Part shown: positions 1 to 64,000 of the stretch, in pieces
How positions within the stretch are numbered: position 1 is the stretch's first letter
Layout of the letters: each line of letters starts with the position of its first letter
Assembly: GCA_025435555.1 (NCBI GenBank)
Contig: JAIWWG010000024.1
Location: 248,001-312,000, forward strand
Direction of reading: 5' to 3'
DNA from: Chytriomyces cf. hyalinus JEL632
Lineage: Eukaryota; Chytridiomycota; Chytridiomycetes; Chytridiales; Chytriomycetaceae
Length of the DNA stretch: 64,000 bases
Program-made: the position numbers and the translations under genes
The notes under the pieces: model-generated
What the model was told of the DNA's origin: nothing
Seen by the model: only the letters and a program-made list of their open reading frames with translations
Databases searched by the model: none

Positions 1-1608
1 GCGGTGTAGTTCATTGCGAGACACAACGCCATCAGAGTCCAAATCGTAGCCCTTGAATGCATCTTTTTCGATGCACGTTGTTCACAGATTTTGGTGATGA
101 AAAAAGGAGCATCGTAAACGAAAGACACGAAAACTCACGTTCAATTCGCTCATCCAATGTGCCTTTGATCATCACTCCCAAGCCCAAAACGAATTCCCGA
201 AAACTGATCAAATTATCAGAATCTTGATCAAAGAATGCAAATATGCGGTCTGTGATGAGGTTTTTTTCTTTCCCTAGCGCCCCCAGACACTGATCAAAGG
301 TGGGTCTCGTGATACCGCCGGGAGTGGTTGAGCTCGGAGGAACCGTAGCAAGAGTCAAAAATTGTTCAAACAACGCATGAACTTCGACAGATTCAACTTA
401 TGTCAATCGCAATGAATGAGATACTGAATGACTGGAGTTTTTAAGTAATGAAGTGGAAAACTTACAATGAGATTCGTCGGAAACTTTTCCAATCTCCTCA
501 TCCGCGTTCCAAACCCCACCACTATAGAGGTCAGATTGACCAGGGTACATGACTGGTGCGCCAGTTGTGCGCATATTTGTATGAGGTGCAAGTGGAATCC
601 GTAATTTGATGAACGCATGTGTTTTTGGGTGGACATCTCCCAAATTTTCGCACCCTTCGCACAAATCATAATCTGGACAGTTCAGGCAATGATATCGAAC
701 TCCTCGAATAGGCTGTGCTCCACAATGGTTGCAGGTGACTCCACGGTGAACGTAACCGTCTGACATCAACCGTGTCAGTTTTTTGATGCAAAAAAGGGCA
801 GGTGGAGGTGATTCATACCTTTTCGAGCCTGCTCTTCTGAAATAGAATACAGCAGTGCAACAAGATGTTTGCATTCTTCCAAATGCTCCTCTGTGAATTC
901 CTGCTTGTCTTCATCTCGGTCAGGGTCTTTAGCATCACCGTCATCATCGCCGAGCCCTAAAGCATCTTTGTTTTCAAGCGCGGTCTCCAGATCCGCCAGC
1001 AATTTTTCCATGTTCAAGGGGACAAGTTGATCAATGGCGCTTCGAGTTTCATCTTCATCTTCGGCATTTTCGTTCGCAAAAGCAGGAGTTCCAGCGACAG
1101 GGGTGGGCAGAGCTGTCGGTGATTCGGATTCAGGATGGACTTCGGGGGCATCTGTCGCTTCGAGACTTCGCCGATTGTGTGCAGTTGAACGAGCTTCGAC
1201 TTGTGAGTTATCAGAAATGCTTCCCAGAGAGTTTTGAACTAGAGCCCTCCTCTGCGCGCGCATCTCCGCGATATCGCTGCTTCGGCTTCAGTTCAAACAA
1301 GACTTGATGAGTCCAAGCCAAAAAGAATATCAAATAAGGGTTTGGCGCCAGACGCACCTGCTCTGTCTCACGGCGATATTCGAGCTTTCACGTTGATTTG
1401 ACGAGCGCTCTATGGTTGGTTCTTTGGTCGTCCTCTTCGAAGCCACCAAAACAACACCCATACCAACGCCAACAGTCAGGTAAAACACCCCTCGGAACAC
1501 GGCTGCAATGGACCCTGAGGTTACGGCTGCAACAGCCGCTATAACGACAGCAAAAGACGCGGCGACTAGTCTTGGGTTGTAAACATTCAGATGACTGAGG
1601 TCGTTCAT
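1..1608 (-). CDS. Membrane-anchored ZZ zinc-finger and EF-hand protein (3' end off window)
   Basis: Five exons: 1608-1358, 1276-819, 759-466, 381-139 and 62 to the edge; all phases agree. The start ATG at 1608 opens a hydrophobic N-terminus (residues about 13-57, two possible membrane segments). An acidic linker follows (about 100-220), then a ZZ finger (about 244-290; CNHC, CLNC, YDLCEGC and two late histidines). Next comes an EF-hand with loop DQDSDNLISFRE (exon 4), and a second one, YDLDSDGVVSRNE, begins at the window edge. ZZ fingers bind proteins or histone tails; EF-hands bind calcium. I infer a calcium-responsive membrane adaptor but do not recognise a named orthologue. Exon 2 begins at a tandem AAGCAG acceptor, so one extra residue is optional. 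At least 436 codons are present. Confidence 0.8.
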
Positions 1609-1948
1609 GTTTATTATTTTACAGAGGTTAAATATTTATGGTGAGTTCACTGTAAAAAAGCTGGAGAAAATGCGGAAACGCGAACCACCTGTCAAGATAT
1701 ATCACCGTGGCGAGATGTTGTGGCAGTGCTCGTGGAAATTTGAAGAGTATTTGAAAGAATGCCCGTCAGCTGGATGGCTGGTTTGAAAACTTGGATGCAC
1801 ATGCATGCATCATGCGCCAAAATATCACTTTGCATCCTTAAAGACAAGTGGTGACAACGTTACATTGGATATAACGTCCGTTTGTAACGAAAGCGAACTT
1901 GGCGTTGACTTGCCAGAATCTGCTTTTCCTGCACTGGGGCGGCGATGT
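1609..1948. other. Intergenic stretch up to inverted repeat IR1
   Basis: The 340 bases between the ZZ/EF-hand start codon and the outer edge of IR1 contain only short ORFs in conflicting frames. It presumably holds the promoter of the minus-strand gene. I see no RNA gene or repeat in it. Confidence 0.5.
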
Positions 1949-4273
1949 CCACAGTTCTCAGCCTTGGACTTTGCGAGCATACTCGTGCGCTGGTGATGGC
2001 ACTGGCAATGCTCTCGTTGGGATTGTCCGATGCCACATTGACGCGGATGTGTCAGCAGTCAGTGAAATAACCCGACAAAACCGCGCGCACAAACCCCCTT
2101 GTCTCAACAGCGACACATCCCCTTGCTCCAATGTCCTCCAAACGATCCTCCTCGCCCGCCGCCTCGTGATGGCCTTGTTTATACAAAATTGGAAAATTCC
2201 CAAAGCGCCAAGTCAAAAACCCCCGCATTTGGGTCCCGGTATTTGAACACAAAACAAACAGAAAACCCAATTCTTACCACTTTGACAGGCAGAATGCAGT
2301 GCAGCGACTCGTCTCATGTGCCACGCGATACGTACACGGATCGATATCTCTTGAACACTCTCATGACTCTGCGGACTGAGGTACCAATGTCAACCGTCAA
2401 CCGAATACAGCACGCTAACCGTCGCATGAACACCTACCCCATTCTTGTGAGTTATGAATCCAGGCATGGCTGCAGCTGTTGGTCTTCCAGTATTCGAACG
2501 GCTGAAACGGCGCTTTGTGAATAACGATCGAAATCTCTCCGCGAACACGAAGCCAGAAACTGCCGGATAATTTACTCCTCCACGCGCAAACTCACGCGAA
2601 ATATTCGACCATTCCTCAGATCAAGTGTTCGGACAAAGGCAAAGCCTGGCAACGTTGCAACCATCTATTGTATTTTCCTCATCCTTCACGCGACAAATGG
2701 AAGCGCTCACCGGAATTCTCCGCAAACTCCTCACTCCAACATCTTCCCTCTCCGTCGAGGAGTAAACAAAACACCGCTCGCCACGAAATTCGGATCCACC
2801 TCAGGCCAGTGCCGAAGCGCGACTGGGATTATTGCGGCCTTATTCCAAACGATATGTCCAGCCTTTTGCATCCCCTTCAACATGAGTTCGTTCAAAATGT
2901 CCGCATCGCCAGCGAAATGGAGCCTTCGCGCCTTGTTGACACTGTTTGCCAGAAAATCAAGCGCATCCCTCCCGCGGCAGGCCCAATACCATTTGAAACT
3001 CGCTGAGACGGCAAAGTGGAGTAGAGAAGCTGCATCGGTTCCGTTGTATGCTGCATATCCGGGGTTGAGTTTTGAACCTCCGAATGGTTTCGGCGATGCT
3101 GGCTGAAACATGATTCCGGCAGTGGCATAGATGAGCCGGTTTGGAGACACCTTGGTATGCGAAAAGAAGGAAAAAATGGCTGAAGAGGACTCATGCAGTA
3201 TGGATGACTGGCTGATTTCAGGAGAGGGCGAGTTGAAAACCGCGACAACAAGGTTATTCGAAGACGCATCGATTGCCAAAACAAGCGAACTTTGAGCGCT
3301 GCCATATAGCATGATTCGGTCTGCTCGAAGGGCGGGTTGTTTCGATGGCCGGGTTGCATCTGTTGCGAAGGCTGAGGTTAGCATCAACAGACACCACGTT
3401 GGCGGACCGCTGCCAAGTGACTGTCCACCATCAAAGAAGTAAGGCCGATCAGAAGCGCTGATCCAGTGCTGCTTACCGCGTTTAGGGTCTTTGTCTGCCG
3501 CCATGGTGCAGATCTGTGTTGGCAAGCAAAGCCGGTCTCGGATATCCCCCGGGGTGAATATCCAAACTATGTCTTCCTTCTCCTGTTTCCAACTTAGGCT
3601 CTCGATCTGAGCAGGTTCCCTCGGTTCGCTTGAAATCGGCAATTTTATTGTCGAAAGCCATTCGACGCCGTCTCATGAAAGGCTTCTGCAGCTGGCTCAT
3701 TCCTCCTGCTTCTTCTCTCTATCAATACCATGGTTCGCGTTTGATGCGCCTGGTTTCTGGTTGCATGTGGGGTTGCAGATGCTTCCAAATCCGTTGCTGA
3801 ATAGTCACCTGCCACACCTGGAAAGTTTCACGGACTCGGGCCCTCAAGGCCCGGCCACCACCATTTGCCACGTTCAGCAATGTTCAGGATAGCAGTACAC
3901 ATGTCATGGATGAGCATTTGTGTCATGAATGTGGTGAAGTTTACCAAGCCAGCAGTACGCAATTGGGAAACCTGGTTTTCTCTTTCACGTGTGCACCTTT
4001 ATCTCATCAGGACTTGTGTGGAGCTGCTGGGAACTGCAACCAAAAGGTGCGACACAAAAGAAGCATGCCTTTGAAATGTCACCTGTCAGTTGACCTCCAG
4101 TCAAACATCACCTAAAGAAGAGAACAGCATGGCTTTCTCAAGATGTTATGAAGCATGCTCCAATAAAGATTTGTATACACTATCCTTTCTCAAATGACAA
4201 TTGCAACTGAGTTTGTATATTGCACAGGCTGCTGACAACTGACGTTGAAATTCATCCATGTTGCCAATCAAAT
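1949..4273 (+). repeat. IR1 left arm, 2325-bp inverted repeat
   Basis: This arm is the reverse complement of 14477-16801. Paired positions always sum to 18750, so there is no insertion or deletion between the arms. By eye I found two mismatches (2068/16682 and 4244/14506). Similarity stops abruptly at both ends. The arm holds one complete 257-aa ORF and about 770 bp inside it with only small ORFs. No terminal CA/TG ends or target-site duplication are evident, so this is not an LTR pair. Confidence 0.93.
2731..3504 (-). CDS. Unrecognised 257-aa protein, copy A (in IR1)
   Basis: The reading frame is open well upstream of 3504, but the first ATG is at 3504 in a strong CACCATGG context, giving 257 aa. 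The product is soluble in appearance, moderately rich in Ala, Ser and Pro, with basic ends (ADKDPKRGK near the start, TPRRRGKMLE at the end). I recognise no catalytic motif, signal peptide or repeat. The frame is intact and translates identically to the copy at 15246-16019, so either both genes function or the duplication is very recent. An upstream exon cannot be excluded because the frame stays open to about 3645. Transcription runs away from the retroelement spacer. Confidence 0.6.
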   Translation of the reverse strand: MAADKDPKRGKQHWISASDRPYFFDGGQSLGSGPPTWCLLMLTSAFATDATRPSKQPALRADRIMLYGSAQSSLVLAIDASSNNLVVAVFNSPSPEISQSSILHESSSAIFSFFSHTKVSPNRLIYATAGIMFQPASPKPFGGSKLNPGYAAYNGTDAASLLHFAVSASFKWYWACRGRDALDFLANSVNKARRLHFAGDADILNELMLKGMQKAGHIVWNKAAIIPVALRHWPEVDPNFVASGVLFTPRRRGKMLE

Positions 4274-4310
4274 GAGCCATTCTGCTCCAACCCCCAAAGG
4301 AAGGGCTGCC

Positions 4311-6135
4311 CTACATGGTACATCCTGAACAAGGGTTCCTCCACAAGGGAGAAATGTTAAATCCACATCCTCCACCGGTAGCCATCCCAAGGAATGACCT
4401 CAACTCTGACACATTCTGACAACAGTCCCACTTCAAGATTGCATCCACTTTTGAGGGGTTCACAGAACAACCCTCCTGGGACAACACAACACCCAGTGTC
4501 AATACCTGGAGTACAAAGAACTCATTCTTTGACCCATGGATTGTCAGCCCTGAGTCCAATAGCTTCTGCAACATCTGCTCAACTGCTGACATATGCTCAA
4601 CCACAAAATCACACACTCCCAAATACTCCTCTGACTCCTTAAACTTGCCCGTTTTCCTGTCAAAATGATTAGGTCATCAATAACATGTGGAATGGTATGA
4701 ATCCAAACTTGCTAGAATTTCTCCTCTTTCAAGCATCCTTGTTCATTCAAATCAAACGCAAAGGCACCATCATAAGTACAAATCCTCAATTTCGCAAACT
4801 TAATCTTGGTGCCAGTCAAGAACCCCGGAAACGTGTGACAACAAGTGAACAATGCCTCCAGTTGCTCATCTGTTAAGCAAACTGGTGGTGGAGAAACCTT
4901 GACCCCAAGAGAATCCCCTTGCCATTCATCTGGTTTAACCCCTCCTGGCAACGAGGTAGCAACAGATCAAAACTTGTCTGTCACTTGCTTTACTTTGGTA
5001 AAAACCCTCAAATCAATGCAAAGTGGTGGGTTGCTGGACTCCACACAATCTTTGCCATATTGAAGTGGCATTGCAACACCAACAACAAGCTCTCCCTCAG
5101 TTAACTCAAACTGACTCATCATGTCCAGCTCCTTCCTATCCTGAAGGAAAGGAGGCTGCTACAAACTGGTAGGATAAGGAATCACCCTGTATCTCCCCAG
5201 CTGCACTCTCACTTCATCATCCTTACCAGAGTCCCTGGATGAGGACTCAGTTTCAGTAGTTGTCTCAAACCCATTGAATGATCCCTCATCTGAATCAGAG
5301 TACAAATACTCATCTTCAAAAAGACCCTGGACAGCACATCTAAGGTGAAGGCTCTCAAGACTTTCCTCCTCAGAGTCAAATCCCAAAGAGTTTTCAGAGA
5401 GTCTGGCAGTGCATCTCAAACATTCAGTTGATCCCATGCTCAACTTGATGGTGCCACATCTCAAACATGAGTGAAATCTGTCCTCTGAAACAACATCAGA
5501 TTCAACATCTCCAAACACTGAATCGTCATCGTACATCAGATGGGAAACATCAACTTTCAGACTGCTGAGGCAAATGTTCAGGATGACAGGAACACGATCT
5601 GAGGCTGAGAAGTCATGCGCATGGTGAATTGACAGTGCAATTGGATCCAACCCCAGAATCATGTCATAATGCATTCACCCTTGGATGAATATCTATGGAC
5701 TCCACTGCCACCTTGAAGTCTCTGCCCAGCTAAACACTGAGTCCCTCCTTCCTCAGGCACATCACTGGATACCCAATGCTGCATGAAAACAGCACTTGTA
5801 AGGTTCTCATTTGTGTTTTCCCCACCTCACAAATGGACAGTGGACACTTATGAAGACCTGGTGTCCAAAGTGAATCTCCAAAAATCTCCCTTCCATATCT
5901 TCCAGATTCCATCCCTTGAAGCACCAGTTCACCAAATTTGGTTCCCTGATAAACTAGTACTTGTCAAGCTAAATGGATATGCCATTATGCACTTCATCCA
6001 TTGTGGATCCCATTTCAAAAACTGAGACAAACACATTGAACTTTTGTGCAAATTGATGCATCTCCAAGAAAGGCATGGCAAAAACATGTGCATAGGACAA
6101 CTTCCCAAGCTTATCTCCCTGTCCAAAGACAATTT
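4311..6135 (-). mobile_element. Decayed Ty3/gypsy-like pol fragment (left copy)
   Basis: Reading the minus strand, pieces of a Ty3-type polyprotein appear in order but in shifting frames. A block containing DKLG and AHVF lies near 6130-5940. A possible retropepsin end, HYDMILGLDPI, is near 5674-5640, followed by an acidic, Cys-rich linker with repeated CLRC motifs. At about 4680-4650 is a reverse-transcriptase box HVIDDLIILT, then the thumb region at 4622-4311 with LGVVLSQEG and ELRSFLGMA, which are hallmarks of Ty3 elements. Stop codons and frameshifts make it inactive, and much of the RT fingers/palm is missing. No LTR was found. It is related to the plus-strand fragment at 11430-13005. Confidence 0.75.
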
Positions 6136-6518
6136 CTGCTTTCAAAAGTTGCGCAAGTTATAGTCTAGACAATTTATTGCAAAAATTTCGAACTGAGTTG
6201 AAATTAACAAACCACATGTCAACAGTGTAATCCTGTTGTGGATCCTGGTTAAGGTGGACCAGTGGTCTCCTCATGTAGTACTAAGCCAAACTACCTGCAA
6301 CACACCAGTACATAGCTTGTGTAGTTGAAACAAAGGTTTGAGCCTGGATAGGCATCACTTGAGGACCTAGATCTTGCATAAGCATAGTTTGAAGTTAGTA
6401 CACCATAGTCAAACTGACACGCTAAATTGTACATGGCCAGCAGACAGTGCTGCTTACTGGTACACTGTCACTTGGACCCACCGCTTCCTACCCAGGTGGG
6501 AGAGGCCCTGTCAGAGGT

Positions 6519-6586
6519 CCAAGGATACAGTCATATGCACTTTGGACATTGGTTGGATAGTTTCTTATTCAAATCGTAACTTTTAG
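6519..6586 (+). repeat. Short dispersed repeat, copy 1 (at LINE junction)
   Basis: About 65 bases containing CACTTTGGACATT match 14067-14134 in the same orientation at roughly 70% by eye. The match stops where the reverse-transcriptase frame begins, so it probably marks the target into which a 5'-truncated LINE inserted. Confidence 0.5.
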
Positions 6587-8342
6587 GAGTCTGCAATTGC
6601 TGGACTCCCACTCGGAAAGGCTACTGGATCCAATGGAATTCCTGCTGAACTCATTAAAGCCGGTGGCGATCTCATGGCTGACGTTCTCAGTGTGTTTCTG
6701 CCCATGGTCCATGCTGCTGCAACCATTCCATCTGATTGGAGGAAGGCACTCATTGTGCCGGTCTTCAAGAAGAAGGGATCTGATCAGGACATTGCAAATT
6801 ACCAGCCCATTGCGTTGACGTGTACAATCCAGCGACTCTACGAGCGGCTGCTTGTTCCTGAACTTGGACCTGTGATGCAACAACTCGACGATTTCCAAGG
6901 TGGCTTCAGACCCGGGCGGTCCTTGCTTGATCAAGCCATGGTTCTGCATGAAACTCTGAACACCAACGAACATGCATCCACCATTCTGCTGGACATCAAA
7001 GCGGCATATGACAAAGTTGATCAATGGGTTCTTTGGGAAATGCTCACCCAAGTCTTTGGTCTGGACGAATTCATGCTGGCGCAGCTCCAGGATCTTTTCA
7101 ATCACAACTCGTGCTGTCTGGTGGTGGCTGGCATGATTAGTGATCCAATTGCCAACGAACAGAGTCTTCTGCAGGGTGCGACTCTGTCACCGATTCTGTT
7201 CAACTGTCACATCCATGGTCTCTCAATTCGGCTACGTGCTCCTGGAATCCCGCGAATTCGAATCAACGGTATCCAGCTCAACAACCTCCTGTTTGCAGAC
7301 GATACCTCTCTGGTGGCCGCGAACCAACACAATCTTGCAGTCCTGCTCCGAACGTGTGAGGAATGGTCAAACACTGTTAGAATTCGGTTCTCGTCATCAA
7401 AGTGCATCTACCTCGGTCCTGCTCCAGCACTGCGTGATGTGCCTCTCAAGCTCTACAACGTGGACCTCCCGTCTCAGCAATGTGCTCCCTACCTCGGTAT
7501 CCCTTTTGGTCAACACGGAATCAACTGGGCCCTACTGGCGAAAGAACAAACATCAAAAGCACGTGGCGTCATTGTGGCGCTGGCGTCAGTTGGTATGAAT
7601 GCAATGGGCTGGGCTCCTGCAGCATCTGTTACTATTTACAGGAGTTTCATTCGGCCGGTCCTCGAGTATGGCATTGCTCTTAAGCTCCCATCTGCGTCCA
7701 CGCTCAAGCTGTACAAGTCAGTCCAACGCCTTGCGCTACGGATTCTCACCTCAACACCCCGCAACACATCCGCTGCCGCACTCCACAAGCTGCTGCAAGT
7801 TGAACCGTTCAAACACCGTGCTACGGAGCTCAATCTCATGTGGTCCTCACGCTTGCATAACTTGACTGATTGCTCCATCCCGGCTGTTCATTTCTGGCGC
7901 GGCGCTCTGCTCAGCGCCGATAAACCATTTCAGGAATGTCTTCCCCATCTTGCTCGCTCCAACCCACTTGTGACTCATGTGGATGCTAAATGGATTGATT
8001 TTCGACAGCAACCACTGGCTTGTCCACCCCCAGCCAAAGTCCCCTTCCGGTCCCCTCCAAAGCCAAAACAAGCGCTGTCTGACAATGCTCGCAAGAAACT
8101 GCGCAAGGAATCCATTGTCAACATGGACAACAACCTGGACACCATCGCTGGCGCGATCCAAGTCGAACTCAAAGACCCAGTCCGGCCATACCTGACTACC
8201 TGCAAGGGAATCGACCGCAAGACACGCAACACCATCCTTCACTGGACTCTTGGTGCTGTTACCTGACGCCAACCGTGCCTCAAGTGCGACAACGTTCTGA
8301 CCCGATCCCATGCTGCTGACTGTTCTGGTGCCACTGCTCTCC
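6587..8342 (+). pseudogene. 5'-truncated LINE reverse transcriptase
   Basis: An open frame from 6587 to 8266 (first ATG 6674) encodes a non-LTR reverse transcriptase. It starts directly inside the RT domain (GKATGSNGIPAELIK) and lacks the endonuclease part. Visible RT blocks are ANYQPIALT, FQGGFRPGRS, LLDIKAAYDKVD, the LLQGATLSPILFN block and the catalytic FADDTSLVA, followed by thumb and C-terminal regions. A TGA at 8264-8266 interrupts the frame. Immediately after it the same frame reads CLKC..TRSHAADC, a LINE-type C-terminal zinc motif, so the stop is probably a point mutation. The RT core is otherwise intact and the insertion looks fairly young. No poly(A) tail or target-site duplication is clear. 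Confidence 0.85.
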
Positions 8343-8345
8343 TGC

Positions 8346-8473
8346 GCGGCTGCAGGATCTCTTTGACCACAACTCATGCTGCCTCATGGTGGCTGGTGTG
8401 ATTAGTGATCCAATTGATAACAAATGGGGTCTACTGCAGGGTGCCACTCTGTCACCAATTCTGTTCAAGGCCC
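8346..8473 (+). mobile_element. Second LINE fragment, duplicate of part of the RT domain
   Basis: These about 128 bases resemble 7081-7208 of the adjacent LINE at roughly 85%: both encode LQDLF.HNSCCL, then AG.ISDPI and LLQGATLSPILF. The fragment is diverged, so it is a second member of the same LINE family or an internal duplication, fused directly behind the zinc motif of the first copy. Confidence 0.8.
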
Positions 8474-8490
8474 ATCTTTCAAAGATGGTC

Positions 8491-9024
8491 TAACAAGAGC
8501 ACAATAACTGGATCAAAGAACAGAAGACACAGGCAAATGCAAAGGACACAGACAATCTTAAAGCTTGGTTGAGGAAGACCTATCAACTTCAAGATTCCAA
8601 GGTCACCATCTCCAACTTACATGCATTGATTGCCTGTGTCACAGCCAGCAGGTACACAAACCTGCTGTTGTTTCAAAGCAAATTCTTGGATATTATTTCA
8701 TGCATGCCTCAAACAGTAAGACCAGATGGACACATGCTGATCAAGCTGTTCCTGCAGGGTTGTTCCCCTGAGGATTGCCACAAGCTTGTGAAATTCTCCC
8801 AGGACAAAAAGAGAATTCCTGTGACTGATTTTGCAGCATTCTTGAAGCATGTTGACACTCAAGACTCACACAATCAAATGTTGAACCAAGTTGCCAGTGG
8901 TTCCATCACTCGTGAGAGCAGATTTCTCTACATGTCTGTTCCACCTGTCAAGCCTGAGTCTGTGATTGTACCCCCTGTTCCAACTCCTCCCGCTGCACCA
9001 GCTGCTATTGACATAGATGACTAG
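8491..9024 (+). pseudogene. Gag/capsid-like fragment of Ty3-like element
   Basis: A frame open from about 8491 to the stop at 9022-9024 encodes a helical, capsid-like region (HNNWIKEQKTQANAKDTDNL, then LLLFQSKFLDII and FLQGCSPEDCHKLVKFSQ), ending in a Pro/Val-rich tail with IDIDD. It is followed by a zinc-knuckle-like segment and polyprotein pieces, which fits the gag part of a retroelement. The N-terminus is lost at the junction with the LINE fragment. Confidence 0.55.
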
Positions 9025-9042
9025 GCTAGGGAGTTTTCGAAG

Positions 9043-9418
9043 TTGAACCTACATTTGAGTCAGGGGAAACCACTGGACAAGTATCAGTTGTCCCAAGTTG
9101 CATCCAAACAGTTCAAATTGTTGTTTCTCACATCTCAAGGACCAGCGATGATTATGCCCAGCCCTGCAAGCACATCCACAGCCAAAGCAGGTGTTACTGT
9201 TGCTAATGACAGTTTTGAAAAGCTTGACATCTCCAAGTCAAAGTGCTTCTTTTGTGCGAAATTGTAGAAGGAAATACCAGAAGGTAATTATCACCTGAGG
9301 TTGGACCACTGCAATCTGCTCAAGGAGTGCATCAAAAAGGGATGGCCCATCACAAAAGACTTGCACGATGCAGAGACCGGTGAGCTTTGGAGAATGAAAG
9401 ATGGAAAGCGCATTTAAG
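9043..9418 (+). pseudogene. Nucleocapsid-like zinc-knuckle region, interrupted by a stop
   Basis: The frame ending at 9267 reads KCFFCAKL, then a TAG, then continues in the same frame through HLRLDHC to a stop near 9418. The CxxC, His and Cys spacing resembles the CCHC knuckle of Ty3 gag proteins. The in-frame TAG makes this a decayed copy. Confidence 0.5.
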
Positions 9419-9962
9419 GTTTGTTGAAATCCCAGGTTGAGTCTGGAAGCACCAGAATATCTTCAGGTAAGGTTTGAGTTGGAGGAGGTGCTGTGTTGGT
9501 TGCATCGGAGGTTGGATCTTGTGTATTCCATCTAGTGGTCTTGGACGAATTGGATGTTCAGTATCTTGATGTTGGCAAGGGAGAGTTTTGAATGGTGACT
9601 GAAGTCATGGGAGTCTTGGTTGGTGAAGTAGTCTCAGAGTTTGAAGCATGGGATGCATGGGCTCTGCTTGGAGGTGTGGATGGTCAGGATTTGCCAAATG
9701 TGCCTTTTGAAATGATCAGTGACATCATGATTGTGCAAAGGGCAGATGGTAAGGCAAAGAGGATGCATAAGGTGGAGGGAATGTTAGAAAGTAAGTGACT
9801 ACCCCAAAGCAGTGCCAGCTACCCTCAATCCCCTTCCCTGAACTCTGACCCTGTGCCGCTGCCAAGAGCCCCAGGTCTGAAAACTACCCTCAAGTCATCT
9901 CGCCCAGTCCCTGTCCTGAGCCAACTGCACCTAAGCCTGCTCCAGCCCTGCTAAAGCCTGCT

Positions 9963-10900
9963 GTGCCTCCAAAGCCAGCTGCAAAGTACCAGTATAAGAA
10001 GAGCTTGGAAATGGCATTGATTGACCTTGACAAAAGAATGGTCAAAATCCTCAGCAACACAGAGGTCAAGCTGTCGGCTCTGGACCTTATTGCATTCAGT
10101 GCAGCTTTTCGAAAAAAGGTGAATGAGATCTCTAAGACTCACTGCATTTCAGTCAACAAGGCAATGGACATCAAAAATGCCACTGCTGGCAAGTCTGGAG
10201 CAGTTGGTTTCCTCCAGTCTGCTCTACCTGTTTCCATTGGATCCTTTGCAGAGGATGGGTCTGCAGAAAATCAGCTGTTGATGCAAAAGTTGTTCTGCAA
10301 GGGTGACCAGGAATCAATGCTGCCATCTGCAGTTGCTGGGTTGCTTCGGTACAATGCTGAACACGTTGTAGGTCATGAAATTCTGATCAAGGTAGATGCT
10401 TCAGAGGAGTCTTTGGTGTACTGAAATCTTGGAGATAAACCTGCTGGAACAATTACCATGCCTACCGAGCCTCCAGCAACGTTGAATGGGATCCCTTGAC
10501 TCAGTACAGCACTCATGGTTCTCTGTATGTTTGTGGCGTTGTGTTTCAGGAAATGTTCAAGGTTGATCACATGCTGTTGACCCTTGCAGATGATGCCAAA
10601 GCCAGTTCCTGTATCAATTGTGACGTGCAGATGACGATGTTCAATATGGCTGAAGGAAGTAGTTGCATGTTCGGCATGTTGCATGACTGCAAGCAATGCT
10701 TTCCTGGACCTATCCGTCTGCTCCAGAAGGTGTTCATTGCCCCAAAGAGGGAAAAGACACCATTTGCTTCGCTTCTGGGAATGCCTGCAATTGCAAGTCT
10801 TTGTGTGAGAGAGGTTTTCGATTCTCAAGGCAATATCTGGCACAAGTTGACAGCTCCTGACCATTCCTGCTCAATTCACCTGCTCACTTGTCCAATTTAA
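9963..10900 (+). pseudogene. Ty3-like gag-pol interior, frameshifted
   Basis: Two successive open pieces (9963-10424 and 10496-10900, different frames) follow the knuckle. The first contains EMALIDLDKRMVKILSN and SALDLIAFSAAFRKKV, similar in style to the segment before the protease in fungal Ty3 polyproteins. The second may cover the protease region (TPFASLLGMP), but that reading is tentative. Neither is a complete domain. Confidence 0.4.
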
Positions 10901-11429
10901 AGCAGAGCAATGTGTTGGAGCCTGGAATTCTGAGACCCAAGGTTGACAGCGATGACGTTGAGGAGGTCAAGACATGGACAGAAATGCTGCAGGGGCAGTG
11001 CTGATTGTCTCCTTTTTATTCTTTTTTTAGGATTGGATGCATTTGTCTGTCACAGCTTTTTCATTTTTTTATGTTAGTGAATATATTGTTTGACAGCAGT
11101 CATATTGGTCTGAGCACAGTCTGCAAGCAACGCAATAACAGCTGAAGCAATCACCCTATTGTGACATATCACTGTTGGTTCCCATCATCTGTATTCACAC
11201 TTGGCTGTATTCATCTTGCTGAAGAGCAACAATCTGTCTGACAGCATTTCTGGTTGACATATCAAGGATTGCTTCAAATCTGTCAAACTGGATGCATACC
11301 TTCCCCATGTTAGTTGTACACTCACACCTGTCGGACTCAATGGATTATCATGCTGTGCTGGTGCCAGTTGATCACTCCATTGAGGTGCGGTCAATCAATT
11401 TCAATTCTGTTCGAAACTTTTGTAATAAA

Positions 11430-13005
11430 GCATTGCACAATCAGCTGTGGTGTCTTTCCAATGCTTCCATTGTATTTGGTCATGAAGACAAGCTGGGGCA
11501 TTCATCTTGTGCTCATGTCTTTGCTGCCTCATTTATGGTCAAACATCAATTTTCCCAAAAATTCAACATATTTGTGTCCTGTTTTGAATCTGAGTCTTCA
11601 TTGGATGAAGCTCGCAACAGTGTATCTGTATGGTTGGATAAACATAGATTCCATCATTCGGATTTTTAGGGGGGTGGTCTCTGGTTGAAATGGAAGGTCA
11701 TTTTATTGAGGTTTGATACAGTTTCCAGGTTTTCATCAGTGTCTATTGTCCATTTGCTAGTTGTGGCAAGCACAAGTGCAAGCGCTACAAGTGAAAAGCC
11801 ACTCGTGTGATGTTTTTGAAACATGCTGGTTTTGGGAGGAGACTTAAACATGGCAGCAGAGTCCACGGATATTCATTCCAAGGTTATACCTATGATATCC
11901 TCAGGGTTTCAAGAGGCTGACAGGGTTCTGATGCAGACTCTTCTTTGTTACCTCTATGATTTTTGGCAAGAGGAGCATCCAGACTCTGCTGAGTTCACCA
12001 CTTGGTTCTACTTGGATCATTGTTGTAACAAGGGTATGCACTACAATCTGATTCTTGGAGCAGAGCCAGTCCCAGCATCCACTTATTATGAACATGATTT
12101 CATAGCATTTGATCATGCACCAGTCATCACCATGATCCATCTGTGTGACCTATCAATGGATTTTTCATATTTGTTGTATGATGGACACTCTCAGTTTGGA
12201 GACAGTGAATCAGATTCCATCTCTGAGTTGGGGTCTCATGCATGTTTAAGATGCAGCATCAACAACTTGGCTGGAGGGCCCACCTTGCATTTGGAATGCA
12301 CAGCTGATTGTTCAGACACATCCAACCCAGGGTTTCAAGAATGTTTAAGATGTAGTACCAACAATTACCTAAAGGATCCAAGGAGTGCATGGGATGCTTA
12401 GCAAACCTCTCTGATGAGTCTGATGGGAGCAAGTTATTCAACAAAATCGAGAGTTTGGGACACTTGCAACTGGAGTCTGAGACACAAGCAGTTGAAGGCT
12501 TTTTGAAGCAAGCATAGACAGTTCTGATAATGATTCCAGTAGCAACTTGTATAATGGGTTTGAAACCATCACAAATACTGAGTCTTCATCCAGTGACTCT
12601 GGTGTTGATGATGAAAAGTTAAGTGGAAACACATCTGATGACAAAGGGGTGATTCCGCAGTCTATCAGTTTGTGCCAGCCTCCTCCTTCCTTCAGGATGG
12701 GACAGAACTTCATTTGACAAGTTGGTTTGAGTAAACTGAGGGAGAGGCTGTTGTCAGTATAGCAGTGCCTTTATTGAACATTGTAAATGAGGATGAACTC
12801 AATGTTTCATACTCTGAATTGGGACAGGAAGGAGAAGATTGGGTGGAGTCTGTTTACCCACCATATCTTACTGATTCAGAGGTCTTCACTAAAGCAAAAC
12901 AAGTTGCTGACAAGGTTCATCCTGTTGCAACTTTGATGCCAGGAGGGTCAAACCTGATGAATGGCAAGGGGATCTCTCAGCAGAAGAGGTTTTCCACCAC
13001 CAGCA
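11430..13005 (+). mobile_element. Ty3-like linker fragment (right copy), homologous to left copy
   Basis: This plus-strand stretch is the diverged counterpart of the minus-strand element at 4890-6135. Shared blocks are DKLG..AHVF, a long open frame at 11823-12401 with HYNLILGAEPVP and CLRC motifs, and DNA around 12725-13005 matching 5104-4890 in reverse. Homology ends near 13005, before any RT motif, so this copy carries gag to linker while the left copy carries linker to RT. Stops and frameshifts are frequent. It appears to continue the gag fragment that begins at 8491. Confidence 0.65.
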
Positions 13006-13094
13006 GTAGAAACATGTGTGAAGTAACGACTGTTATTCACAGGGTTTATTTATCTGTCAGAGCAGGGTTGTTGGTTTTATTTCTTTCTTTTTAG

Positions 13095-13560
13095 TTTTCA
13101 TTATTGGGCGTTGTTATTTTCTTTTGCTGGCAAGAGATCGCCAGGTGACAATCCAATAAACTTAGAAGTACGCTGAATTCAACTGTCTGGGGAGGGTGGC
13201 TCTGAACTGGACACGACACAAATCGGATCCTGTCAAAGTACAAATCTGCGATGCGCTCCTTGGGGAGGAAGCAAGCGTGTCGTAGTCTCGGGGGTAGGCG
13301 GGGTGCCACTTCACAGGCTTCACAGTCACACATGAAAGCATCCTGAACAGTTCCCCTTGGCGTGAGGGGCGGCGTTAATTGTCAGCATCCAAAGGTGGGA
13401 GGCCATTTGTCACCACTGGAGGTCATGTGAGTTCTTTATTCGCGGTATAGAGATCTTGGAGGTGTTGTGCTGCTTTTCCTGTTTGTTATGAACAGAAGCT
13501 ATCCCATTTACGTCCCCTGTGGTGTAGCAGGCAGGACAAGGGTACTATGACACTATTAGC
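13095..13560. other. No supported gene
   Basis: This stretch between the end of Ty3-like homology and the orphan ORF contains only short ORFs without recognisable motifs. I see no RNA gene in it. Confidence 0.4.
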
Positions 13561-13581
13561 GGACGAATACTTATCGGTGGA

Positions 13582-13818
13582 ATGGTACCAGGAAGAATAG
13601 TACTGACTATTGGGGGAAACCAATTCACAGTCATGCCCGAGTTGAAGACACGAGGTGCTATGGTTGATATCCTACAATGCGAAGCCATTGGGAGTCCACA
13701 GTCAATCGTCGAGGCAACGGAAGACAGTATTCAACCAAACTGCGCTGTGCTGGGAATTGACCAGTTCTCGAAAGGCGGTGCACGACAAAGCATAGAGTGC
13801 ATTGTCGTAAAATCATAG
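13582..13818 (+). CDS. Orphan 78-aa ORF, beta-rich
   Basis: The ATG at 13582 opens a 78-aa frame. The same frame is open back to a TAG at about 13529, so it could be an internal or last exon. The product looks beta-rich (GRIVLTIGGNQFTVMPEL, VLGIDQF) with no recognised family. It sits between retroelement debris and IR1. Codon use looks more gene-like than the flanking sequence, but this is weak evidence. It may be a remnant of a host gene or an unknown element protein. Confidence 0.3.
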   Translation: MVPGRIVLTIGGNQFTVMPELKTRGAMVDILQCEAIGSPQSIVEATEDSIQPNCAVLGIDQFSKGGARQSIECIVVKS

Positions 13819-14066
13819 TGGCGAGTGATGGCTTTTATTCACGTTGTTTGATTCACCTGTTGTTTGTTCTGTTTGTTTTGTCAAAATCATAGACAACCAT
13901 CTCTTTGACTCAATCTCCCCGACGAATACCACCCATTCCTCAGATGTTCCTCAGGGACCTTGGACCACCCTGAGTGCTCAGACGTTTCTCCCATCCAAAC
14001 CAGACTCCCTTCGAATCTAAGCGCTAGGCTCGAAGACGGATTCCTGACACATGGTATAACTTCAAG

Positions 14067-14134
14067 GATACCATCATATTCACTTTGGACATTAGTTGGA
14101 GAGTTTCTGAAGGGATTCATAACTTTGAGAATCA
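14067..14134 (+). repeat. Short dispersed repeat, copy 2
   Basis: Roughly 70% similar to 6519-6586 in the same orientation (shared CACTTTGGACATTAG/GTTGG core). It lies 340 bp inside the inner edge of the IR1 right arm and is not next to any LINE sequence, so it may represent the uninterrupted form. Confidence 0.45.
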
Positions 14135-14476
14135 TAAATGCCAAACAGTCCTTGGAGACATTTTGGGGACTTCCTCTGTGAAAAAATAGAAAAACATGGA
14201 GGGACCCAGTTTTTCTGCCCCAAGAGTGCTTCTGTCTTCTTTTTCCTTCTTTCTGCAAAATCCGGGTATAAATGGTAAATCTGCCATAGGCAAATAAAAA
14301 CAATCTTCTTAAGACCAAAACTATCACTGTAGCACACTGTCCACAAGTTATAAACAGTTGTACCATGTGTCACCAATGATACCGATACAGTGTGAGCATA
14401 TGCAGTCAGCTTGAGTAGATTTGAAGCATCTTCCTCCACACCATTGCAGACAATGGTCACTTGGCATGGTCTAATT

Positions 14477-16801
14477 ATTTGATTGGCAACATGGATGAAT
14501 TTCAATGTCAGTTGTCAGCAGCCTGTGCAATATACAAACTCAGTTGCAATTGTCATTTGAGAAAGGATAGTGTATACAAATCTTTATTGGAGCATGCTTC
14601 ATAACATCTTGAGAAAGCCATGCTGTTCTCTTCTTTAGGTGATGTTTGACTGGAGGTCAACTGACAGGTGACATTTCAAAGGCATGCTTCTTTTGTGTCG
14701 CACCTTTTGGTTGCAGTTCCCAGCAGCTCCACACAAGTCCTGATGAGATAAAGGTGCACACGTGAAAGAGAAAACCAGGTTTCCCAATTGCGTACTGCTG
14801 GCTTGGTAAACTTCACCACATTCATGACACAAATGCTCATCCATGACATGTGTACTGCTATCCTGAACATTGCTGAACGTGGCAAATGGTGGTGGCCGGG
14901 CCTTGAGGGCCCGAGTCCGTGAAACTTTCCAGGTGTGGCAGGTGACTATTCAGCAACGGATTTGGAAGCATCTGCAACCCCACATGCAACCAGAAACCAG
15001 GCGCATCAAACGCGAACCATGGTATTGATAGAGAGAAGAAGCAGGAGGAATGAGCCAGCTGCAGAAGCCTTTCATGAGACGGCGTCGAATGGCTTTCGAC
15101 AATAAAATTGCCGATTTCAAGCGAACCGAGGGAACCTGCTCAGATCGAGAGCCTAAGTTGGAAACAGGAGAAGGAAGACATAGTTTGGATATTCACCCCG
15201 GGGGATATCCGAGACCGGCTTTGCTTGCCAACACAGATCTGCACCATGGCGGCAGACAAAGACCCTAAACGCGGTAAGCAGCACTGGATCAGCGCTTCTG
15301 ATCGGCCTTACTTCTTTGATGGTGGACAGTCACTTGGCAGCGGTCCGCCAACGTGGTGTCTGTTGATGCTAACCTCAGCCTTCGCAACAGATGCAACCCG
15401 GCCATCGAAACAACCCGCCCTTCGAGCAGACCGAATCATGCTATATGGCAGCGCTCAAAGTTCGCTTGTTTTGGCAATCGATGCGTCTTCGAATAACCTT
15501 GTTGTCGCGGTTTTCAACTCGCCCTCTCCTGAAATCAGCCAGTCATCCATACTGCATGAGTCCTCTTCAGCCATTTTTTCCTTCTTTTCGCATACCAAGG
15601 TGTCTCCAAACCGGCTCATCTATGCCACTGCCGGAATCATGTTTCAGCCAGCATCGCCGAAACCATTCGGAGGTTCAAAACTCAACCCCGGATATGCAGC
15701 ATACAACGGAACCGATGCAGCTTCTCTACTCCACTTTGCCGTCTCAGCGAGTTTCAAATGGTATTGGGCCTGCCGCGGGAGGGATGCGCTTGATTTTCTG
15801 GCAAACAGTGTCAACAAGGCGCGAAGGCTCCATTTCGCTGGCGATGCGGACATTTTGAACGAACTCATGTTGAAGGGGATGCAAAAGGCTGGACATATCG
15901 TTTGGAATAAGGCCGCAATAATCCCAGTCGCGCTTCGGCACTGGCCTGAGGTGGATCCGAATTTCGTGGCGAGCGGTGTTTTGTTTACTCCTCGACGGAG
16001 AGGGAAGATGTTGGAGTGAGGAGTTTGCGGAGAATTCCGGTGAGCGCTTCCATTTGTCGCGTGAAGGATGAGGAAAATACAATAGATGGTTGCAACGTTG
16101 CCAGGCTTTGCCTTTGTCCGAACACTTGATCTGAGGAATGGTCGAATATTTCGCGTGAGTTTGCGCGTGGAGGAGTAAATTATCCGGCAGTTTCTGGCTT
16201 CGTGTTCGCGGAGAGATTTCGATCGTTATTCACAAAGCGCCGTTTCAGCCGTTCGAATACTGGAAGACCAACAGCTGCAGCCATGCCTGGATTCATAACT
16301 CACAAGAATGGGGTAGGTGTTCATGCGACGGTTAGCGTGCTGTATTCGGTTGACGGTTGACATTGGTACCTCAGTCCGCAGAGTCATGAGAGTGTTCAAG
16401 AGATATCGATCCGTGTACGTATCGCGTGGCACATGAGACGAGTCGCTGCACTGCATTCTGCCTGTCAAAGTGGTAAGAATTGGGTTTTCTGTTTGTTTTG
16501 TGTTCAAATACCGGGACCCAAATGCGGGGGTTTTTGACTTGGCGCTTTGGGAATTTTCCAATTTTGTATAAACAAGGCCATCACGAGGCGGCGGGCGAGG
16601 AGGATCGTTTGGAGGACATTGGAGCAAGGGGATGTGTCGCTGTTGAGACAAGGGGGTTTGTGCGCGCGGTTTTGTCGGGTTTTTTCACTGACTGCTGACA
16701 CATCCGCGTCAATGTGGCATCGGACAATCCCAACGAGAGCATTGCCAGTGCCATCACCAGCGCACGAGTATGCTCGCAAAGTCCAAGGCTGAGAACTGTG
16801 G
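14477..16801 (-). repeat. IR1 right arm, 2325-bp inverted repeat
   Basis: Reverse complement of 1949-4273 without gaps and with two mismatches seen. Outside 16801 the sequence is unrelated to that outside 1949, and inside 14477 it is unrelated to that inside 4273. The two arms enclose 10,203 bp of retroelement-rich DNA. Such arms can recombine and invert the spacer. Confidence 0.93.
15246..16019 (+). CDS. Unrecognised 257-aa protein, copy B (in IR1)
   Basis: This is the intact partner of 2731-3504, with the same ATG context and identical translation. I recognise no domain. The two copies are transcribed outward, away from the retroelement spacer. Identity over the whole coding region and its flanks points to a very recent duplication or to ongoing gene conversion. 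Confidence 0.6.
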   Translation: MAADKDPKRGKQHWISASDRPYFFDGGQSLGSGPPTWCLLMLTSAFATDATRPSKQPALRADRIMLYGSAQSSLVLAIDASSNNLVVAVFNSPSPEISQSSILHESSSAIFSFFSHTKVSPNRLIYATAGIMFQPASPKPFGGSKLNPGYAAYNGTDAASLLHFAVSASFKWYWACRGRDALDFLANSVNKARRLHFAGDADILNELMLKGMQKAGHIVWNKAAIIPVALRHWPEVDPNFVASGVLFTPRRRGKMLE

Positions 16802-17656
16802 GTCCCAGGAGTGTCTGCCACGCCCTTACATGTCTTCAATGCTATGGGATAGTCAGGGCGGCGGAATTGTTTTGCATCGAACAATATCAGTCATGCATTC
16901 CTTCTGCGGTGATCTATTCTGTCTGGTAAAGGAGCGGTGGAACTGCTTCAACTAAGAAGTAACTCCGTCCTTTTCTGCGGCACTCATGACTGACAGCTGT
17001 TGACACAGCATCATCCCTGGTTGTGAACGACGGGAAAATCAATTGTCCAAGCCTCGCTGTCCTGGACCATCGCACTCTTGCGCATCCTCTCTCATTCGCT
17101 ACTTCACAATAATGGGAAATAAGTGGACGGACTGCATGAAATAGATGCTGGCGCAGTCCCCCACGTTTTCTGAAGGAAAACGCGGCCCGAACAACTCGGA
17201 CGATCGTTTATAAGAACAACATGCTTTTCTGGCATCTGTTTTCTGCTTAAGTAAGCAGCAGTATATACTTTTTCTGGAAGGCGCCTTTGGAAGGCTCCTT
17301 TTCAGCCGTTGTTCAAGCGACGTGAAATAATCAAGTGAATCTGTATACATTCTGTTTCTTGACTCTATCATTCACCACGCGCCGCATTTGTTTTGGAGTT
17401 GCCACTCTTGCGACGCGTCAGTGTAAAGATCTCACGATTCAGATCACACCCGTCGATATCGTTGTTTCATGCGCAATCCAAAAGAAAGGCGCTTCTTACG
17501 CCGGACACCTGATCCGAAAACGCGCATCCCAAGTGCCCCAAGCTCAAACCTGGCTGGCACAAGTCGTTTGCCGACCTGGAAAGCCATCTCCATTGTGCCG
17601 ATTTAACCAAATATTTATTGACCATAAAAAGTAAAAAAGATTCAATAAAAACGCAA
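16802..17656. other. Intergenic region between IR1 and the COA8 gene
   Basis: About 850 bases contain short ORFs on both strands (longest 99 codons at 17335-17634) with no recognisable family and no consistent exon structure. It presumably includes the COA8 promoter. An AATAAAA motif at 17643 lies just before that start codon. No tRNA is seen. Confidence 0.4.
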
Positions 17657-18461
17657 ATGCGATCTGTCAGATTCGCAACGACCACCGCAGCCTCTGCAGC
17701 AGCTCCTGCAGCCTCGTCAACTAGAACAACGCCGCTTCTCATGGTGTCATCTCCGCATCCGCAGTCCGGCATCAGACTCGTTCGATTCAATCCCGTGTCG
17801 AAGGAGATGCCTCAGGTGACTCATTGTTTGTCTTTCTGACCTCACTGTCTCCGATGTGTCTGCTATCATATGTTTTCTCTTGTTTCTGACACGTTTCTTT
17901 GCCCGCACCGTTCTCCCTTTCTCGGACGATTCAGACGCAGCTGTACAAAAGACAACGGGTTGCCATCCAACAAATGCATCACTCATTCTGGGCGGCAAAC
18001 AATTCACACTTCGAAGCACAAATGGCTGCATTTGAGCAGAAAGGTGAGACGCTGCTGAAAAGACTTCATGACGTTTACTCGTGCACAATCACTCATGGAT
18101 GACAACTCGGAAAAAAAAAAAAAAAAAAAAAAAAGTGTACGAACGAACTGGAAATCAAGCAACACACGCGGAATTCGCACGTTTCTACAAATCGTATTTA
18201 ACCGAAAACCAGCAACGTCACTGGGAATACAATACGAAATGGTGGAGGGCAAATGCGGAACTTGCCGTGCTGGCTATGAAGTCTGTCACTGCGTCTGCGA
18301 CTAATGCGCAACCAGCGGTGCCTGTTTCACTGCTGCCAAATACAGACAGCATGGTTGGATCAGTAGTGGGTCTGGGCCGTGGGTTGAAGACGCTGGTGTA
18401 TGTGCTGATCGGGATGGATCCGCAGTCAAAACGAAGTGCGCAGGGAGTCTCAGTGCGATGA
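17657..18461 (+). CDS. COA8: COA8/APOPT1-like cytochrome c oxidase assembly factor
   Basis: Three exons (17657-17815, 17935-18043, 18136-18461) give 197 aa. The start is an Arg/Ala/Ser-rich mitochondrial presequence (MRSVRFATTTAASAAAPAAS). The core shows the family pattern: LVRFNPV, then LYKRQRVAIQQMHHSFWAAN, then FARFYKSYLTENQQRHWEYN followed by W.RAN. This matches the COA8 (Apopt1) family, which assists complex IV assembly and oxidative-stress protection in the mitochondrial matrix. The acceptor of exon 2 could also be six bases later (CAG at 17940). The acceptor of exon 3 follows 24 consecutive A residues, which is odd. The family assignment comes from remembered pattern only. Confidence 0.8.
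18111..18134. repeat. 24-base poly(A) tract before a splice acceptor
   Basis: An uninterrupted run of A residues ends at the AG used as acceptor for COA8 exon 3. Acceptors normally have a pyrimidine tract there. Homopolymers are also prone to length error in sequencing. Confidence 0.9.
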
Positions 18462-18760
18462 TGCTGCTGCCACGTGGGGACATATGGCAGCCAGGGACTC
18501 CCACACCGTGAAGCGGTGTTGTGTGTTGCAGGCATGTGCTGTCCTTGCGTGAGAATAAAAGGAAATACGAGCAACTGACGCAGCTGGTTGTGTCTTCGTC
18601 TGTAATGAGTGGCTGCTGACCCATAAAATTTTTCAACCACAAGTCTGTCCGCTCCAAATTGGGCAACTTCTGGAAAGGGTTTCAGTTGAGCATAAACCGA
18701 GACAACTCGTGCCGGATCCACGAGACGCAAACACCGCATTGAACCATCTGTACGGCTTGA

Positions 18761-18978
18761 ATGAGCAACAACGGTGGACAGCAGGGAGGCGGGTTCATGG
18801 GACGTCTGTGGGGCGGCGGGAGTGCGGCCACCGCCGGCAGTGACCAACAACCAGCACCGCAGACCCAGACATCAACATCGCAACCCCAGCAACCGCAACA
18901 GACACAGCAGCGACGCACGCAACGGCCAACATCGACGGTGCCGTCCAATGCCGGAAACATAGCGTCCCAGTCACAAAC

Positions 18979-19013
<35 letters not shown>

Positions 19014-22000
19014 GGCGAGACTTTTCTTCTCGAAGCGAAGAACCACCGTCATCAGCATCTCAAGCATCGTCGGGCCGGCCGGTTCGTCAGCGGCCACCCT
19101 CAACCTACGGGGGTGCACCTTCTCCTCCAGCCGATGCGTCCTCGCCCAGCTCAGTCAATCCGAACCCACGCAGGGAAAGGCCCGAGCGGCCCGAACGGGA
19201 AAACAGTCTTAATAACAATACCGCAAATGACGCTCAAACCAACAAAGAGCGCGATATTGCTCGAAGGCACCAGTTTAGGCAGGAGCAGCTGAGGCTGCTG
19301 CGTGAGAGAGAGGACTCTGAAGATCCAAACACCTTTGCAAAGACAGGCACCAGAGTCATGGTCACCGAGGCTCCGATTGCTGTCGTTGTTATCCCGGGGT
19401 ACGGCAACGATGACGACTATGTGCTTGAATATCTATCAGGAAGTGCCAGCGAGAGCGATAACGAGTATCGCGTAGAAGAGTACTCAAGCAACGGAGCCCA
19501 GAAACAGGTGCGTTTTTTATTTAGAGTGCCCTCCATCTCATGGCCCTGACATTGCGCACACAGAAGCGGAGGAGGCCGCAGAAAATTACAACATTTTCCC
19601 CAAATCATAGAGAAGTGCCCGTGAGGCCGGCGATGCGGAAAACGAATCGAAAACGGTGTGTATTGTATAACCTTCTTTTTAATTGAGTGGGACAAAAAAT
19701 CTCATTCATTCGGCTGTCGGTTCATAACAGGAATTCTGGGAGTGGAGCTGCGACATTGCGAAATCGAATATCCTTCGACGGCGCGGCGAAAGGCAGCGGC
19801 AACGGTCGTGTGCCATCTGGACGGCCCGTCAGCACTGCACCCCCGCGAACTGCTCGTCCCGGACCCAACAGCAGAACATCAGGTGGAAGAGGCGCTGGCG
19901 CCGCAGAAGGATCATCAAATGAAGGATATGATGAAGGCGAAGCTGGCTGGGATGATGTCTATGAACCTGCATCTCCGACTTCTGTGAGTTTCAACATCAT
20001 TTCGTCGATAGAGTTGATTTCCTCAAAATCTTCATGTTTTTTTACAGGAGGCTGGAAAACTTAGCCGGAGTCCATCCAATGCGGCTCGCGCCGCAAGGAG
20101 GCCGAATGGCGCAAACGGAGCAGATCCATCAAAGCAAACTCCGCCACGAATCAACTCCACTGGTAGTTCGAGTTCAATTGAGGACGATGTTGCCAGCAGT
20201 TCTCTTATGAACGATATCATGGGTGCACTCGGAAGCCCCAAAGATGATGACAAGATGCCAGATGACCGTGAAGCTAGACGCGAATGGCTTAAACGGCGGC
20301 AGCAAATGCGCAACAACCAAACTGCCGAATCACCTCCTGCGAAAACACCACCTGGTTTTGCTGATGCTGCTGCAGCTTCTTCACTGACTGTTCAAACCAA
20401 AGAACTGACGGAACGAGAGCAAAGGCGGCAAGACTGGCTGAAACGAAAGCAAGCTGGAAACGACGAAAAAACTTCCCCGTCGTCGTCGTCGCTCGAAAGC
20501 CCAGTAAACCCTGGAAATGCGCCGGTATCCACAACACGATCTGCGACTGACGCTGAAATCATGCAGTCTCTCAGTCCAAACAGCCGCCTGAGCAGCAGCG
20601 GTCTCCCGACGGAATTCGTTCTCGCTCTTGACGCTGAAAAGACAGAATCAAACCGCCTTCGCCAACTTCTTGCCGCCAAAGAGAACGAGCTTTCAAAGCT
20701 GAAACTTGAAAACCGAAGCGAAATCAAACGTGTCTCCCTTCTAAACATGAGCACAAACAACGAACAAATCAACCAACTCGAAGTTAACAACGAAGAACTG
20801 AAATCTAAAGTCAGTGAGATGGAGTTTCAGGTGCAGCAAGTGCAGCTCGAGCTTGAAAGCAACAAGGCAGCACTTGAAAATGAAATCAAGTATCGGTCCC
20901 AGGAACGCGAGCAAGCGAAGCAGCAAGTCTCAAACTTGTCAGCAGAGCGAGATAAAGCCCTGAAAGAAGCAGCCGGGAAGAGTGTGGTCCTCGGAAGCAC
21001 CGAAATGATTGTGAACCAAACCACCAAAGAACTGTCTGCGCTGAAATCTCGTGAACGCGAACTGTCGACCCAACTGGAAGAACAGAATGGCGTGGTGCGG
21101 TCACAGACGCAAGCGCTTGCTGAGGCAGATGAAAAGCTCAAACGTGCAATGACGGAAGTACAGAACCGCAGTGCACTTGTACGTAACACGGAAGAGCGGC
21201 TCCGCGGTTTGATCAAGGAGATGGGTAATGCACGTGCGAGAGAAGCCGACCTGATGCGCAAGCTGCAGGAAGGAGAAGCTCGCATGCAGGACACTGTTTC
21301 TTCTTTTGAAGAGTTCAAGAACGTCAGTGCAGAGAACTTGTACAATGCAAAACAGGTTGAAGACGCTCTTCGCATTGAGACCCGCGATCTGGCCAATCAG
21401 TTACAACAGGCCATTCATGGAAGCCGCTTGCGTGATGATGAAATCAAAAAGAATCGGGAGCTGATTCAAGGAATGGCTGGCCGCATTGGCGCAATGGATC
21501 GTGATCTTGGAAATGCGAAAAATGTCATGAACGAACGGGATCAAAAGATTGGACAAATGTCCAGAGATTTGACTGTATATGCTCAAAAGGAAAAAGACTT
21601 GGTGTCCCAGATTAACCTACTTAAGCAATCCCACGGAGGAGAGATGGCATCCGCTCTTGAAATTGCTCAAAATCATCAACGCGATCTTGAAAAACTACGT
21701 GCAGAGAGCAGTGATCTATCCATGAAACTTGCTACCGCCACATCAACTATTGGGACCTTGGAGTCCGCCAAGCAAAACCTGGAAGACACTGTTTTCAGCC
21801 TCAACAACCGTGTCGCGTCTCTGGATGGTGAACTTGGCATTGCACAAGCGTTGGCAGACGAAACGGTCATCAAGATCCGAAATCTGACGGATGAAATTAC
21901 GAAAGCAGCCGCCCGAGAACGTAAACTCATGGACGACCAAAAGCAAATGCAAACGAGATTCATGGAGCTCGACAGTATCGCGCAAAGGCTTGTGGCAGAT

Positions 22001-25000
22001 CGTGACGGATGGAGAGGACGCGCGACAGACCTTGAAAAACTGCTCGATCAAAACCGGAAAGAAAGCAGCGAAAACGCCATCATCAAGGAAAACTTGGAAA
22101 AGGACTTGCGTAACGAAATTGCTAATCAGCAGACTCTTTTGGCAAATGCTGTTGCGGATGGAACCAAAGTTGCTTTGGGCCTGAAGGATGTTATTTCTGG
22201 TCTGGAGGCAAATTTGGCTTCTATGAAGCAGAGAAGCGACGACTTTGAAGGAAAGGGCGTTCAGTTGGGAATGAAACTTGCAGCTGCGATCCAGAACGAA
22301 AAGTACCTGGCAGAGCAAATTCAAGTCCTCAAAGAAGCTCGCGGTGGTGACCAAGCAGCTGCTCTTGATAGAATGGAGAAACATCAACAAGATCTCCAAC
22401 AAATCGCAAGTGTAAGTGGCTTATCTTTAACTTTTTTCCCATTATCTCAAGCAGTAAATTTATGTGTGAATTTTGATTCTCAGGAGCGAAATGTGCTTCA
22501 GCAAAGACTCGCTGAATTGGAAACTGTACTTCAACACTTGGTTTCTGATCGCGACGGTTGGAAATCTCGGGCCGAAGAACTTCAGCATGCGTTTGAGCAA
22601 ACCGTCAATGAACATGAGAAGTCAATGTCAACACTCAGAAGCTCGATGGATGAAACCGTTGCCCTTCTTTCAAACAAGCTGGCGACACTCGAGAACGAGA
22701 AATCACTCCTTGACCAGCGAAACGCAACTCGAATCGGCCAACTTGAAGCCGAACTCGCCGCCGCGAACGCATTGCGGTTGACCCTCGAGGGAGAAATTGC
22801 TCAACTCAAAACCCAACTCTTTGCCGCACTCAACAATGACCATGAAGCCACTGTGTCGGAGTTGAAGAAGATTATCAAATCTGGTGAAGATGCTCAAGTA
22901 GGCTTGAAAACCGACATTGCCGACCTCTTTGAGACGGTAAAGGCCAAAGACCGGGAGAAGGAGGATCTTCAAGCGAACATTAACGAACTCGAGGAGACCA
23001 TTGATGAGCTTATGATTGAGCAGGAAAGTCACGAAAAGAAGGTGATGAAGCTTCAAGCCTCTCTCAAGAAAGCCAAGGCGGAGTTGGTCGACATTGAACG
23101 TACAACTGACGCGAGCATCACCCATTTGCGGGACGAAACGGCGTTTGGAATCAAGAGGGCTCAAGATGAAGCTAACCGGATGTACTGGAATGTACGGATG
23201 GCCGTTAATGCGCTTGTTGCCGCCATCATGCAAACAGACAGTCGAAATGAGTCTGAAGAAATGTCGAGCAACAACCTTGTTGACTTGGATGGGATCTACG
23301 ATGACTTGAAAGCGTGCAGACAGCGTGCGTTGGAATGGATCGTTCAGATTGGAGTTGCTGGAAACGAAGCTGAAGCTGCCGCACAGAACTTGAACGTGGC
23401 CAAGAATCAAGTTGGGTCGTTGCAAAAGCAGTTGTCGGAGTCAAAACGAGAATTGGACCAACTGACTTCACAAGTGGATCAAATCAAGGACAGCGACACA
23501 AGACAGGTATTTATATCCCACTGGTCATCGTTCCGTCGGATTCCTTTTGCTTACCGTTTTATTTTCTTGTGCAGAAACAACAAATCAAGATTCTTGAGCA
23601 GCAGGCAGAAAAACTGACCAAACAGAAAAATGATGCAGAGAAACGAGGTACTTTTGGATCAATGTGCTTATCGGAATCCTTGTTCTGATGACTGTTTTCT
23701 ACTTCAGCCACTTCCAACTCAACCGAGAGCGAAGAAATTATTCTGGCATTGCAGCAAGAAATTATCTCCATTCGAGGCGAACTTGCGAAAAAGTCAGAAA
23801 TTCTGAAAAGGTCGACTCCTGCAGAAATCCAAGAACTCCTTAAAACTGGAGAGACCGAACTCACCGATGCCAGGAACGCAGCGTCTGCGGCCGAAAAGGA
23901 ACTTCGTGCCCTTCAACGCAGTATCCAAGAGTACGAAGGGCTCATCACCAAACTCCAAGCCGATTTTGAGTCACTCGAAAAGCAATTCACCGACAGCCAA
24001 GCACAAGCGCTGAAGGAATCTGACGCGTCCAAGGAGCAAATTGAGGCTTTGAAAGGGCAAGTTGCCGTTGAACGTGAGAGTTTGATGGAAGCGCAAGAAG
24101 CCATCATCAACTGCCAGAACATGATCCGCGATTTGGAAACACTCCGAAACGAAATGATTCAAAAGTTTGAGCGACAATTGGACGAGAAAGACGCTGCCTT
24201 CTCAAAATCGGTTGCGGATTTGGAAGCGTCAAATGCGGAAGTGGAAGAACTCAAGTACGATTTGGAAGACTTGGAAGCAAAACTGGCGAACGCAACTTCC
24301 AGCGCTGAAACCCTTGAATCCAACTACCAGTCTGTGAAAGATGAAATCGAACTGCTGAGAAATCAACGGCGCGAGTCTGTTGAAGCGATGCAGTCCATGA
24401 TTCAATCTTTGCAGATTCGTCTACAGGAAGAGCAAGACTTTATGGAGAACTCCCAGAAAGAATGGACTCAAGAGCGCGACGATCAGCTCGAGCAAATCTC
24501 TACACTTCAAGCAAGCATTCAAGAAAAGGAGAACCTTGTCCAAAAGCTGACTGCTTCCTCGATCGATTCTTCTGAAGAAGTTCAAAATGCGCTGAAGGAA
24601 ATCTCGCACCTGAAACAGCAGCTTGAAGAAAAGGAGAAGGCATTTTCAGAATCTCTGGCACAAGCAAATGCAGCCCTCAAGGCAGCTGAAGCGGATATTG
24701 AGCGGCTTAAAACAGAGCTTGCCGCACTATTCGAGGCTCAGGCGGCTCAAAAAGCTGCGTTTGAAGCTGAGGTGGCTGAGCTGAGGGCAGCGAAAGATTC
24801 AATCGAAGCCCAACTTGCCGATGTTCAAGGAAAGCTTGCAAGACAACTGGAAACTCTGTCAGAACAAGCCCAAAAGGACCTGGCAGGAGCCACTGATCTT
24901 GAGTCTACGGTGGCGGTTTTGACGTCGCAGAAGCAAATAATTGAGCAAGAAACTGCAGCCTTGCGGGCTTCTTCCGAAGAACTCGAAGCCAAACTGAAGG

Positions 25001-25953
25001 ACGTTCTGGTTCAGCTTGAAGCAAAGTCACTTGAATCTGCGGAAATGCAAAAAGAACTCCAAGCGTCTCGCAGTACCACAGCGAATTTGGAAGCGTCTCT
25101 CAGCGATGCAACAGGCAAATTGAGTTCAATCGGAGTAAACTCCGTGCCCAGTGGTGAAGTTGATTCATTGAAACTCTCGCTGAGCGAGAAAGACGCGCGT
25201 GTTTCAAGTCTTGAGGCTCAATTGCAAGAACTTGACCAAACAAAAGCGAATCTTTCACAAGCAGCACAAGAAACGGCCCGTTTGCAGGCTGTCGTTACCG
25301 ATTTTGAAGCAAAGCTTGCTGAAGCAGCGAACGTGCGGAGTCAGCTGGAGGCTGCCCTGGAAAATGTGTCACGACTTGAGGCCGCCCAGGTTGCCAACGC
25401 CGCCGCTCCAATTGATGGCAACACCTCTCATATGAAAGCAGAGTACGAAGCGAGTCAGGCTGAGCTGTCTGCTGCCAAAGCGAATGTCGACAGTCTTGAA
25501 AAGCAGCTGCAGGAATGCAAACAGGCTTCCACTGAGCTTGAAAAGTCACGTTCTGAATTGTCTGCTGCTCAGTCCACGGTTGACGCAAAGAGTCCGTCAG
25601 ACGTTGACGCGGAGATTCTTAGGCTCAAGTCTGAACTGGAAACAGCTTCAACGGCTGCAAAGGAACTCGAGACGCTCAAGGCTGCGTTGGCAGAACATGA
25701 GCTGGCTCAAAACGCAATGAAAGCGTCTCTCGAAGTAGCGATGAAAGACAAAACTGAGCTAGCAAAAGAGCTGGATCAGTTCAAGAAACGCAACAGTAAC
25801 GAGAGCGTTGCCAGTGTTGTCAGTGCAGGCAAGGACCCGTCTTTCAGGTCTGCGCGTAATTCAACAGGGGATATCACGACACCCCTCTCGCCCACAGCGT
25901 CAACAAACTCGGAGAAGAAGTCACTGATGGGTCGTTTGTGGGGATCCAAGTAG
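18761..25953 (+). CDS. Giant coiled-coil protein (2259 aa) with GRLWG motif at both ends
   Basis: Seven exons: 18761-19507, 19582-19655, 19731-19983, 20048-22411, 22484-23506, 23575-23647 and 23708-25953, total 6780 nt. Residues about 1-500 are disordered, rich in Gln, Pro, Ser and Arg, with a polyglutamine tract near residue 75. From about 500 to 2180 the chain is almost continuous coiled coil with typical heptads. The tail is Ser/Thr-rich. The N-terminus carries FMGRLWGGG (residues 12-20) and the C-terminus ends in LMGRLWGSK. The architecture suggests a tether or scaffold such as a golgin or cytoskeletal linker, but I cannot name an orthologue. The fourth intron (22412-22483, 72 nt) is in frame without a stop, so its retention would add 24 residues. 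Confidence 0.85.
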
Positions 25954-26369
25954 GCCAGCCAGTTTTATAATGTGAACCATAAATTTTTCGCTTTCACATT
26001 TTTTGTGTTTTTTTTTTTGTTTGATTATACTCCCCTCCACTTGTCCTGTCTGTCATTATTGGCGCTCTGTATTTCTATTTTCTTTTTTTTTATTTCTTTT
26101 ATTTTCTTCTTTTATTTTCCCGTCTTGTGCAAAAATAGAATGTCGGAGTTGACAATTTTTTCTAAATTTTTCTTTCCAAAATCAAAACACGCCCCCAACA
26201 AACAGCAACCCTGGATCCCGGTCCGCAGTCACGAAACAAACGCGCGCATTAGAGGCTGATGATACTGGCGAGTGAAGGTACGGCACACAAGTGACGGCAA
26301 TCCATTTTGAACCAACACAACACAACCACAGAAGACCCCACGCCCAAGCATACCACATCCAACAAGCGC
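25954..26369. other. Intergenic, T-rich then promoter of the GATA gene
   Basis: The first half has long T-rich runs typical of a fungal 3' untranslated region. The second half presumably holds the promoter and leader of the GATA-factor gene. No separate gene is supported. Confidence 0.5.
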
Positions 26370-28468
26370 ATGAACGCCCGCAAGTTTGACAGATCCAGCG
26401 ACGCAGAAGTCAAAGGTCTCTGGACAAATCCCCCCGCAAAGACAAGAACAAGACCCACGGAACCGCAGAACGCAGGCAGGGCTATGATGGCGCCTTCAGC
26501 GGAAACAATCACGCATTCCGATATTGGCGCTCCAGGCGGTTCTGGACTCAAGTCTTCGCGTAAAGCAGCACTGAGGCAAGGATACGAAACTGACATTGAG
26601 CAGGAGAAAACTGTGGCGTCGTCAACCTTGGCTTCACCTAAAAGGCGCGGTCGGCCGAGGAAGGCATCAAGCCTGTGCAGCCAACGCTCTTTGGACACAC
26701 AAGGCTTAGAAGCATCAAAGTCGGACGTATCCAACGGAGAACACAAAAAAGATGCCTCGATATCACTCTCCAATGATGCAATTGAGGTGAGAAATCCCCG
26801 TCTCAAATGCAAATCGTAAGTTTGAGGTTTAACACGTCTCTATTTAAAAAAAGCCTAGAAATGATGCTTGTGTCACAACGGCGACTTCTCGGAAAGACAC
26901 TGCCAAGAAAAACATTGCATGCTCACAGCAATCGAGCTCAAATCAGCAACACCAGCAACAACAACATGTTTCTCCAAAACGAGGTCCCGGCCGTCCAAGA
27001 AAGAACGCAGCACCGCCACCTCCTCCGCCACCTCCTCCTCCTCCGGCACCGTTACCCTTCCTCGAACCAACCAGTCCAAAGCAACCAACGGCACCGAAAA
27101 GCGAAATTGAAATCGTTTCGAGCAGGAAAGGATCAAAAAGCTCCAGATTCAGTGAGAAAGCATTCACAACCAGCATGCCGCGAAAACGCGTGCGTATATC
27201 CCAAACTTCGAACCCAAAAACGCTTGAAACCACCGGCAATATCAGTGGTGAAGAAAATGCAACGCTGTCGGCTTCCCCGCCCGATAATTCGCGGGTTCTC
27301 GCGTCAAATTCCGATGCTGCAACGTCAGCAGACAGTTTATTCCAAGATGACGACGACCTTTTTATTCCGAACGTTGACCGCCGGAAAAAAGCTGCGCGCC
27401 ACCGAGTAAAGAGCAAAAAAGCGGGCATGAGCGGTGTTCAAGCCATTCTTGAGAATGCAGATCCCATCCACAACTTGTCTCATCTGAAACTGGAGTCTGC
27501 GGAGCCATCTTCAACAGCAACCCTTTCCGATGCCGACATGGTACATGACTTGGCGTTGGATTTATCGACACCAGTTGAATCAGCTGCAAAGTCAAAAAGC
27601 AATTCTGATGCTCTTCAACCTCCGAGAAAATGCGCGTACTGCAGAACAATTGTCACACCAATGTGGCGGCACGGACCGTTAGGATTCGAGCGACTGTGCA
27701 ACAGCTGTGGCGTCAAGTGGAAACGAGGGAAAATTACTCTTCCAAGTGTAAGTGTCTTTGTTTTTGCTTCTGCTTTTTTTTTTTTTTTTCGAAATTGCGT
27801 GTATCCGTGTTGGGGTTAACAATTGTATTGGCGGGGATGTATAGGTGCCTGAGGTCAGACTTTTTGATGCTTTGATGGAAGATATCCCGAATCCGATTGC
27901 GAAACCGTGTGCAATGAGAGGACCAGCAGCAAACAGAATCGGCGACGACTGGATTTCAAATGGTAACGACAAAAAAAATCAATATATACTTCCATGTCTT
28001 GTGCCTAACCTCGTCTTTCGACCCCATTTTCGCGCCGTTGCAGATAGTTCGTTCAACTCTGCATCTTCATCCGAAGATGAAGCAGCACTTCCGCTGAAAA
28101 AGCGAAGAAGCGGCGACTGTCACCAAGCAACCTCACTCATTACAGCTTGCAGCAGCGAGCATCGCGTTCAGCAAGCGTTTGGCACAGACATTGATGGACT
28201 CTTGGATTTTAGCAGCGTTAAATCTCAACCTGAGCGCACCGCGTTTCTCACCCGAATTCTGTCACACATTCCATCATCGGCCCTTTCAGCTGTCGCAGAA
28301 CGGCTGCGTGGACTGTCCACCCAAGTGCAAGAGTCTGCTAGTATGGAACTGGAGCAGAGCGTTGTCAGCATTGAAAATAATTGTGAATTTGAACTTGACT
28401 TTGGGGAAATGGACAATGGTGATTGGTGTGCGTTGTGTCAAACGCTGGTGGATACTCTGCGGTCTTGA
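26370..28468 (+). CDS. GATA-type zinc-finger transcription factor with two AT-hooks
   Basis: Four exons (26370-26786, 26854-27747, 27845-27962, 28044-28468) give 617 aa from the first ATG; the frame is open upstream without ATG. Two AT-hook motifs lie at about 91-99 (KRRGRPRKA) and 181-189 (KRGPGRPRK), followed by a poly-proline run. A single GATA finger spans 399-424 (CAYC, 18 residues, CNSC) followed by the basic GVKWKRGKI. The C-terminal 140 residues hold an acidic Ser-rich stretch and a conserved-looking helical segment (GTDIDGLLDFSS, then FLTRILSHIPSSALSAVAER). It should bind GATA sites and AT-rich minor grooves in the nucleus. The combination with two AT-hooks is uncommon to my knowledge. 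Target genes cannot be inferred. Confidence 0.85.
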
Positions 28469-28503
28469 TCAGAATAACGAAAACAGTTTATGAAATAACG
28501 GAA

Positions 28504-28509
28504 AATAAA
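28504..28509 (+). terminator. Poly(A) signal AATAAA of the GATA gene
   Basis: AATAAA lies 36 bases after the stop codon at 28468. Confidence 0.5.
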
Positions 28510-28700
28510 TACTTCAGCTAATCAAATAGCTCTCTCGTACGTCTTGCTTGCAGCATGTCTGTCAATGTTCCGTCGCGTTAGGCGGATGGGGCGCATAACT
28601 TGAACTCAAATGAGAGAACCAAAGACTAAATATCACGCGGTTTGGCATGCCCTGCTGCATTATCAATGTAATCCTCCGCAGGAGTTTCGAGAAAAAGATG

Positions 28701-28775
28701 CGCCCGGTAGTGGGATCGAACCACTGACCTTGAGGTTAACAGCCCCACGCTACTACCATCTGAGCCAACCGGGCG
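28701..28775 (-). tRNA. tRNA-Asn (GUU)
   Basis: On the minus strand the 75 bases fold as a cloverleaf. The acceptor stem CGCCCGG pairs with CCGGGCG, the anticodon stem TGGGG/CCTCA holds loop CTGTTAA (anticodon GTT), and the T arm is GTGG-TTCGATC-CCAC. No intron. It lies 176 bp outside the IR2 left arm and has no copy beside the right arm. Confidence 0.93.
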
Positions 28776-29127
28776 ATGAAAAGAAGAAAAATATAGATAA
28801 TTTGATCTCACGTATATTGCAACCAACCTTTGGTGCTGGTCTTGATCTGAAAGTGACTCCTCGTCATCAAAGGGCAGAACCACATTGAGACGCATGAATA
28901 GCAATCCTCAGCCAGCATGTGAACCTTTCGCCTCTGTCACTTTTTTGTTTTTGAGTGAGCGGAGGGAACGTGGTGTGCCAAGTCCGCCAATAAATCCAAC
29001 GGACAATGTTTTGACACCCACGTCGCAACCCACGCAGCACCAAACATGCCATATAAAATGAGCGCCGCTGCATCATCACCACCACTAGAAACAAAACTCA
29101 CACGCACACACTCAATATACACAAAAC

Positions 29128-30292
29128 ATGCAAAGACTTGCAAGTGCTCAACTGATGCAAGCCGCGTCATTCAGGCTTCTCCACGCACAACGGCGCGTCC
29201 CCGCCGCGCTTTTGACCAGCCGCTCCATAGGCATCTTGAACATCCCTACAAGCAAGATCCCCAACACACCAATCCCGCGAAGGCAATACTCCTCATCCTC
29301 CTCCGACTACTCCGACATGCCAACAAACGTGGGCCGCGGAATCAACCGCCAAACCCCACCATGGAACACGATCGTCATGTTTGTTCCGCAAGCGTCCGTA
29401 TACATTGTCGAGCGATTCGGCAAGTTCCACACGCAGCTTGAACCAGGGTTGGCGATCCTGGTCCCGATCATTGACCAGGTCAAGTATGTACAGTCGTTCA
29501 AGGAGACGGCGGTTGAGATTGTGCCGCAGAATGCAATCACGCAGGATAATGTGACCATCAAGATCGACGGTGTGCTGTATTACCGCATTGTGGATGCAAT
29601 GAAGGCGTCGTATGGAGTGGATGACCCAGAGTTTGCAGTGACGCAGCTTGCGCAGACGACCATGGTAGGAAGATAGATAACGTTTAATCGAGACTTGTTT
29701 TCTGACCTGTATCCGTTCACAGCGAAGCGAGATTGGACAGCTGTCGCTGGACCGGACACTGGCCGAACGCACTCTTCTAAACCACAACATCACACGCGCC
29801 ATGAACATGGCAGCCAAAGACTGGGGAATCGAGTGTCTCCGATACGAGATCCGCGATGTGCATCCACCAGCAAACGTGCTCGAATCAATGCACCGCCAAA
29901 TCAGCGCCGAGCGCCAAAAGCGCGCAGATATTCTCGAGTCCGAGGGAGCGCGGCAGGCCGCAATCAACAATGCCGAGGGTCAAAAGCAGGCAATGATCTT
30001 GCGCTCGGAGGCTGAGATGCAGACTCAGATGAACGCGGCCAATGGTGATGCTGCGGCCATTCGTATGCGTGCAGTGGCAGCGGCTGAGGCCATTGACAAG
30101 ATTGCCAAGGCCATTGCTGAGAATGGGGACACTGGCAAAGACGCCGTGTCGCTGAGTGTTGCGGAAAAGTACGTTGACGCGTTCGGAAAGATTGCCAAGG
30201 AGTCCACCACAGTTGTGATTCCCTCAAACTTTGCTGACGTGTCAAGCATGGCCACACAGCTGCTCTCTGTCATGAAGACGGTCAGCAAGTGA
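29128..30292 (+). CDS. Mitochondrial stomatin-like protein 2 (SLP-2), copy 1
   Basis: Two exons (29128-29664, 29723-30292) give 368 aa. The first 60 residues are an Arg/Ser-rich mitochondrial presequence. The band-7/SPFH domain follows (from about 75: IVMFVPQASVYIVERFGKF, VEIVPQNAITQDNVTIKIDG, then YEIRDVHPPANV after the intron). A long Ala/Glu/Gln-rich coiled coil follows (SAERQKRADILESEGARQA), ending in the SLP-2-like C-terminal region (STTVVIPSN). SLP-2 scaffolds cardiolipin-rich domains and proteases on the mitochondrial inner membrane. Length and order fit the family. It differs from copy 2 by Ala12 to Thr only. Confidence 0.92.
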
Positions 30293-30349
30293 TCCTGTAC
30301 TGCACTGTATTCGCACATGTTATTGCACTGACATTTGGAAGAAAGGCCT

Positions 30350-30355
30350 AATAAA
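30350..30355 (+). terminator. Poly(A) signal AATAAA of SLP-2 copy 1
   Basis: AATAAA 58 bases after the stop codon, inside the IR2 arm and duplicated at 37639-37644 in the other arm. Confidence 0.55.
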
Positions 30356-30436
30356 GACGCGTTGAAATCATGGAATCATGCATTTGGAATCAAGTCACGG
30401 ACACTTGGAACCAATTCACGCAAAAGAATATTTTAT

Positions 30437-31232
30437 TCAGTCTGCCGCTGGTGGCACATTGCCCGCGTGAACAACGGTCACATCGACCCGCGCACTCGCA
30501 ACGAGCAGCGCCATTGCAACGAGTCGGTTCAACGCGTCGCTGCTGTCCACGCCTTCGACCGCGTCAAGCAGCGACTGGAGCAGTGAGTCACTGTGAGTCA
30601 CGGTTTCCGCTTCCGCGGGTTCGGCGAAAAATTGTTGGTGGAAAATTTGTGGCGTTTCAGCCAGGAAAAGTGTGTGCGCCGATGTTGGCTGAATAGTGGC
30701 GAGATAGATCATTGCTGGAGTGTCCTGGTGTGGATCGTGGGGGTGGTGTGTTGCTGGGTGCAAGGCGCTGCTTGGAGGGCTCAGTAGGGTGGAGTTGTTG
30801 ACATTGGCTGTGTTGGATGGAATGTCAGAGTCTGAGGGATCCAGAGTGGAGCATTCACATGCGCAGGCATCGTTGGACTGATGCGTGCTTCCGTACGTTG
30901 ATGCTTGATCGCAGTGAGCATTCATTCGGACTTGAGGTTCTAAAGGGTTGCGTGCGGGGAGTTAAGACTGGCTCCAACTGACTCGGTCCATAAACGCAAT
31001 AGGACAGCTTACCTTGCTGTTGTTGTGGGAGTGAAGTTATGGTACAGTGAATATGTGCTTGGCTGCTTGGCTGCTTGTTTGATGTTTTTTCTGGCGCCCC
31101 ACTATTTTTGGAACGGGTTGTGGGGCGTGATCTGCAAAAGCGCCGAACACGGTTCTTGACGGTTCCAAAGGAGAGGAGACAACACCCTGATTCTGCTGGT
31201 ACCAACGCCAGCTCTTGCGCATCCAAATGCAT
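30437..31232 (-). CDS. Hypothetical 240-aa protein
   Basis: Two exons (31232-31013 and 30939-30437) join in phase through GTAAGC and TTTAG, giving 240 aa. The first exon is basic, the second begins Cys/Ser-rich and contains Pro/His-rich low complexity (HPATHHPHDPHQDTP). The C-terminal third looks folded and helical (SLLQSLLDAVEGVDSSDALN, then LVAMALLVASARVDVTVV). I recognise no family. The stop codon is only 53 bp from the inner edge of the IR2 left arm. The start could be further downstream (ATG at 30925). Confidence 0.5.
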
Positions 31233-31434
31233 TCATTCTCCCTGCCATATTCTTTGACAACAAAGGGACAACTAAACGAGCTTTATGCGACTCAATCGTC
31301 CCGCACACAAAACTGCACAAATCAACGCACCAGTTCCGTCGGAGAAAAAGACCAAAAAATAAACTTAAAAAAACTAACAATATTAAGGGAACCAGGGGTT
31401 TTGATTCTTTCATTTGTTTGTTTTTTGTTTCTGT

Positions 31435-33006
31435 TTAGAAGCTTGCCCGCGTCCACGACCGCACTTTGCTGAAAACAAACGCCTTTCTTTGACTCTTGAT
31501 TTCACTCCGACTAGCCTCCTCTTTTTCGGCGTCTCCGCTCTTTTTATAATGGTAAAACTCCATCCACGAAAGTTTGTTGTGACTGGCCCGCCGTGTGCTT
31601 GATACGGAAAGTTTGTAGTAGAACCCATTTACGTTTTCTGCGCAAGTCATATGAGTCAACCTTTGTTTTCCAAAGAAAAAGCACCAGAAAGCAAAACAAA
31701 CAAAAACCTGTTGTTTCCATGACCAACAAGTCATCGTGAAGTTTCCAAGTCCCAAACAAAAGCCCCTTCAATGCAGCGATAGCTGATGATTTTTCTCTCC
31801 TGTATCGAGCCGACGCGTGACTGCCGCCCAGGTTACCCAACGCCTGCTGCAAGGAACGCGTGTTGGTTGGTGAATCCATCACCTTTGAAAGCTCCTTCAG
31901 AGCTTGTGTTGGTTCGGTACTCGTAGTCCAGATGCACATGGATCCGTCTTGGAAGAGGCGAAGATATCTGTGTTTTTTTTTTGCGAGAGAGCTTGATGTA
32001 AGTGACCTACACGCGCGCTTCAAAAATGTCACAAGTGAAACAAATAAAGAAGATGTACCGAAAGTAGGTGACAATTAAATAAGGATTCGTAAACGACTCT
32101 GCATATCCTTGCCGAATATAATTGATGCGAGAAATGTAAACCCCATCAAACGACAAGCGCGGTTTTTCACAATACATTGCCCGCCAACAGTTACGATACG
32201 ACTTTTCCAACTGTTCCGATAATTTCAAAGAATGCGTCGAATACGCACTGCGTCCATGATGTTTTTCGCAAAGAAATCGCCACAAAGATGCTCCCAGCGT
32301 CGTTCGCTGCAGGAATTTACAGGTCGACGCAATTTCAGGCAGCATTGCAAAGTCAAGGGCCAACGTCCATTTGACAAGATGTGTGACGATTTCTGATGGG
32401 AGAACTGCAATGGGGATGGGTTTTTCGGCGTGTTTTGGTTTGAAGCGGACGTCAGAGTGTGATGAATCGTCCACGACTGGTAAAGGCTGCACGACTCCGC
32501 CTCCAAAGGAATAGTAAGTTTGCAGCGAATTTTCGTCAAATTCGTCGACAGAGTGTGTTTGCGACTGCTGGTTGGCTGATGGTTGTGCTGCTGCTGCAGC
32601 CACCGCGACCGATTGCTTGACGTGGTGCATGCGATCAATGTTGGGCTCTGTGATGTCAGTAACCACGCATACATGGCGCATGGGCAAGTGGAGAAGTAAG
32701 CGGGGTCAAGCGTGGATTAGTCATCAGTGACTCACCAAGTCTCGTTGCTTGTCTGTACTTTGCAAGCGCATCTCCCAGTCGACCCTCTCTCTCACAGATG
32801 CTGGCTTCATTGTAGAGCAGAAGGGCCTTCGATAGCCGCGCCGCGTCTTGCTGCTGCTGCTGCTTGTCCTTTTCTTCCTTCGCGTTCCCGACTGAAGAAG
32901 GCAGATCCACCGCTCCTTTAACCGCGACATCCAAATGCTGGGCACTAGTCTCCACTGGGACCTCTACGCTCTGCCATCGCCATGCGATCCATTCGTACGC
33001 TGTCAT
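31435..33006 (-). CDS. F-box protein of the FBXO9/Hrt3 family
   Basis: Four exons (33006-32736, 32647-32059, 31967-31708, 31637-31435) give 440 aa. An N-terminal TPR-like helix pair (LLYNEASICEREGRLGDALA, about 65-88) is followed by an F-box (about 172-215: IAVLPSEIVTHLVKW.., LWRFLCEKH). Next is the family-specific block RLSFDGVYISRINYIRQGY with VTYFRYLRLFQDGSM, and the C-terminal YKLSVSSTRRASHNKLSW. This is the domain order of FBXO9 and yeast Hrt3, substrate adaptors of SCF ubiquitin ligases. Bound substrates cannot be told from sequence. The third exon uses an acceptor preceded by a run of A residues, much like COA8 exon 3. Confidence 0.88.
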
Positions 33007-33073
33007 GATTATGTTTTCGATTTATTACGATTTCAAATGCCCACAGAAAACTTGAGATCCTCCCCTTTCAGCG

Positions 33074-34797
33074 TCACTTTTTCAAACGCGCCATCATTTC
33101 CCCAAAACTTTCTCCGGCTTTGATGGTATCCACACGTCCTCCAAGGATATACGGCCTCAACCGCTCTGGAATGTGAATATCTCCGTTCGCTTTTTGATGA
33201 GTTTCAAGAAGTGCGATAATGAGACGCGGAATAGCAGCTGCAGTTCCATTCACAGTGTGAACGTAATCCAGATTTGAATGACTGCCCGTGTTGTCTGTGG
33301 ATTTTGATGATTGTGCTTGACCCCCACTGGAAAAGTTTCGGATATTCAGGCGGCGGGATTGGTAATCTGTACAGTTACTTGTGCTTGAAATCTGGCAATA
33401 CAATCATTTTTTTTAACCCTTGATTCTTGTCAAAGATTGAGGTTGGATGTTTTACCTCGCCCCAGCTATTTCGTCCAGGCATCCATGCCTCCATGTCGTA
33501 CTTTTTATACGCAGGCGCACCAAGCTCTTCCGTCGGCATATTAAGGATTCTACAGGAGAGTTTGAATCAAAATGAGTCAAACATAAAGAGAACATTGCGC
33601 TTGCGCGAAACAAACGCACCTGAAACAAATCTCCAACCCTTCAAACAAACTCTTTTGAATATCCTTAAACTCTTCCATCATACTGGAACTCCTCTCAAGA
33701 CCTCCCTCACCACCGGCAACGATCCCAAACATTTCCACTTTACTAAACTGATGCACTCGGTATAATCCGCGATTTACTCCTCCAGCTAGGCCTTCTGCGC
33801 GAAACGCTCGCCCCAAACCAACATACTTGACAGGAAGTTCTGCAGGCTTAAATACTTCGCCAGCATGCATCGCCGCCAACGGAAACTCTGCCGTCGCGGC
33901 CAAACAAAGTCGAAGCGGATCGTACCCGGCTTTCAAATGGTCCGCGTCCAAGTGTGTGCTCAGAAAATACGTTTGCGGGTCCTGAACATTGGCGCGAGGA
34001 CTGAATCCGCAAGCTTCAAGAACTTCATGGCGGATCACGTCTGGAGGACAGATTGGCGTGAATCCATGTTCTTGGATACACGTGTCAATGGCGTAACGAG
34101 AGAGAGCAAGTTCCATCAATGCTCCAAAGTTTTTTAAAAAGTAAAATCCGGATCCAGAGACTTTTGAAGCACGCGTAAAGTCAGCGATTGAATGCAGTGT
34201 GCAGAGATCGACGTGTGATTTGAATTGGTCCGGAGCCATACCGTCCTGAGCAGCGGGTTGAGTTCCGACAATTTCGAGTACTTCTGCTTTATTTTCGGGT
34301 CCAATGGGTACAGTTGGACATGTGTCGTTTGGCAAATGGCGAGCTTCTTCATACAGTTGGGCATCGAGGGAAGTAATCTCGGCTTCGTTTGCTGATATTT
34401 CCGATTTGAGAGCGAGTGCTTTTCCTTTCATCTCGGCCAGTAAAACAGTGTTCTTTTGCTTTGCCAGACGTGCCATTTCTGAAGAAAGAAGGTTGCGGTC
34501 TTTTCGAAGATTTGATGCAGAATGATCGAGGGCAATGCGTCTGCGAATATGCATGAATAAAAGATACGGAAAACGTTTTCCTCATCATCGAAAAACTGGG
34601 CAAGTCCTCAACAACCTGTCGTACAGATCGGCAACAGTCGTTGGCGCAGTGTCGGCTCCTTTCAGGTTACGGTTTCGCATGTTTTCAGTCATCTCGACCA
34701 CTCGTGCGCGCATTCGCTTATAGTCCAAGTGTGCGTTGAAGGAGCGCTGGGAAGTTGCAGCCTTGCTTGTTGCGGCGTTTGTGGTCAGTCGCCGCAT
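33074..34797 (-). CDS. Seryl-tRNA synthetase, probably mitochondrial
   Basis: Four exons (34797-34616, 34540-33620, 33549-33456, 33391-33074) give 504 aa. A basic N-terminus ([20 protein letters not shown]) looks like a mitochondrial presequence. The helical arm that grips the tRNA(Ser) long variable arm spans about 65-130. Class II motifs are visible: motif 1 region [11 protein letters not shown] (about 219-229), motif 2 [20 protein letters not shown] (304-332) and motif 3 [12 protein letters not shown] (about 444-455). It charges tRNA(Ser) with serine using ATP. Motif 3 has VNGTAA where LNGSGL/A is common. Mitochondrial location is inferred from the presequence. Confidence 0.92.
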
Positions 34798-35254
34798 TTT
34801 TCGTTTTTGCAAATATTTACGCTGGGTTTTATTTTTATCAAGTTGAATAAATGCAGCAGCCTTCTTTGTTCACAAGACGCCTTCTTTCTGAGACGCATTT
34901 CTTTCAACGAGTCCTCAGCTGCTTACGACACTTTCTGCGCAAGACTCCCCTTCAACAAGACGCAACTGCAGCTTGACTGATGTGATCTGATCCAAGCACG
35001 TGAGTCCGAACCTCTTTGTCCGATACCAGTCGCCTCGTCGCGTATGCTGCCACTGCTGTCTGCGTGTCCCAGGCACCTGTGTTTATGAACCGCTCAAAAT
35101 GTTTTTGAAAAACGTGCTGAGAAATTCAGAAATTCAGAACCAAGACCAGCGCATCTCCGAAACCCTTAATTCAATAAGTGTGACAAACGCCCGCCGTAAA
35201 ACTCCAAATAAAAACAGGAACTCCCCGCGCCAAGTCTCACACAAAAAAGTAACC

Positions 35255-36109
35255 ATGAATTCATCCGCTGCCAGATTTGATCCGACTCGTCATCCGGACG
35301 GCACCTTCAACTACGAGGTCTCTCCCTTCGGCGAGCAGCCACGAGTCTCGTTGGCTGCTATTGCCGCTGCCGTATATACTATCCTGTTTGCCATCCATCT
35401 CATCCAAGGCATCCGGTACAAGACTTTCTACATGGCCGCTGCCATTGCCGGCGCCTTCTTTGAAGCCGTTGGATACTTCTGCCGCATCGTCAGCATCAAC
35501 GATCCTTTCAGTATTCCCATGTACAGCGCCCAGTACAGTTTCATCGTCGTCAGTCCCGTCCTTGTTGCTGCCACACAGTACGTCATGCTCGAGAAGGTCA
35601 TGCATCACAGCTACCCAGAGGCTTCCCCAGTCAAGCACACTCTCATTACTAGAACATTTGTGATCAGTGACGTAATTGCCTTCTTTGTCCAAGTTGCTGG
35701 GTCCTCGATTCTGTTGAGCGATCGAACCAAGACGGACTTGGGCCTTCGGATCATGATGGCGGGATTGGTAGTGCAAGTGATTAGTTTTGCTGTGTACCTG
35801 GGCATTGCAGTCATCTTTTACAAGAGGGCCAAGATTTTGGCGCAGGGCGGGAAGGCGGCGCTTGTGGACCGACAAGCCTGGCGCACCATCTTTATGACGC
35901 TGATGGCTTCAGGAATGATGGTGTTTCTGAGAAGTGTGTTTCGTATCATTGAGTTTTCGTACGGGTTTCGTGGGTTCATTGCTACGAACGAAGTGTACAT
36001 GTACGTGTTTGACTTTGGGTTGATGATGCTGGCGCTCTTGGCTTTCAACGTGAACCACCCGGGCGCGTTCCTGAGAGCGTCGCACGAGTTTGATGCGGAG
36101 CTCAAGTAG
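35255..36109 (+). CDS. RTA1-like membrane protein, first of a tandem pair
   Basis: Single exon, 284 aa, with seven hydrophobic segments. Family signatures are visible: FFEAVGYFCRI (helix 2-3), DVIAFFVQVAGSSIL, FLRSVFRIIEFSYGF and the NEVYMYVFD end. The RTA1 family is fungus-specific and includes lipid-translocating exporters (Rsb1) and stress-resistance proteins at the plasma membrane. The start ATG at 35255 was chosen because the paralogue at 36408 begins with the same pattern (TRHPDG, then NYE.SP.GEQPR). An upstream in-frame extension to 35000 is probably leader. Confidence 0.9.
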   Translation: MNSSAARFDPTRHPDGTFNYEVSPFGEQPRVSLAAIAAAVYTILFAIHLIQGIRYKTFYMAAAIAGAFFEAVGYFCRIVSINDPFSIPMYSAQYSFIVVSPVLVAATQYVMLEKVMHHSYPEASPVKHTLITRTFVISDVIAFFVQVAGSSILLSDRTKTDLGLRIMMAGLVVQVISFAVYLGIAVIFYKRAKILAQGGKAALVDRQAWRTIFMTLMASGMMVFLRSVFRIIEFSYGFRGFIATNEVYMYVFDFGLMMLALLAFNVNHPGAFLRASHEFDAELK

Positions 36110-36138
36110 TGACGCGACCGTGATGTTTTTTGTGATCC

Positions 36139-36144
36139 AATAAA
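36139..36144 (+). terminator. Poly(A) signal AATAAA of first RTA1-like gene
   Basis: AATAAA 30 bases after the stop codon at 36109. Confidence 0.5.
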
Positions 36145-36407
36145 CAGTATAACTTCAGACTGCAAATACATTCTGAATGGGCATCAAAGAACAAAGATAA
36201 ACCCGCTCTGTTCTTGGGATCTCAATGTTTTGATGACTCATACACTGAATCCGCGCTTTTGACAGCTGGTCTGACCCACGAATGTTTGTGAATTGTCGGC
36301 ATTGTTCAACGACTCCATCCCCACGATTATGAGTCCAGTTACTAACCTGGTCGTATAAGTACCAGCAGATCCTGGAAACATAAGCGCCATATCTACCACT
36401 TGCCGCC

Positions 36408-37253
36408 ATGACTGACAGAACCCACCATCCCGACGGTTCCATCAACTACGAAGCCTCTCCTTATGGCGAGCAACCCCGACTCATTCTCGCCCAAATAGCA
36501 GCTGGTGTTTTCGTACTGCTGTTCCTCGTCCACCTTGGCCAGGCCATCCGCTTCAAGACACGCTACATGGGTGCAGCCATTGCAGGTTGTTTGATGGAAG
36601 CGATTGGATATACCAGTCGATGCATCAGTATCGACAACCCCTTTCAAATCGCCACATATGCTTCACAGCATGGGTTGATTGTCATCAGTCCAGTTCTCGT
36701 GGCTGCCACACAGTACGTCATGCTTGAGAAGGTCATCCACCACAGTTACCCCGAGGCTTCCCCCGTCAAGCACACGCTCATTACAAAGGTGTTTGTAATT
36801 GGAGACGTGATTGCGTTCTTTGTGCAAATTGCTGGCTCGGGGATGCTGCTGAGCGACCCCAAAAACGCGGACTTGGGAATCAAGGTCTTGATGGCGGGTC
36901 TGGTTGTGCAAGTCATCAGTTTCGCACTGTACCTGAGCATTGCCACATTGTTTTACCTTCGCGCTATGAACCTGGTTGGCCACGCAAGCGCCGGGCTCGT
37001 TGACGACAACGCGTGGCGCACCGTGTTTGCTGCTTTGATGGTGTCTGGTGGTTTCGTGTTTCTCCGCAGCGTGTTCCGTATTGTCGAGTTTTCGTATGGA
37101 TTCCGAGGATTCATTGCCACGAACGAGATTTACTTGTACGTGTTTGACTTTGCGCTGATGGCGTTGGCGTTGCTTGCGTTCAATGTGTACCACCCGGGAA
37201 AGTACCTGCGCGCCAGAGTCACTGCCGAGTACAGGACCATGTCTTCCTCGTGA
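36408..37253 (+). CDS. RTA1-like membrane protein, second of a tandem pair
   Basis: Single exon, 281 aa, seven hydrophobic segments, clearly paralogous to the gene just upstream. Long blocks are shared, such as VLVAATQYVMLEKV.HHSYPE and FSYGFRGFIATNE. The key RTA1 motifs (EAIGYTSR, DVIAFFVQIAGSGML, FLRSVFRIVEF) are intact. The tandem arrangement, 298 bp apart and on one strand, suggests local duplication followed by divergence. Substrate unknown. Confidence 0.9.
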   Translation: MTDRTHHPDGSINYEASPYGEQPRLILAQIAAGVFVLLFLVHLGQAIRFKTRYMGAAIAGCLMEAIGYTSRCISIDNPFQIATYASQHGLIVISPVLVAATQYVMLEKVIHHSYPEASPVKHTLITKVFVIGDVIAFFVQIAGSGMLLSDPKNADLGIKVLMAGLVVQVISFALYLSIATLFYLRAMNLVGHASAGLVDDNAWRTVFAALMVSGGFVFLRSVFRIVEFSYGFRGFIATNEIYLYVFDFALMALALLAFNVYHPGKYLRARVTAEYRTMSSS

Positions 37254-37610
37254 GATCACGGTTCGTTTGCATGAATCCACTTGTTCATTATATTCTCAGC
37301 CACATTTCGAGTTCACTGTCTTCTATTTTAACGCTCCCGAAAAACACGCAAAACCAAAAAATTCGCCTTTGGGACCAAACAGACGCGCAGTGTTTGACAA
37401 GCAATTTAATATACTTTAGCCTGCAATAAAATAAACTCTACCGCATATCAAAAGAGTAAATTTTTTCATAAAAATTGTGCAACCAATTCGCCGGTAACGC
37501 GTTCCGAACCCTCGCTTCTCAAACTTGGCGCATCGGCAGTCAGATATGTCGCAGGAACCACGTGTAGCGCTTCATCCATGGTTTCATCGGTGCTCGCATT
37601 CTGAGTGTCC
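37254..37610. other. Intergenic between RTA1-like gene and IR2 right arm
   Basis: These 357 bases hold the 3' untranslated region of the second RTA1-like gene (AT-rich near 37420-37470). No ORF of interest or RNA gene is seen. Confidence 0.5.
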
Positions 37611-39056
37611 ATGCATGATTCCATGATTTTAACGCGTCTTTATTAGGCCTTCCAAATGTCAGTGCAATAACATGTGCGAATACAGTGCAGTACAGGATCA
37701 CTTGCTGACCGTCTTCATGACAGAGAGCAGCTGTGTGGCCATGCTTGACACGTCAGCAAAGTTTGAGGGAATCACAACTGTGGTGGACTCCTTGGCAATC
37801 TTTCCGAACGCGTCAACGTACTTTTCCGCAACACTCAGCGACACGGCGTCTTTGCCAGTGTCCCCATTCTCAGCAATGGCCTTGGCAATCTTGTCAATGG
37901 CCTCAGCCGCTGCCACTGCACGCATACGAATGGCCGCAGCATCACCATTGGCCGCGTTCATCTGAGTCTGCATCTCAGCCTCCGAGCGCAAGATCATTGC
38001 CTGCTTTTGACCCTCGGCATTGTTGATTGCGGCCTGCCGCGCTCCCTCGGACTCGAGAATATCTGCGCGCTTTTGGCGCTCGGCGCTGATTTGGCGGTGC
38101 ATTGATTCGAGCACGTTTGCTGGTGGATGCACATCGCGGATCTCGTATCGGAGACACTCGATTCCCCAGTCTTTGGCTGCCATGTTCATGGCGCGTGTGA
38201 TGTTGTGGTTTAGAAGAGTGCGTTCGGCCAGTGTCCGGTCCAGCGACAGCTGTCCAATCTCGCTTCGCTGTGAACGGATACAGGTCAGAAAACAAGTCTC
38301 GATTAAACGTTATCTATCTTCCTACCATGGTCGTCTGCGCAAGCTGCGTCACTGCAAACTCTGGGTCATCCACTCCATACGACGCCTTCATTGCATCCAC
38401 AATGCGGTAATACAGCACACCGTCGATCTTGATGGTCACATTATCCTGCGTGATTGCATTCTGCGGCACAATCTCAACCGCCGTCTCCTTGAACGACTGT
38501 ACATACTTGACCTGGTCAATGATCGGGACCAGGATCGCCAACCCTGGTTCAAGCTGCGTGTGGAACTTGCCGAATCGCTCGACAATGTATACGGACGCTT
38601 GCGGAACAAACATGACGATCGTGTTCCATGGTGGGGTTTGGCGGTTGATTCCGCGGCCCACGTTTGTTGGCATGTCGGAGTAGTCGGAGGAGGATGAGGA
38701 GTATTGCCTTCGCGGGATTGGTGTGTTGGGGATCTTGCTTGTAGGGATGTTCAAGATGCCTATGGAGCGGCTGGTCAAGAGCGCGGCGGGGACGCGCCGT
38801 TGTGCATGGAGAAGCCTGAATGACGCGGTTTGCATCAGTTGAGCACTTGCAAGTCTTTGCATGTTTTGTGTATATTGAGTGTGTGCGTGTGAGTTTTGTT
38901 TCTAGTGGTGGTGATGATGCAGCGGCGCTCATTTTATATGGCATGTTTGGTGCTGCGTGGGTTGCGACGTGGGTGTCAAAACATTGTTCGTTGGATTTAT
39001 TGGCGGACTTGGCTTTTTTTTATTGGGCAACCACGTTTCCCACTCCGCTCACTCAA
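37611..39056 (-). repeat. IR2 right arm (about 1.45 kb inverted repeat)
   Basis: Reverse complement of 28951-30383 with a net 17-base insertion (T-rich on this strand, near 39013-39030) and a 4-base deletion. The two arms enclose 7,227 bp with five genes. Confidence 0.92.
37698..38862 (-). CDS. Mitochondrial stomatin-like protein 2 (SLP-2), copy 2
   Basis: Exons 38862-38326 and 38267-37698 mirror copy 1 and give 368 aa. All features of copy 1 are kept: presequence, SPFH domain, coiled coil, intron position and sequence. Only residue 12 differs (Thr instead of Ala), the other exon differences being silent. The two genes converge toward the spacer. Complete retention of coding potential suggests both are expressed, or that the duplication is very recent. 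Confidence 0.92.
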
Positions 39057-39372
39057 GTTGCGTTATATCGGCCGATGCAACAACGACAGATGACCGAAAC
39101 CTCAGCCGTTATCCGGCAGCACACTCCCACAAAGGCGTACTCTCGGTTCCACGCGAACTCAAAGTAACATGACGGGACTTTTACCGGAGGAAGAATATCT
39201 ACATTTTATTTGACCGTACATACCAAAAAGTAACGCCAGCCAGAAACAGTTTGCTATCAAAAGCGGCAGGAACGACAAATCCATATGAATATACACGTCA
39301 CGGGTTGTGCGCCATCTTAAAAACGCATCCCATGTAAATAAACCAAACAAACAAATGCAACACATTTTTTGC
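39057..39372. other. Intergenic between IR2 and the SP-RING gene
   Basis: 316 bases, presumably the 3' untranslated region of the minus-strand SP-RING gene and the promoter of SLP-2 copy 2. No gene seen. Confidence 0.4.
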
Positions 39373-42066
39373 TTAATCCAGAATAATCGTTTCAATCACA
39401 CGCCCGTCTTCACACCGCGTTGCGACCACCGGAAATGTCGAAATTTGTTTGGCAAGGGCGGCATGGTCTCCAGTACGCTGTCGCTGCCTTACTGACGCCA
39501 GAGGTTCGTCATCGTCACTGTCCAACAGGCAAATGACTTGCCGCTTCTCCGGCACGCTCGAAGTTATTGCGGAAGCGGACGATGCGGTTGAAGTCGTGCG
39601 CGTTGGGGGAATAGGATCGTCGGATATAGTGAATGCAACTGAGGTTTGACCATTTGTAGTTGATGCTGTTGGTGGAGGAACGCTGTCAAAGTCGCAATCG
39701 CTACCATCTGATTTCACGATGCATTTTTGGGCGGTTGGGTATTTATCAAGCAGGCGAATCATGTCCAAGTCTAACATCAAGTCCTGCAAAAGTTCATATG
39801 GCGCTCATTTAGTACGCTCATTTAGTATCATGGAATATTGCCTGTAAAAAAATGACCTACCATTTGAGGAATGCGCTGATTGCAGATGATGCATTTCCAA
39901 GTGTCTTTCTTTTCATTAAACTGAAGAAAAGTCTGGGAACAGAAGTGCGTAAGGCATATTAAGTAATAAATCAAAGTTGAAAGGAAATCGCCTTCACCTC
40001 AGCGTCAAACGCCTGTCGATGCTTGCAATTTTTGCCTTTTGCTGGTGCAGATATCCGTTTCAGTGACAGAGGACATGAGAAAGTAATCGTTGAGTCCCCG
40101 CACTCCACGTCATCCTGATTCGCGTTATTGGCTGCCGAAGTATCCGTCGGTGGTGACTGCGCAATCATCCGAACGACAAGAGCTTTCAATACATCAATAC
40201 TACGAATGACTTTGGGCAACAGTAAACTTGCGTTCGCAAATTTATCAGCTGCTTTTGCCACCGGAGGGACAAGACCTGCCAAAAAATACTTCCGATATGA
40301 GTGTTCACGAAACGGGGGGCAATTGAAGCAGAATACGCAACGCTGATAAAAGTACCTCGAGCGGCGGCTACATTCTCATAAAGTTTCGAGACACATTCTG
40401 ACGCATCCAACCTCCTGTGAACGATAATTGCACAATGCGCTGCAGAAATCATGGCCTTTTGCGTGAAATTGACAGTCAAGGCGATTGTGGGTTGCCGATT
40501 CGCTGCATAATCGCGACGTATTATTGAAGAGTTGGATTTGAGCGCTTGAGTGATATCAATACGATCAGTCGACTGGGTTGGCAACAGAAGCCACAATGAG
40601 CAAAACCATCGCAGGAAAATGCTGATTTCAAAAGAAACTTACTGAGTGCACACTCCCTAAATTACTGCTGCCTGCTCCTCCCCCTAATGACAGAGTACAG
40701 AGTCCATTCGGCAAGCTCGATCCAGTCTCCCCAGGTCGCGGCTTCACATTTGACGAAAAGTGCCACCATATCAGAAGCCCATTTCGGACTTCGCTTTTTC
40801 CGTCCGGCGTTGGCAATGGCACCGAAAAATCAAATATCGTGTTGATCATTTCTCGGGTAAGCACAAACGAAGTTGTCCAGGGAGATGGTCTTTTGGCGTA
40901 GATTGATCCAGGTGTACTTGAGGTTTTCCAAATGGCAACCATATCTGTCGTCGCATGGTATGTAGTTTCGACACGGTTTAAGAGAAAAGAAATGTCTGGG
41001 GCAACCATTGGGGGTTTCGGAACCTTTGCGACTGGTGCTGATGGACGATTTACAGCCGATGTTGCGGTTAGTGGTGTTTTTGGAACTGATGACGCTACTG
41101 GAGCTCCTTTTGATGCGGGAGCTTCTTTTAATGCTGGAGCTTCTTTTAATGCTGCTGGGGCTCCTTTTAATGCTGGAGCTCCTTTCAATGCTGGAGCTGA
41201 TGATGGTGGAACTCCCTTTGATGCTGGAGCTGATGATGATACCGGAACTCCTTTTGATGCTATATCTCTTTTTGCAGCAGTTGTTGCGCCGTTTTGAGTT
41301 GCAGGAGCTTTTGTCGGTCCTGGCCATCCGTTTGCTTTGGCAATTGTCTCTCGACGTGACATTGCCTCTCGATATGACGCCAGACGTTCGTCAACAGCTT
41401 GCTGTGACATGTTTGGCACCGGTGTTGTAGATGGACGCGCTGTGGTTGATGGTGTGACTCCAGAAGGTTGAATTGCCTGACTTGCAGGTCGCGCTGATGC
41501 TGGGGGTTTAGACGGAGCAGGTGGAATGGAAGAAGGTTGAGTATGCCGTGCGATAATTGCAGCTCTTTCTTGCTCCATCATCGTGCGTTCATTCAATTCC
41601 ACAAATATTCTCAGGCTGTTCATGCGCCGTTCAATTTCTGTGGCTGCGAGGTTCGTTCTGAATGTTGCGCTGGCGTGGTGGTCAATGACTGTCAAGGTCA
41701 TGAACGAGTCAAAGAGCGCAGCTTTTGCATACTCAACCCATATCTGCGGGGTCAATACATCCGTTGTTAAGGTGGTGCGTTTTGAAAATCAACAGTAAAA
41801 AGAAGAGAAACAACCGCGCACAACGAAGCCGGTATAAGACAACGCACCTTTTTCGGACAACCGGAGCGCGGGCGCGGACTCGGCATGCAGTCGTTGTTGT
41901 TCATGCCGTATCCGCGAGCCTCGACATAGGAAATGACCATTTTGAGGTCTGCCAGGCGCATGTAACTGATGGATTGAAGCGAGACAAGATTCCCTGTGCA
42001 ATGCACGCCTTGTTGGCGAAGCGCACGCCAATCGGACACAGTCAGCCTTTCGAGCCTGGACCTCAT
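39373..42066 (-). CDS. PIAS/Siz-type SP-RING SUMO E3 ligase, paralogue A
   Basis: Six exons (42066-41848, 41743-40643, 40572-40356, 40275-39998, 39932-39861, 39783-39373) give 765 aa. The N-terminal 70 residues are SAP-like (MRLADLKMVISYVEARGYG). A Pro/Ala-rich middle carries short repeats. A PINIT-like region spans about 340-480 (WTTSFVLTREMI, then GLLIWWHFSSN). The SP-RING is at about 578-629 (CPLSLKRISAPAKGKNCKHR, FDAE, then WKCIICNQRI). A SUMO-interacting motif follows (VICLLDSDDDE, 712-722), and a second hydrophobic patch, IETIILD, ends the protein. It should transfer SUMO from Ubc9 to nuclear targets. Zinc ligands and CX2C spacing fit PIAS proteins. Confidence 0.85.
41095..41265 (-). 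repeat. Coding hexapeptide repeat (A-P-A-L-K-G type)
   Basis: An imperfect 18-bp unit (core AGCTCC..TTTAATGCTGG on the plus strand) is repeated about eight times inside exon 2 of SP-RING gene A, encoding APALKGAPALKGAPA-like sequence. It is likely to vary in length between strains. Confidence 0.75.
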
Positions 42067-42277
42067 GTTTTCAGTTTTTGTTGTTCGATTTTACTTTTGT
42101 GCTTTTATGGGAGTTTTAACAGCGGGGAAACCTCGGCCGTTTTGGTGGTGACTGAGGCAACAACGGACCCTTTTCCAGCGGCTGAAGGATGTTTGCCTTC
42201 TGATGATATCTCCGTGATATGTGGAGGAGTTGTCTGTTTGTTGAAAGCATTTCATTTTGCGTGTCAAGTATTTTACG

Positions 42278-42895
42278 ATGAAGGGCGTTGCTGTGCTATG
42301 CTATCATCACGTCGCTGTCGATCCCGATCCATCTGAGCATGACTGCGGTGCATCCACGCACTCCAGCGAGTCATGTGAAGCCAACCACCCAGCGCACACT
42401 CACAGCTCCATCCAATCCATCCACGGCCATTTTGTCAACCTCAACCCACAAAGCAGAAGCGACAACGCTCCTTCCATTGCATTGACCGCAGCGCCAGCGT
42501 CCAATCCGCCAGCCTCGCATCCATGCTGCTACAATAAGCGAGACACGCCCATTTTCTGGGACGTGGCTGTGCACAAGCACCAGAGCTCCAAACCCACTTC
42601 TTCGGCTCTTGATTCTTCAGCGCCAGATCTCATTATACCCAACATCCAGCAAATGCCGAGCGGAGGAGATGCACTGGTGCTTGATACCGACCATTCAGAC
42701 TGGGTGGTGAAAAGTCCGGACACGGCTTCAACCAACACATTCAGTTTTAGAACACGTATTCTCAAAAGCGGCGATGATGCGCAAGCTGCAATGCGCAAGT
42801 ACTTTACTTGGTTATTAGCAGCGTATCCCTCCGACACTGACTGGATTATTTGCATCGGAGACATGTGTATCGAAACGAAGAGCAAGGAGGAATAA
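42278..42895 (+). CDS. Hypothetical 205-aa protein
   Basis: Single exon from ATG 42278. The N-terminal half is His/Ser/Cys-rich and probably disordered (HDCGASTHSSESCEANHPAH). The C-terminal 70 residues look folded: DWVVKSPDTASTNTFSFRT, then AAMRKYFTWLLAAYPSDTDW and CIGDMCIETKSKEE. No family recognised. It sits head-to-head with SP-RING gene A (211 bp between start codons) and tail-to-tail with the first 7-TM gene. Confidence 0.5.
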   Translation: MKGVAVLCYHHVAVDPDPSEHDCGASTHSSESCEANHPAHTHSSIQSIHGHFVNLNPQSRSDNAPSIALTAAPASNPPASHPCCYNKRDTPIFWDVAVHKHQSSKPTSSALDSSAPDLIIPNIQQMPSGGDALVLDTDHSDWVVKSPDTASTNTFSFRTRILKSGDDAQAAMRKYFTWLLAAYPSDTDWIICIGDMCIETKSKEE

Positions 42896-43033
42896 AGTTG
42901 GCGCATGTTGGCCGTGAATACTCTCGAAAGTTCGTCTCTTCTTCTTCAGCGACGGAACAATAACGATGAGCGGCGGGCATGCTGCCAGAATGCATCATTT
43001 TCGAAACATTTTACTTTCCAGAAAGTTTCTCCC

Positions 43034-43966
43034 TCACAACAAAGTCCGTTGCCGCTCAATCCCCTCAGGCCTGCCTGGAAAAGTCGTATTCTTGCCGCGC
43101 TTAGGTCGAGTAATCGTCACGTTCAAACTCCCGTGACTAGGCAATTTCCCCGCCGTCAGCAACACAGACTGCAGCATGGACTTCTTCTCAAGCCTTTCGC
43201 CGAGGCTTTCATCGAACATAAGATCAAAGTTCACGGCCCGTGCCAAAACATAAGACTGAAACGCGTAAGCGAACCCAAGCCAAAACTGATTCACCCAGTT
43301 CACACCAGTATACACGGCAAATACGCTGGTTCCTACAATAACGATGCTACGGAGTAAGTTTCGCTGAATCAGTGCAAGAGAAATGTTCGATGTTCTTCCC
43401 AACCGCACTGCAGCGACAACAACATTCACCAGCGTCGCGAAGCAATCTGATACGATATCCCCTATACTGTAGTAGGCAGACATTGGATTCTGAATGTACT
43501 CGCAGAAGGGTATGTCTTCGTTAAAGGAGCCGTAACTTTCGTAGATATCGTACACCGCCCAGCCGAGCCTGTGCAGAACGATAATGACACTAATGTTCCT
43601 GACCCAGACGTGACGATTGGAGATTGTGTAGGCACAAAAAAGTATGTATATATCCGTGCTGAGAAAGACAAGATGCGATGAAACATTGCAGATGCGAGCC
43701 ATTGTCGCACAGGTGACTTGGTCATAGAATATAAAGAGGGAGGTGAGATTGTAGGTAATGTTTGCGCCGTTGTTGATGAGAAGCAGAAGCGGGACAAAGT
43801 ATTCGCCCCATTTGCGTTTGGGGAGGCCAATGCTTTTACGTGTGTAAAGCATGGCAAGTGCATTGCTGCAATTTTCAACCACAAGTCCAAACATGGCTGC
43901 CAGCAGAAATAGCTCAACCTGGTTGATATCGCCGGGATCGTCGGGGCTGTGGATCACGAAAGGCAT
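43034..43966 (-). CDS. Seven-transmembrane protein, paralogue 1
   Basis: Single exon, 310 aa, with about seven hydrophobic helices after a short acidic N-terminus (MPFVIHSPDDPGDINQVE). The loops and a basic C-terminal tail (LNVTITRPKRGKNTTF) fit a GPCR-like topology, but I recognise no named receptor family. Distinct conserved blocks shared with the neighbour are MARICNVSSH, LHRLGWA.YDIYESYG and YTGVNWVNQFWLG. The tandem arrangement in one orientation indicates local duplication. Confidence 0.75.
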   Translation of the reverse strand: MPFVIHSPDDPGDINQVELFLLAAMFGLVVENCSNALAMLYTRKSIGLPKRKWGEYFVPLLLLINNGANITYNLTSLFIFYDQVTCATMARICNVSSHLVFLSTDIYILFCAYTISNRHVWVRNISVIIVLHRLGWAVYDIYESYGSFNEDIPFCEYIQNPMSAYYSIGDIVSDCFATLVNVVVAAVRLGRTSNISLALIQRNLLRSIVIVGTSVFAVYTGVNWVNQFWLGFAYAFQSYVLARAVNFDLMFDESLGERLEKKSMLQSVLLTAGKLPSHGSLNVTITRPKRGKNTTFPGRPEGIERQRTLL

Positions 43967-44233
43967 TCGCCGCTTCTTAACTTGTTAGATCAAGGGATTT
44001 ACGGCGCGTCTTGTTTTGCAAATCAAATAAACCTTCCGTGCTTCCTCACATCAAAATCCAGAACTTAACCGTTAGCAGCCTAACCCAGAGAGAAAGAAGG
44101 GCACAAGAACGAAATGCAAGCAGGTTGCCAGGTGGCAGTCGTTAATCTGGGAAATCTTATAATTGAAGTGGCAGTTCCTCGCACAACTCAACCAACTTTC
44201 AAAGAAAACAGAAGATGCATCTCGCATTTGAAA

Positions 44234-45268
44234 TCAAAGCTTCGGGCGGCAGTTGGCCTGTACAGTTTTTATTTCGCATTCGGAAGGCAAGGGCATTTTC
44301 AGCTCAAAAAGTGTCAAGTCGATCAGTTCCTTCCCACTTCGAAAGCTGTCAGGCCGCTCTCTTCTTTCAGGTCGGCTTCGGCAACTTTGAAAGTCGTCCC
44401 GTTTGAGTTTGACAATCGCTATGTTCATACCACCCCCACTACTCAACACCCCCTTCGTCAGGAGCACAGACTGCAGCATGGACTTCTTCTCAAGCCTTTC
44501 ACTGAGACTTTCGTCGTACATTAGATCAACATTCACTGCCCGTGCCAACACGTACGACTGAAACGCGTACCCACACCCAAGCCAAAATTGATTCACCCAA
44601 TTTACTCCAGTGTACACGGCAACAACGCTAGTTCCTACGATAACGAGGCTGCGGAGAAAGTTTCGCTGAATCAGTCCAAGAGACACGTTCGTAGTCCCTC
44701 CAAGTCGCACCACAGCCACAACGACAATCACAAGTGTTGCAAAGCAATCTGACGCGATATCGCCTGTACTATAATAAGCCGAGATTGAATGCTGAATATA
44801 CTCGCAGAAACGATTGTCGTTGTCAAAGAAGCCGTAGCTTTCGTAGATATCATACAGGGCCCATCCGAGCCTATGCAAAAGGAGAAGGTGGCTGATGTTC
44901 CGAACCAACACATGGTAATTGGAGATAACATACGCGGTATATAGCACAAAGACGTTACTGGTGAGAAACAGTACATGCGACGAAACGTTGCAGATGCGAG
45001 CCATTGGTCCGCAGACAGCTTCATTGTAGAATATAGAGAGTGAGGTAAGATTGTAAATTATGTTTGCGGCGTTGTTGATGAGAAGCAGAAGTGGTACAAA
45101 GAGTTCGGTCTTTTTTTGTTTCGAGAGGGCGTTTCTTTGGCGCGAGTGGAGAAGAAGAAGCGCGTTGGCGCAACTTTCAACCACCAGCCCGGACATGGCT
45201 GCGAGAAGAAATATTTCGACCTGGTTGACGGTGGTGGGATCGTCGGGGCCGTGGATTAGGAAAGGCAT
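44234..45268 (-). CDS. Seven-transmembrane protein, paralogue 2
   Basis: Single exon, 344 aa, same topology and clear similarity to the neighbour throughout (roughly two thirds identical by eye). It carries a longer cytoplasmic tail with ELIDLTLFE, which resembles a SUMO-interacting motif but may be chance. Both 7-TM genes lie between the two SP-RING genes. Ligand and signalling partner unknown. Confidence 0.75.
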   Translation of the reverse strand: MPFLIHGPDDPTTVNQVEIFLLAAMSGLVVESCANALLLLHSRQRNALSKQKKTELFVPLLLLINNAANIIYNLTSLSIFYNEAVCGPMARICNVSSHVLFLTSNVFVLYTAYVISNYHVLVRNISHLLLLHRLGWALYDIYESYGFFDNDNRFCEYIQHSISAYYSTGDIASDCFATLVIVVVAVVRLGGTTNVSLGLIQRNFLRSLVIVGTSVVAVYTGVNWVNQFWLGCGYAFQSYVLARAVNVDLMYDESLSERLEKKSMLQSVLLTKGVLSSGGGMNIAIVKLKRDDFQSCRSRPERRERPDSFRSGKELIDLTLFELKMPLPSECEIKTVQANCRPKL

Positions 45269-45507
45269 CCGTGCATCAAATGGCGGCTGTTTATTTTCTT
45301 GTGATCAAGGGATTTTCAGATTAAGAGTTCGGCGGTGTAAAATCTTTAAACTGCGCCATCTCTTCGTATCATGCGGGCTCCTGCCATCACGATTCATATA
45401 TACAGGAACAGTGCATGGGACTGCAGCCGCCTATGGAGCAAACGGTGTTCTTGCAGCAACATAAACAGGGAACTTTGGATATCTATGTTTCCATGACTTG
45501 TATTCTT

Positions 45508-47585
45508 TCAGTCAATCACGATTATCTCGATATTTTCAGCTGAATGAGTAGCTGTCCCACCCGTTTCAGTTGCAAGTGCCTGGGTCTTGCGGCGTAACCG
45601 GCGCGCCCGCATAATTTCCCTCCGAGACAGACCATCCAAAACATGATTCTGGGCAACTTCATCTTCCACTGCATCTTCTACTGCATCTTCCACTACAATT
45701 ACTTCATCCTGACTTCGTTTCAACGCTCCTGGATCCGCGGCGCGTATTAAGTCTTGCTGTTGCTGCACGGATAAGAAGGGGGCGTGGGTTCCATCCGTCC
45801 TAATGACGCATTTGGTCTCCATTGGGTATATACTGATTAGCCAGAGTAAATCGAGATCAATCTCCAGATCCTATTGAAGTGATTTTTGTTTCAGTATGTT
45901 TCGGTTTTTCCAACAGAGTGCGCAACTCAACTGATTGCTCAATCTTTTGCCCGCATCCAGTCACAGGACACTTCCACACATCTTTTGCCTGATTGAATAT
46001 CAAAAACGTCTTTTGGGGGGAAAAAACAAGGCAAAGAGTTTAACCCTAATCGCAGTAGCAACAGGGCTAGACTCACCTCCGCGTCAAATGCTGTCCGATG
46101 CCGGCAGTATTTTCCTTTCGCGGGGTGCTTGAGCTGCCTCGTTGTGAAAGGACACGTCAGCCCAAGCGTGTAATCTCCGCACTCAATTCCATCCGAATGC
46201 TCTTCTCCAGCGCCTATTCGTCGATCTGGCGACGCGCAAACATGCTCCAAAAGATGCGACTGCATGAACGAAAAATCTCGTTTCGATTTTGGAGGGACTC
46301 TGTGATCCTTCAAGAACGGATCCGATGAACAATGAGGGTATGCAAGTTGCGCCGAAATGAGCGCGGCTTCGTAGAGTTTTTCAAGCATGTCTGGTATTTC
46401 CAACTGTTTCCGCAGTAGGAGCGCTGTTTGAATAGATAGTGCTTTTGTTCGAGACATGAATTCGAGACGTAGCGTGAGATTGGGCGGGTTTCCAGTGCGC
46501 AAAAATGATTCGCGAATAACATCTTTTAACTGCTCCAAGCCGCGAGTTACGTTGATTTCCCGTTTTCCCTGTGCGTATGTCAACGTATTGAGCAGTCACA
46601 TTCATTGATGCGCAAATAAATGCGCATACCGAGTAAATATCGAGTGAAATCGTTTTATCTCCAACTGTCATTTTAAGGGCACCGTGAGGCAGTCCCGAAC
46701 CGACCGCTTTGAAATACCAGAGCAACTTTACGCTTTGCCTCAGTGACCATGCAGGAGGTGCTTCGTTTTCTTTTGTAGATGGAGGAATACTGCATCCATC
46801 GTATACATACTCCAAATGCTCTTGCGTGAGTGGCACTGTGACTTGAATTGGACCGGGTACAGTGTCATAGGTGTTGCCAAACGAGGCGGCCATCCAACAA
46901 GCTAATGAATCATATCTGATGTTTTCGTGCAGTGAGGCAGATTTCAATAGTTCTGAGACGTCTGAGTCTGATGGAGCGGGCCTCACAACTTTGCTGATCG
47001 TGGTGGGGATGACGGGAGTGGGTGCTTGGTATGGGACCGTTGCAGCAGGAGGTGGTTCGGCGGAAGGAGATCTTGTGGGTGTATGCACCAACGCCTTGAC
47101 GTATTTGTCCGCGGCTGTGATCACTTGCCCGATTTGGGAAGAAGGCAAGCGCCGAGAACCGTCAACTGTGTACAAAGACCCAAACAAGAACGCCTTAACG
47201 TATCTGGGGAAGAAAACACAGTCAGTCGTCGGACTTATTCAATGAAGGGTACCTCGAGCAGAGTGTGTCGAGTACTCACGCTGTCCATGTGGCCTCGGAC
47301 CTGTTCTCTGAAGGGGGCCGCACTGTGATCATGTTCTCCACATTGGGAATCCCCCGCATGATTCGAACGATGGCGGAAAGCGACGGCTAAGCAGCAGAAA
47401 CGGATGTGATGAGGATGAGTTGGGTCGAGCATGACTCAGTCGTAATGACTCACTCTACTCAACTGCCGCAGCCTCGACGGTGCTGACATGAAGTACGCTG
47501 CATCTTCCCGTCGTAGGTTGAGCTCGCGAGCAATGTCGGACAGGCCACGTCGGTCGAGGAGGAAGATGATGTCAACATTGGACAT
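45508..47585 (-). CDS. PIAS/Siz-type SP-RING SUMO E3 ligase, paralogue B
   Basis: Six exons (47585-47454, 47386-47280, 47203-46630, 46568-46077, 46009-45932, 45870-45508) give 581 aa. It is collinear with paralogue A but shorter: no SAP-like start and a reduced middle. The shared W..Y.KA.LF.S segment, the PINIT-like region (about 160-270), the SP-RING (about 408-461: CPFTTRQLKHPAKGKYCRHR, FDAE, then WKCPVTGCGQKI) and the following DLEIDLDLLWLI match. The last cysteine pair is CX4C, as in Nse2/Mms21, instead of CX2C in A. A SUMO-interacting motif (DEVIVVEDAVED) and a terminal IEIIVID follow. Likely nuclear SUMO ligase. Confidence 0.82.
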
Positions 47586-47628
47586 TTTACTTCCAAATAT
47601 ATTTAAACTTAAAATTTAACATTTATTT
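47586..47628. promoter_or_regulatory. 43-bp AT-rich gap between divergent start codons
   Basis: Only 43 bases, strongly A/T-rich, separate the ATG of SP-RING gene B (minus) from the ATG of the GT61-like gene (plus). Either the two genes share a bidirectional promoter with overlapping 5' leaders, or one start codon lies further inside. Confidence 0.5.
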
Positions 47629-50297
47629 ATGGTCGCCAAGCCACCGTCGTTCTTCTTCGAACCTCGCAAACGACCCCGGCCACGACGCGTCCTCCGATGT
47701 GTGCTTGTGATTCTGCTGTTTCTAGGCCTTGCCAGCATCGTTGGAACTGTCATCTTTCTGCACACTGGCGATACTTCAACATCCCAACTCGTCTATGCAA
47801 ACGACGCGTTCGCACGGCACAAGAGCTGGAGACACAATCAGATCTTACCGAGAACCACCCAAAAATCTCATCCTATTCGCGATCAGCCGGACACGGACGA
47901 AAATGAAGTCGACCTGTCGGTTATGCCGACTTCAATCTTGCAAGGCCTTTCGCGCCATCAGAAAATGACTTATGATGCTTATCTTGCGCGCTTTTTGAGT
48001 AGCAGTGGTGTGGAGATGAACGGTGGGGATACGGAATCTGGCGCTTTAGCTTTGAGCTGGGACTGGCTGCCCAAACTCAAACATGCCGCATTAAGTGCTC
48101 AGAAGGATGTTTCAGATCAAGGTCCTGAGGGGTCGGATTCACTGGACGATGAAGCAAGAGACTTGGATCAAGAAGAATCCGATATTGTAGCTGGCAGCGA
48201 ACGTGACAATTCCTTTGACAACGAGAACGCCAATGACTATGAGGACGACAAAAGCGAAGATGAAGCGGCAATTGATTCTGATATCTCCATACAAGACCAA
48301 GAAGACGATATTCCTGATTTGAAATCCCAGTCAGAGATAACCCCATCAAATGCAAATGCATTCAAACACATTCAGCATTTCGAAAACTTGGCTCAGCTGG
48401 CACAAGCTGCCGACATGCCAGTCCAGTTTATGCGCGAAATGATAAAGTCGAGCGTTGAAAAAGCAATGAATCTTGAAAAGGACGCGTTGGATCAGATGCT
48501 GACTCCAAAGCAACCAAAGCGAAGGGAATCAGAATTGTGGAGCGGTGACCAAGGATACCTTTTCAAACAAGGAAAACCGACTTGTTTTGGTCAAGAATGC
48601 ACGCGTTCAGAGTACATTAATGCCAAATTGAATATGACAACACTTTCAACATCGCAGGTGAGAGAGAGCATTCCTCGCGCAAGTCCATTTTATTTGAACA
48701 GTAATATCATCTTTTCCAACAGCACATGTCCACCTACTGGCAGCATGTGGATGTCTCCAAAATATCCTACTTTCCAATGGGTTCCCTCTTGAGTAACTGC
48801 TACAACCATTTATGCGGCGCATCGAAACCAAACAACTGCACTACCCCTTTCAACACCACGGAACTTGGCGCATCAGCCACACGTCCAATCATTCGAAAAC
48901 TCACACAACTCCTCAAACTTCACGGCAAAACCCACTCACACAACCACTGCATTGCATCCATGATGCCTGCTCAATCATTTCACTCGCTCACAAACTTTAC
49001 TCCCCTCGTGGACGGTACAATCGGCGACCCTGTGAAACGCGCACGCTTTGTCGGGGATGGCATGTGTAACATCATGAACTCGTCCTCCAACGACATGCTC
49101 CACTACATTGGGATCCATCAATGCCCCAAAGCGCGACAAATCCTCATCCCTGTCCCAAAAGCAGTTCCAGCCAAGCTTGCCCAACCACCCCGAACAAAAT
49201 CAGGACGCCGCAAGAAACTACCGCACAATGAACCCTTAGCACCGGAACCCCTCATTGCGCGCTACATGAAAATCGACAAGAAGAGGAACCACCAGTTTCA
49301 CAACCCGGTTCTCATCAGTCTCCGCCACGCGTTCATTTCACAGGCGGGACACGTGTCGACGGGCCGGCTTGTTGTTCATCCAGACCCGCAATGCGCGGAA
49401 GACACAGTACAGCCATCACTTGTACCCTCTACCAAGACTCGGTTCTACAAACACGTGTTTGCAGTGGGATCCCACGTGAATGAACAAAGACTCGCATCGC
49501 ACGGCATGGACGAGTGGGTGTGGATCCAGGTTATGCCGCGCATCGCCGCGTACCTGGAGGAATTGGATGCAGACCGTGAGATACGCGTTCACGTGACTGG
49601 CGGACAGACTGCCGTCGATGTCGTGGCCCGTGCGCTGCGTTTCCTGGGCCTGTTGTCTCTTGATGTGTCAAGCAACGATGTCAACAGCACAAGCGTGCAA
49701 GAGAAAAGCGTCGCCGCCCGTGTCATCTCCGGTCCTGCGTTAGCGGGGGTTGTGCATGTTCCAGAACCAAGCGTCTCGTGCTTTATCCCTGGAGAATGGC
49801 AAGTTCAGTCGCTGCGGGATACCCTCGCAAAGCGGCTTTCAAGTACAATGCGGGGTTTAGAACGACGGTCTTGGAAGGAGATCCTGGTTCTTGTGCCCTC
49901 TGGCTCAACTGGACGGTTATCGAACCAGGACGCAATGGTTCGCATGATCTCAAAAGATTTTCGCGGCTACGCTGTACACGTGCTTGAACGTGACGCCATG
50001 CCGCCTATTGACGAGAGTCTCGCGTACTTTCACGCGGCGAGGATCATTGTTTCTGTCGGAGAAGGCGGGAGTGGGTTGAGTTATTTAGTCGCGAGCCAGG
50101 TTGGGGCTGGCTTGATTGAGGTCTTGAAGGAGCCCAAAGAAAAGAGGGGCTGGGATTTTGTGTACAGTAGTTTGGCGCGCTTTTTGGGTGTTGTTTGGTA
50201 TGGAATGGTGGAGGAATTGAACTCGGACGGATCTCGGGTGGTTGATTTGGTGCATCTGCATGCTGTAATCACGGCAGTCATCAACGACGTGAAATAA
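47629..50297 (+). CDS. GT61-like type II membrane glycosyltransferase
   Basis: Two exons (47629-48657, 48723-50297) give 867 aa. A short basic cytoplasmic tail (PRKRPRPRRV) precedes one membrane anchor (about 24-44), then an acidic stem (residues 80-300, rich in Asp/Glu) and a luminal domain with several N-glycosylation sequons. The C-terminal region has the fold signature of family GT61: a Rossmann-type segment ending in ARIIVSVGEGGSGLSYLVAS..GAGLIEVL, where relatives usually show a GAGL motif after a His. The His-Gly-Ala is replaced by Glu-Gly-Gly-Ser. Role inferred: Golgi transfer of a pentose or GlcNAc. Family assignment is by motif only. Confidence 0.65.
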
Positions 50298-50354
50298 ACA
50301 CGCTGTTGTCTATTTGTTTCAGCTGGTTGCAAACCCAGTACCAGGCTATTTATT

Positions 50355-52648
50355 CTAAACTTGGCGAGGAATCTTCCGCCTTCCAGAGTACCAAAACTTG
50401 ACAGTACAATCAGCACTGCACGATGCAAGAATGGGCTCGGTAGGATGGAAACTGGTCGCATACACGCGGTCAGTATGCCCTTCCAGCCGCTGTAACAAGT
50501 CGTTGGATCCCTGCGCAAGACAAATTGGAAAATCAGCGACAGTTGCGGGGAAACGAATAAAAAAAAGTCACACACCTGGTTTGAATTTAAGCTGTACAGA
50601 TAAACGTACGGATCCGCACTACCGGTTGCAAGTAACATGATGGGCTCGGAGTACTTGTCACTGCAAAAAGACATTGCTTAAGATTCCCAATTTTGCTCAT
50701 GCCCATTTTCAACAAAAAAATCACCTCGTTTCAACGCCATCATCGCCTTTTCCAAACAGCTCATCATGACTGCTGGCCCTTTTCGGCATTGAAAGACCTA
50801 TTTGAGGAGCATTAGCCGAAAATCGAAAGTGAGTTTGCAGAAAGAAATATAGTAACCTTCTTTCAAACGATGAAAAGAACTTTTTATGGGCCAGTTTTTG
50901 TTCTTGTGACCTTTGAGGGCATGAATCATTCGTGGCACAGTTTCGGGCGGCTGTAAACCACGATCGTAGACTCGCATAACTTGACAAGACGTGGGGAGTT
51001 GGATAAATAAACGAGTATCAATCAAAAATGAATACGGGAGATCAGAGACAGTACCATTGTCATAACTGTTGATTCCAAGGTATCTTGGCTCTTCCTCCGC
51101 TAAAAAAAAAATCGAACGGGTTTTGAGTTCTTCAAGCATCCCCAAAACAAGAATTAAAAAAACAAACCATTCGCCATTGGACAAACGGCAATATGGGAGA
51201 TTGGTTTTCTTGTTTGATCGTTCAAAACAGACTGTACGGGTTGACCTTGTTTGTTTGCTCGCATCAGCGTTGCGAAAAGAATATCGGACACAAGACAAAG
51301 ATAGAAACCTGCGCGGATATCCCACGTCTTCAAGAACCCATTTGAATCTGCCGTAAGAACGTAGGAATTATCTTTGTATACGTGGATAGAGTTGATCATG
51401 GCATCGTTGCGAAGAATAAGCGCGTTTTCTGGTTTTCGTCGGTCCATGAGGCCCAGCACGTTTCGTGTTGTTCCATAGTAGAATTGTGATTTGTCTGAAG
51501 AATTGGGTGTGAGAAATGATGCAATCATAAAAGCAGCTTGTGGGATTATGAGATAAACCATACCGATGGGGTTGAACATGACGCATTGAACAAATCCATC
51601 ACAGTCATACGAGTCCATATACTTTCCATTCTCGATATCCCAAGTTTTACAAGTTTGATCGTATGCCTGCCAAGAATATAACAGTGTTCAGAAGCACATT
51701 TCACGAATAACAAAAGCCATTCATTACTCACCCCAGACAATAGCTGAGTTGAATCTTCAGACCAACACACGTCGGAAATATTCAAGGTATGTCGTTTCAA
51801 AATAGAAACCTCCTTTTGACTCAACGTTGTCGAAGGCCCCTCCCAAATCCGGATCGACTTGTCAAACGATCCCGTGGCAATGTATTTTCCGCAAGGCGAA
51901 TATTGGATGGCGTAAATGGCACCGCTGTGGCCCTTCAGTTCGTGTTTGAGGTAGAAATGGCGGGTTTCGCGGGAGCTTGTTTTGATTTCTGGTTCGGCTG
52001 AAAGAGATCGACAGTATATACAAAGAGGGGAGGTTTCATATATCAGCTTATATGCCTGTGCACATGTCGTTTAAGAAGAAAGTAAAAGCATTTCACCAAA
52101 ATCCAAAGTCACGTCCGTTGCTTTCTTGATTGAATTCGCGATTGTTGATACAGCAACTGAAACGGCGGCAGGATCCAAAGAAGATGCAAGCGATGGGGCG
52201 CCGGGAATCGCCGAGAGCGGTAACGCGGTTGTGGTGCTGAAGGAGTCGTCGGCCACGAGTGAGTCTGAAGTGAATTATGATGAGGCAGTGCCACCAGATT
52301 GAGTTATCAGTTAATGGCAGTTGAAGATACGCACCGATTACGGCGTCATCGTCGAGAGCGTCAAGGTCGTAGAAGAATGCGTTTGGGGTGCGAGAGTGTG
52401 CGCTGTGTGAGGAAGCGCCTTTCAAGTTTGCGGCAATGAAAGCGTTGAAGCGGACCGACAGATCAAAGAGGGACTTTTTCAGCAGTTGGTTTTCCTGTGA
52501 GGCGACAACATGTTTAGATGTATTGTGTTTCAGATGACGCTCTAGCAGACAAGCGGGGGCTGGCCACCTTCTCGAGATCAACGACCCGCTGTTTCAGCAT
52601 CCGCATTTCTTTGTCGCCGGCACCGGCACCGGCGCCGTTGCTGTCCAT
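50355..52648 (-). CDS. WD40-repeat protein with N-terminal coiled coil
   Basis: Twelve exons (52648-52568, 52494-52335, 52264-52097, 51997-51732, 51666-51564, 51494-51309, 51245-51168, 51099-51055, 50979-50857, 50797-50725, 50660-50576, 50510-50355) give 507 aa in consistent phase. A short leucine-zipper-like coiled coil (MRMLKQRVVDLEKENQLLKK) and a Ser/Ala linker precede a beta-propeller of about seven WD repeats. Clear repeats include LKGHSGAIYAIQYSPCGKYI, SFDKSIRIWEG, AYDQTCKTWDIENGK, LKTWDIR and the last one LEGHTDRVYATSFHPTEPIL..DCTVKFW. The last two blades resemble WDR5/Swd3, but the insertion before blade six and the coiled coil differ. A scaffold role is inferred; complex unknown. Confidence 0.82.
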
Positions 52649-52718
52649 CGAAGCGCTGTTTTCAGTTTACTTTACTTCAAAAATCGCATTTTTATTGCAG
52701 GGTGTGAAGAAGTGAGAC

Positions 52719-53564
52719 TCATGCACGCGTCTTTCCTTTGAAGTCATACGAAGGCGGCAAGTCGCCCCCTGGTGTTGGCGCCGCAGAATCAGCGACAGAA
52801 TCATCGTACGCAACAGGAGGCCCGTCCATGCCCTCACCCCCGTTGCCGTACGCCGGAAGCCCCTCTCCGTCACCACCTGCCCCAGCAACAATACGCACAA
52901 TGCGCACTGCTTCAACGAGCGATGCCAAAACGACACCCTGAGCACCCGTAACAGACACGGATAACACATACTGCACTCTGCCGGCCTCTGTAGCGGGAAG
53001 CGTTCCAGGGATCTTGAACAGGAAGCGCAAGTCATGGGCACCGGCAACGAGACGTGGCGTGGATGAGTTGGAGGTCCAAATGTTGCGCGACGACTCAAAC
53101 ACGACGAGAGCATTGCTGATTGCGTTGCTGCTGCCGGAGTTGGTGCCGCTGTTGCTCAGCGTCGATGCACCAGCAAGTTGCACGTTGATGTGAGTGGCAT
53201 CAATGGGTGCGGCAAGGGCCTGTTTCAGTTTGTGTATGTGTATAAGAGGTCATATGTGTGACAGGTGACGATGAGCAGGGTTCACTGCGAATCCCAACCA
53301 AAAGCTCGGCGCATGAAGATCGGTCATCACATGATTCGGCCGCTTACCAGACAAACGGTCCCGCTCAGATCTGTGCCCATTGCCTCGTCGGCAGCACCAC
53401 GCAGCACGGGTTGTTCATCAATGAGCACTTCTAGACTCAGGATCGCTGGATTCAGCTTCGACGCGGCCTCTGGTTTAATTGGGTTCAGGATTCTGCGTGT
53501 GTACGGGTTAGTGCACGCATATTGCGCTGGCCGTGTCTCTGCTTAACTGCTCGGCTGAGATCAT
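52719..53564 (-). CDS. Small arrestin-like protein (N-domain) with PPxY motif
   Basis: Three exons (53564-53548, 53492-53348, 53219-52719) give 220 aa. Beta-strand patterns typical of the alpha-arrestin N-domain are visible: [37 protein letters not shown] and [10 protein letters not shown]. There is no C-domain. The tail is Gly/Pro-rich and contains PPSYD, a PPxY motif of the kind bound by WW domains of Rsp5/Nedd4 ubiquitin ligases. Alpha-arrestins recruit those ligases to membrane transporters. The tiny first exon (MISAEQ) is chosen for phase and a good branch point (GCACTAAC); it is the weakest part of the model. Confidence 0.65.
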
Positions 53565-53627
53565 GTTCGTTGGAATATTTTATGAGTTTTTTAACTGGGT
53601 CTTTTTATAAAAACTTGCCTTCTCAGA
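53565..53627. promoter_or_regulatory. 63-bp gap between divergent start codons
   Basis: Separates the predicted starts of the arrestin-like gene (minus) and pyridoxal kinase (plus) and contains TTTTTATAAAAA near 53600. A shared promoter is likely if both starts are right. Confidence 0.45.
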
Positions 53628-54722
53628 ATGGAAGCTCCACGCGTACTTTCCGTCCAGAGCCATGTCGTGCACGGGTGAGCTTGCCGACCCTCGCTGCCAA
53701 CCTCACTCGATCGACTCACCCGCTGATACGCAGCCACGTGGGAAACAAGTCTGCAACCTTCCCTCTGCAGCTTCTTGGCTTTAACGTAGACCCCCTCAAC
53801 ACTGTCCAGTTCAGCAACCACACAGGTGACCCAGCTCAAAGACTTCTTCGCGCTCACACTGCTCATTAACAACCGCTATTCTCGACCGTTTTCTTTTACG
53901 GGGCACAAAGGCTATGCAAAGTTTACTGGAGAACGGCTGGAAGGACCTCAAATCGACACTCTCGTTGAGGGTCTTGAGGCCAACGGAATCCTCAATCGCT
54001 ATACTCACCTGCTGACTGGCTATCTCGGCCGCCCATCCATTTTGACATCGCTGCAAGCGCTCGTCAAGAAATTGAAATCCATCAACAAAAACCTGGTCTT
54101 CATGATGGACCCGGTCCTCGGCGATGACGGCAAACTGTACGTTGCGCCGGAACTTGTCGACTTGTATCGAGACAACTTGATTCAGTACGCAGACATCATC
54201 ACCCCAAACGGCTTTGAAGCCACCCTTCTAAGTGGTGTCAAAATCGTGGATGAAGCGTCTGCCTTAGAAGCAATCCAGAAACTGCACAGCATGGGCCCCG
54301 AAACCGTTGTCGTTACGAGCGTTGATTTCGGGACAAAAGCGGATTTAACCCTGTATGCTTCACACTCGCCGTCCAACACGCGTTTCAAGATTTCATTTCC
54401 AAAATTGAAAGGATCGTTCACGGGAACGGGTGACTTGTTTGCAGCGTGTTTGTTGGCGCGGTTGAGTCTTGGACCGGGCGGAGTTGGGGTGTTGAAGTTG
54501 GAAACGGGTGGGTCGCGCGTGGTGGCTGCGTGTGAGACGGTGGTTTCGAGTATGAATCAAGTGCTCAATGAAACGATGCAGCGTATGAAGGCTCGTGGGG
54601 AGGATGCTGGTGCAGCTGAGGGAAGAGGTGCTGAGAATATGAGGTATCGGGAGCTTTGTCTGATTGAGAGTCGTGGATTTATTGAAAATCCGGACAGTTT
54701 GTTTAAGGCGATGATGCTTTGA
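53628..54722 (+). CDS. Pyridoxal kinase
   Basis: Three exons (53628-53674, 53734-53825, 53911-54722) give 316 aa. The N-terminus [11 protein letters not shown] continues as [20 protein letters not shown] and [11 protein letters not shown], the classic pyridoxal-kinase substrate loop. The ribokinase-fold core shows [28 protein letters not shown] and the nucleotide/catalytic motif [12 protein letters not shown] with the catalytic Asp. It phosphorylates pyridoxal, pyridoxine and pyridoxamine for pyridoxal-5'-phosphate salvage in the cytosol. HG-HVGNK has His where Tyr is usual. Length fits the family. Residues about 265-285 carry an Ala/Gly-rich insertion. Confidence 0.93.
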
Positions 54723-54940
54723 GAAAATGGTTCGTTGTGTGGGATTCTTTGGATGAGTGGCCGATGAAACGGACGTTTCTTTTTCTTTTTTGGTTGCTCC
54801 CATGCTCTGACGGCAATAAAACGGACTTCATTCTCGCAGCAGTGTAAGCACTGTTGTATTGATATTGAGTTGAATGTATTTATGTCAAAGGCTCCTTCAA
54901 TAATTTTGCCGGTAGCGCACCCCACGCACACACCCCAACA

Positions 54941-57151
54941 CTACTCAGAAACTACTTCCACAGCCACCATCTGCAAGTCCAGTTGCTGCTGCCTGCGAGC
55001 TTCCTCCTCACGACGGCGCTGCATCTCCACGCTCCTGCGCTTCTCTTCCTTACAAACCCTTCCAAACGCAATACACATTTTATGAAGCGGCACAAGCCGG
55101 TACATGACCAGCAATGCCAATGACGAAGGAATTGCCATCCCGCTCAACTCTCCCAAAGTAATATCAGACCCACCAAGGGGCGACCTCTCAGTGTTGCTGT
55201 TTGTCCACATGGTCTGATTCCCGCCCGCAGTGCTGTTGAACGTCCAAGTAATGAGCTCACGCGGATCCGGGTCCGGTTTCACAGTGATAGACTCCACAAA
55301 CGCCACGAGCGCAATGGCCCACAGAATCAAAAGCAGCGAGAACATGAGGAGCGCAAACCCTTCAATCAACATCAAGCCTATACAGAATGCCTTTTGGCGG
55401 GATCCAAAGTTTGCCGTGCTTGTGTGGACATTGGGTTCGAGCAAGTGGTCCGTGACTTCGAGGTTGCCGTTGTAGATCGACGCGTGCAGAGCGTGGCCGT
55501 TCCAGACGTTGACATCCCCCCCTCGCGCGATGCAGGCCTTCACTGTGGATCTGAATGTTTTAGGCTGTGGGTTCTGTATCATTGGGAAAGCAGCACTCAC
55601 AAAAGTCAACGGACCCGATTTCCGCCGAGGAGCGGATCAAGGACGCAGACATCATGGCAAAGTCATCTTCAGGGAGATGATTGACGGCATAAACAATTGA
55701 CGGTGTGAGTTTGTTTCTCAGTCCACAGAGAAGCCTCCACATCCCAGCACGAGAAACAAGGCTTTGAACAATGTCAGCTGTTGGCTTCACGTGGCCGTGC
55801 TCAATAATAACTGCACACATTTCCAGTTTGTCAAGCTCAAAGGCTTCTTTGAGGGCCGCCGAGACGAGGCGCATGCATACAGGGTTGTTGCTAGTGTGCC
55901 GGGGGTGATTTCGCGACAGGAGAAGCTTGGCCAGTTTAATGTGGTTTGCTTGCACAGCTTGAAGAAGTAGAGGGACTTGGTTGAATTTCTGCACGCTTAT
56001 TTCGTAGTCGAGGATTGCCAGCTGTTGTATGTTTGGAAGGGGCGGGGGAACAGTGAGTGGCGGTGCAAACAGGCCAACTTCAACGAGAAACTGGTGCTGT
56101 AGCTCTGCCATTGACAACGGCGGCTTCTAAGATGGTGATACCATAAGAACTACGTGAATACTGCAACAACAGCGCAACTAACTTCAATTACAAACTTCTT
56201 CTCGCCTGGAACACCGCCCCCAACCTTTCCCTTGTTTTTCCACTTTGTAACAATACTTCGGTCAAAGAATGAGATTGCGTTGGGGTCCGCTCCAAGCGCC
56301 AACAAAAGCGTCATCCAGTTCAAGTGACCCCATCGAGCAGCAACCCGCAAAGCCATGTCACACCCCGCATTCACATCCGCTCCCAAGTCAATCAATTGCA
56401 GCGTCATTAATATCTGGACTTGTTCAATGCCGCATGAAGCCGAATAACATTCATCCTTTGCGGGATCTTCGCTCGAGGCTCTCACATCCCTTCGAATAAT
56501 TCCTTCCGGTTCTTGATGTTGGCACATACGGGCTCTAGTTCGTCGCTTCATTTTCGTCAGCCAAGAGTCGGTCTCGACCGTGTCAATGCCCTCCGCTATC
56601 GATGCGCGTTTCTGGCACTGACACGGCTTCCCAGCTTTTTTTCTCGCGACTGGAGGTTTAAACACTTTCCAAACTCCGCGTTTAGCAGGCGCAAGTATGT
56701 CGGGTTCAGCCGTATCTGCGTCTTCCTGAATAACAACGTCCGCTGTCGAAAGTTTCCGCAAAAATCGCCATCGCCAGCACCGAGCCAGTACCTTATCTGT
56801 TCCATATTGCTCCACGAGCCACATTGCGCGAATCAGTGTTGAGCTGGAGAGTTGATGGAATTGGCGGTTCGTGTACGCAAGGTTTCCCGAAGATGCAAAA
56901 ACAAAGATCTTTTCCAACACTTCCGGTGGGATTTTTGAAAACGGGGATAAAGATTGTGGATCGCAATTTGTCGTGTGGGATGTGAAGTGCGGCTCTTTTG
57001 TATGGGTGAGTGAAATGGTTGAGTCGGCAACGATGGAGTCTTCGGCCATTTGAGCGCGGAATCGGGGAAGACTTTGTGAAAGAAGCGTGTGATCTGAACT
57101 CATTCTTCGGAAGCTTGCGTTCACATCAGCATCACTTGCAGCCGCTTGCAT
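54941..57151 (-). CDS. F-box/ankyrin-repeat protein with C-terminal membrane segments
   Basis: Three exons (57151-56183, 56126-55601, 55542-54941) give 698 aa. An F-box-like segment (about 70-115: FSKIPPEVLEKIFVFAS) is followed by a Cys/basic linker. Ankyrin repeats are interrupted across the rest (LIDLGADVNAGCDMALRVAA, VPLLLQAVQANHIKLAKLLL, IARGGDVNVWNGHALHASIY). Two strong hydrophobic segments follow (about 520-550 and 615-640), then an Arg/Glu/Gln-rich tail (KEEKRRSVEMQRRREEEARR). The F-box suggests an SCF substrate receptor; membrane anchoring would localise it. The combination is unusual. Exon joins restore ankyrin consensus across the second intron. Confidence 0.75.
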
Positions 57152-57236
57152 TTATTTACTTTTTTTATCAGGTTGAATGACAATTTCAATTCCATTTGTT
57201 TTGACTGTGCCAGACAAACACTTGCACTTTCGAAAA

Positions 57237-58564
57237 ATGCATCAACGCGCGCGGCACGCAGCGAGACTCCTTCTTCTGATATATGGCCTGCAACTGCTTC
57301 TTGCGCTCGGATGCGCGGCAACACCGAACGCGTATCCAGACGACCTTTCAAACAGTCTCAGCAACATCTATCACAATGCCTCCACGGGATTAACGGATAT
57401 ATATAACGATATTACATCAAACCCACCCGCGAATTCTTCCGGTCCTACCTTCTCCAGTAACGGAACCGTTGTTGGCTTAATCGGTTCGAGAGTTGCTTGC
57501 TTGATGCGAAAAGCTTTCACTGAATTTTGATTTCCTCATTTCCCGAATGTGACAGTGACACGGACTGTGTCTCCACCGGCGGGAATGGGTGGCGCCGTGT
57601 TGATCATTGCTGGCTTTGCGTATGCATTCATGGGAAAGCGAGCCTATTTTCCGTCGCTGTACCTATCAGGGTTCTTGACATTTGGTTTGGTGATATTGTT
57701 GGTGTTTTCAGAGTTGTTCTGATGTTCCGCCGTGATATACCACCAGGAGTGATTGCTTTTGTCTTGTTGGATGTGTTGCAAATGACTTGGCATCGTTTCG
57801 GCCAATACTCTGACTGGATTTATTTCTTTTCCATTCTGCCGGTGTCAATCTTGAGTGAGTGCTTGCCCGTGTGTCCGTGCAAGTTTTCCTGATCCCAATT
57901 CCAACCAATCAGGCGGCTTTGTGACCAAAAAGATTCCACATCTGGGCGTCATTGCCAGCGGCGCCCTCAGCGGATTCATGTGGTCCCTAGCTTTGCTATT
58001 TACCGGTCTAGGCGCGTCCTTGTCAGACACAACACACATGGTCTTTCTTCTAGTCTTGACGGGGCTTGGCATTGCAACCATATTCTTCATGGAGCACATG
58101 GCGCTTGTAGTAGCAACAGCGTTTGGCGGCAGCTTCTTTGTCGTGATTGGGATTGACTTGTTTGCGTGCACGGGGTTTTGTGAGGTCATGAACCGGTGCA
58201 TTGATGGGGCTCTTCCGCATACGGCTGAGATCCCGGGTCCTGCGTGGGCGTTGTTGGCTGCATTTGGTGCATTGGGAATGTCGGCGTGGTGTTTGTATTC
58301 TCTTTTTGTGATTTTGTAAATCCGAATGTTAACAACATTTCTCTGGTCATCTCAGATGTTCAAACACGGTCCAGTCCCCCGCCGATCCCGGATATTACGT
58401 GGAACCCGGCGTACTGGATTTTTGGCGCCGCGCCGCCGAATTTGCCGCCACCGACGTGGTTCAAAATGCCGAGCGGCAAGGCTCCCGGTGCCCCTGCGCC
58501 GCCGCCACCACCACCTTTTTTTTCTGTGGCGAATTTGGTGGAGCGCGTTGGTTTGAAATGGTGA
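57237..58564 (+). CDS. TMEM198/DUF4203-like multi-pass membrane protein, paralogue 1
   Basis: Five exons (57237-57483, 57556-57684, 57747-57854, 57913-58290, 58356-58564) give 356 aa. A signal peptide (LLLLIYGLQLLLALGCAAT) and an Asn/Ser-rich luminal stretch precede about seven membrane helices. Blocks typical of the DUF4203 (TMEM198/TM7S3) family are GFAYAFMGKRAY, GFVTKK..LGVIASGALSGF, LGIATIFFMEH and GGSFFVVIGIDLF. A proline-rich cytoplasmic tail contains WNPAYWIFGA and a polyproline run. Human TMEM198 is linked to Wnt signalling; the fungal role is unknown. Every intron has the same position and phase as in the neighbour. Confidence 0.82.
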
Positions 58565-58760
58565 TGGATGTTTATTCGGCAATGAGCTATGAATTTGGGG
58601 TGGTTTGGAATAAAAGCAGTTTGTTTCAAGTGTGGAGAAGGTTTGTTTGGTCTGACAAACTCTTCAAAACAAAAAAAGGAAAAAAGACAAACGCCTTTCT
58701 TCGTTTCGAGTCGGCGGAAAAAACTTGAAACTACCCCTCTGAGTCATTTGCAACAAGAAC

Positions 58761-59961
58761 ATGACTCTGGGCCCTCTTCAGACGCTGTGCGTGCTTGCCA
58801 GCCTGCTTGCATTTGCTGTGTGCACTGTCGCTGCTCCGGCTCCTCAGTCATCGCCGGTTTCGCCGGGATATGGCTTGGCTGCAACAAATTCAACCAACTC
58901 GTTTGGTTACGGTGAGCATGGTCACTTAATGAAGCGATATAATAAACGCGCATACGATAGTTCCCGTCAGACAAGTCACCCCCGCGGCAGGTATCGGCGG
59001 ACTTATCATTGTCCTTTCTGGATTCTCGTACTGTTTCATGGGAAAGAAGGCATACGGCCCTTCCGTATTCTTGTGCGGCTTTTTCACGACTGGTACTTGT
59101 TTTGAGGTGACGCTAAAAAACAAACTGACGCGTGATTTCGCAGGAATTATATCATTCATACTTTTGGACGTTTGCCAGCAAAGATGGCGGCGATTCGGAC
59201 CAAGCGCGGAATGGATCTATTTGATTGTCATCACGCCCTTGTCGTTGATTGGTAAGAGCAAGTCTTTGCTGCTGCTGCTGAACAGCTGTACCAACTACAT
59301 TGCTTGTATTGTAGGAGGACTCATCTTCCGGCGAAGTAACCAACTCGCCGTGTGTGTAATGGGAGCACTGCACGGCTTCGTATGGTCAGTCATGATCCTA
59401 TTCACAGGTCTCGGCCAATCCTTCACGCAAAGCACACACATTGTGTTTATCCTCGCGTTTGTATGTGTTGGTGTGACGAGTGTGTTTTTCATGGAGCATA
59501 TGGCGCTTGTAGTTGGCACAGCGTTTGGTGGAGCATTTTTTGTGGTTGTTGGAGCAGACTTATTTGCATGTACTGGACTTGCGGAGGCTGTCAACTTGTG
59601 CATGGATGGAAGCAGTTTGCCTGGGAGTGGGCAAGTGCCTGGGATCGCGTGGGGTTTATTGGCTGCGTTTGTGGTGCTTGGAATCGCTGGATGGTGTGAG
59701 TGGACCAAACACTTTGTTTTTTCAAAACCATTGCCCTCTTACAACCGCCTTTGCTGCACTTTCTTGAAAGACGTTCAAACGCGGTCGTCGGCACCGATGG
59801 CCAACAACGAGTGGAACCCGGCGTACTGGCTGTTTGGGGCGATCCCGCCGTCGGCAAGGCCCCCCATTTGGTTCCCGCAACCAACGGCAAAGGCGGAAGA
59901 AGTAAACGGTCCAGTGCTCGGGTTTCCGTACGAAAAGTATCTCAACTGGTCCAGGAGATAA
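58761..59961 (+). CDS. TMEM198/DUF4203-like multi-pass membrane protein, paralogue 2
   Basis: Five exons (58761-58911, 58961-59092, 59144-59251, 59315-59695, 59771-59961) give 320 aa. It has a signal peptide, about seven helices and a cytoplasmic tail with YVQTRSSAP and WNPAYWLFGA, as in paralogue 1. Intron number, position and phase are identical in the two genes, so this is a tandem duplication that predates substantial divergence. The second donor (GTACTT) was chosen because the in-phase match with paralogue 1 requires it. The stop lies 40 bp before the UreD start. Confidence 0.82.
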
Positions 59962-60001
59962 CGAATAAAGCGATAAAAACATTTTGAACACAGACAGTGT
60001 G

Positions 60002-61115
60002 ATGGCCAAGTCCACAGGCACAATCCATGTCTCCCTCGATACGGGCACCGACACTGCATACCTGCGCAGTCTACAGAGCAGCTATCCGTTGCGGCTTATG
60101 GCACCCTCGGCCCAGTCATCGTCAGGGTTCGGGCGGCGTCACCGGTAACCTTGCATCCGTGATGACGCATCAGCCGAGACTCATTTTGCACCGCTTGTTT
60201 TCACACTCAGCAATGTGTACATTCTATCATTCGGGGGAGGTCTCGTCGGGGGTGATGCTGTCAAGTTGCGGGTGGTGGTCGACCCAAACACGTCCTTGTC
60301 GTTATGCACGCAAGGCTCCACGCGTGTGTATAAGGGAAAGAATGGCGGTGAATCCAAAGATTGTATGCAATCGCTCGACGCTATTGTGAATACTGGATCG
60401 CTGCTATGTCTGTTGCCGGATCATATCTCGCCGTTTGCGGATGCCCGGTATAAGTCAACACAGATGCTGGCGTTGCATGTGGGAGCGTCTTTGGTGTTTT
60501 TAGATTGGTTAGGAGCGGGTCGCTCGCTTAATGGAGAAGAGTGGCGGTTCTCGGTACAGTGACCCCATTTTTTCAAGGTTGACCCTTCCGTTTGACGATT
60601 CTCATCCATCCAAATAGAGTTACGAATCAAGAGTGTCTATTATGCATGCAACTTCAAAGTCATCAAAACCCGCGTTCAAAGAGATTCTGCGCGACGCGTG
60701 GTTACTGCAGCACGACCATCCAAACCCAATCCCACCTTCAGAAATAGCATCCTACGCAGCAGCACTGCATCCATACACTTGCGTAGGAACGCTCATCCTC
60801 TTTGGTCCTCGACTCACTGGGCTCATTGAAGCTGCCATCACCCTTTTCGAAAACACCATTTCAATCTCCCATAAGGGAGTCAAAGGGTTTAGCGAAGGCA
60901 TCGTCTGGTCCTTGTCGAAAATTACAGAGGATCATCTTGAACTTGTTGACTCTGTAGAAGATTCATCGGGAGATGCTGCTGCTGCTGCTGTTGTTGGGGT
61001 TGTTTTACGGTTCTCGGCGCTTGAGCCGCGACTGGCGCGAGATTTTATTCGGGAGCGGTTAGCGGGGTTAGAGGATGTGACTGGGTCGGCGAATCTTTTT
61101 TCAAAGCAGTTATAG
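60002..61115 (+). CDS. ureD: Urease accessory protein UreD (UreH)
   Basis: Three exons (60002-60144, 60211-60553, 60618-61115) give 327 aa. The diagnostic block VYILSFGGGLVGGD is followed by a beta-rich core with LSLCTQGSTRVYKG, then GRSLNGEEWRFS joined across the second intron to SYESRV, and a helical C-terminal part. UreD, with UreF and UreG, loads nickel into apo-urease in the cytosol. Fungal urease needs it, so the genome should encode urease, UreF and UreG elsewhere. A short alanine run (GCT repeats) interrupts the C-terminal part. The acceptor at 60210 was preferred because it alone keeps phase. Confidence 0.88.
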
Positions 61116-61409
61116 GAGGTGGATGGTGGGACTCTCGCGCATTGAAAATACACTGTCGGTTGCGATCATGAATCAAGCCATGCGAGAGGAAACGGAACTT
61201 GGGCATATCTCTGTTTAGAGTGAACGTATTAGTTCTATGTATTTATTCGATGTCAGTTCGTCTGTGCACGTTATGCTTGGAATGCCGTCAATGTTCGAGT
61301 CGGAGAGCGACAAATGAGGCGAATCGAAGCGCAGCTAATAAGATGAGGGTGATGCTTTAATCGTGTGATACTATGCATGGCTCATGAGGTGAAAAGAATG
61401 CAATGTTGT
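61116..61409. other. Convergent intergenic stretch
   Basis: 294 bases between the stops of UreD and the GNAT gene. No ORF or RNA gene is supported here. Confidence 0.4.
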
Positions 61410-62138
61410 CTAAATCCGACGGTCCTGGTTCACCCTTGCTCTTTTGACAAGCGCCTGCCGGTCATTGTAAGACTGCCAGCGCCCTTGACCAAGCAAAGCA
61501 AGGGTCTCATAAACCGGGGAGTGAATCTCCAACTGTTGCAGGTGAGATGTCAAGTCTGTTTTGGAAGACATTTTGACTGTCCAATCGATGTATGAGCCCC
61601 ACTCTGTCCCTGAAACATTTCCAAAACTGATGGACTCGCCATGCCGCTCCGCAAAGCGTGTAAACATGAGTTCTGAAGCCAAATTGCTCGCCAGCACTGA
61701 AAACTCGACATCCTTGATCTGGGCCATGTTGTCCTGCCGCACAATGAAATCCAGCATCTTGGAAGCGATTCCTTGGCCTTGTTCGGACGATTGCACCACG
61801 ATTTCATTCACGGTAAGGGTATCGCCAGCGTGCAAGGTTGCCTGAGCCGGTGACGAGTAACACTTTGTGCCGAGGGTTGGCCCAGTGTCGTACGATTTGG
61901 CAAGGATGTATCCAACTAGAGCGCCGTCCCGCCAAGCAAGCGTGTGGTGACTGTTGCGAGTGGGTAGATAGCTGTCAACTTGGTTCTGCTTGTCGTCTGG
62001 GCCGCTGAGGTTTGACAGGAGGCGTGTTTGGACCATCTTTTCAGCGAGGTTTGAGTCGCTGCGGAAGCTGGTTCGGTTGGCCATGGAGAGTGTGATGGGA
62101 CTCCGCATGTTGATGGTTGGGATGAGTGACGGTTTCAT
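61410..62138 (-). CDS. GNAT-family N-acetyltransferase
   Basis: Single exon from ATG 62138, 242 aa. Acetyl-CoA-binding motif A is visible as VNEIVVQSSEQGQGIASKML (Q-x-x-G-x-G/A type, about 123-142), preceded by a strand DGALVGYILAKS and followed by SVLASNLASELMFTRFAERH. The order of these elements recalls diaminobutyrate acetyltransferases, but other GNAT groups fit equally, so no substrate is proposed. No presequence is evident. Confidence 0.7.
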   Translation of the reverse strand: MKPSLIPTINMRSPITLSMANRTSFRSDSNLAEKMVQTRLLSNLSGPDDKQNQVDSYLPTRNSHHTLAWRDGALVGYILAKSYDTGPTLGTKCYSSPAQATLHAGDTLTVNEIVVQSSEQGQGIASKMLDFIVRQDNMAQIKDVEFSVLASNLASELMFTRFAERHGESISFGNVSGTEWGSYIDWTVKMSSKTDLTSHLQQLEIHSPVYETLALLGQGRWQSYNDRQALVKRARVNQDRRI

Positions 62139-62526
62139 TTGCCACAATTTTTTGGGATGACAATTTGGCGAGTGTGGAAAAATTGGATGACGGTTGGAGC
62201 ATTGTCATCTGGAAGGTTTGTCAAGTGCTTGCTGGTTACGCCTGGGGATGGGTTAGCACCGATGTTGGTGGAGTGCGGGGAGCATGGCTGTGGAATACGC
62301 GAGATGCGACGAGTTCTGTTGATGTAGATGTGGAGAAGGCGGCAAGGCGAGGGGGGCGTGGGATGGATGGATGGGACTCTACTCTGATGATGGGGAATGA
62401 GGCAAGCTAGCAAAGCAAAATCAGCGGGATAAACAAACGAGAAGCAAACAAAAAGACTGAGAAATGGGTGAAATAAAGATGACGTACGTCCGATCATAAT
62501 TCTTCTTTTTTTTTTCGTAAAAACAA
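62139..62526. other. Divergent promoter region between GNAT and helicase genes
   Basis: 388 bases contain short ORFs only and a poly(T) run at about 62504-62515 just before the helicase start. It presumably holds promoters for both genes. Confidence 0.45.
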
Positions 62527-63978
62527 ATGCAAATGTTGAGAGTCCTTCGAAGTCTCTCCAGCATCAGCACAGCCCAACTGCATCTGCATCTGCATAAACA
62601 ACATGCAGCAGCACGTCCATTCATTCTCCTGCAGCAGCTCTCATATGCTACGAGGTCGAAGAAGAGACGCTCCACGCCATTCCAGTTTTTCAAGCAGCTT
62701 GCCGGCGATGATGAACCTGTCGAAGACGCTGTTCCATCCACCCCGAATGCCCCTACCACACATCGCACCTCAAAGTCAGGCTCAAAGCTCAAGAAAATTG
62801 CTCCAGCCGACAATGCCCCACCATCCCCTCCTCCTAGAGTCTATCCAAAGTCTTCCTCGTACTTTCCTGCTTTCATTTCGCAACCTGGTTCCGCATTCTT
62901 GGATTACTACATCAGTCGATTTGCCACTCCGACGCCTGTTGAACTGGCCGAACACCCAACATCGCTCCCGCGCCATCTGAGACCCAGGATCCCAGAAAAG
63001 TCGTACAAATGGAACTGCCGCTTTTCTCTGCCTCAACATACAGTCATAGTCGCAGAAAAATCCGTAACCATCGAAGCCATTTCCGTCACAGCAGCAGCCA
63101 AATTTCGCACCGAAGCGCGAACACGCTCGAAAGAGTTGTTTTGTGCGCATCTGCTTGCCCACACGGATGCCAGTATTATCGCAGAATTTATCGACTTTTC
63201 GACACCACTGAAGAAAAAAATTGCCTCGGAACTGGAGACGCCAGTTTCGATTGCGATTCCAGAGTCGTTGGCACAGCAGGCAGAAAGCTTGTTTAGGCAT
63301 TTCAACGCTACGAACGCTTTCCGCATCGCAAATTCATCTTACTCTCGAAACAACGGAATGAATGATGATGCAGATGTGATTAGACATGGAAGGAAAAAAG
63401 GGCATCCAAACCAGGCGGTTTCGCTCTCATCGTCACAATCTGGTCAGAAATTAAAAACCAAGACAGACCCCCGATCGCTTGTCATTCCTCTGGAACTGGA
63501 ACGCGCAAAGGATTTACCCATGTACAGCTACTATGCCAATATCATTGCTGCAATAGACAACAACGCCGTGACTGTACTTTCTGCCTCTACGGGAGCAGGA
63601 AAGACGACTCAGCTGCCTCAATTTATTCTTGCTCATTACAAAGCGCAGAAGGAGTCTGTATGGAACAAGAGTGGAAACAGCAGATTGAATGTTGGCAACA
63701 ACTTGCCGCCCGCACCCAATGTGATTGTCACGCAGCCACGCAGAATCGCGGCCATTTCTGTCGCGCAACGTGTTGCGAAAGAGCGTGGGGAACTGATTGG
63801 ACGTGACTCAGCAATTGGATACATGGTCCGTTTTCAGACGGTTCTTCCAAAATCCGATCCAGAAGACGGTCATGTTGTTTTCTGCACTTCTGGAATCTTG
63901 CTGCGTATGTTGCAGGATAACCCAAACTTGGATCAAGTTACCCACATTATCCTCGATGAGGTCCACGAGCGCGATTTG
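62527..63978 (+). CDS. DEAH/DEVH-type RNA helicase, probably mitochondrial (3' end off window)
   Basis: The first exon runs from ATG 62527 to a donor GATTTG-GTAACC at 63978/63979; the rest lies outside. The N-terminus (MQMLRVLRSLSSISTAQLHL, many basic and no acidic residues for about 60 aa) looks like a mitochondrial presequence. A long non-conserved region follows. The helicase core begins at about 340: motif I STGAGKTTQLPQF, motif Ia VTQPRRIAAISVAQRVAKER, motif Ib-like FCTSGILLRML and motif II DEVHERD at the very end. Motif II reads DEVH, as in several DExH families. It should unwind RNA using NTPs. Orthology to a named helicase such as DHX30 is not established. Confidence 0.85.
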
Positions 63979-64000
63979 GTAACCTAAACCCACTTTGGGA

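Follow-up and report, generated by a model that had tools for sequence, protein, structure and literature searches.

IR1, an inverted repeat in the window analysed here (64,000 nucleotides, C156:248001-312000), is read, with little better than even confidence, as a divergent pair of genes from a large family that arose by inverted duplication and has been kept near-identical by gene conversion from arm to arm. Conversion is slightly favoured because it was found at other loci of the same gene family and because IR2, a second inverted repeat of the window, is itself a likely case of conversion. A plain recent duplication is nearly as likely, given the hard edges of IR1 and its only two mismatches. 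An earlier note had offered recent inverted duplication and upkeep by conversion as alternatives; both are still to be reckoned with, and the other family loci and IR2 have tipped the balance no more than slightly. Near-identical duplicates are usually taken as young. If conversion keeps the copies alike, the ages of duplicates in this genome would be badly underestimated, and the copies of the family would evolve in concert.

Arms and spacer of IR1

Self-comparison of the window gave two arms that are reverse complements of each other without a gap, with a constant position sum of 18750 and 99.914% identity (Table 1). The earlier note had described them as gapless with two mismatches, and its limits were exact to the base. 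The mismatches lie at 2068/16682 and 4244/14506, each no more than 120 bp from an arm edge (p = 0.012, a post hoc value from two sites only). The match stops abruptly at both the outer and the inner edges, and diverged homology was looked for beyond these edges and not found. IR1 is made up of two long, near-identical inverted arms around a spacer that lies outside the repeat, and a match of such length by chance is out of the question.

Table 1. Positions within the window of IR1, its genes and spacer contents, and IR2
Feature	Positions	Strand	Remarks
IR1 left arm	1949-4273	+	2325 bp; from self-comparison of the window
257-aa ORF, left copy	2731-3504	-	Outward-reading; belongs to a large family of genes in the genome
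IR1 spacer	4274-14476		10.2 kb; old debris
Possible reverse-transcriptase fragment (weak)	4311-4622	-	RVT_1 E 0.039, short of the curated cut-off
Inner mirrored pair, left half	4882-6232	-	Decayed; ORF 5159-5674
LINE fragment	6588-8347	+	Open reverse-transcriptase ORF 6674-8266, RVT_1 E 1.1e-22
Second piece of the same LINE	8343-8468	+	Direct repeat of 7079-7203
Inner mirrored pair, right half	11370-13003	+	ORF 11823-12401
Segment with 72% similarity to sites on C202 and C231	13007-13607	+	From DNA search
Segment resembling the sequence after LINE copies on C46 and C21	14120-14375	+	From DNA comparison
IR1 right arm	14477-16801	-	2325 bp; two mismatches against the left arm
257-aa ORF, right copy	15246-16019	+	Reads outward; same protein as the left copy
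IR2 left arm	28977-30383	+	Band_7/stomatin-like gene
IR2 right arm	37611-39013	-	99.36%; differences near the ends

The genome searched consisted of 37,782,357 bases in 242 contigs. A DNA search with the IR1 arm gave 15 matches. Two of these were full length, and no third full-length copy was found in this search of the 37.8-Mb genome. The other 13 were short (250-470 bp, 66-73%) and lay in or around the coding core. In the search for an empty site, neither outer flank of IR1 nor its left inner flank matched any of the compared loci or the rest of the window; 12 loci representing the window's own places were excluded from this comparison. The right outer flank was found at a single place in the genome, its own.

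The spacer had been described as about 10 kb of retroelements. This could be shown for only part of it, the one clear reverse-transcriptase ORF lying in a LINE fragment; much of 8.5-11.1 kb is without assignment. The LINE fragment was 95.6-95.9% identical to copies on C21, C46 and C212 and matched LINEs in tandem arrays at about 90.5%. Two spacer ORFs were presumed to be endonuclease-like from their appearance; neither gave a Pfam match at E <= 0.001, the one weak match (0.022) being to another family. The halves of the inner mirrored pair were 64.2% identical over 1307 aligned columns, and 20 single-base shuffles of the pair gave a mean of 41.7% and a highest value of 45.0%. With the LINE fragment 4.4% diverged from its C46 copy and the inner halves 36% apart, the earlier note's remark that the debris is far more diverged than the arms was borne out.

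When the genome was searched at the DNA level with the left inner half, only the right half was found elsewhere; the right half found the left half and a rearranged relative at C26:23055-24410, in pieces of 81-95%. To C26 the right half has about 81% identity, more than it has to its mirrored partner. A protein search with the inner element gave three genome places in all. By a crude estimate, the chance that two of three random places fall within 10 kb of each other and inverted is 8e-4, a value that may overstate the surprise, since transposons nest together and the estimate ignores nesting. The JC distance was 0.49 for the inner pair versus 0.0009 for the IR1 arms. If the inner pair is left over from the inverted duplication that made IR1, a distance near the former value instead of the latter would be expected for the arms, and conversion would be needed to explain them. 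If it consists of two pieces of a rare retroelement, it has no bearing on the arms. As a sign that the IR1 structure predates the divergence of its arms, the inner mirrored pair is suggestive only.

The 257-aa family and conversion elsewhere in the genome

Searching the genome at the protein level with the 257-aa ORF gave 35 matches. Two were the IR1 arms, and the other 33 rows corresponded to about 31 places, several of which share contigs (C4, C156, C211, C184, C40, C221, C134, C200 and C111). A stop lay inside the match in 8 of the 35 rows, L015 among them, so not all family members are intact genes. The ORF is open in each IR1 arm, in agreement with the earlier note, which had seen the same intact gene in both. 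Alignment A1 combined the window protein with 11 of the 18 other family loci (L011-L028), leaving out L011, L013, L015, L019, L025 and L026 for a stop inside the match and L028 as a fragment. The family was well conserved, with 53 invariant columns among the 12 members of A1. Compared with the 11 paralogs, the arm gene gave pN of 0.24-0.39 and pS of 0.60-0.84, and from these values it looks to be under constraint. No Pfam match was found for the protein in any of the 12 members, no significant match in the PDB (best E 0.18), and no relative in the plasmid records or viral contigs searched. Single-sequence structure prediction was useless (mean pLDDT 32).

Identity profiles were drawn for the groups on C4, C156 (131-134 kb), C211 and C184, and did not extend to the same-contig groups on C40, C134, C221, C200 and C111; dS was listed for family pairs with values under 1.2. 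The C4 group is a tandem pair (L012 and L018), as is that at C156:131-134 kb (L015 and L017). Alignments of core plus flank paired L012 with L015 (2455 bp, 79%) and L018 with L017 (1257 bp, 83%), and the two tandem pairs look like copies of one array. Within each array the core aligned over 555 bp at 93.7% (C4) and 564 bp at 92.4% (C156). Between orthologs the core identity was 90.5% and 89.5%, and for the remaining pairs 87.2% and 88.1%. Outside the core, and aside from the overlap of the loci themselves, the C4 pair shared one 239-bp match at 71% and no match was found within the C156:131-134 kb pair.

The four genes, which include L015 with its internal stop, were then compared site by site. 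Among the informative core sites, 28 joined genes of the same array, 13 joined orthologs and none supported the third grouping. In order along the core, these sites formed three runs: 11 ortholog sites (25-53), 28 within-array sites (71-517) and 2 ortholog sites (555-558). The chance of so few runs is 2.3e-9. This mosaic is, judged by the order of its sites, a conversion tract with both ends visible. In clustered gene families that evolve in concert by interlocus gene conversion, similarity within an array exceeds that between orthologs inside the tract, and the pairs on C4 and C156:131-134 kb behave in the same way. IR1 differs from such tracts in that its near-identity spans the whole arm, well past the gene.

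Inverted pairs of the family were found on C211 and C184. From its inner edge, the C211 pair was nearly 100% identical for about 1000 bp and 97-99% for about 400 bp more; farther out the identity was mostly 86-97%, with one stretch at 74%. The inner edge of this pair is hard, like those of IR1, and its outer side is step-like. In the C184 pair, 78 kb apart, identity was 93-99% in a block some 900 bp long and about 60-85% in the flanks on either side; its dS in the gene was 0.09. Step-like block edges were seen on C184, C4 and C156. Conversion acting on the same gene family was thus found at C4/C156, C211 and C184. Inverted pairs at several divergences are present in the same genome, with one of the pairwise listings behind this range confined to pairs that exceeded 80% or 700 bp.

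IR2 lies 12 kb from IR1. A 10-kb DNA query over it missed its own place, showing that DNA search to be incomplete; a shorter query found two places in the genome. The arms of IR2 differ at six points: four substitutions fall in the outer 235 bp, and the inner 45 bp hold a 4-bp indel and one further substitution. Between these two zones, 1127 of the 1407 bp are identical (p of about 4e-4 under uniform placement). Some 28 bp of diverged similarity past the outer edge could be made out by eye. Gene conversion is the likeliest reading of this pattern of differences.

Explanations for the near-identity of the arms

If conversion maintains IR1, an inverted duplication would have created the divergent gene pair, after which a break or lesion in one arm would be repaired from the other, inverted arm. 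The arms would pair across the 10-kb spacer, either in one chromatid or between sister chromatids, and the shared 2.3 kb would be overwritten repeatedly. The spacer, having no partner, would take up retroelements and decay. The behaviour of the family, IR2, the mismatch positions of IR1 and the inner mirrored pair all fit this course of events. Against it, the edges of IR1 are hard and no diverged homology was found beyond them, in contrast to the step-like edges seen on C4, C156 and C184 and on the outside of the C211 pair; two mismatches are too few for a test on their own; the inner pair may consist of two nested fragments of retroelements, the right one nearer to C26 than to the left one; and some family members, one of the four compared genes among them, carry an internal stop. 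From the points that fit, we infer that IR1, too, may undergo conversion and that the age of the inverted repeat may be read from the inner pair.

The same hard edges, together with the lack of any gap, the two mismatches and flanks that cannot be aligned, are what would be expected if one arm had been copied in inverted orientation to a site at a distance of 10 kb, within or next to old debris of transposons, with only two substitutions since. Recent duplication of this kind is a strong contender to which we assign somewhat less than an even chance. The family duplicates often, as its further places and their clustering on the same contigs indicate. What tells against recent duplication is the conversion seen elsewhere in the family and the clustering of the IR2 differences at the arm ends; moreover, the inner mirrored pair would then be a coincidence or a separate event. 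Conversion and duplication are not exclusive, as an inverted duplication is needed either way, and the question is one of age.

Two other origins carry very little weight. The analysis was made on the assembled contig, in which one arm could in principle be the assembler's false duplicate. This is most improbable, because the arms differ at two sites, the flanks of each arm are different and similar inverted pairs occur in the genome at other divergences; the single genome match of the right outer flank also speaks against it. Still more improbable is that the arm is a mobile element inserted twice in opposite orientations. Two equal segments with sharp ends and adjoining transposon debris would suit such an element. 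However, only two full copies were found in the genome, no terminal repeats or target duplication were seen by eye at the arm ends, and the other compared family loci match at the DNA level only in or about the coding core.

Returning to conversion between the arms, recombination between inverted arms makes inversion of the spacer a reasonable expectation. It is also conceivable, though we consider it rather unlikely, that in this genome, probably that of a chytrid, inverted gene pairs as such, lying kilobases to tens of kilobases apart, are a preferred substrate of homogenisation. Overwriting would then be frequent enough to hold the pairs near-identical as their spacers decay, so that a fungus of an early-diverging lineage would in effect have autosomal palindromes, on which the expanding 257-aa family rides. 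IR1, IR2 and the groups on C211, C184, C4 and C156 lend themselves to the measurement of conversion tracts in a fungus that is probably early-diverging.

Known inverted pairs and other genes of the window

Mammalian sex-chromosome palindromes are mostly far longer than 2.3 kb. Their arms carry genes, are more than 99% or more than 99.9% identical and undergo arm-to-arm gene conversion (PMC3723533, PMC8981503). On that description IR1 resembles them in having genes inside arms that are more than 99.9% identical, and differs in its 2.3-kb arm and in lying on a contig without a known sex link, whereas the palindromes are on sex chromosomes (PMC3723533, PMC8981503).

A closer likeness in size is offered by the inverted paralogous gene pairs of Caenorhabditis, which have long near-identical inverted arms with divergent or convergent genes (Zhao et al. 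2007, PMC1803023). There it is argued that the arms have been actively kept alike over long times, with gene conversion named as one mechanism, and selection for the structure is also proposed (PMC1803023). The F44E5.4 locus, with arms of 2207 bp at 99.7%, is similar to IR1 in arm length and identity as well as in carrying paralogous genes in inverted arms (PMC1803023). The differences are a spacer of 126 bp there versus 10.2 kb in IR1, and a comparison of three species versus one genome (PMC1803023). IR1 probably joins this known class of conversion-kept inverted gene pairs, with a long spacer and in a fungus that is itself only probably early-diverging. A limited search of the literature on fungal inverted repeats and on gene conversion in Chytridiomycota, covering parts of the sources, found no such pair; absence from print is not claimed.

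The window has two RTA1 genes, a family that is mostly fungal. One of them (36440-37213) is matched by an inverted relative at a distance of 41 kb on C156; overall identity is 89% and varies patchily, between 66 and 98 per 100 columns. In two direct tandem pairs of other window genes, identity along the aligned genes was 53-83%, without a block. The genome gave four matches to microbial rhodopsin, and the ORF beside one of these presumably resembles a nucleotide cyclase. Rhodopsin-cyclase fusions point to zoosporic fungi such as chytrids, which gives a lead to the kind of organism rather than a test of it. Two PDB relatives of the rhodopsin locus with the cyclase-like ORF are named phosphodiesterases, and we take them to be rhodopsin phosphodiesterases.

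LINE arrays and telomere-type repeats

Relatives of the LINE fragment with an open RT ORF in the spacer of IR1, the 2325-bp inverted repeat of the window, were spaced at steps of ~5.9 kb on several contigs, mostly small ones. On C238, the five relatives compared were 99.8-100% identical to one another. In 14 of the 20 loci (L029-L048), TTAGGG-type repeats followed the 3' end ...GAAACTGAAAACG of the LINE unit, and beyond these repeats the apparent start of another unit was seen in many cases. The array units look like telomere-targeted non-LTR retrotransposons, of which MoTeRs (PMC7367193) and FoTeRs (PMC12857005) are fungal cases. Among the titles and abstract openings returned by a literature search on chytrids, no report of such telomere/TTAGGG non-LTR elements was found.

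Paired genes in and around the window

Features and their coordinates (window positions unless a contig is named)
Feature	Location	Arrangement	Length; match between copies
Spacer LINE (6588-8347) and its relatives	L029-L048: C238, C94, C92, C89, C78, C76, C68, C5 and others		
RTA1-like gene pair	36440-37213; C156:243475-244248 (L049)	inverted, 41 kb apart	
IR2	28977-30383; 37611-39013	inverted	1.4 kb; 99.36%
Probable multi-pass membrane proteins (by eye)	43037-45304	direct tandem	77%

For the tandem membrane-protein pair, no Pfam match was found at E <= 0.001. Both arms of IR2, the second inverted repeat, carry a Band_7 (stomatin-like) gene, and the differences between the arms lie close to their ends. 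The identity of the RTA1-like pair is patchy, ranging from 66 to 98% per 100 columns. IR1 is enclosed by this pair.

Microbial rhodopsins

Four microbial rhodopsin matches were present in the genome (L063-L066, on C182, C215, C186 and C207). A cyclase-like ORF adjoins one of the four, L064, a combination that we take as a hint of a zoosporic fungus.
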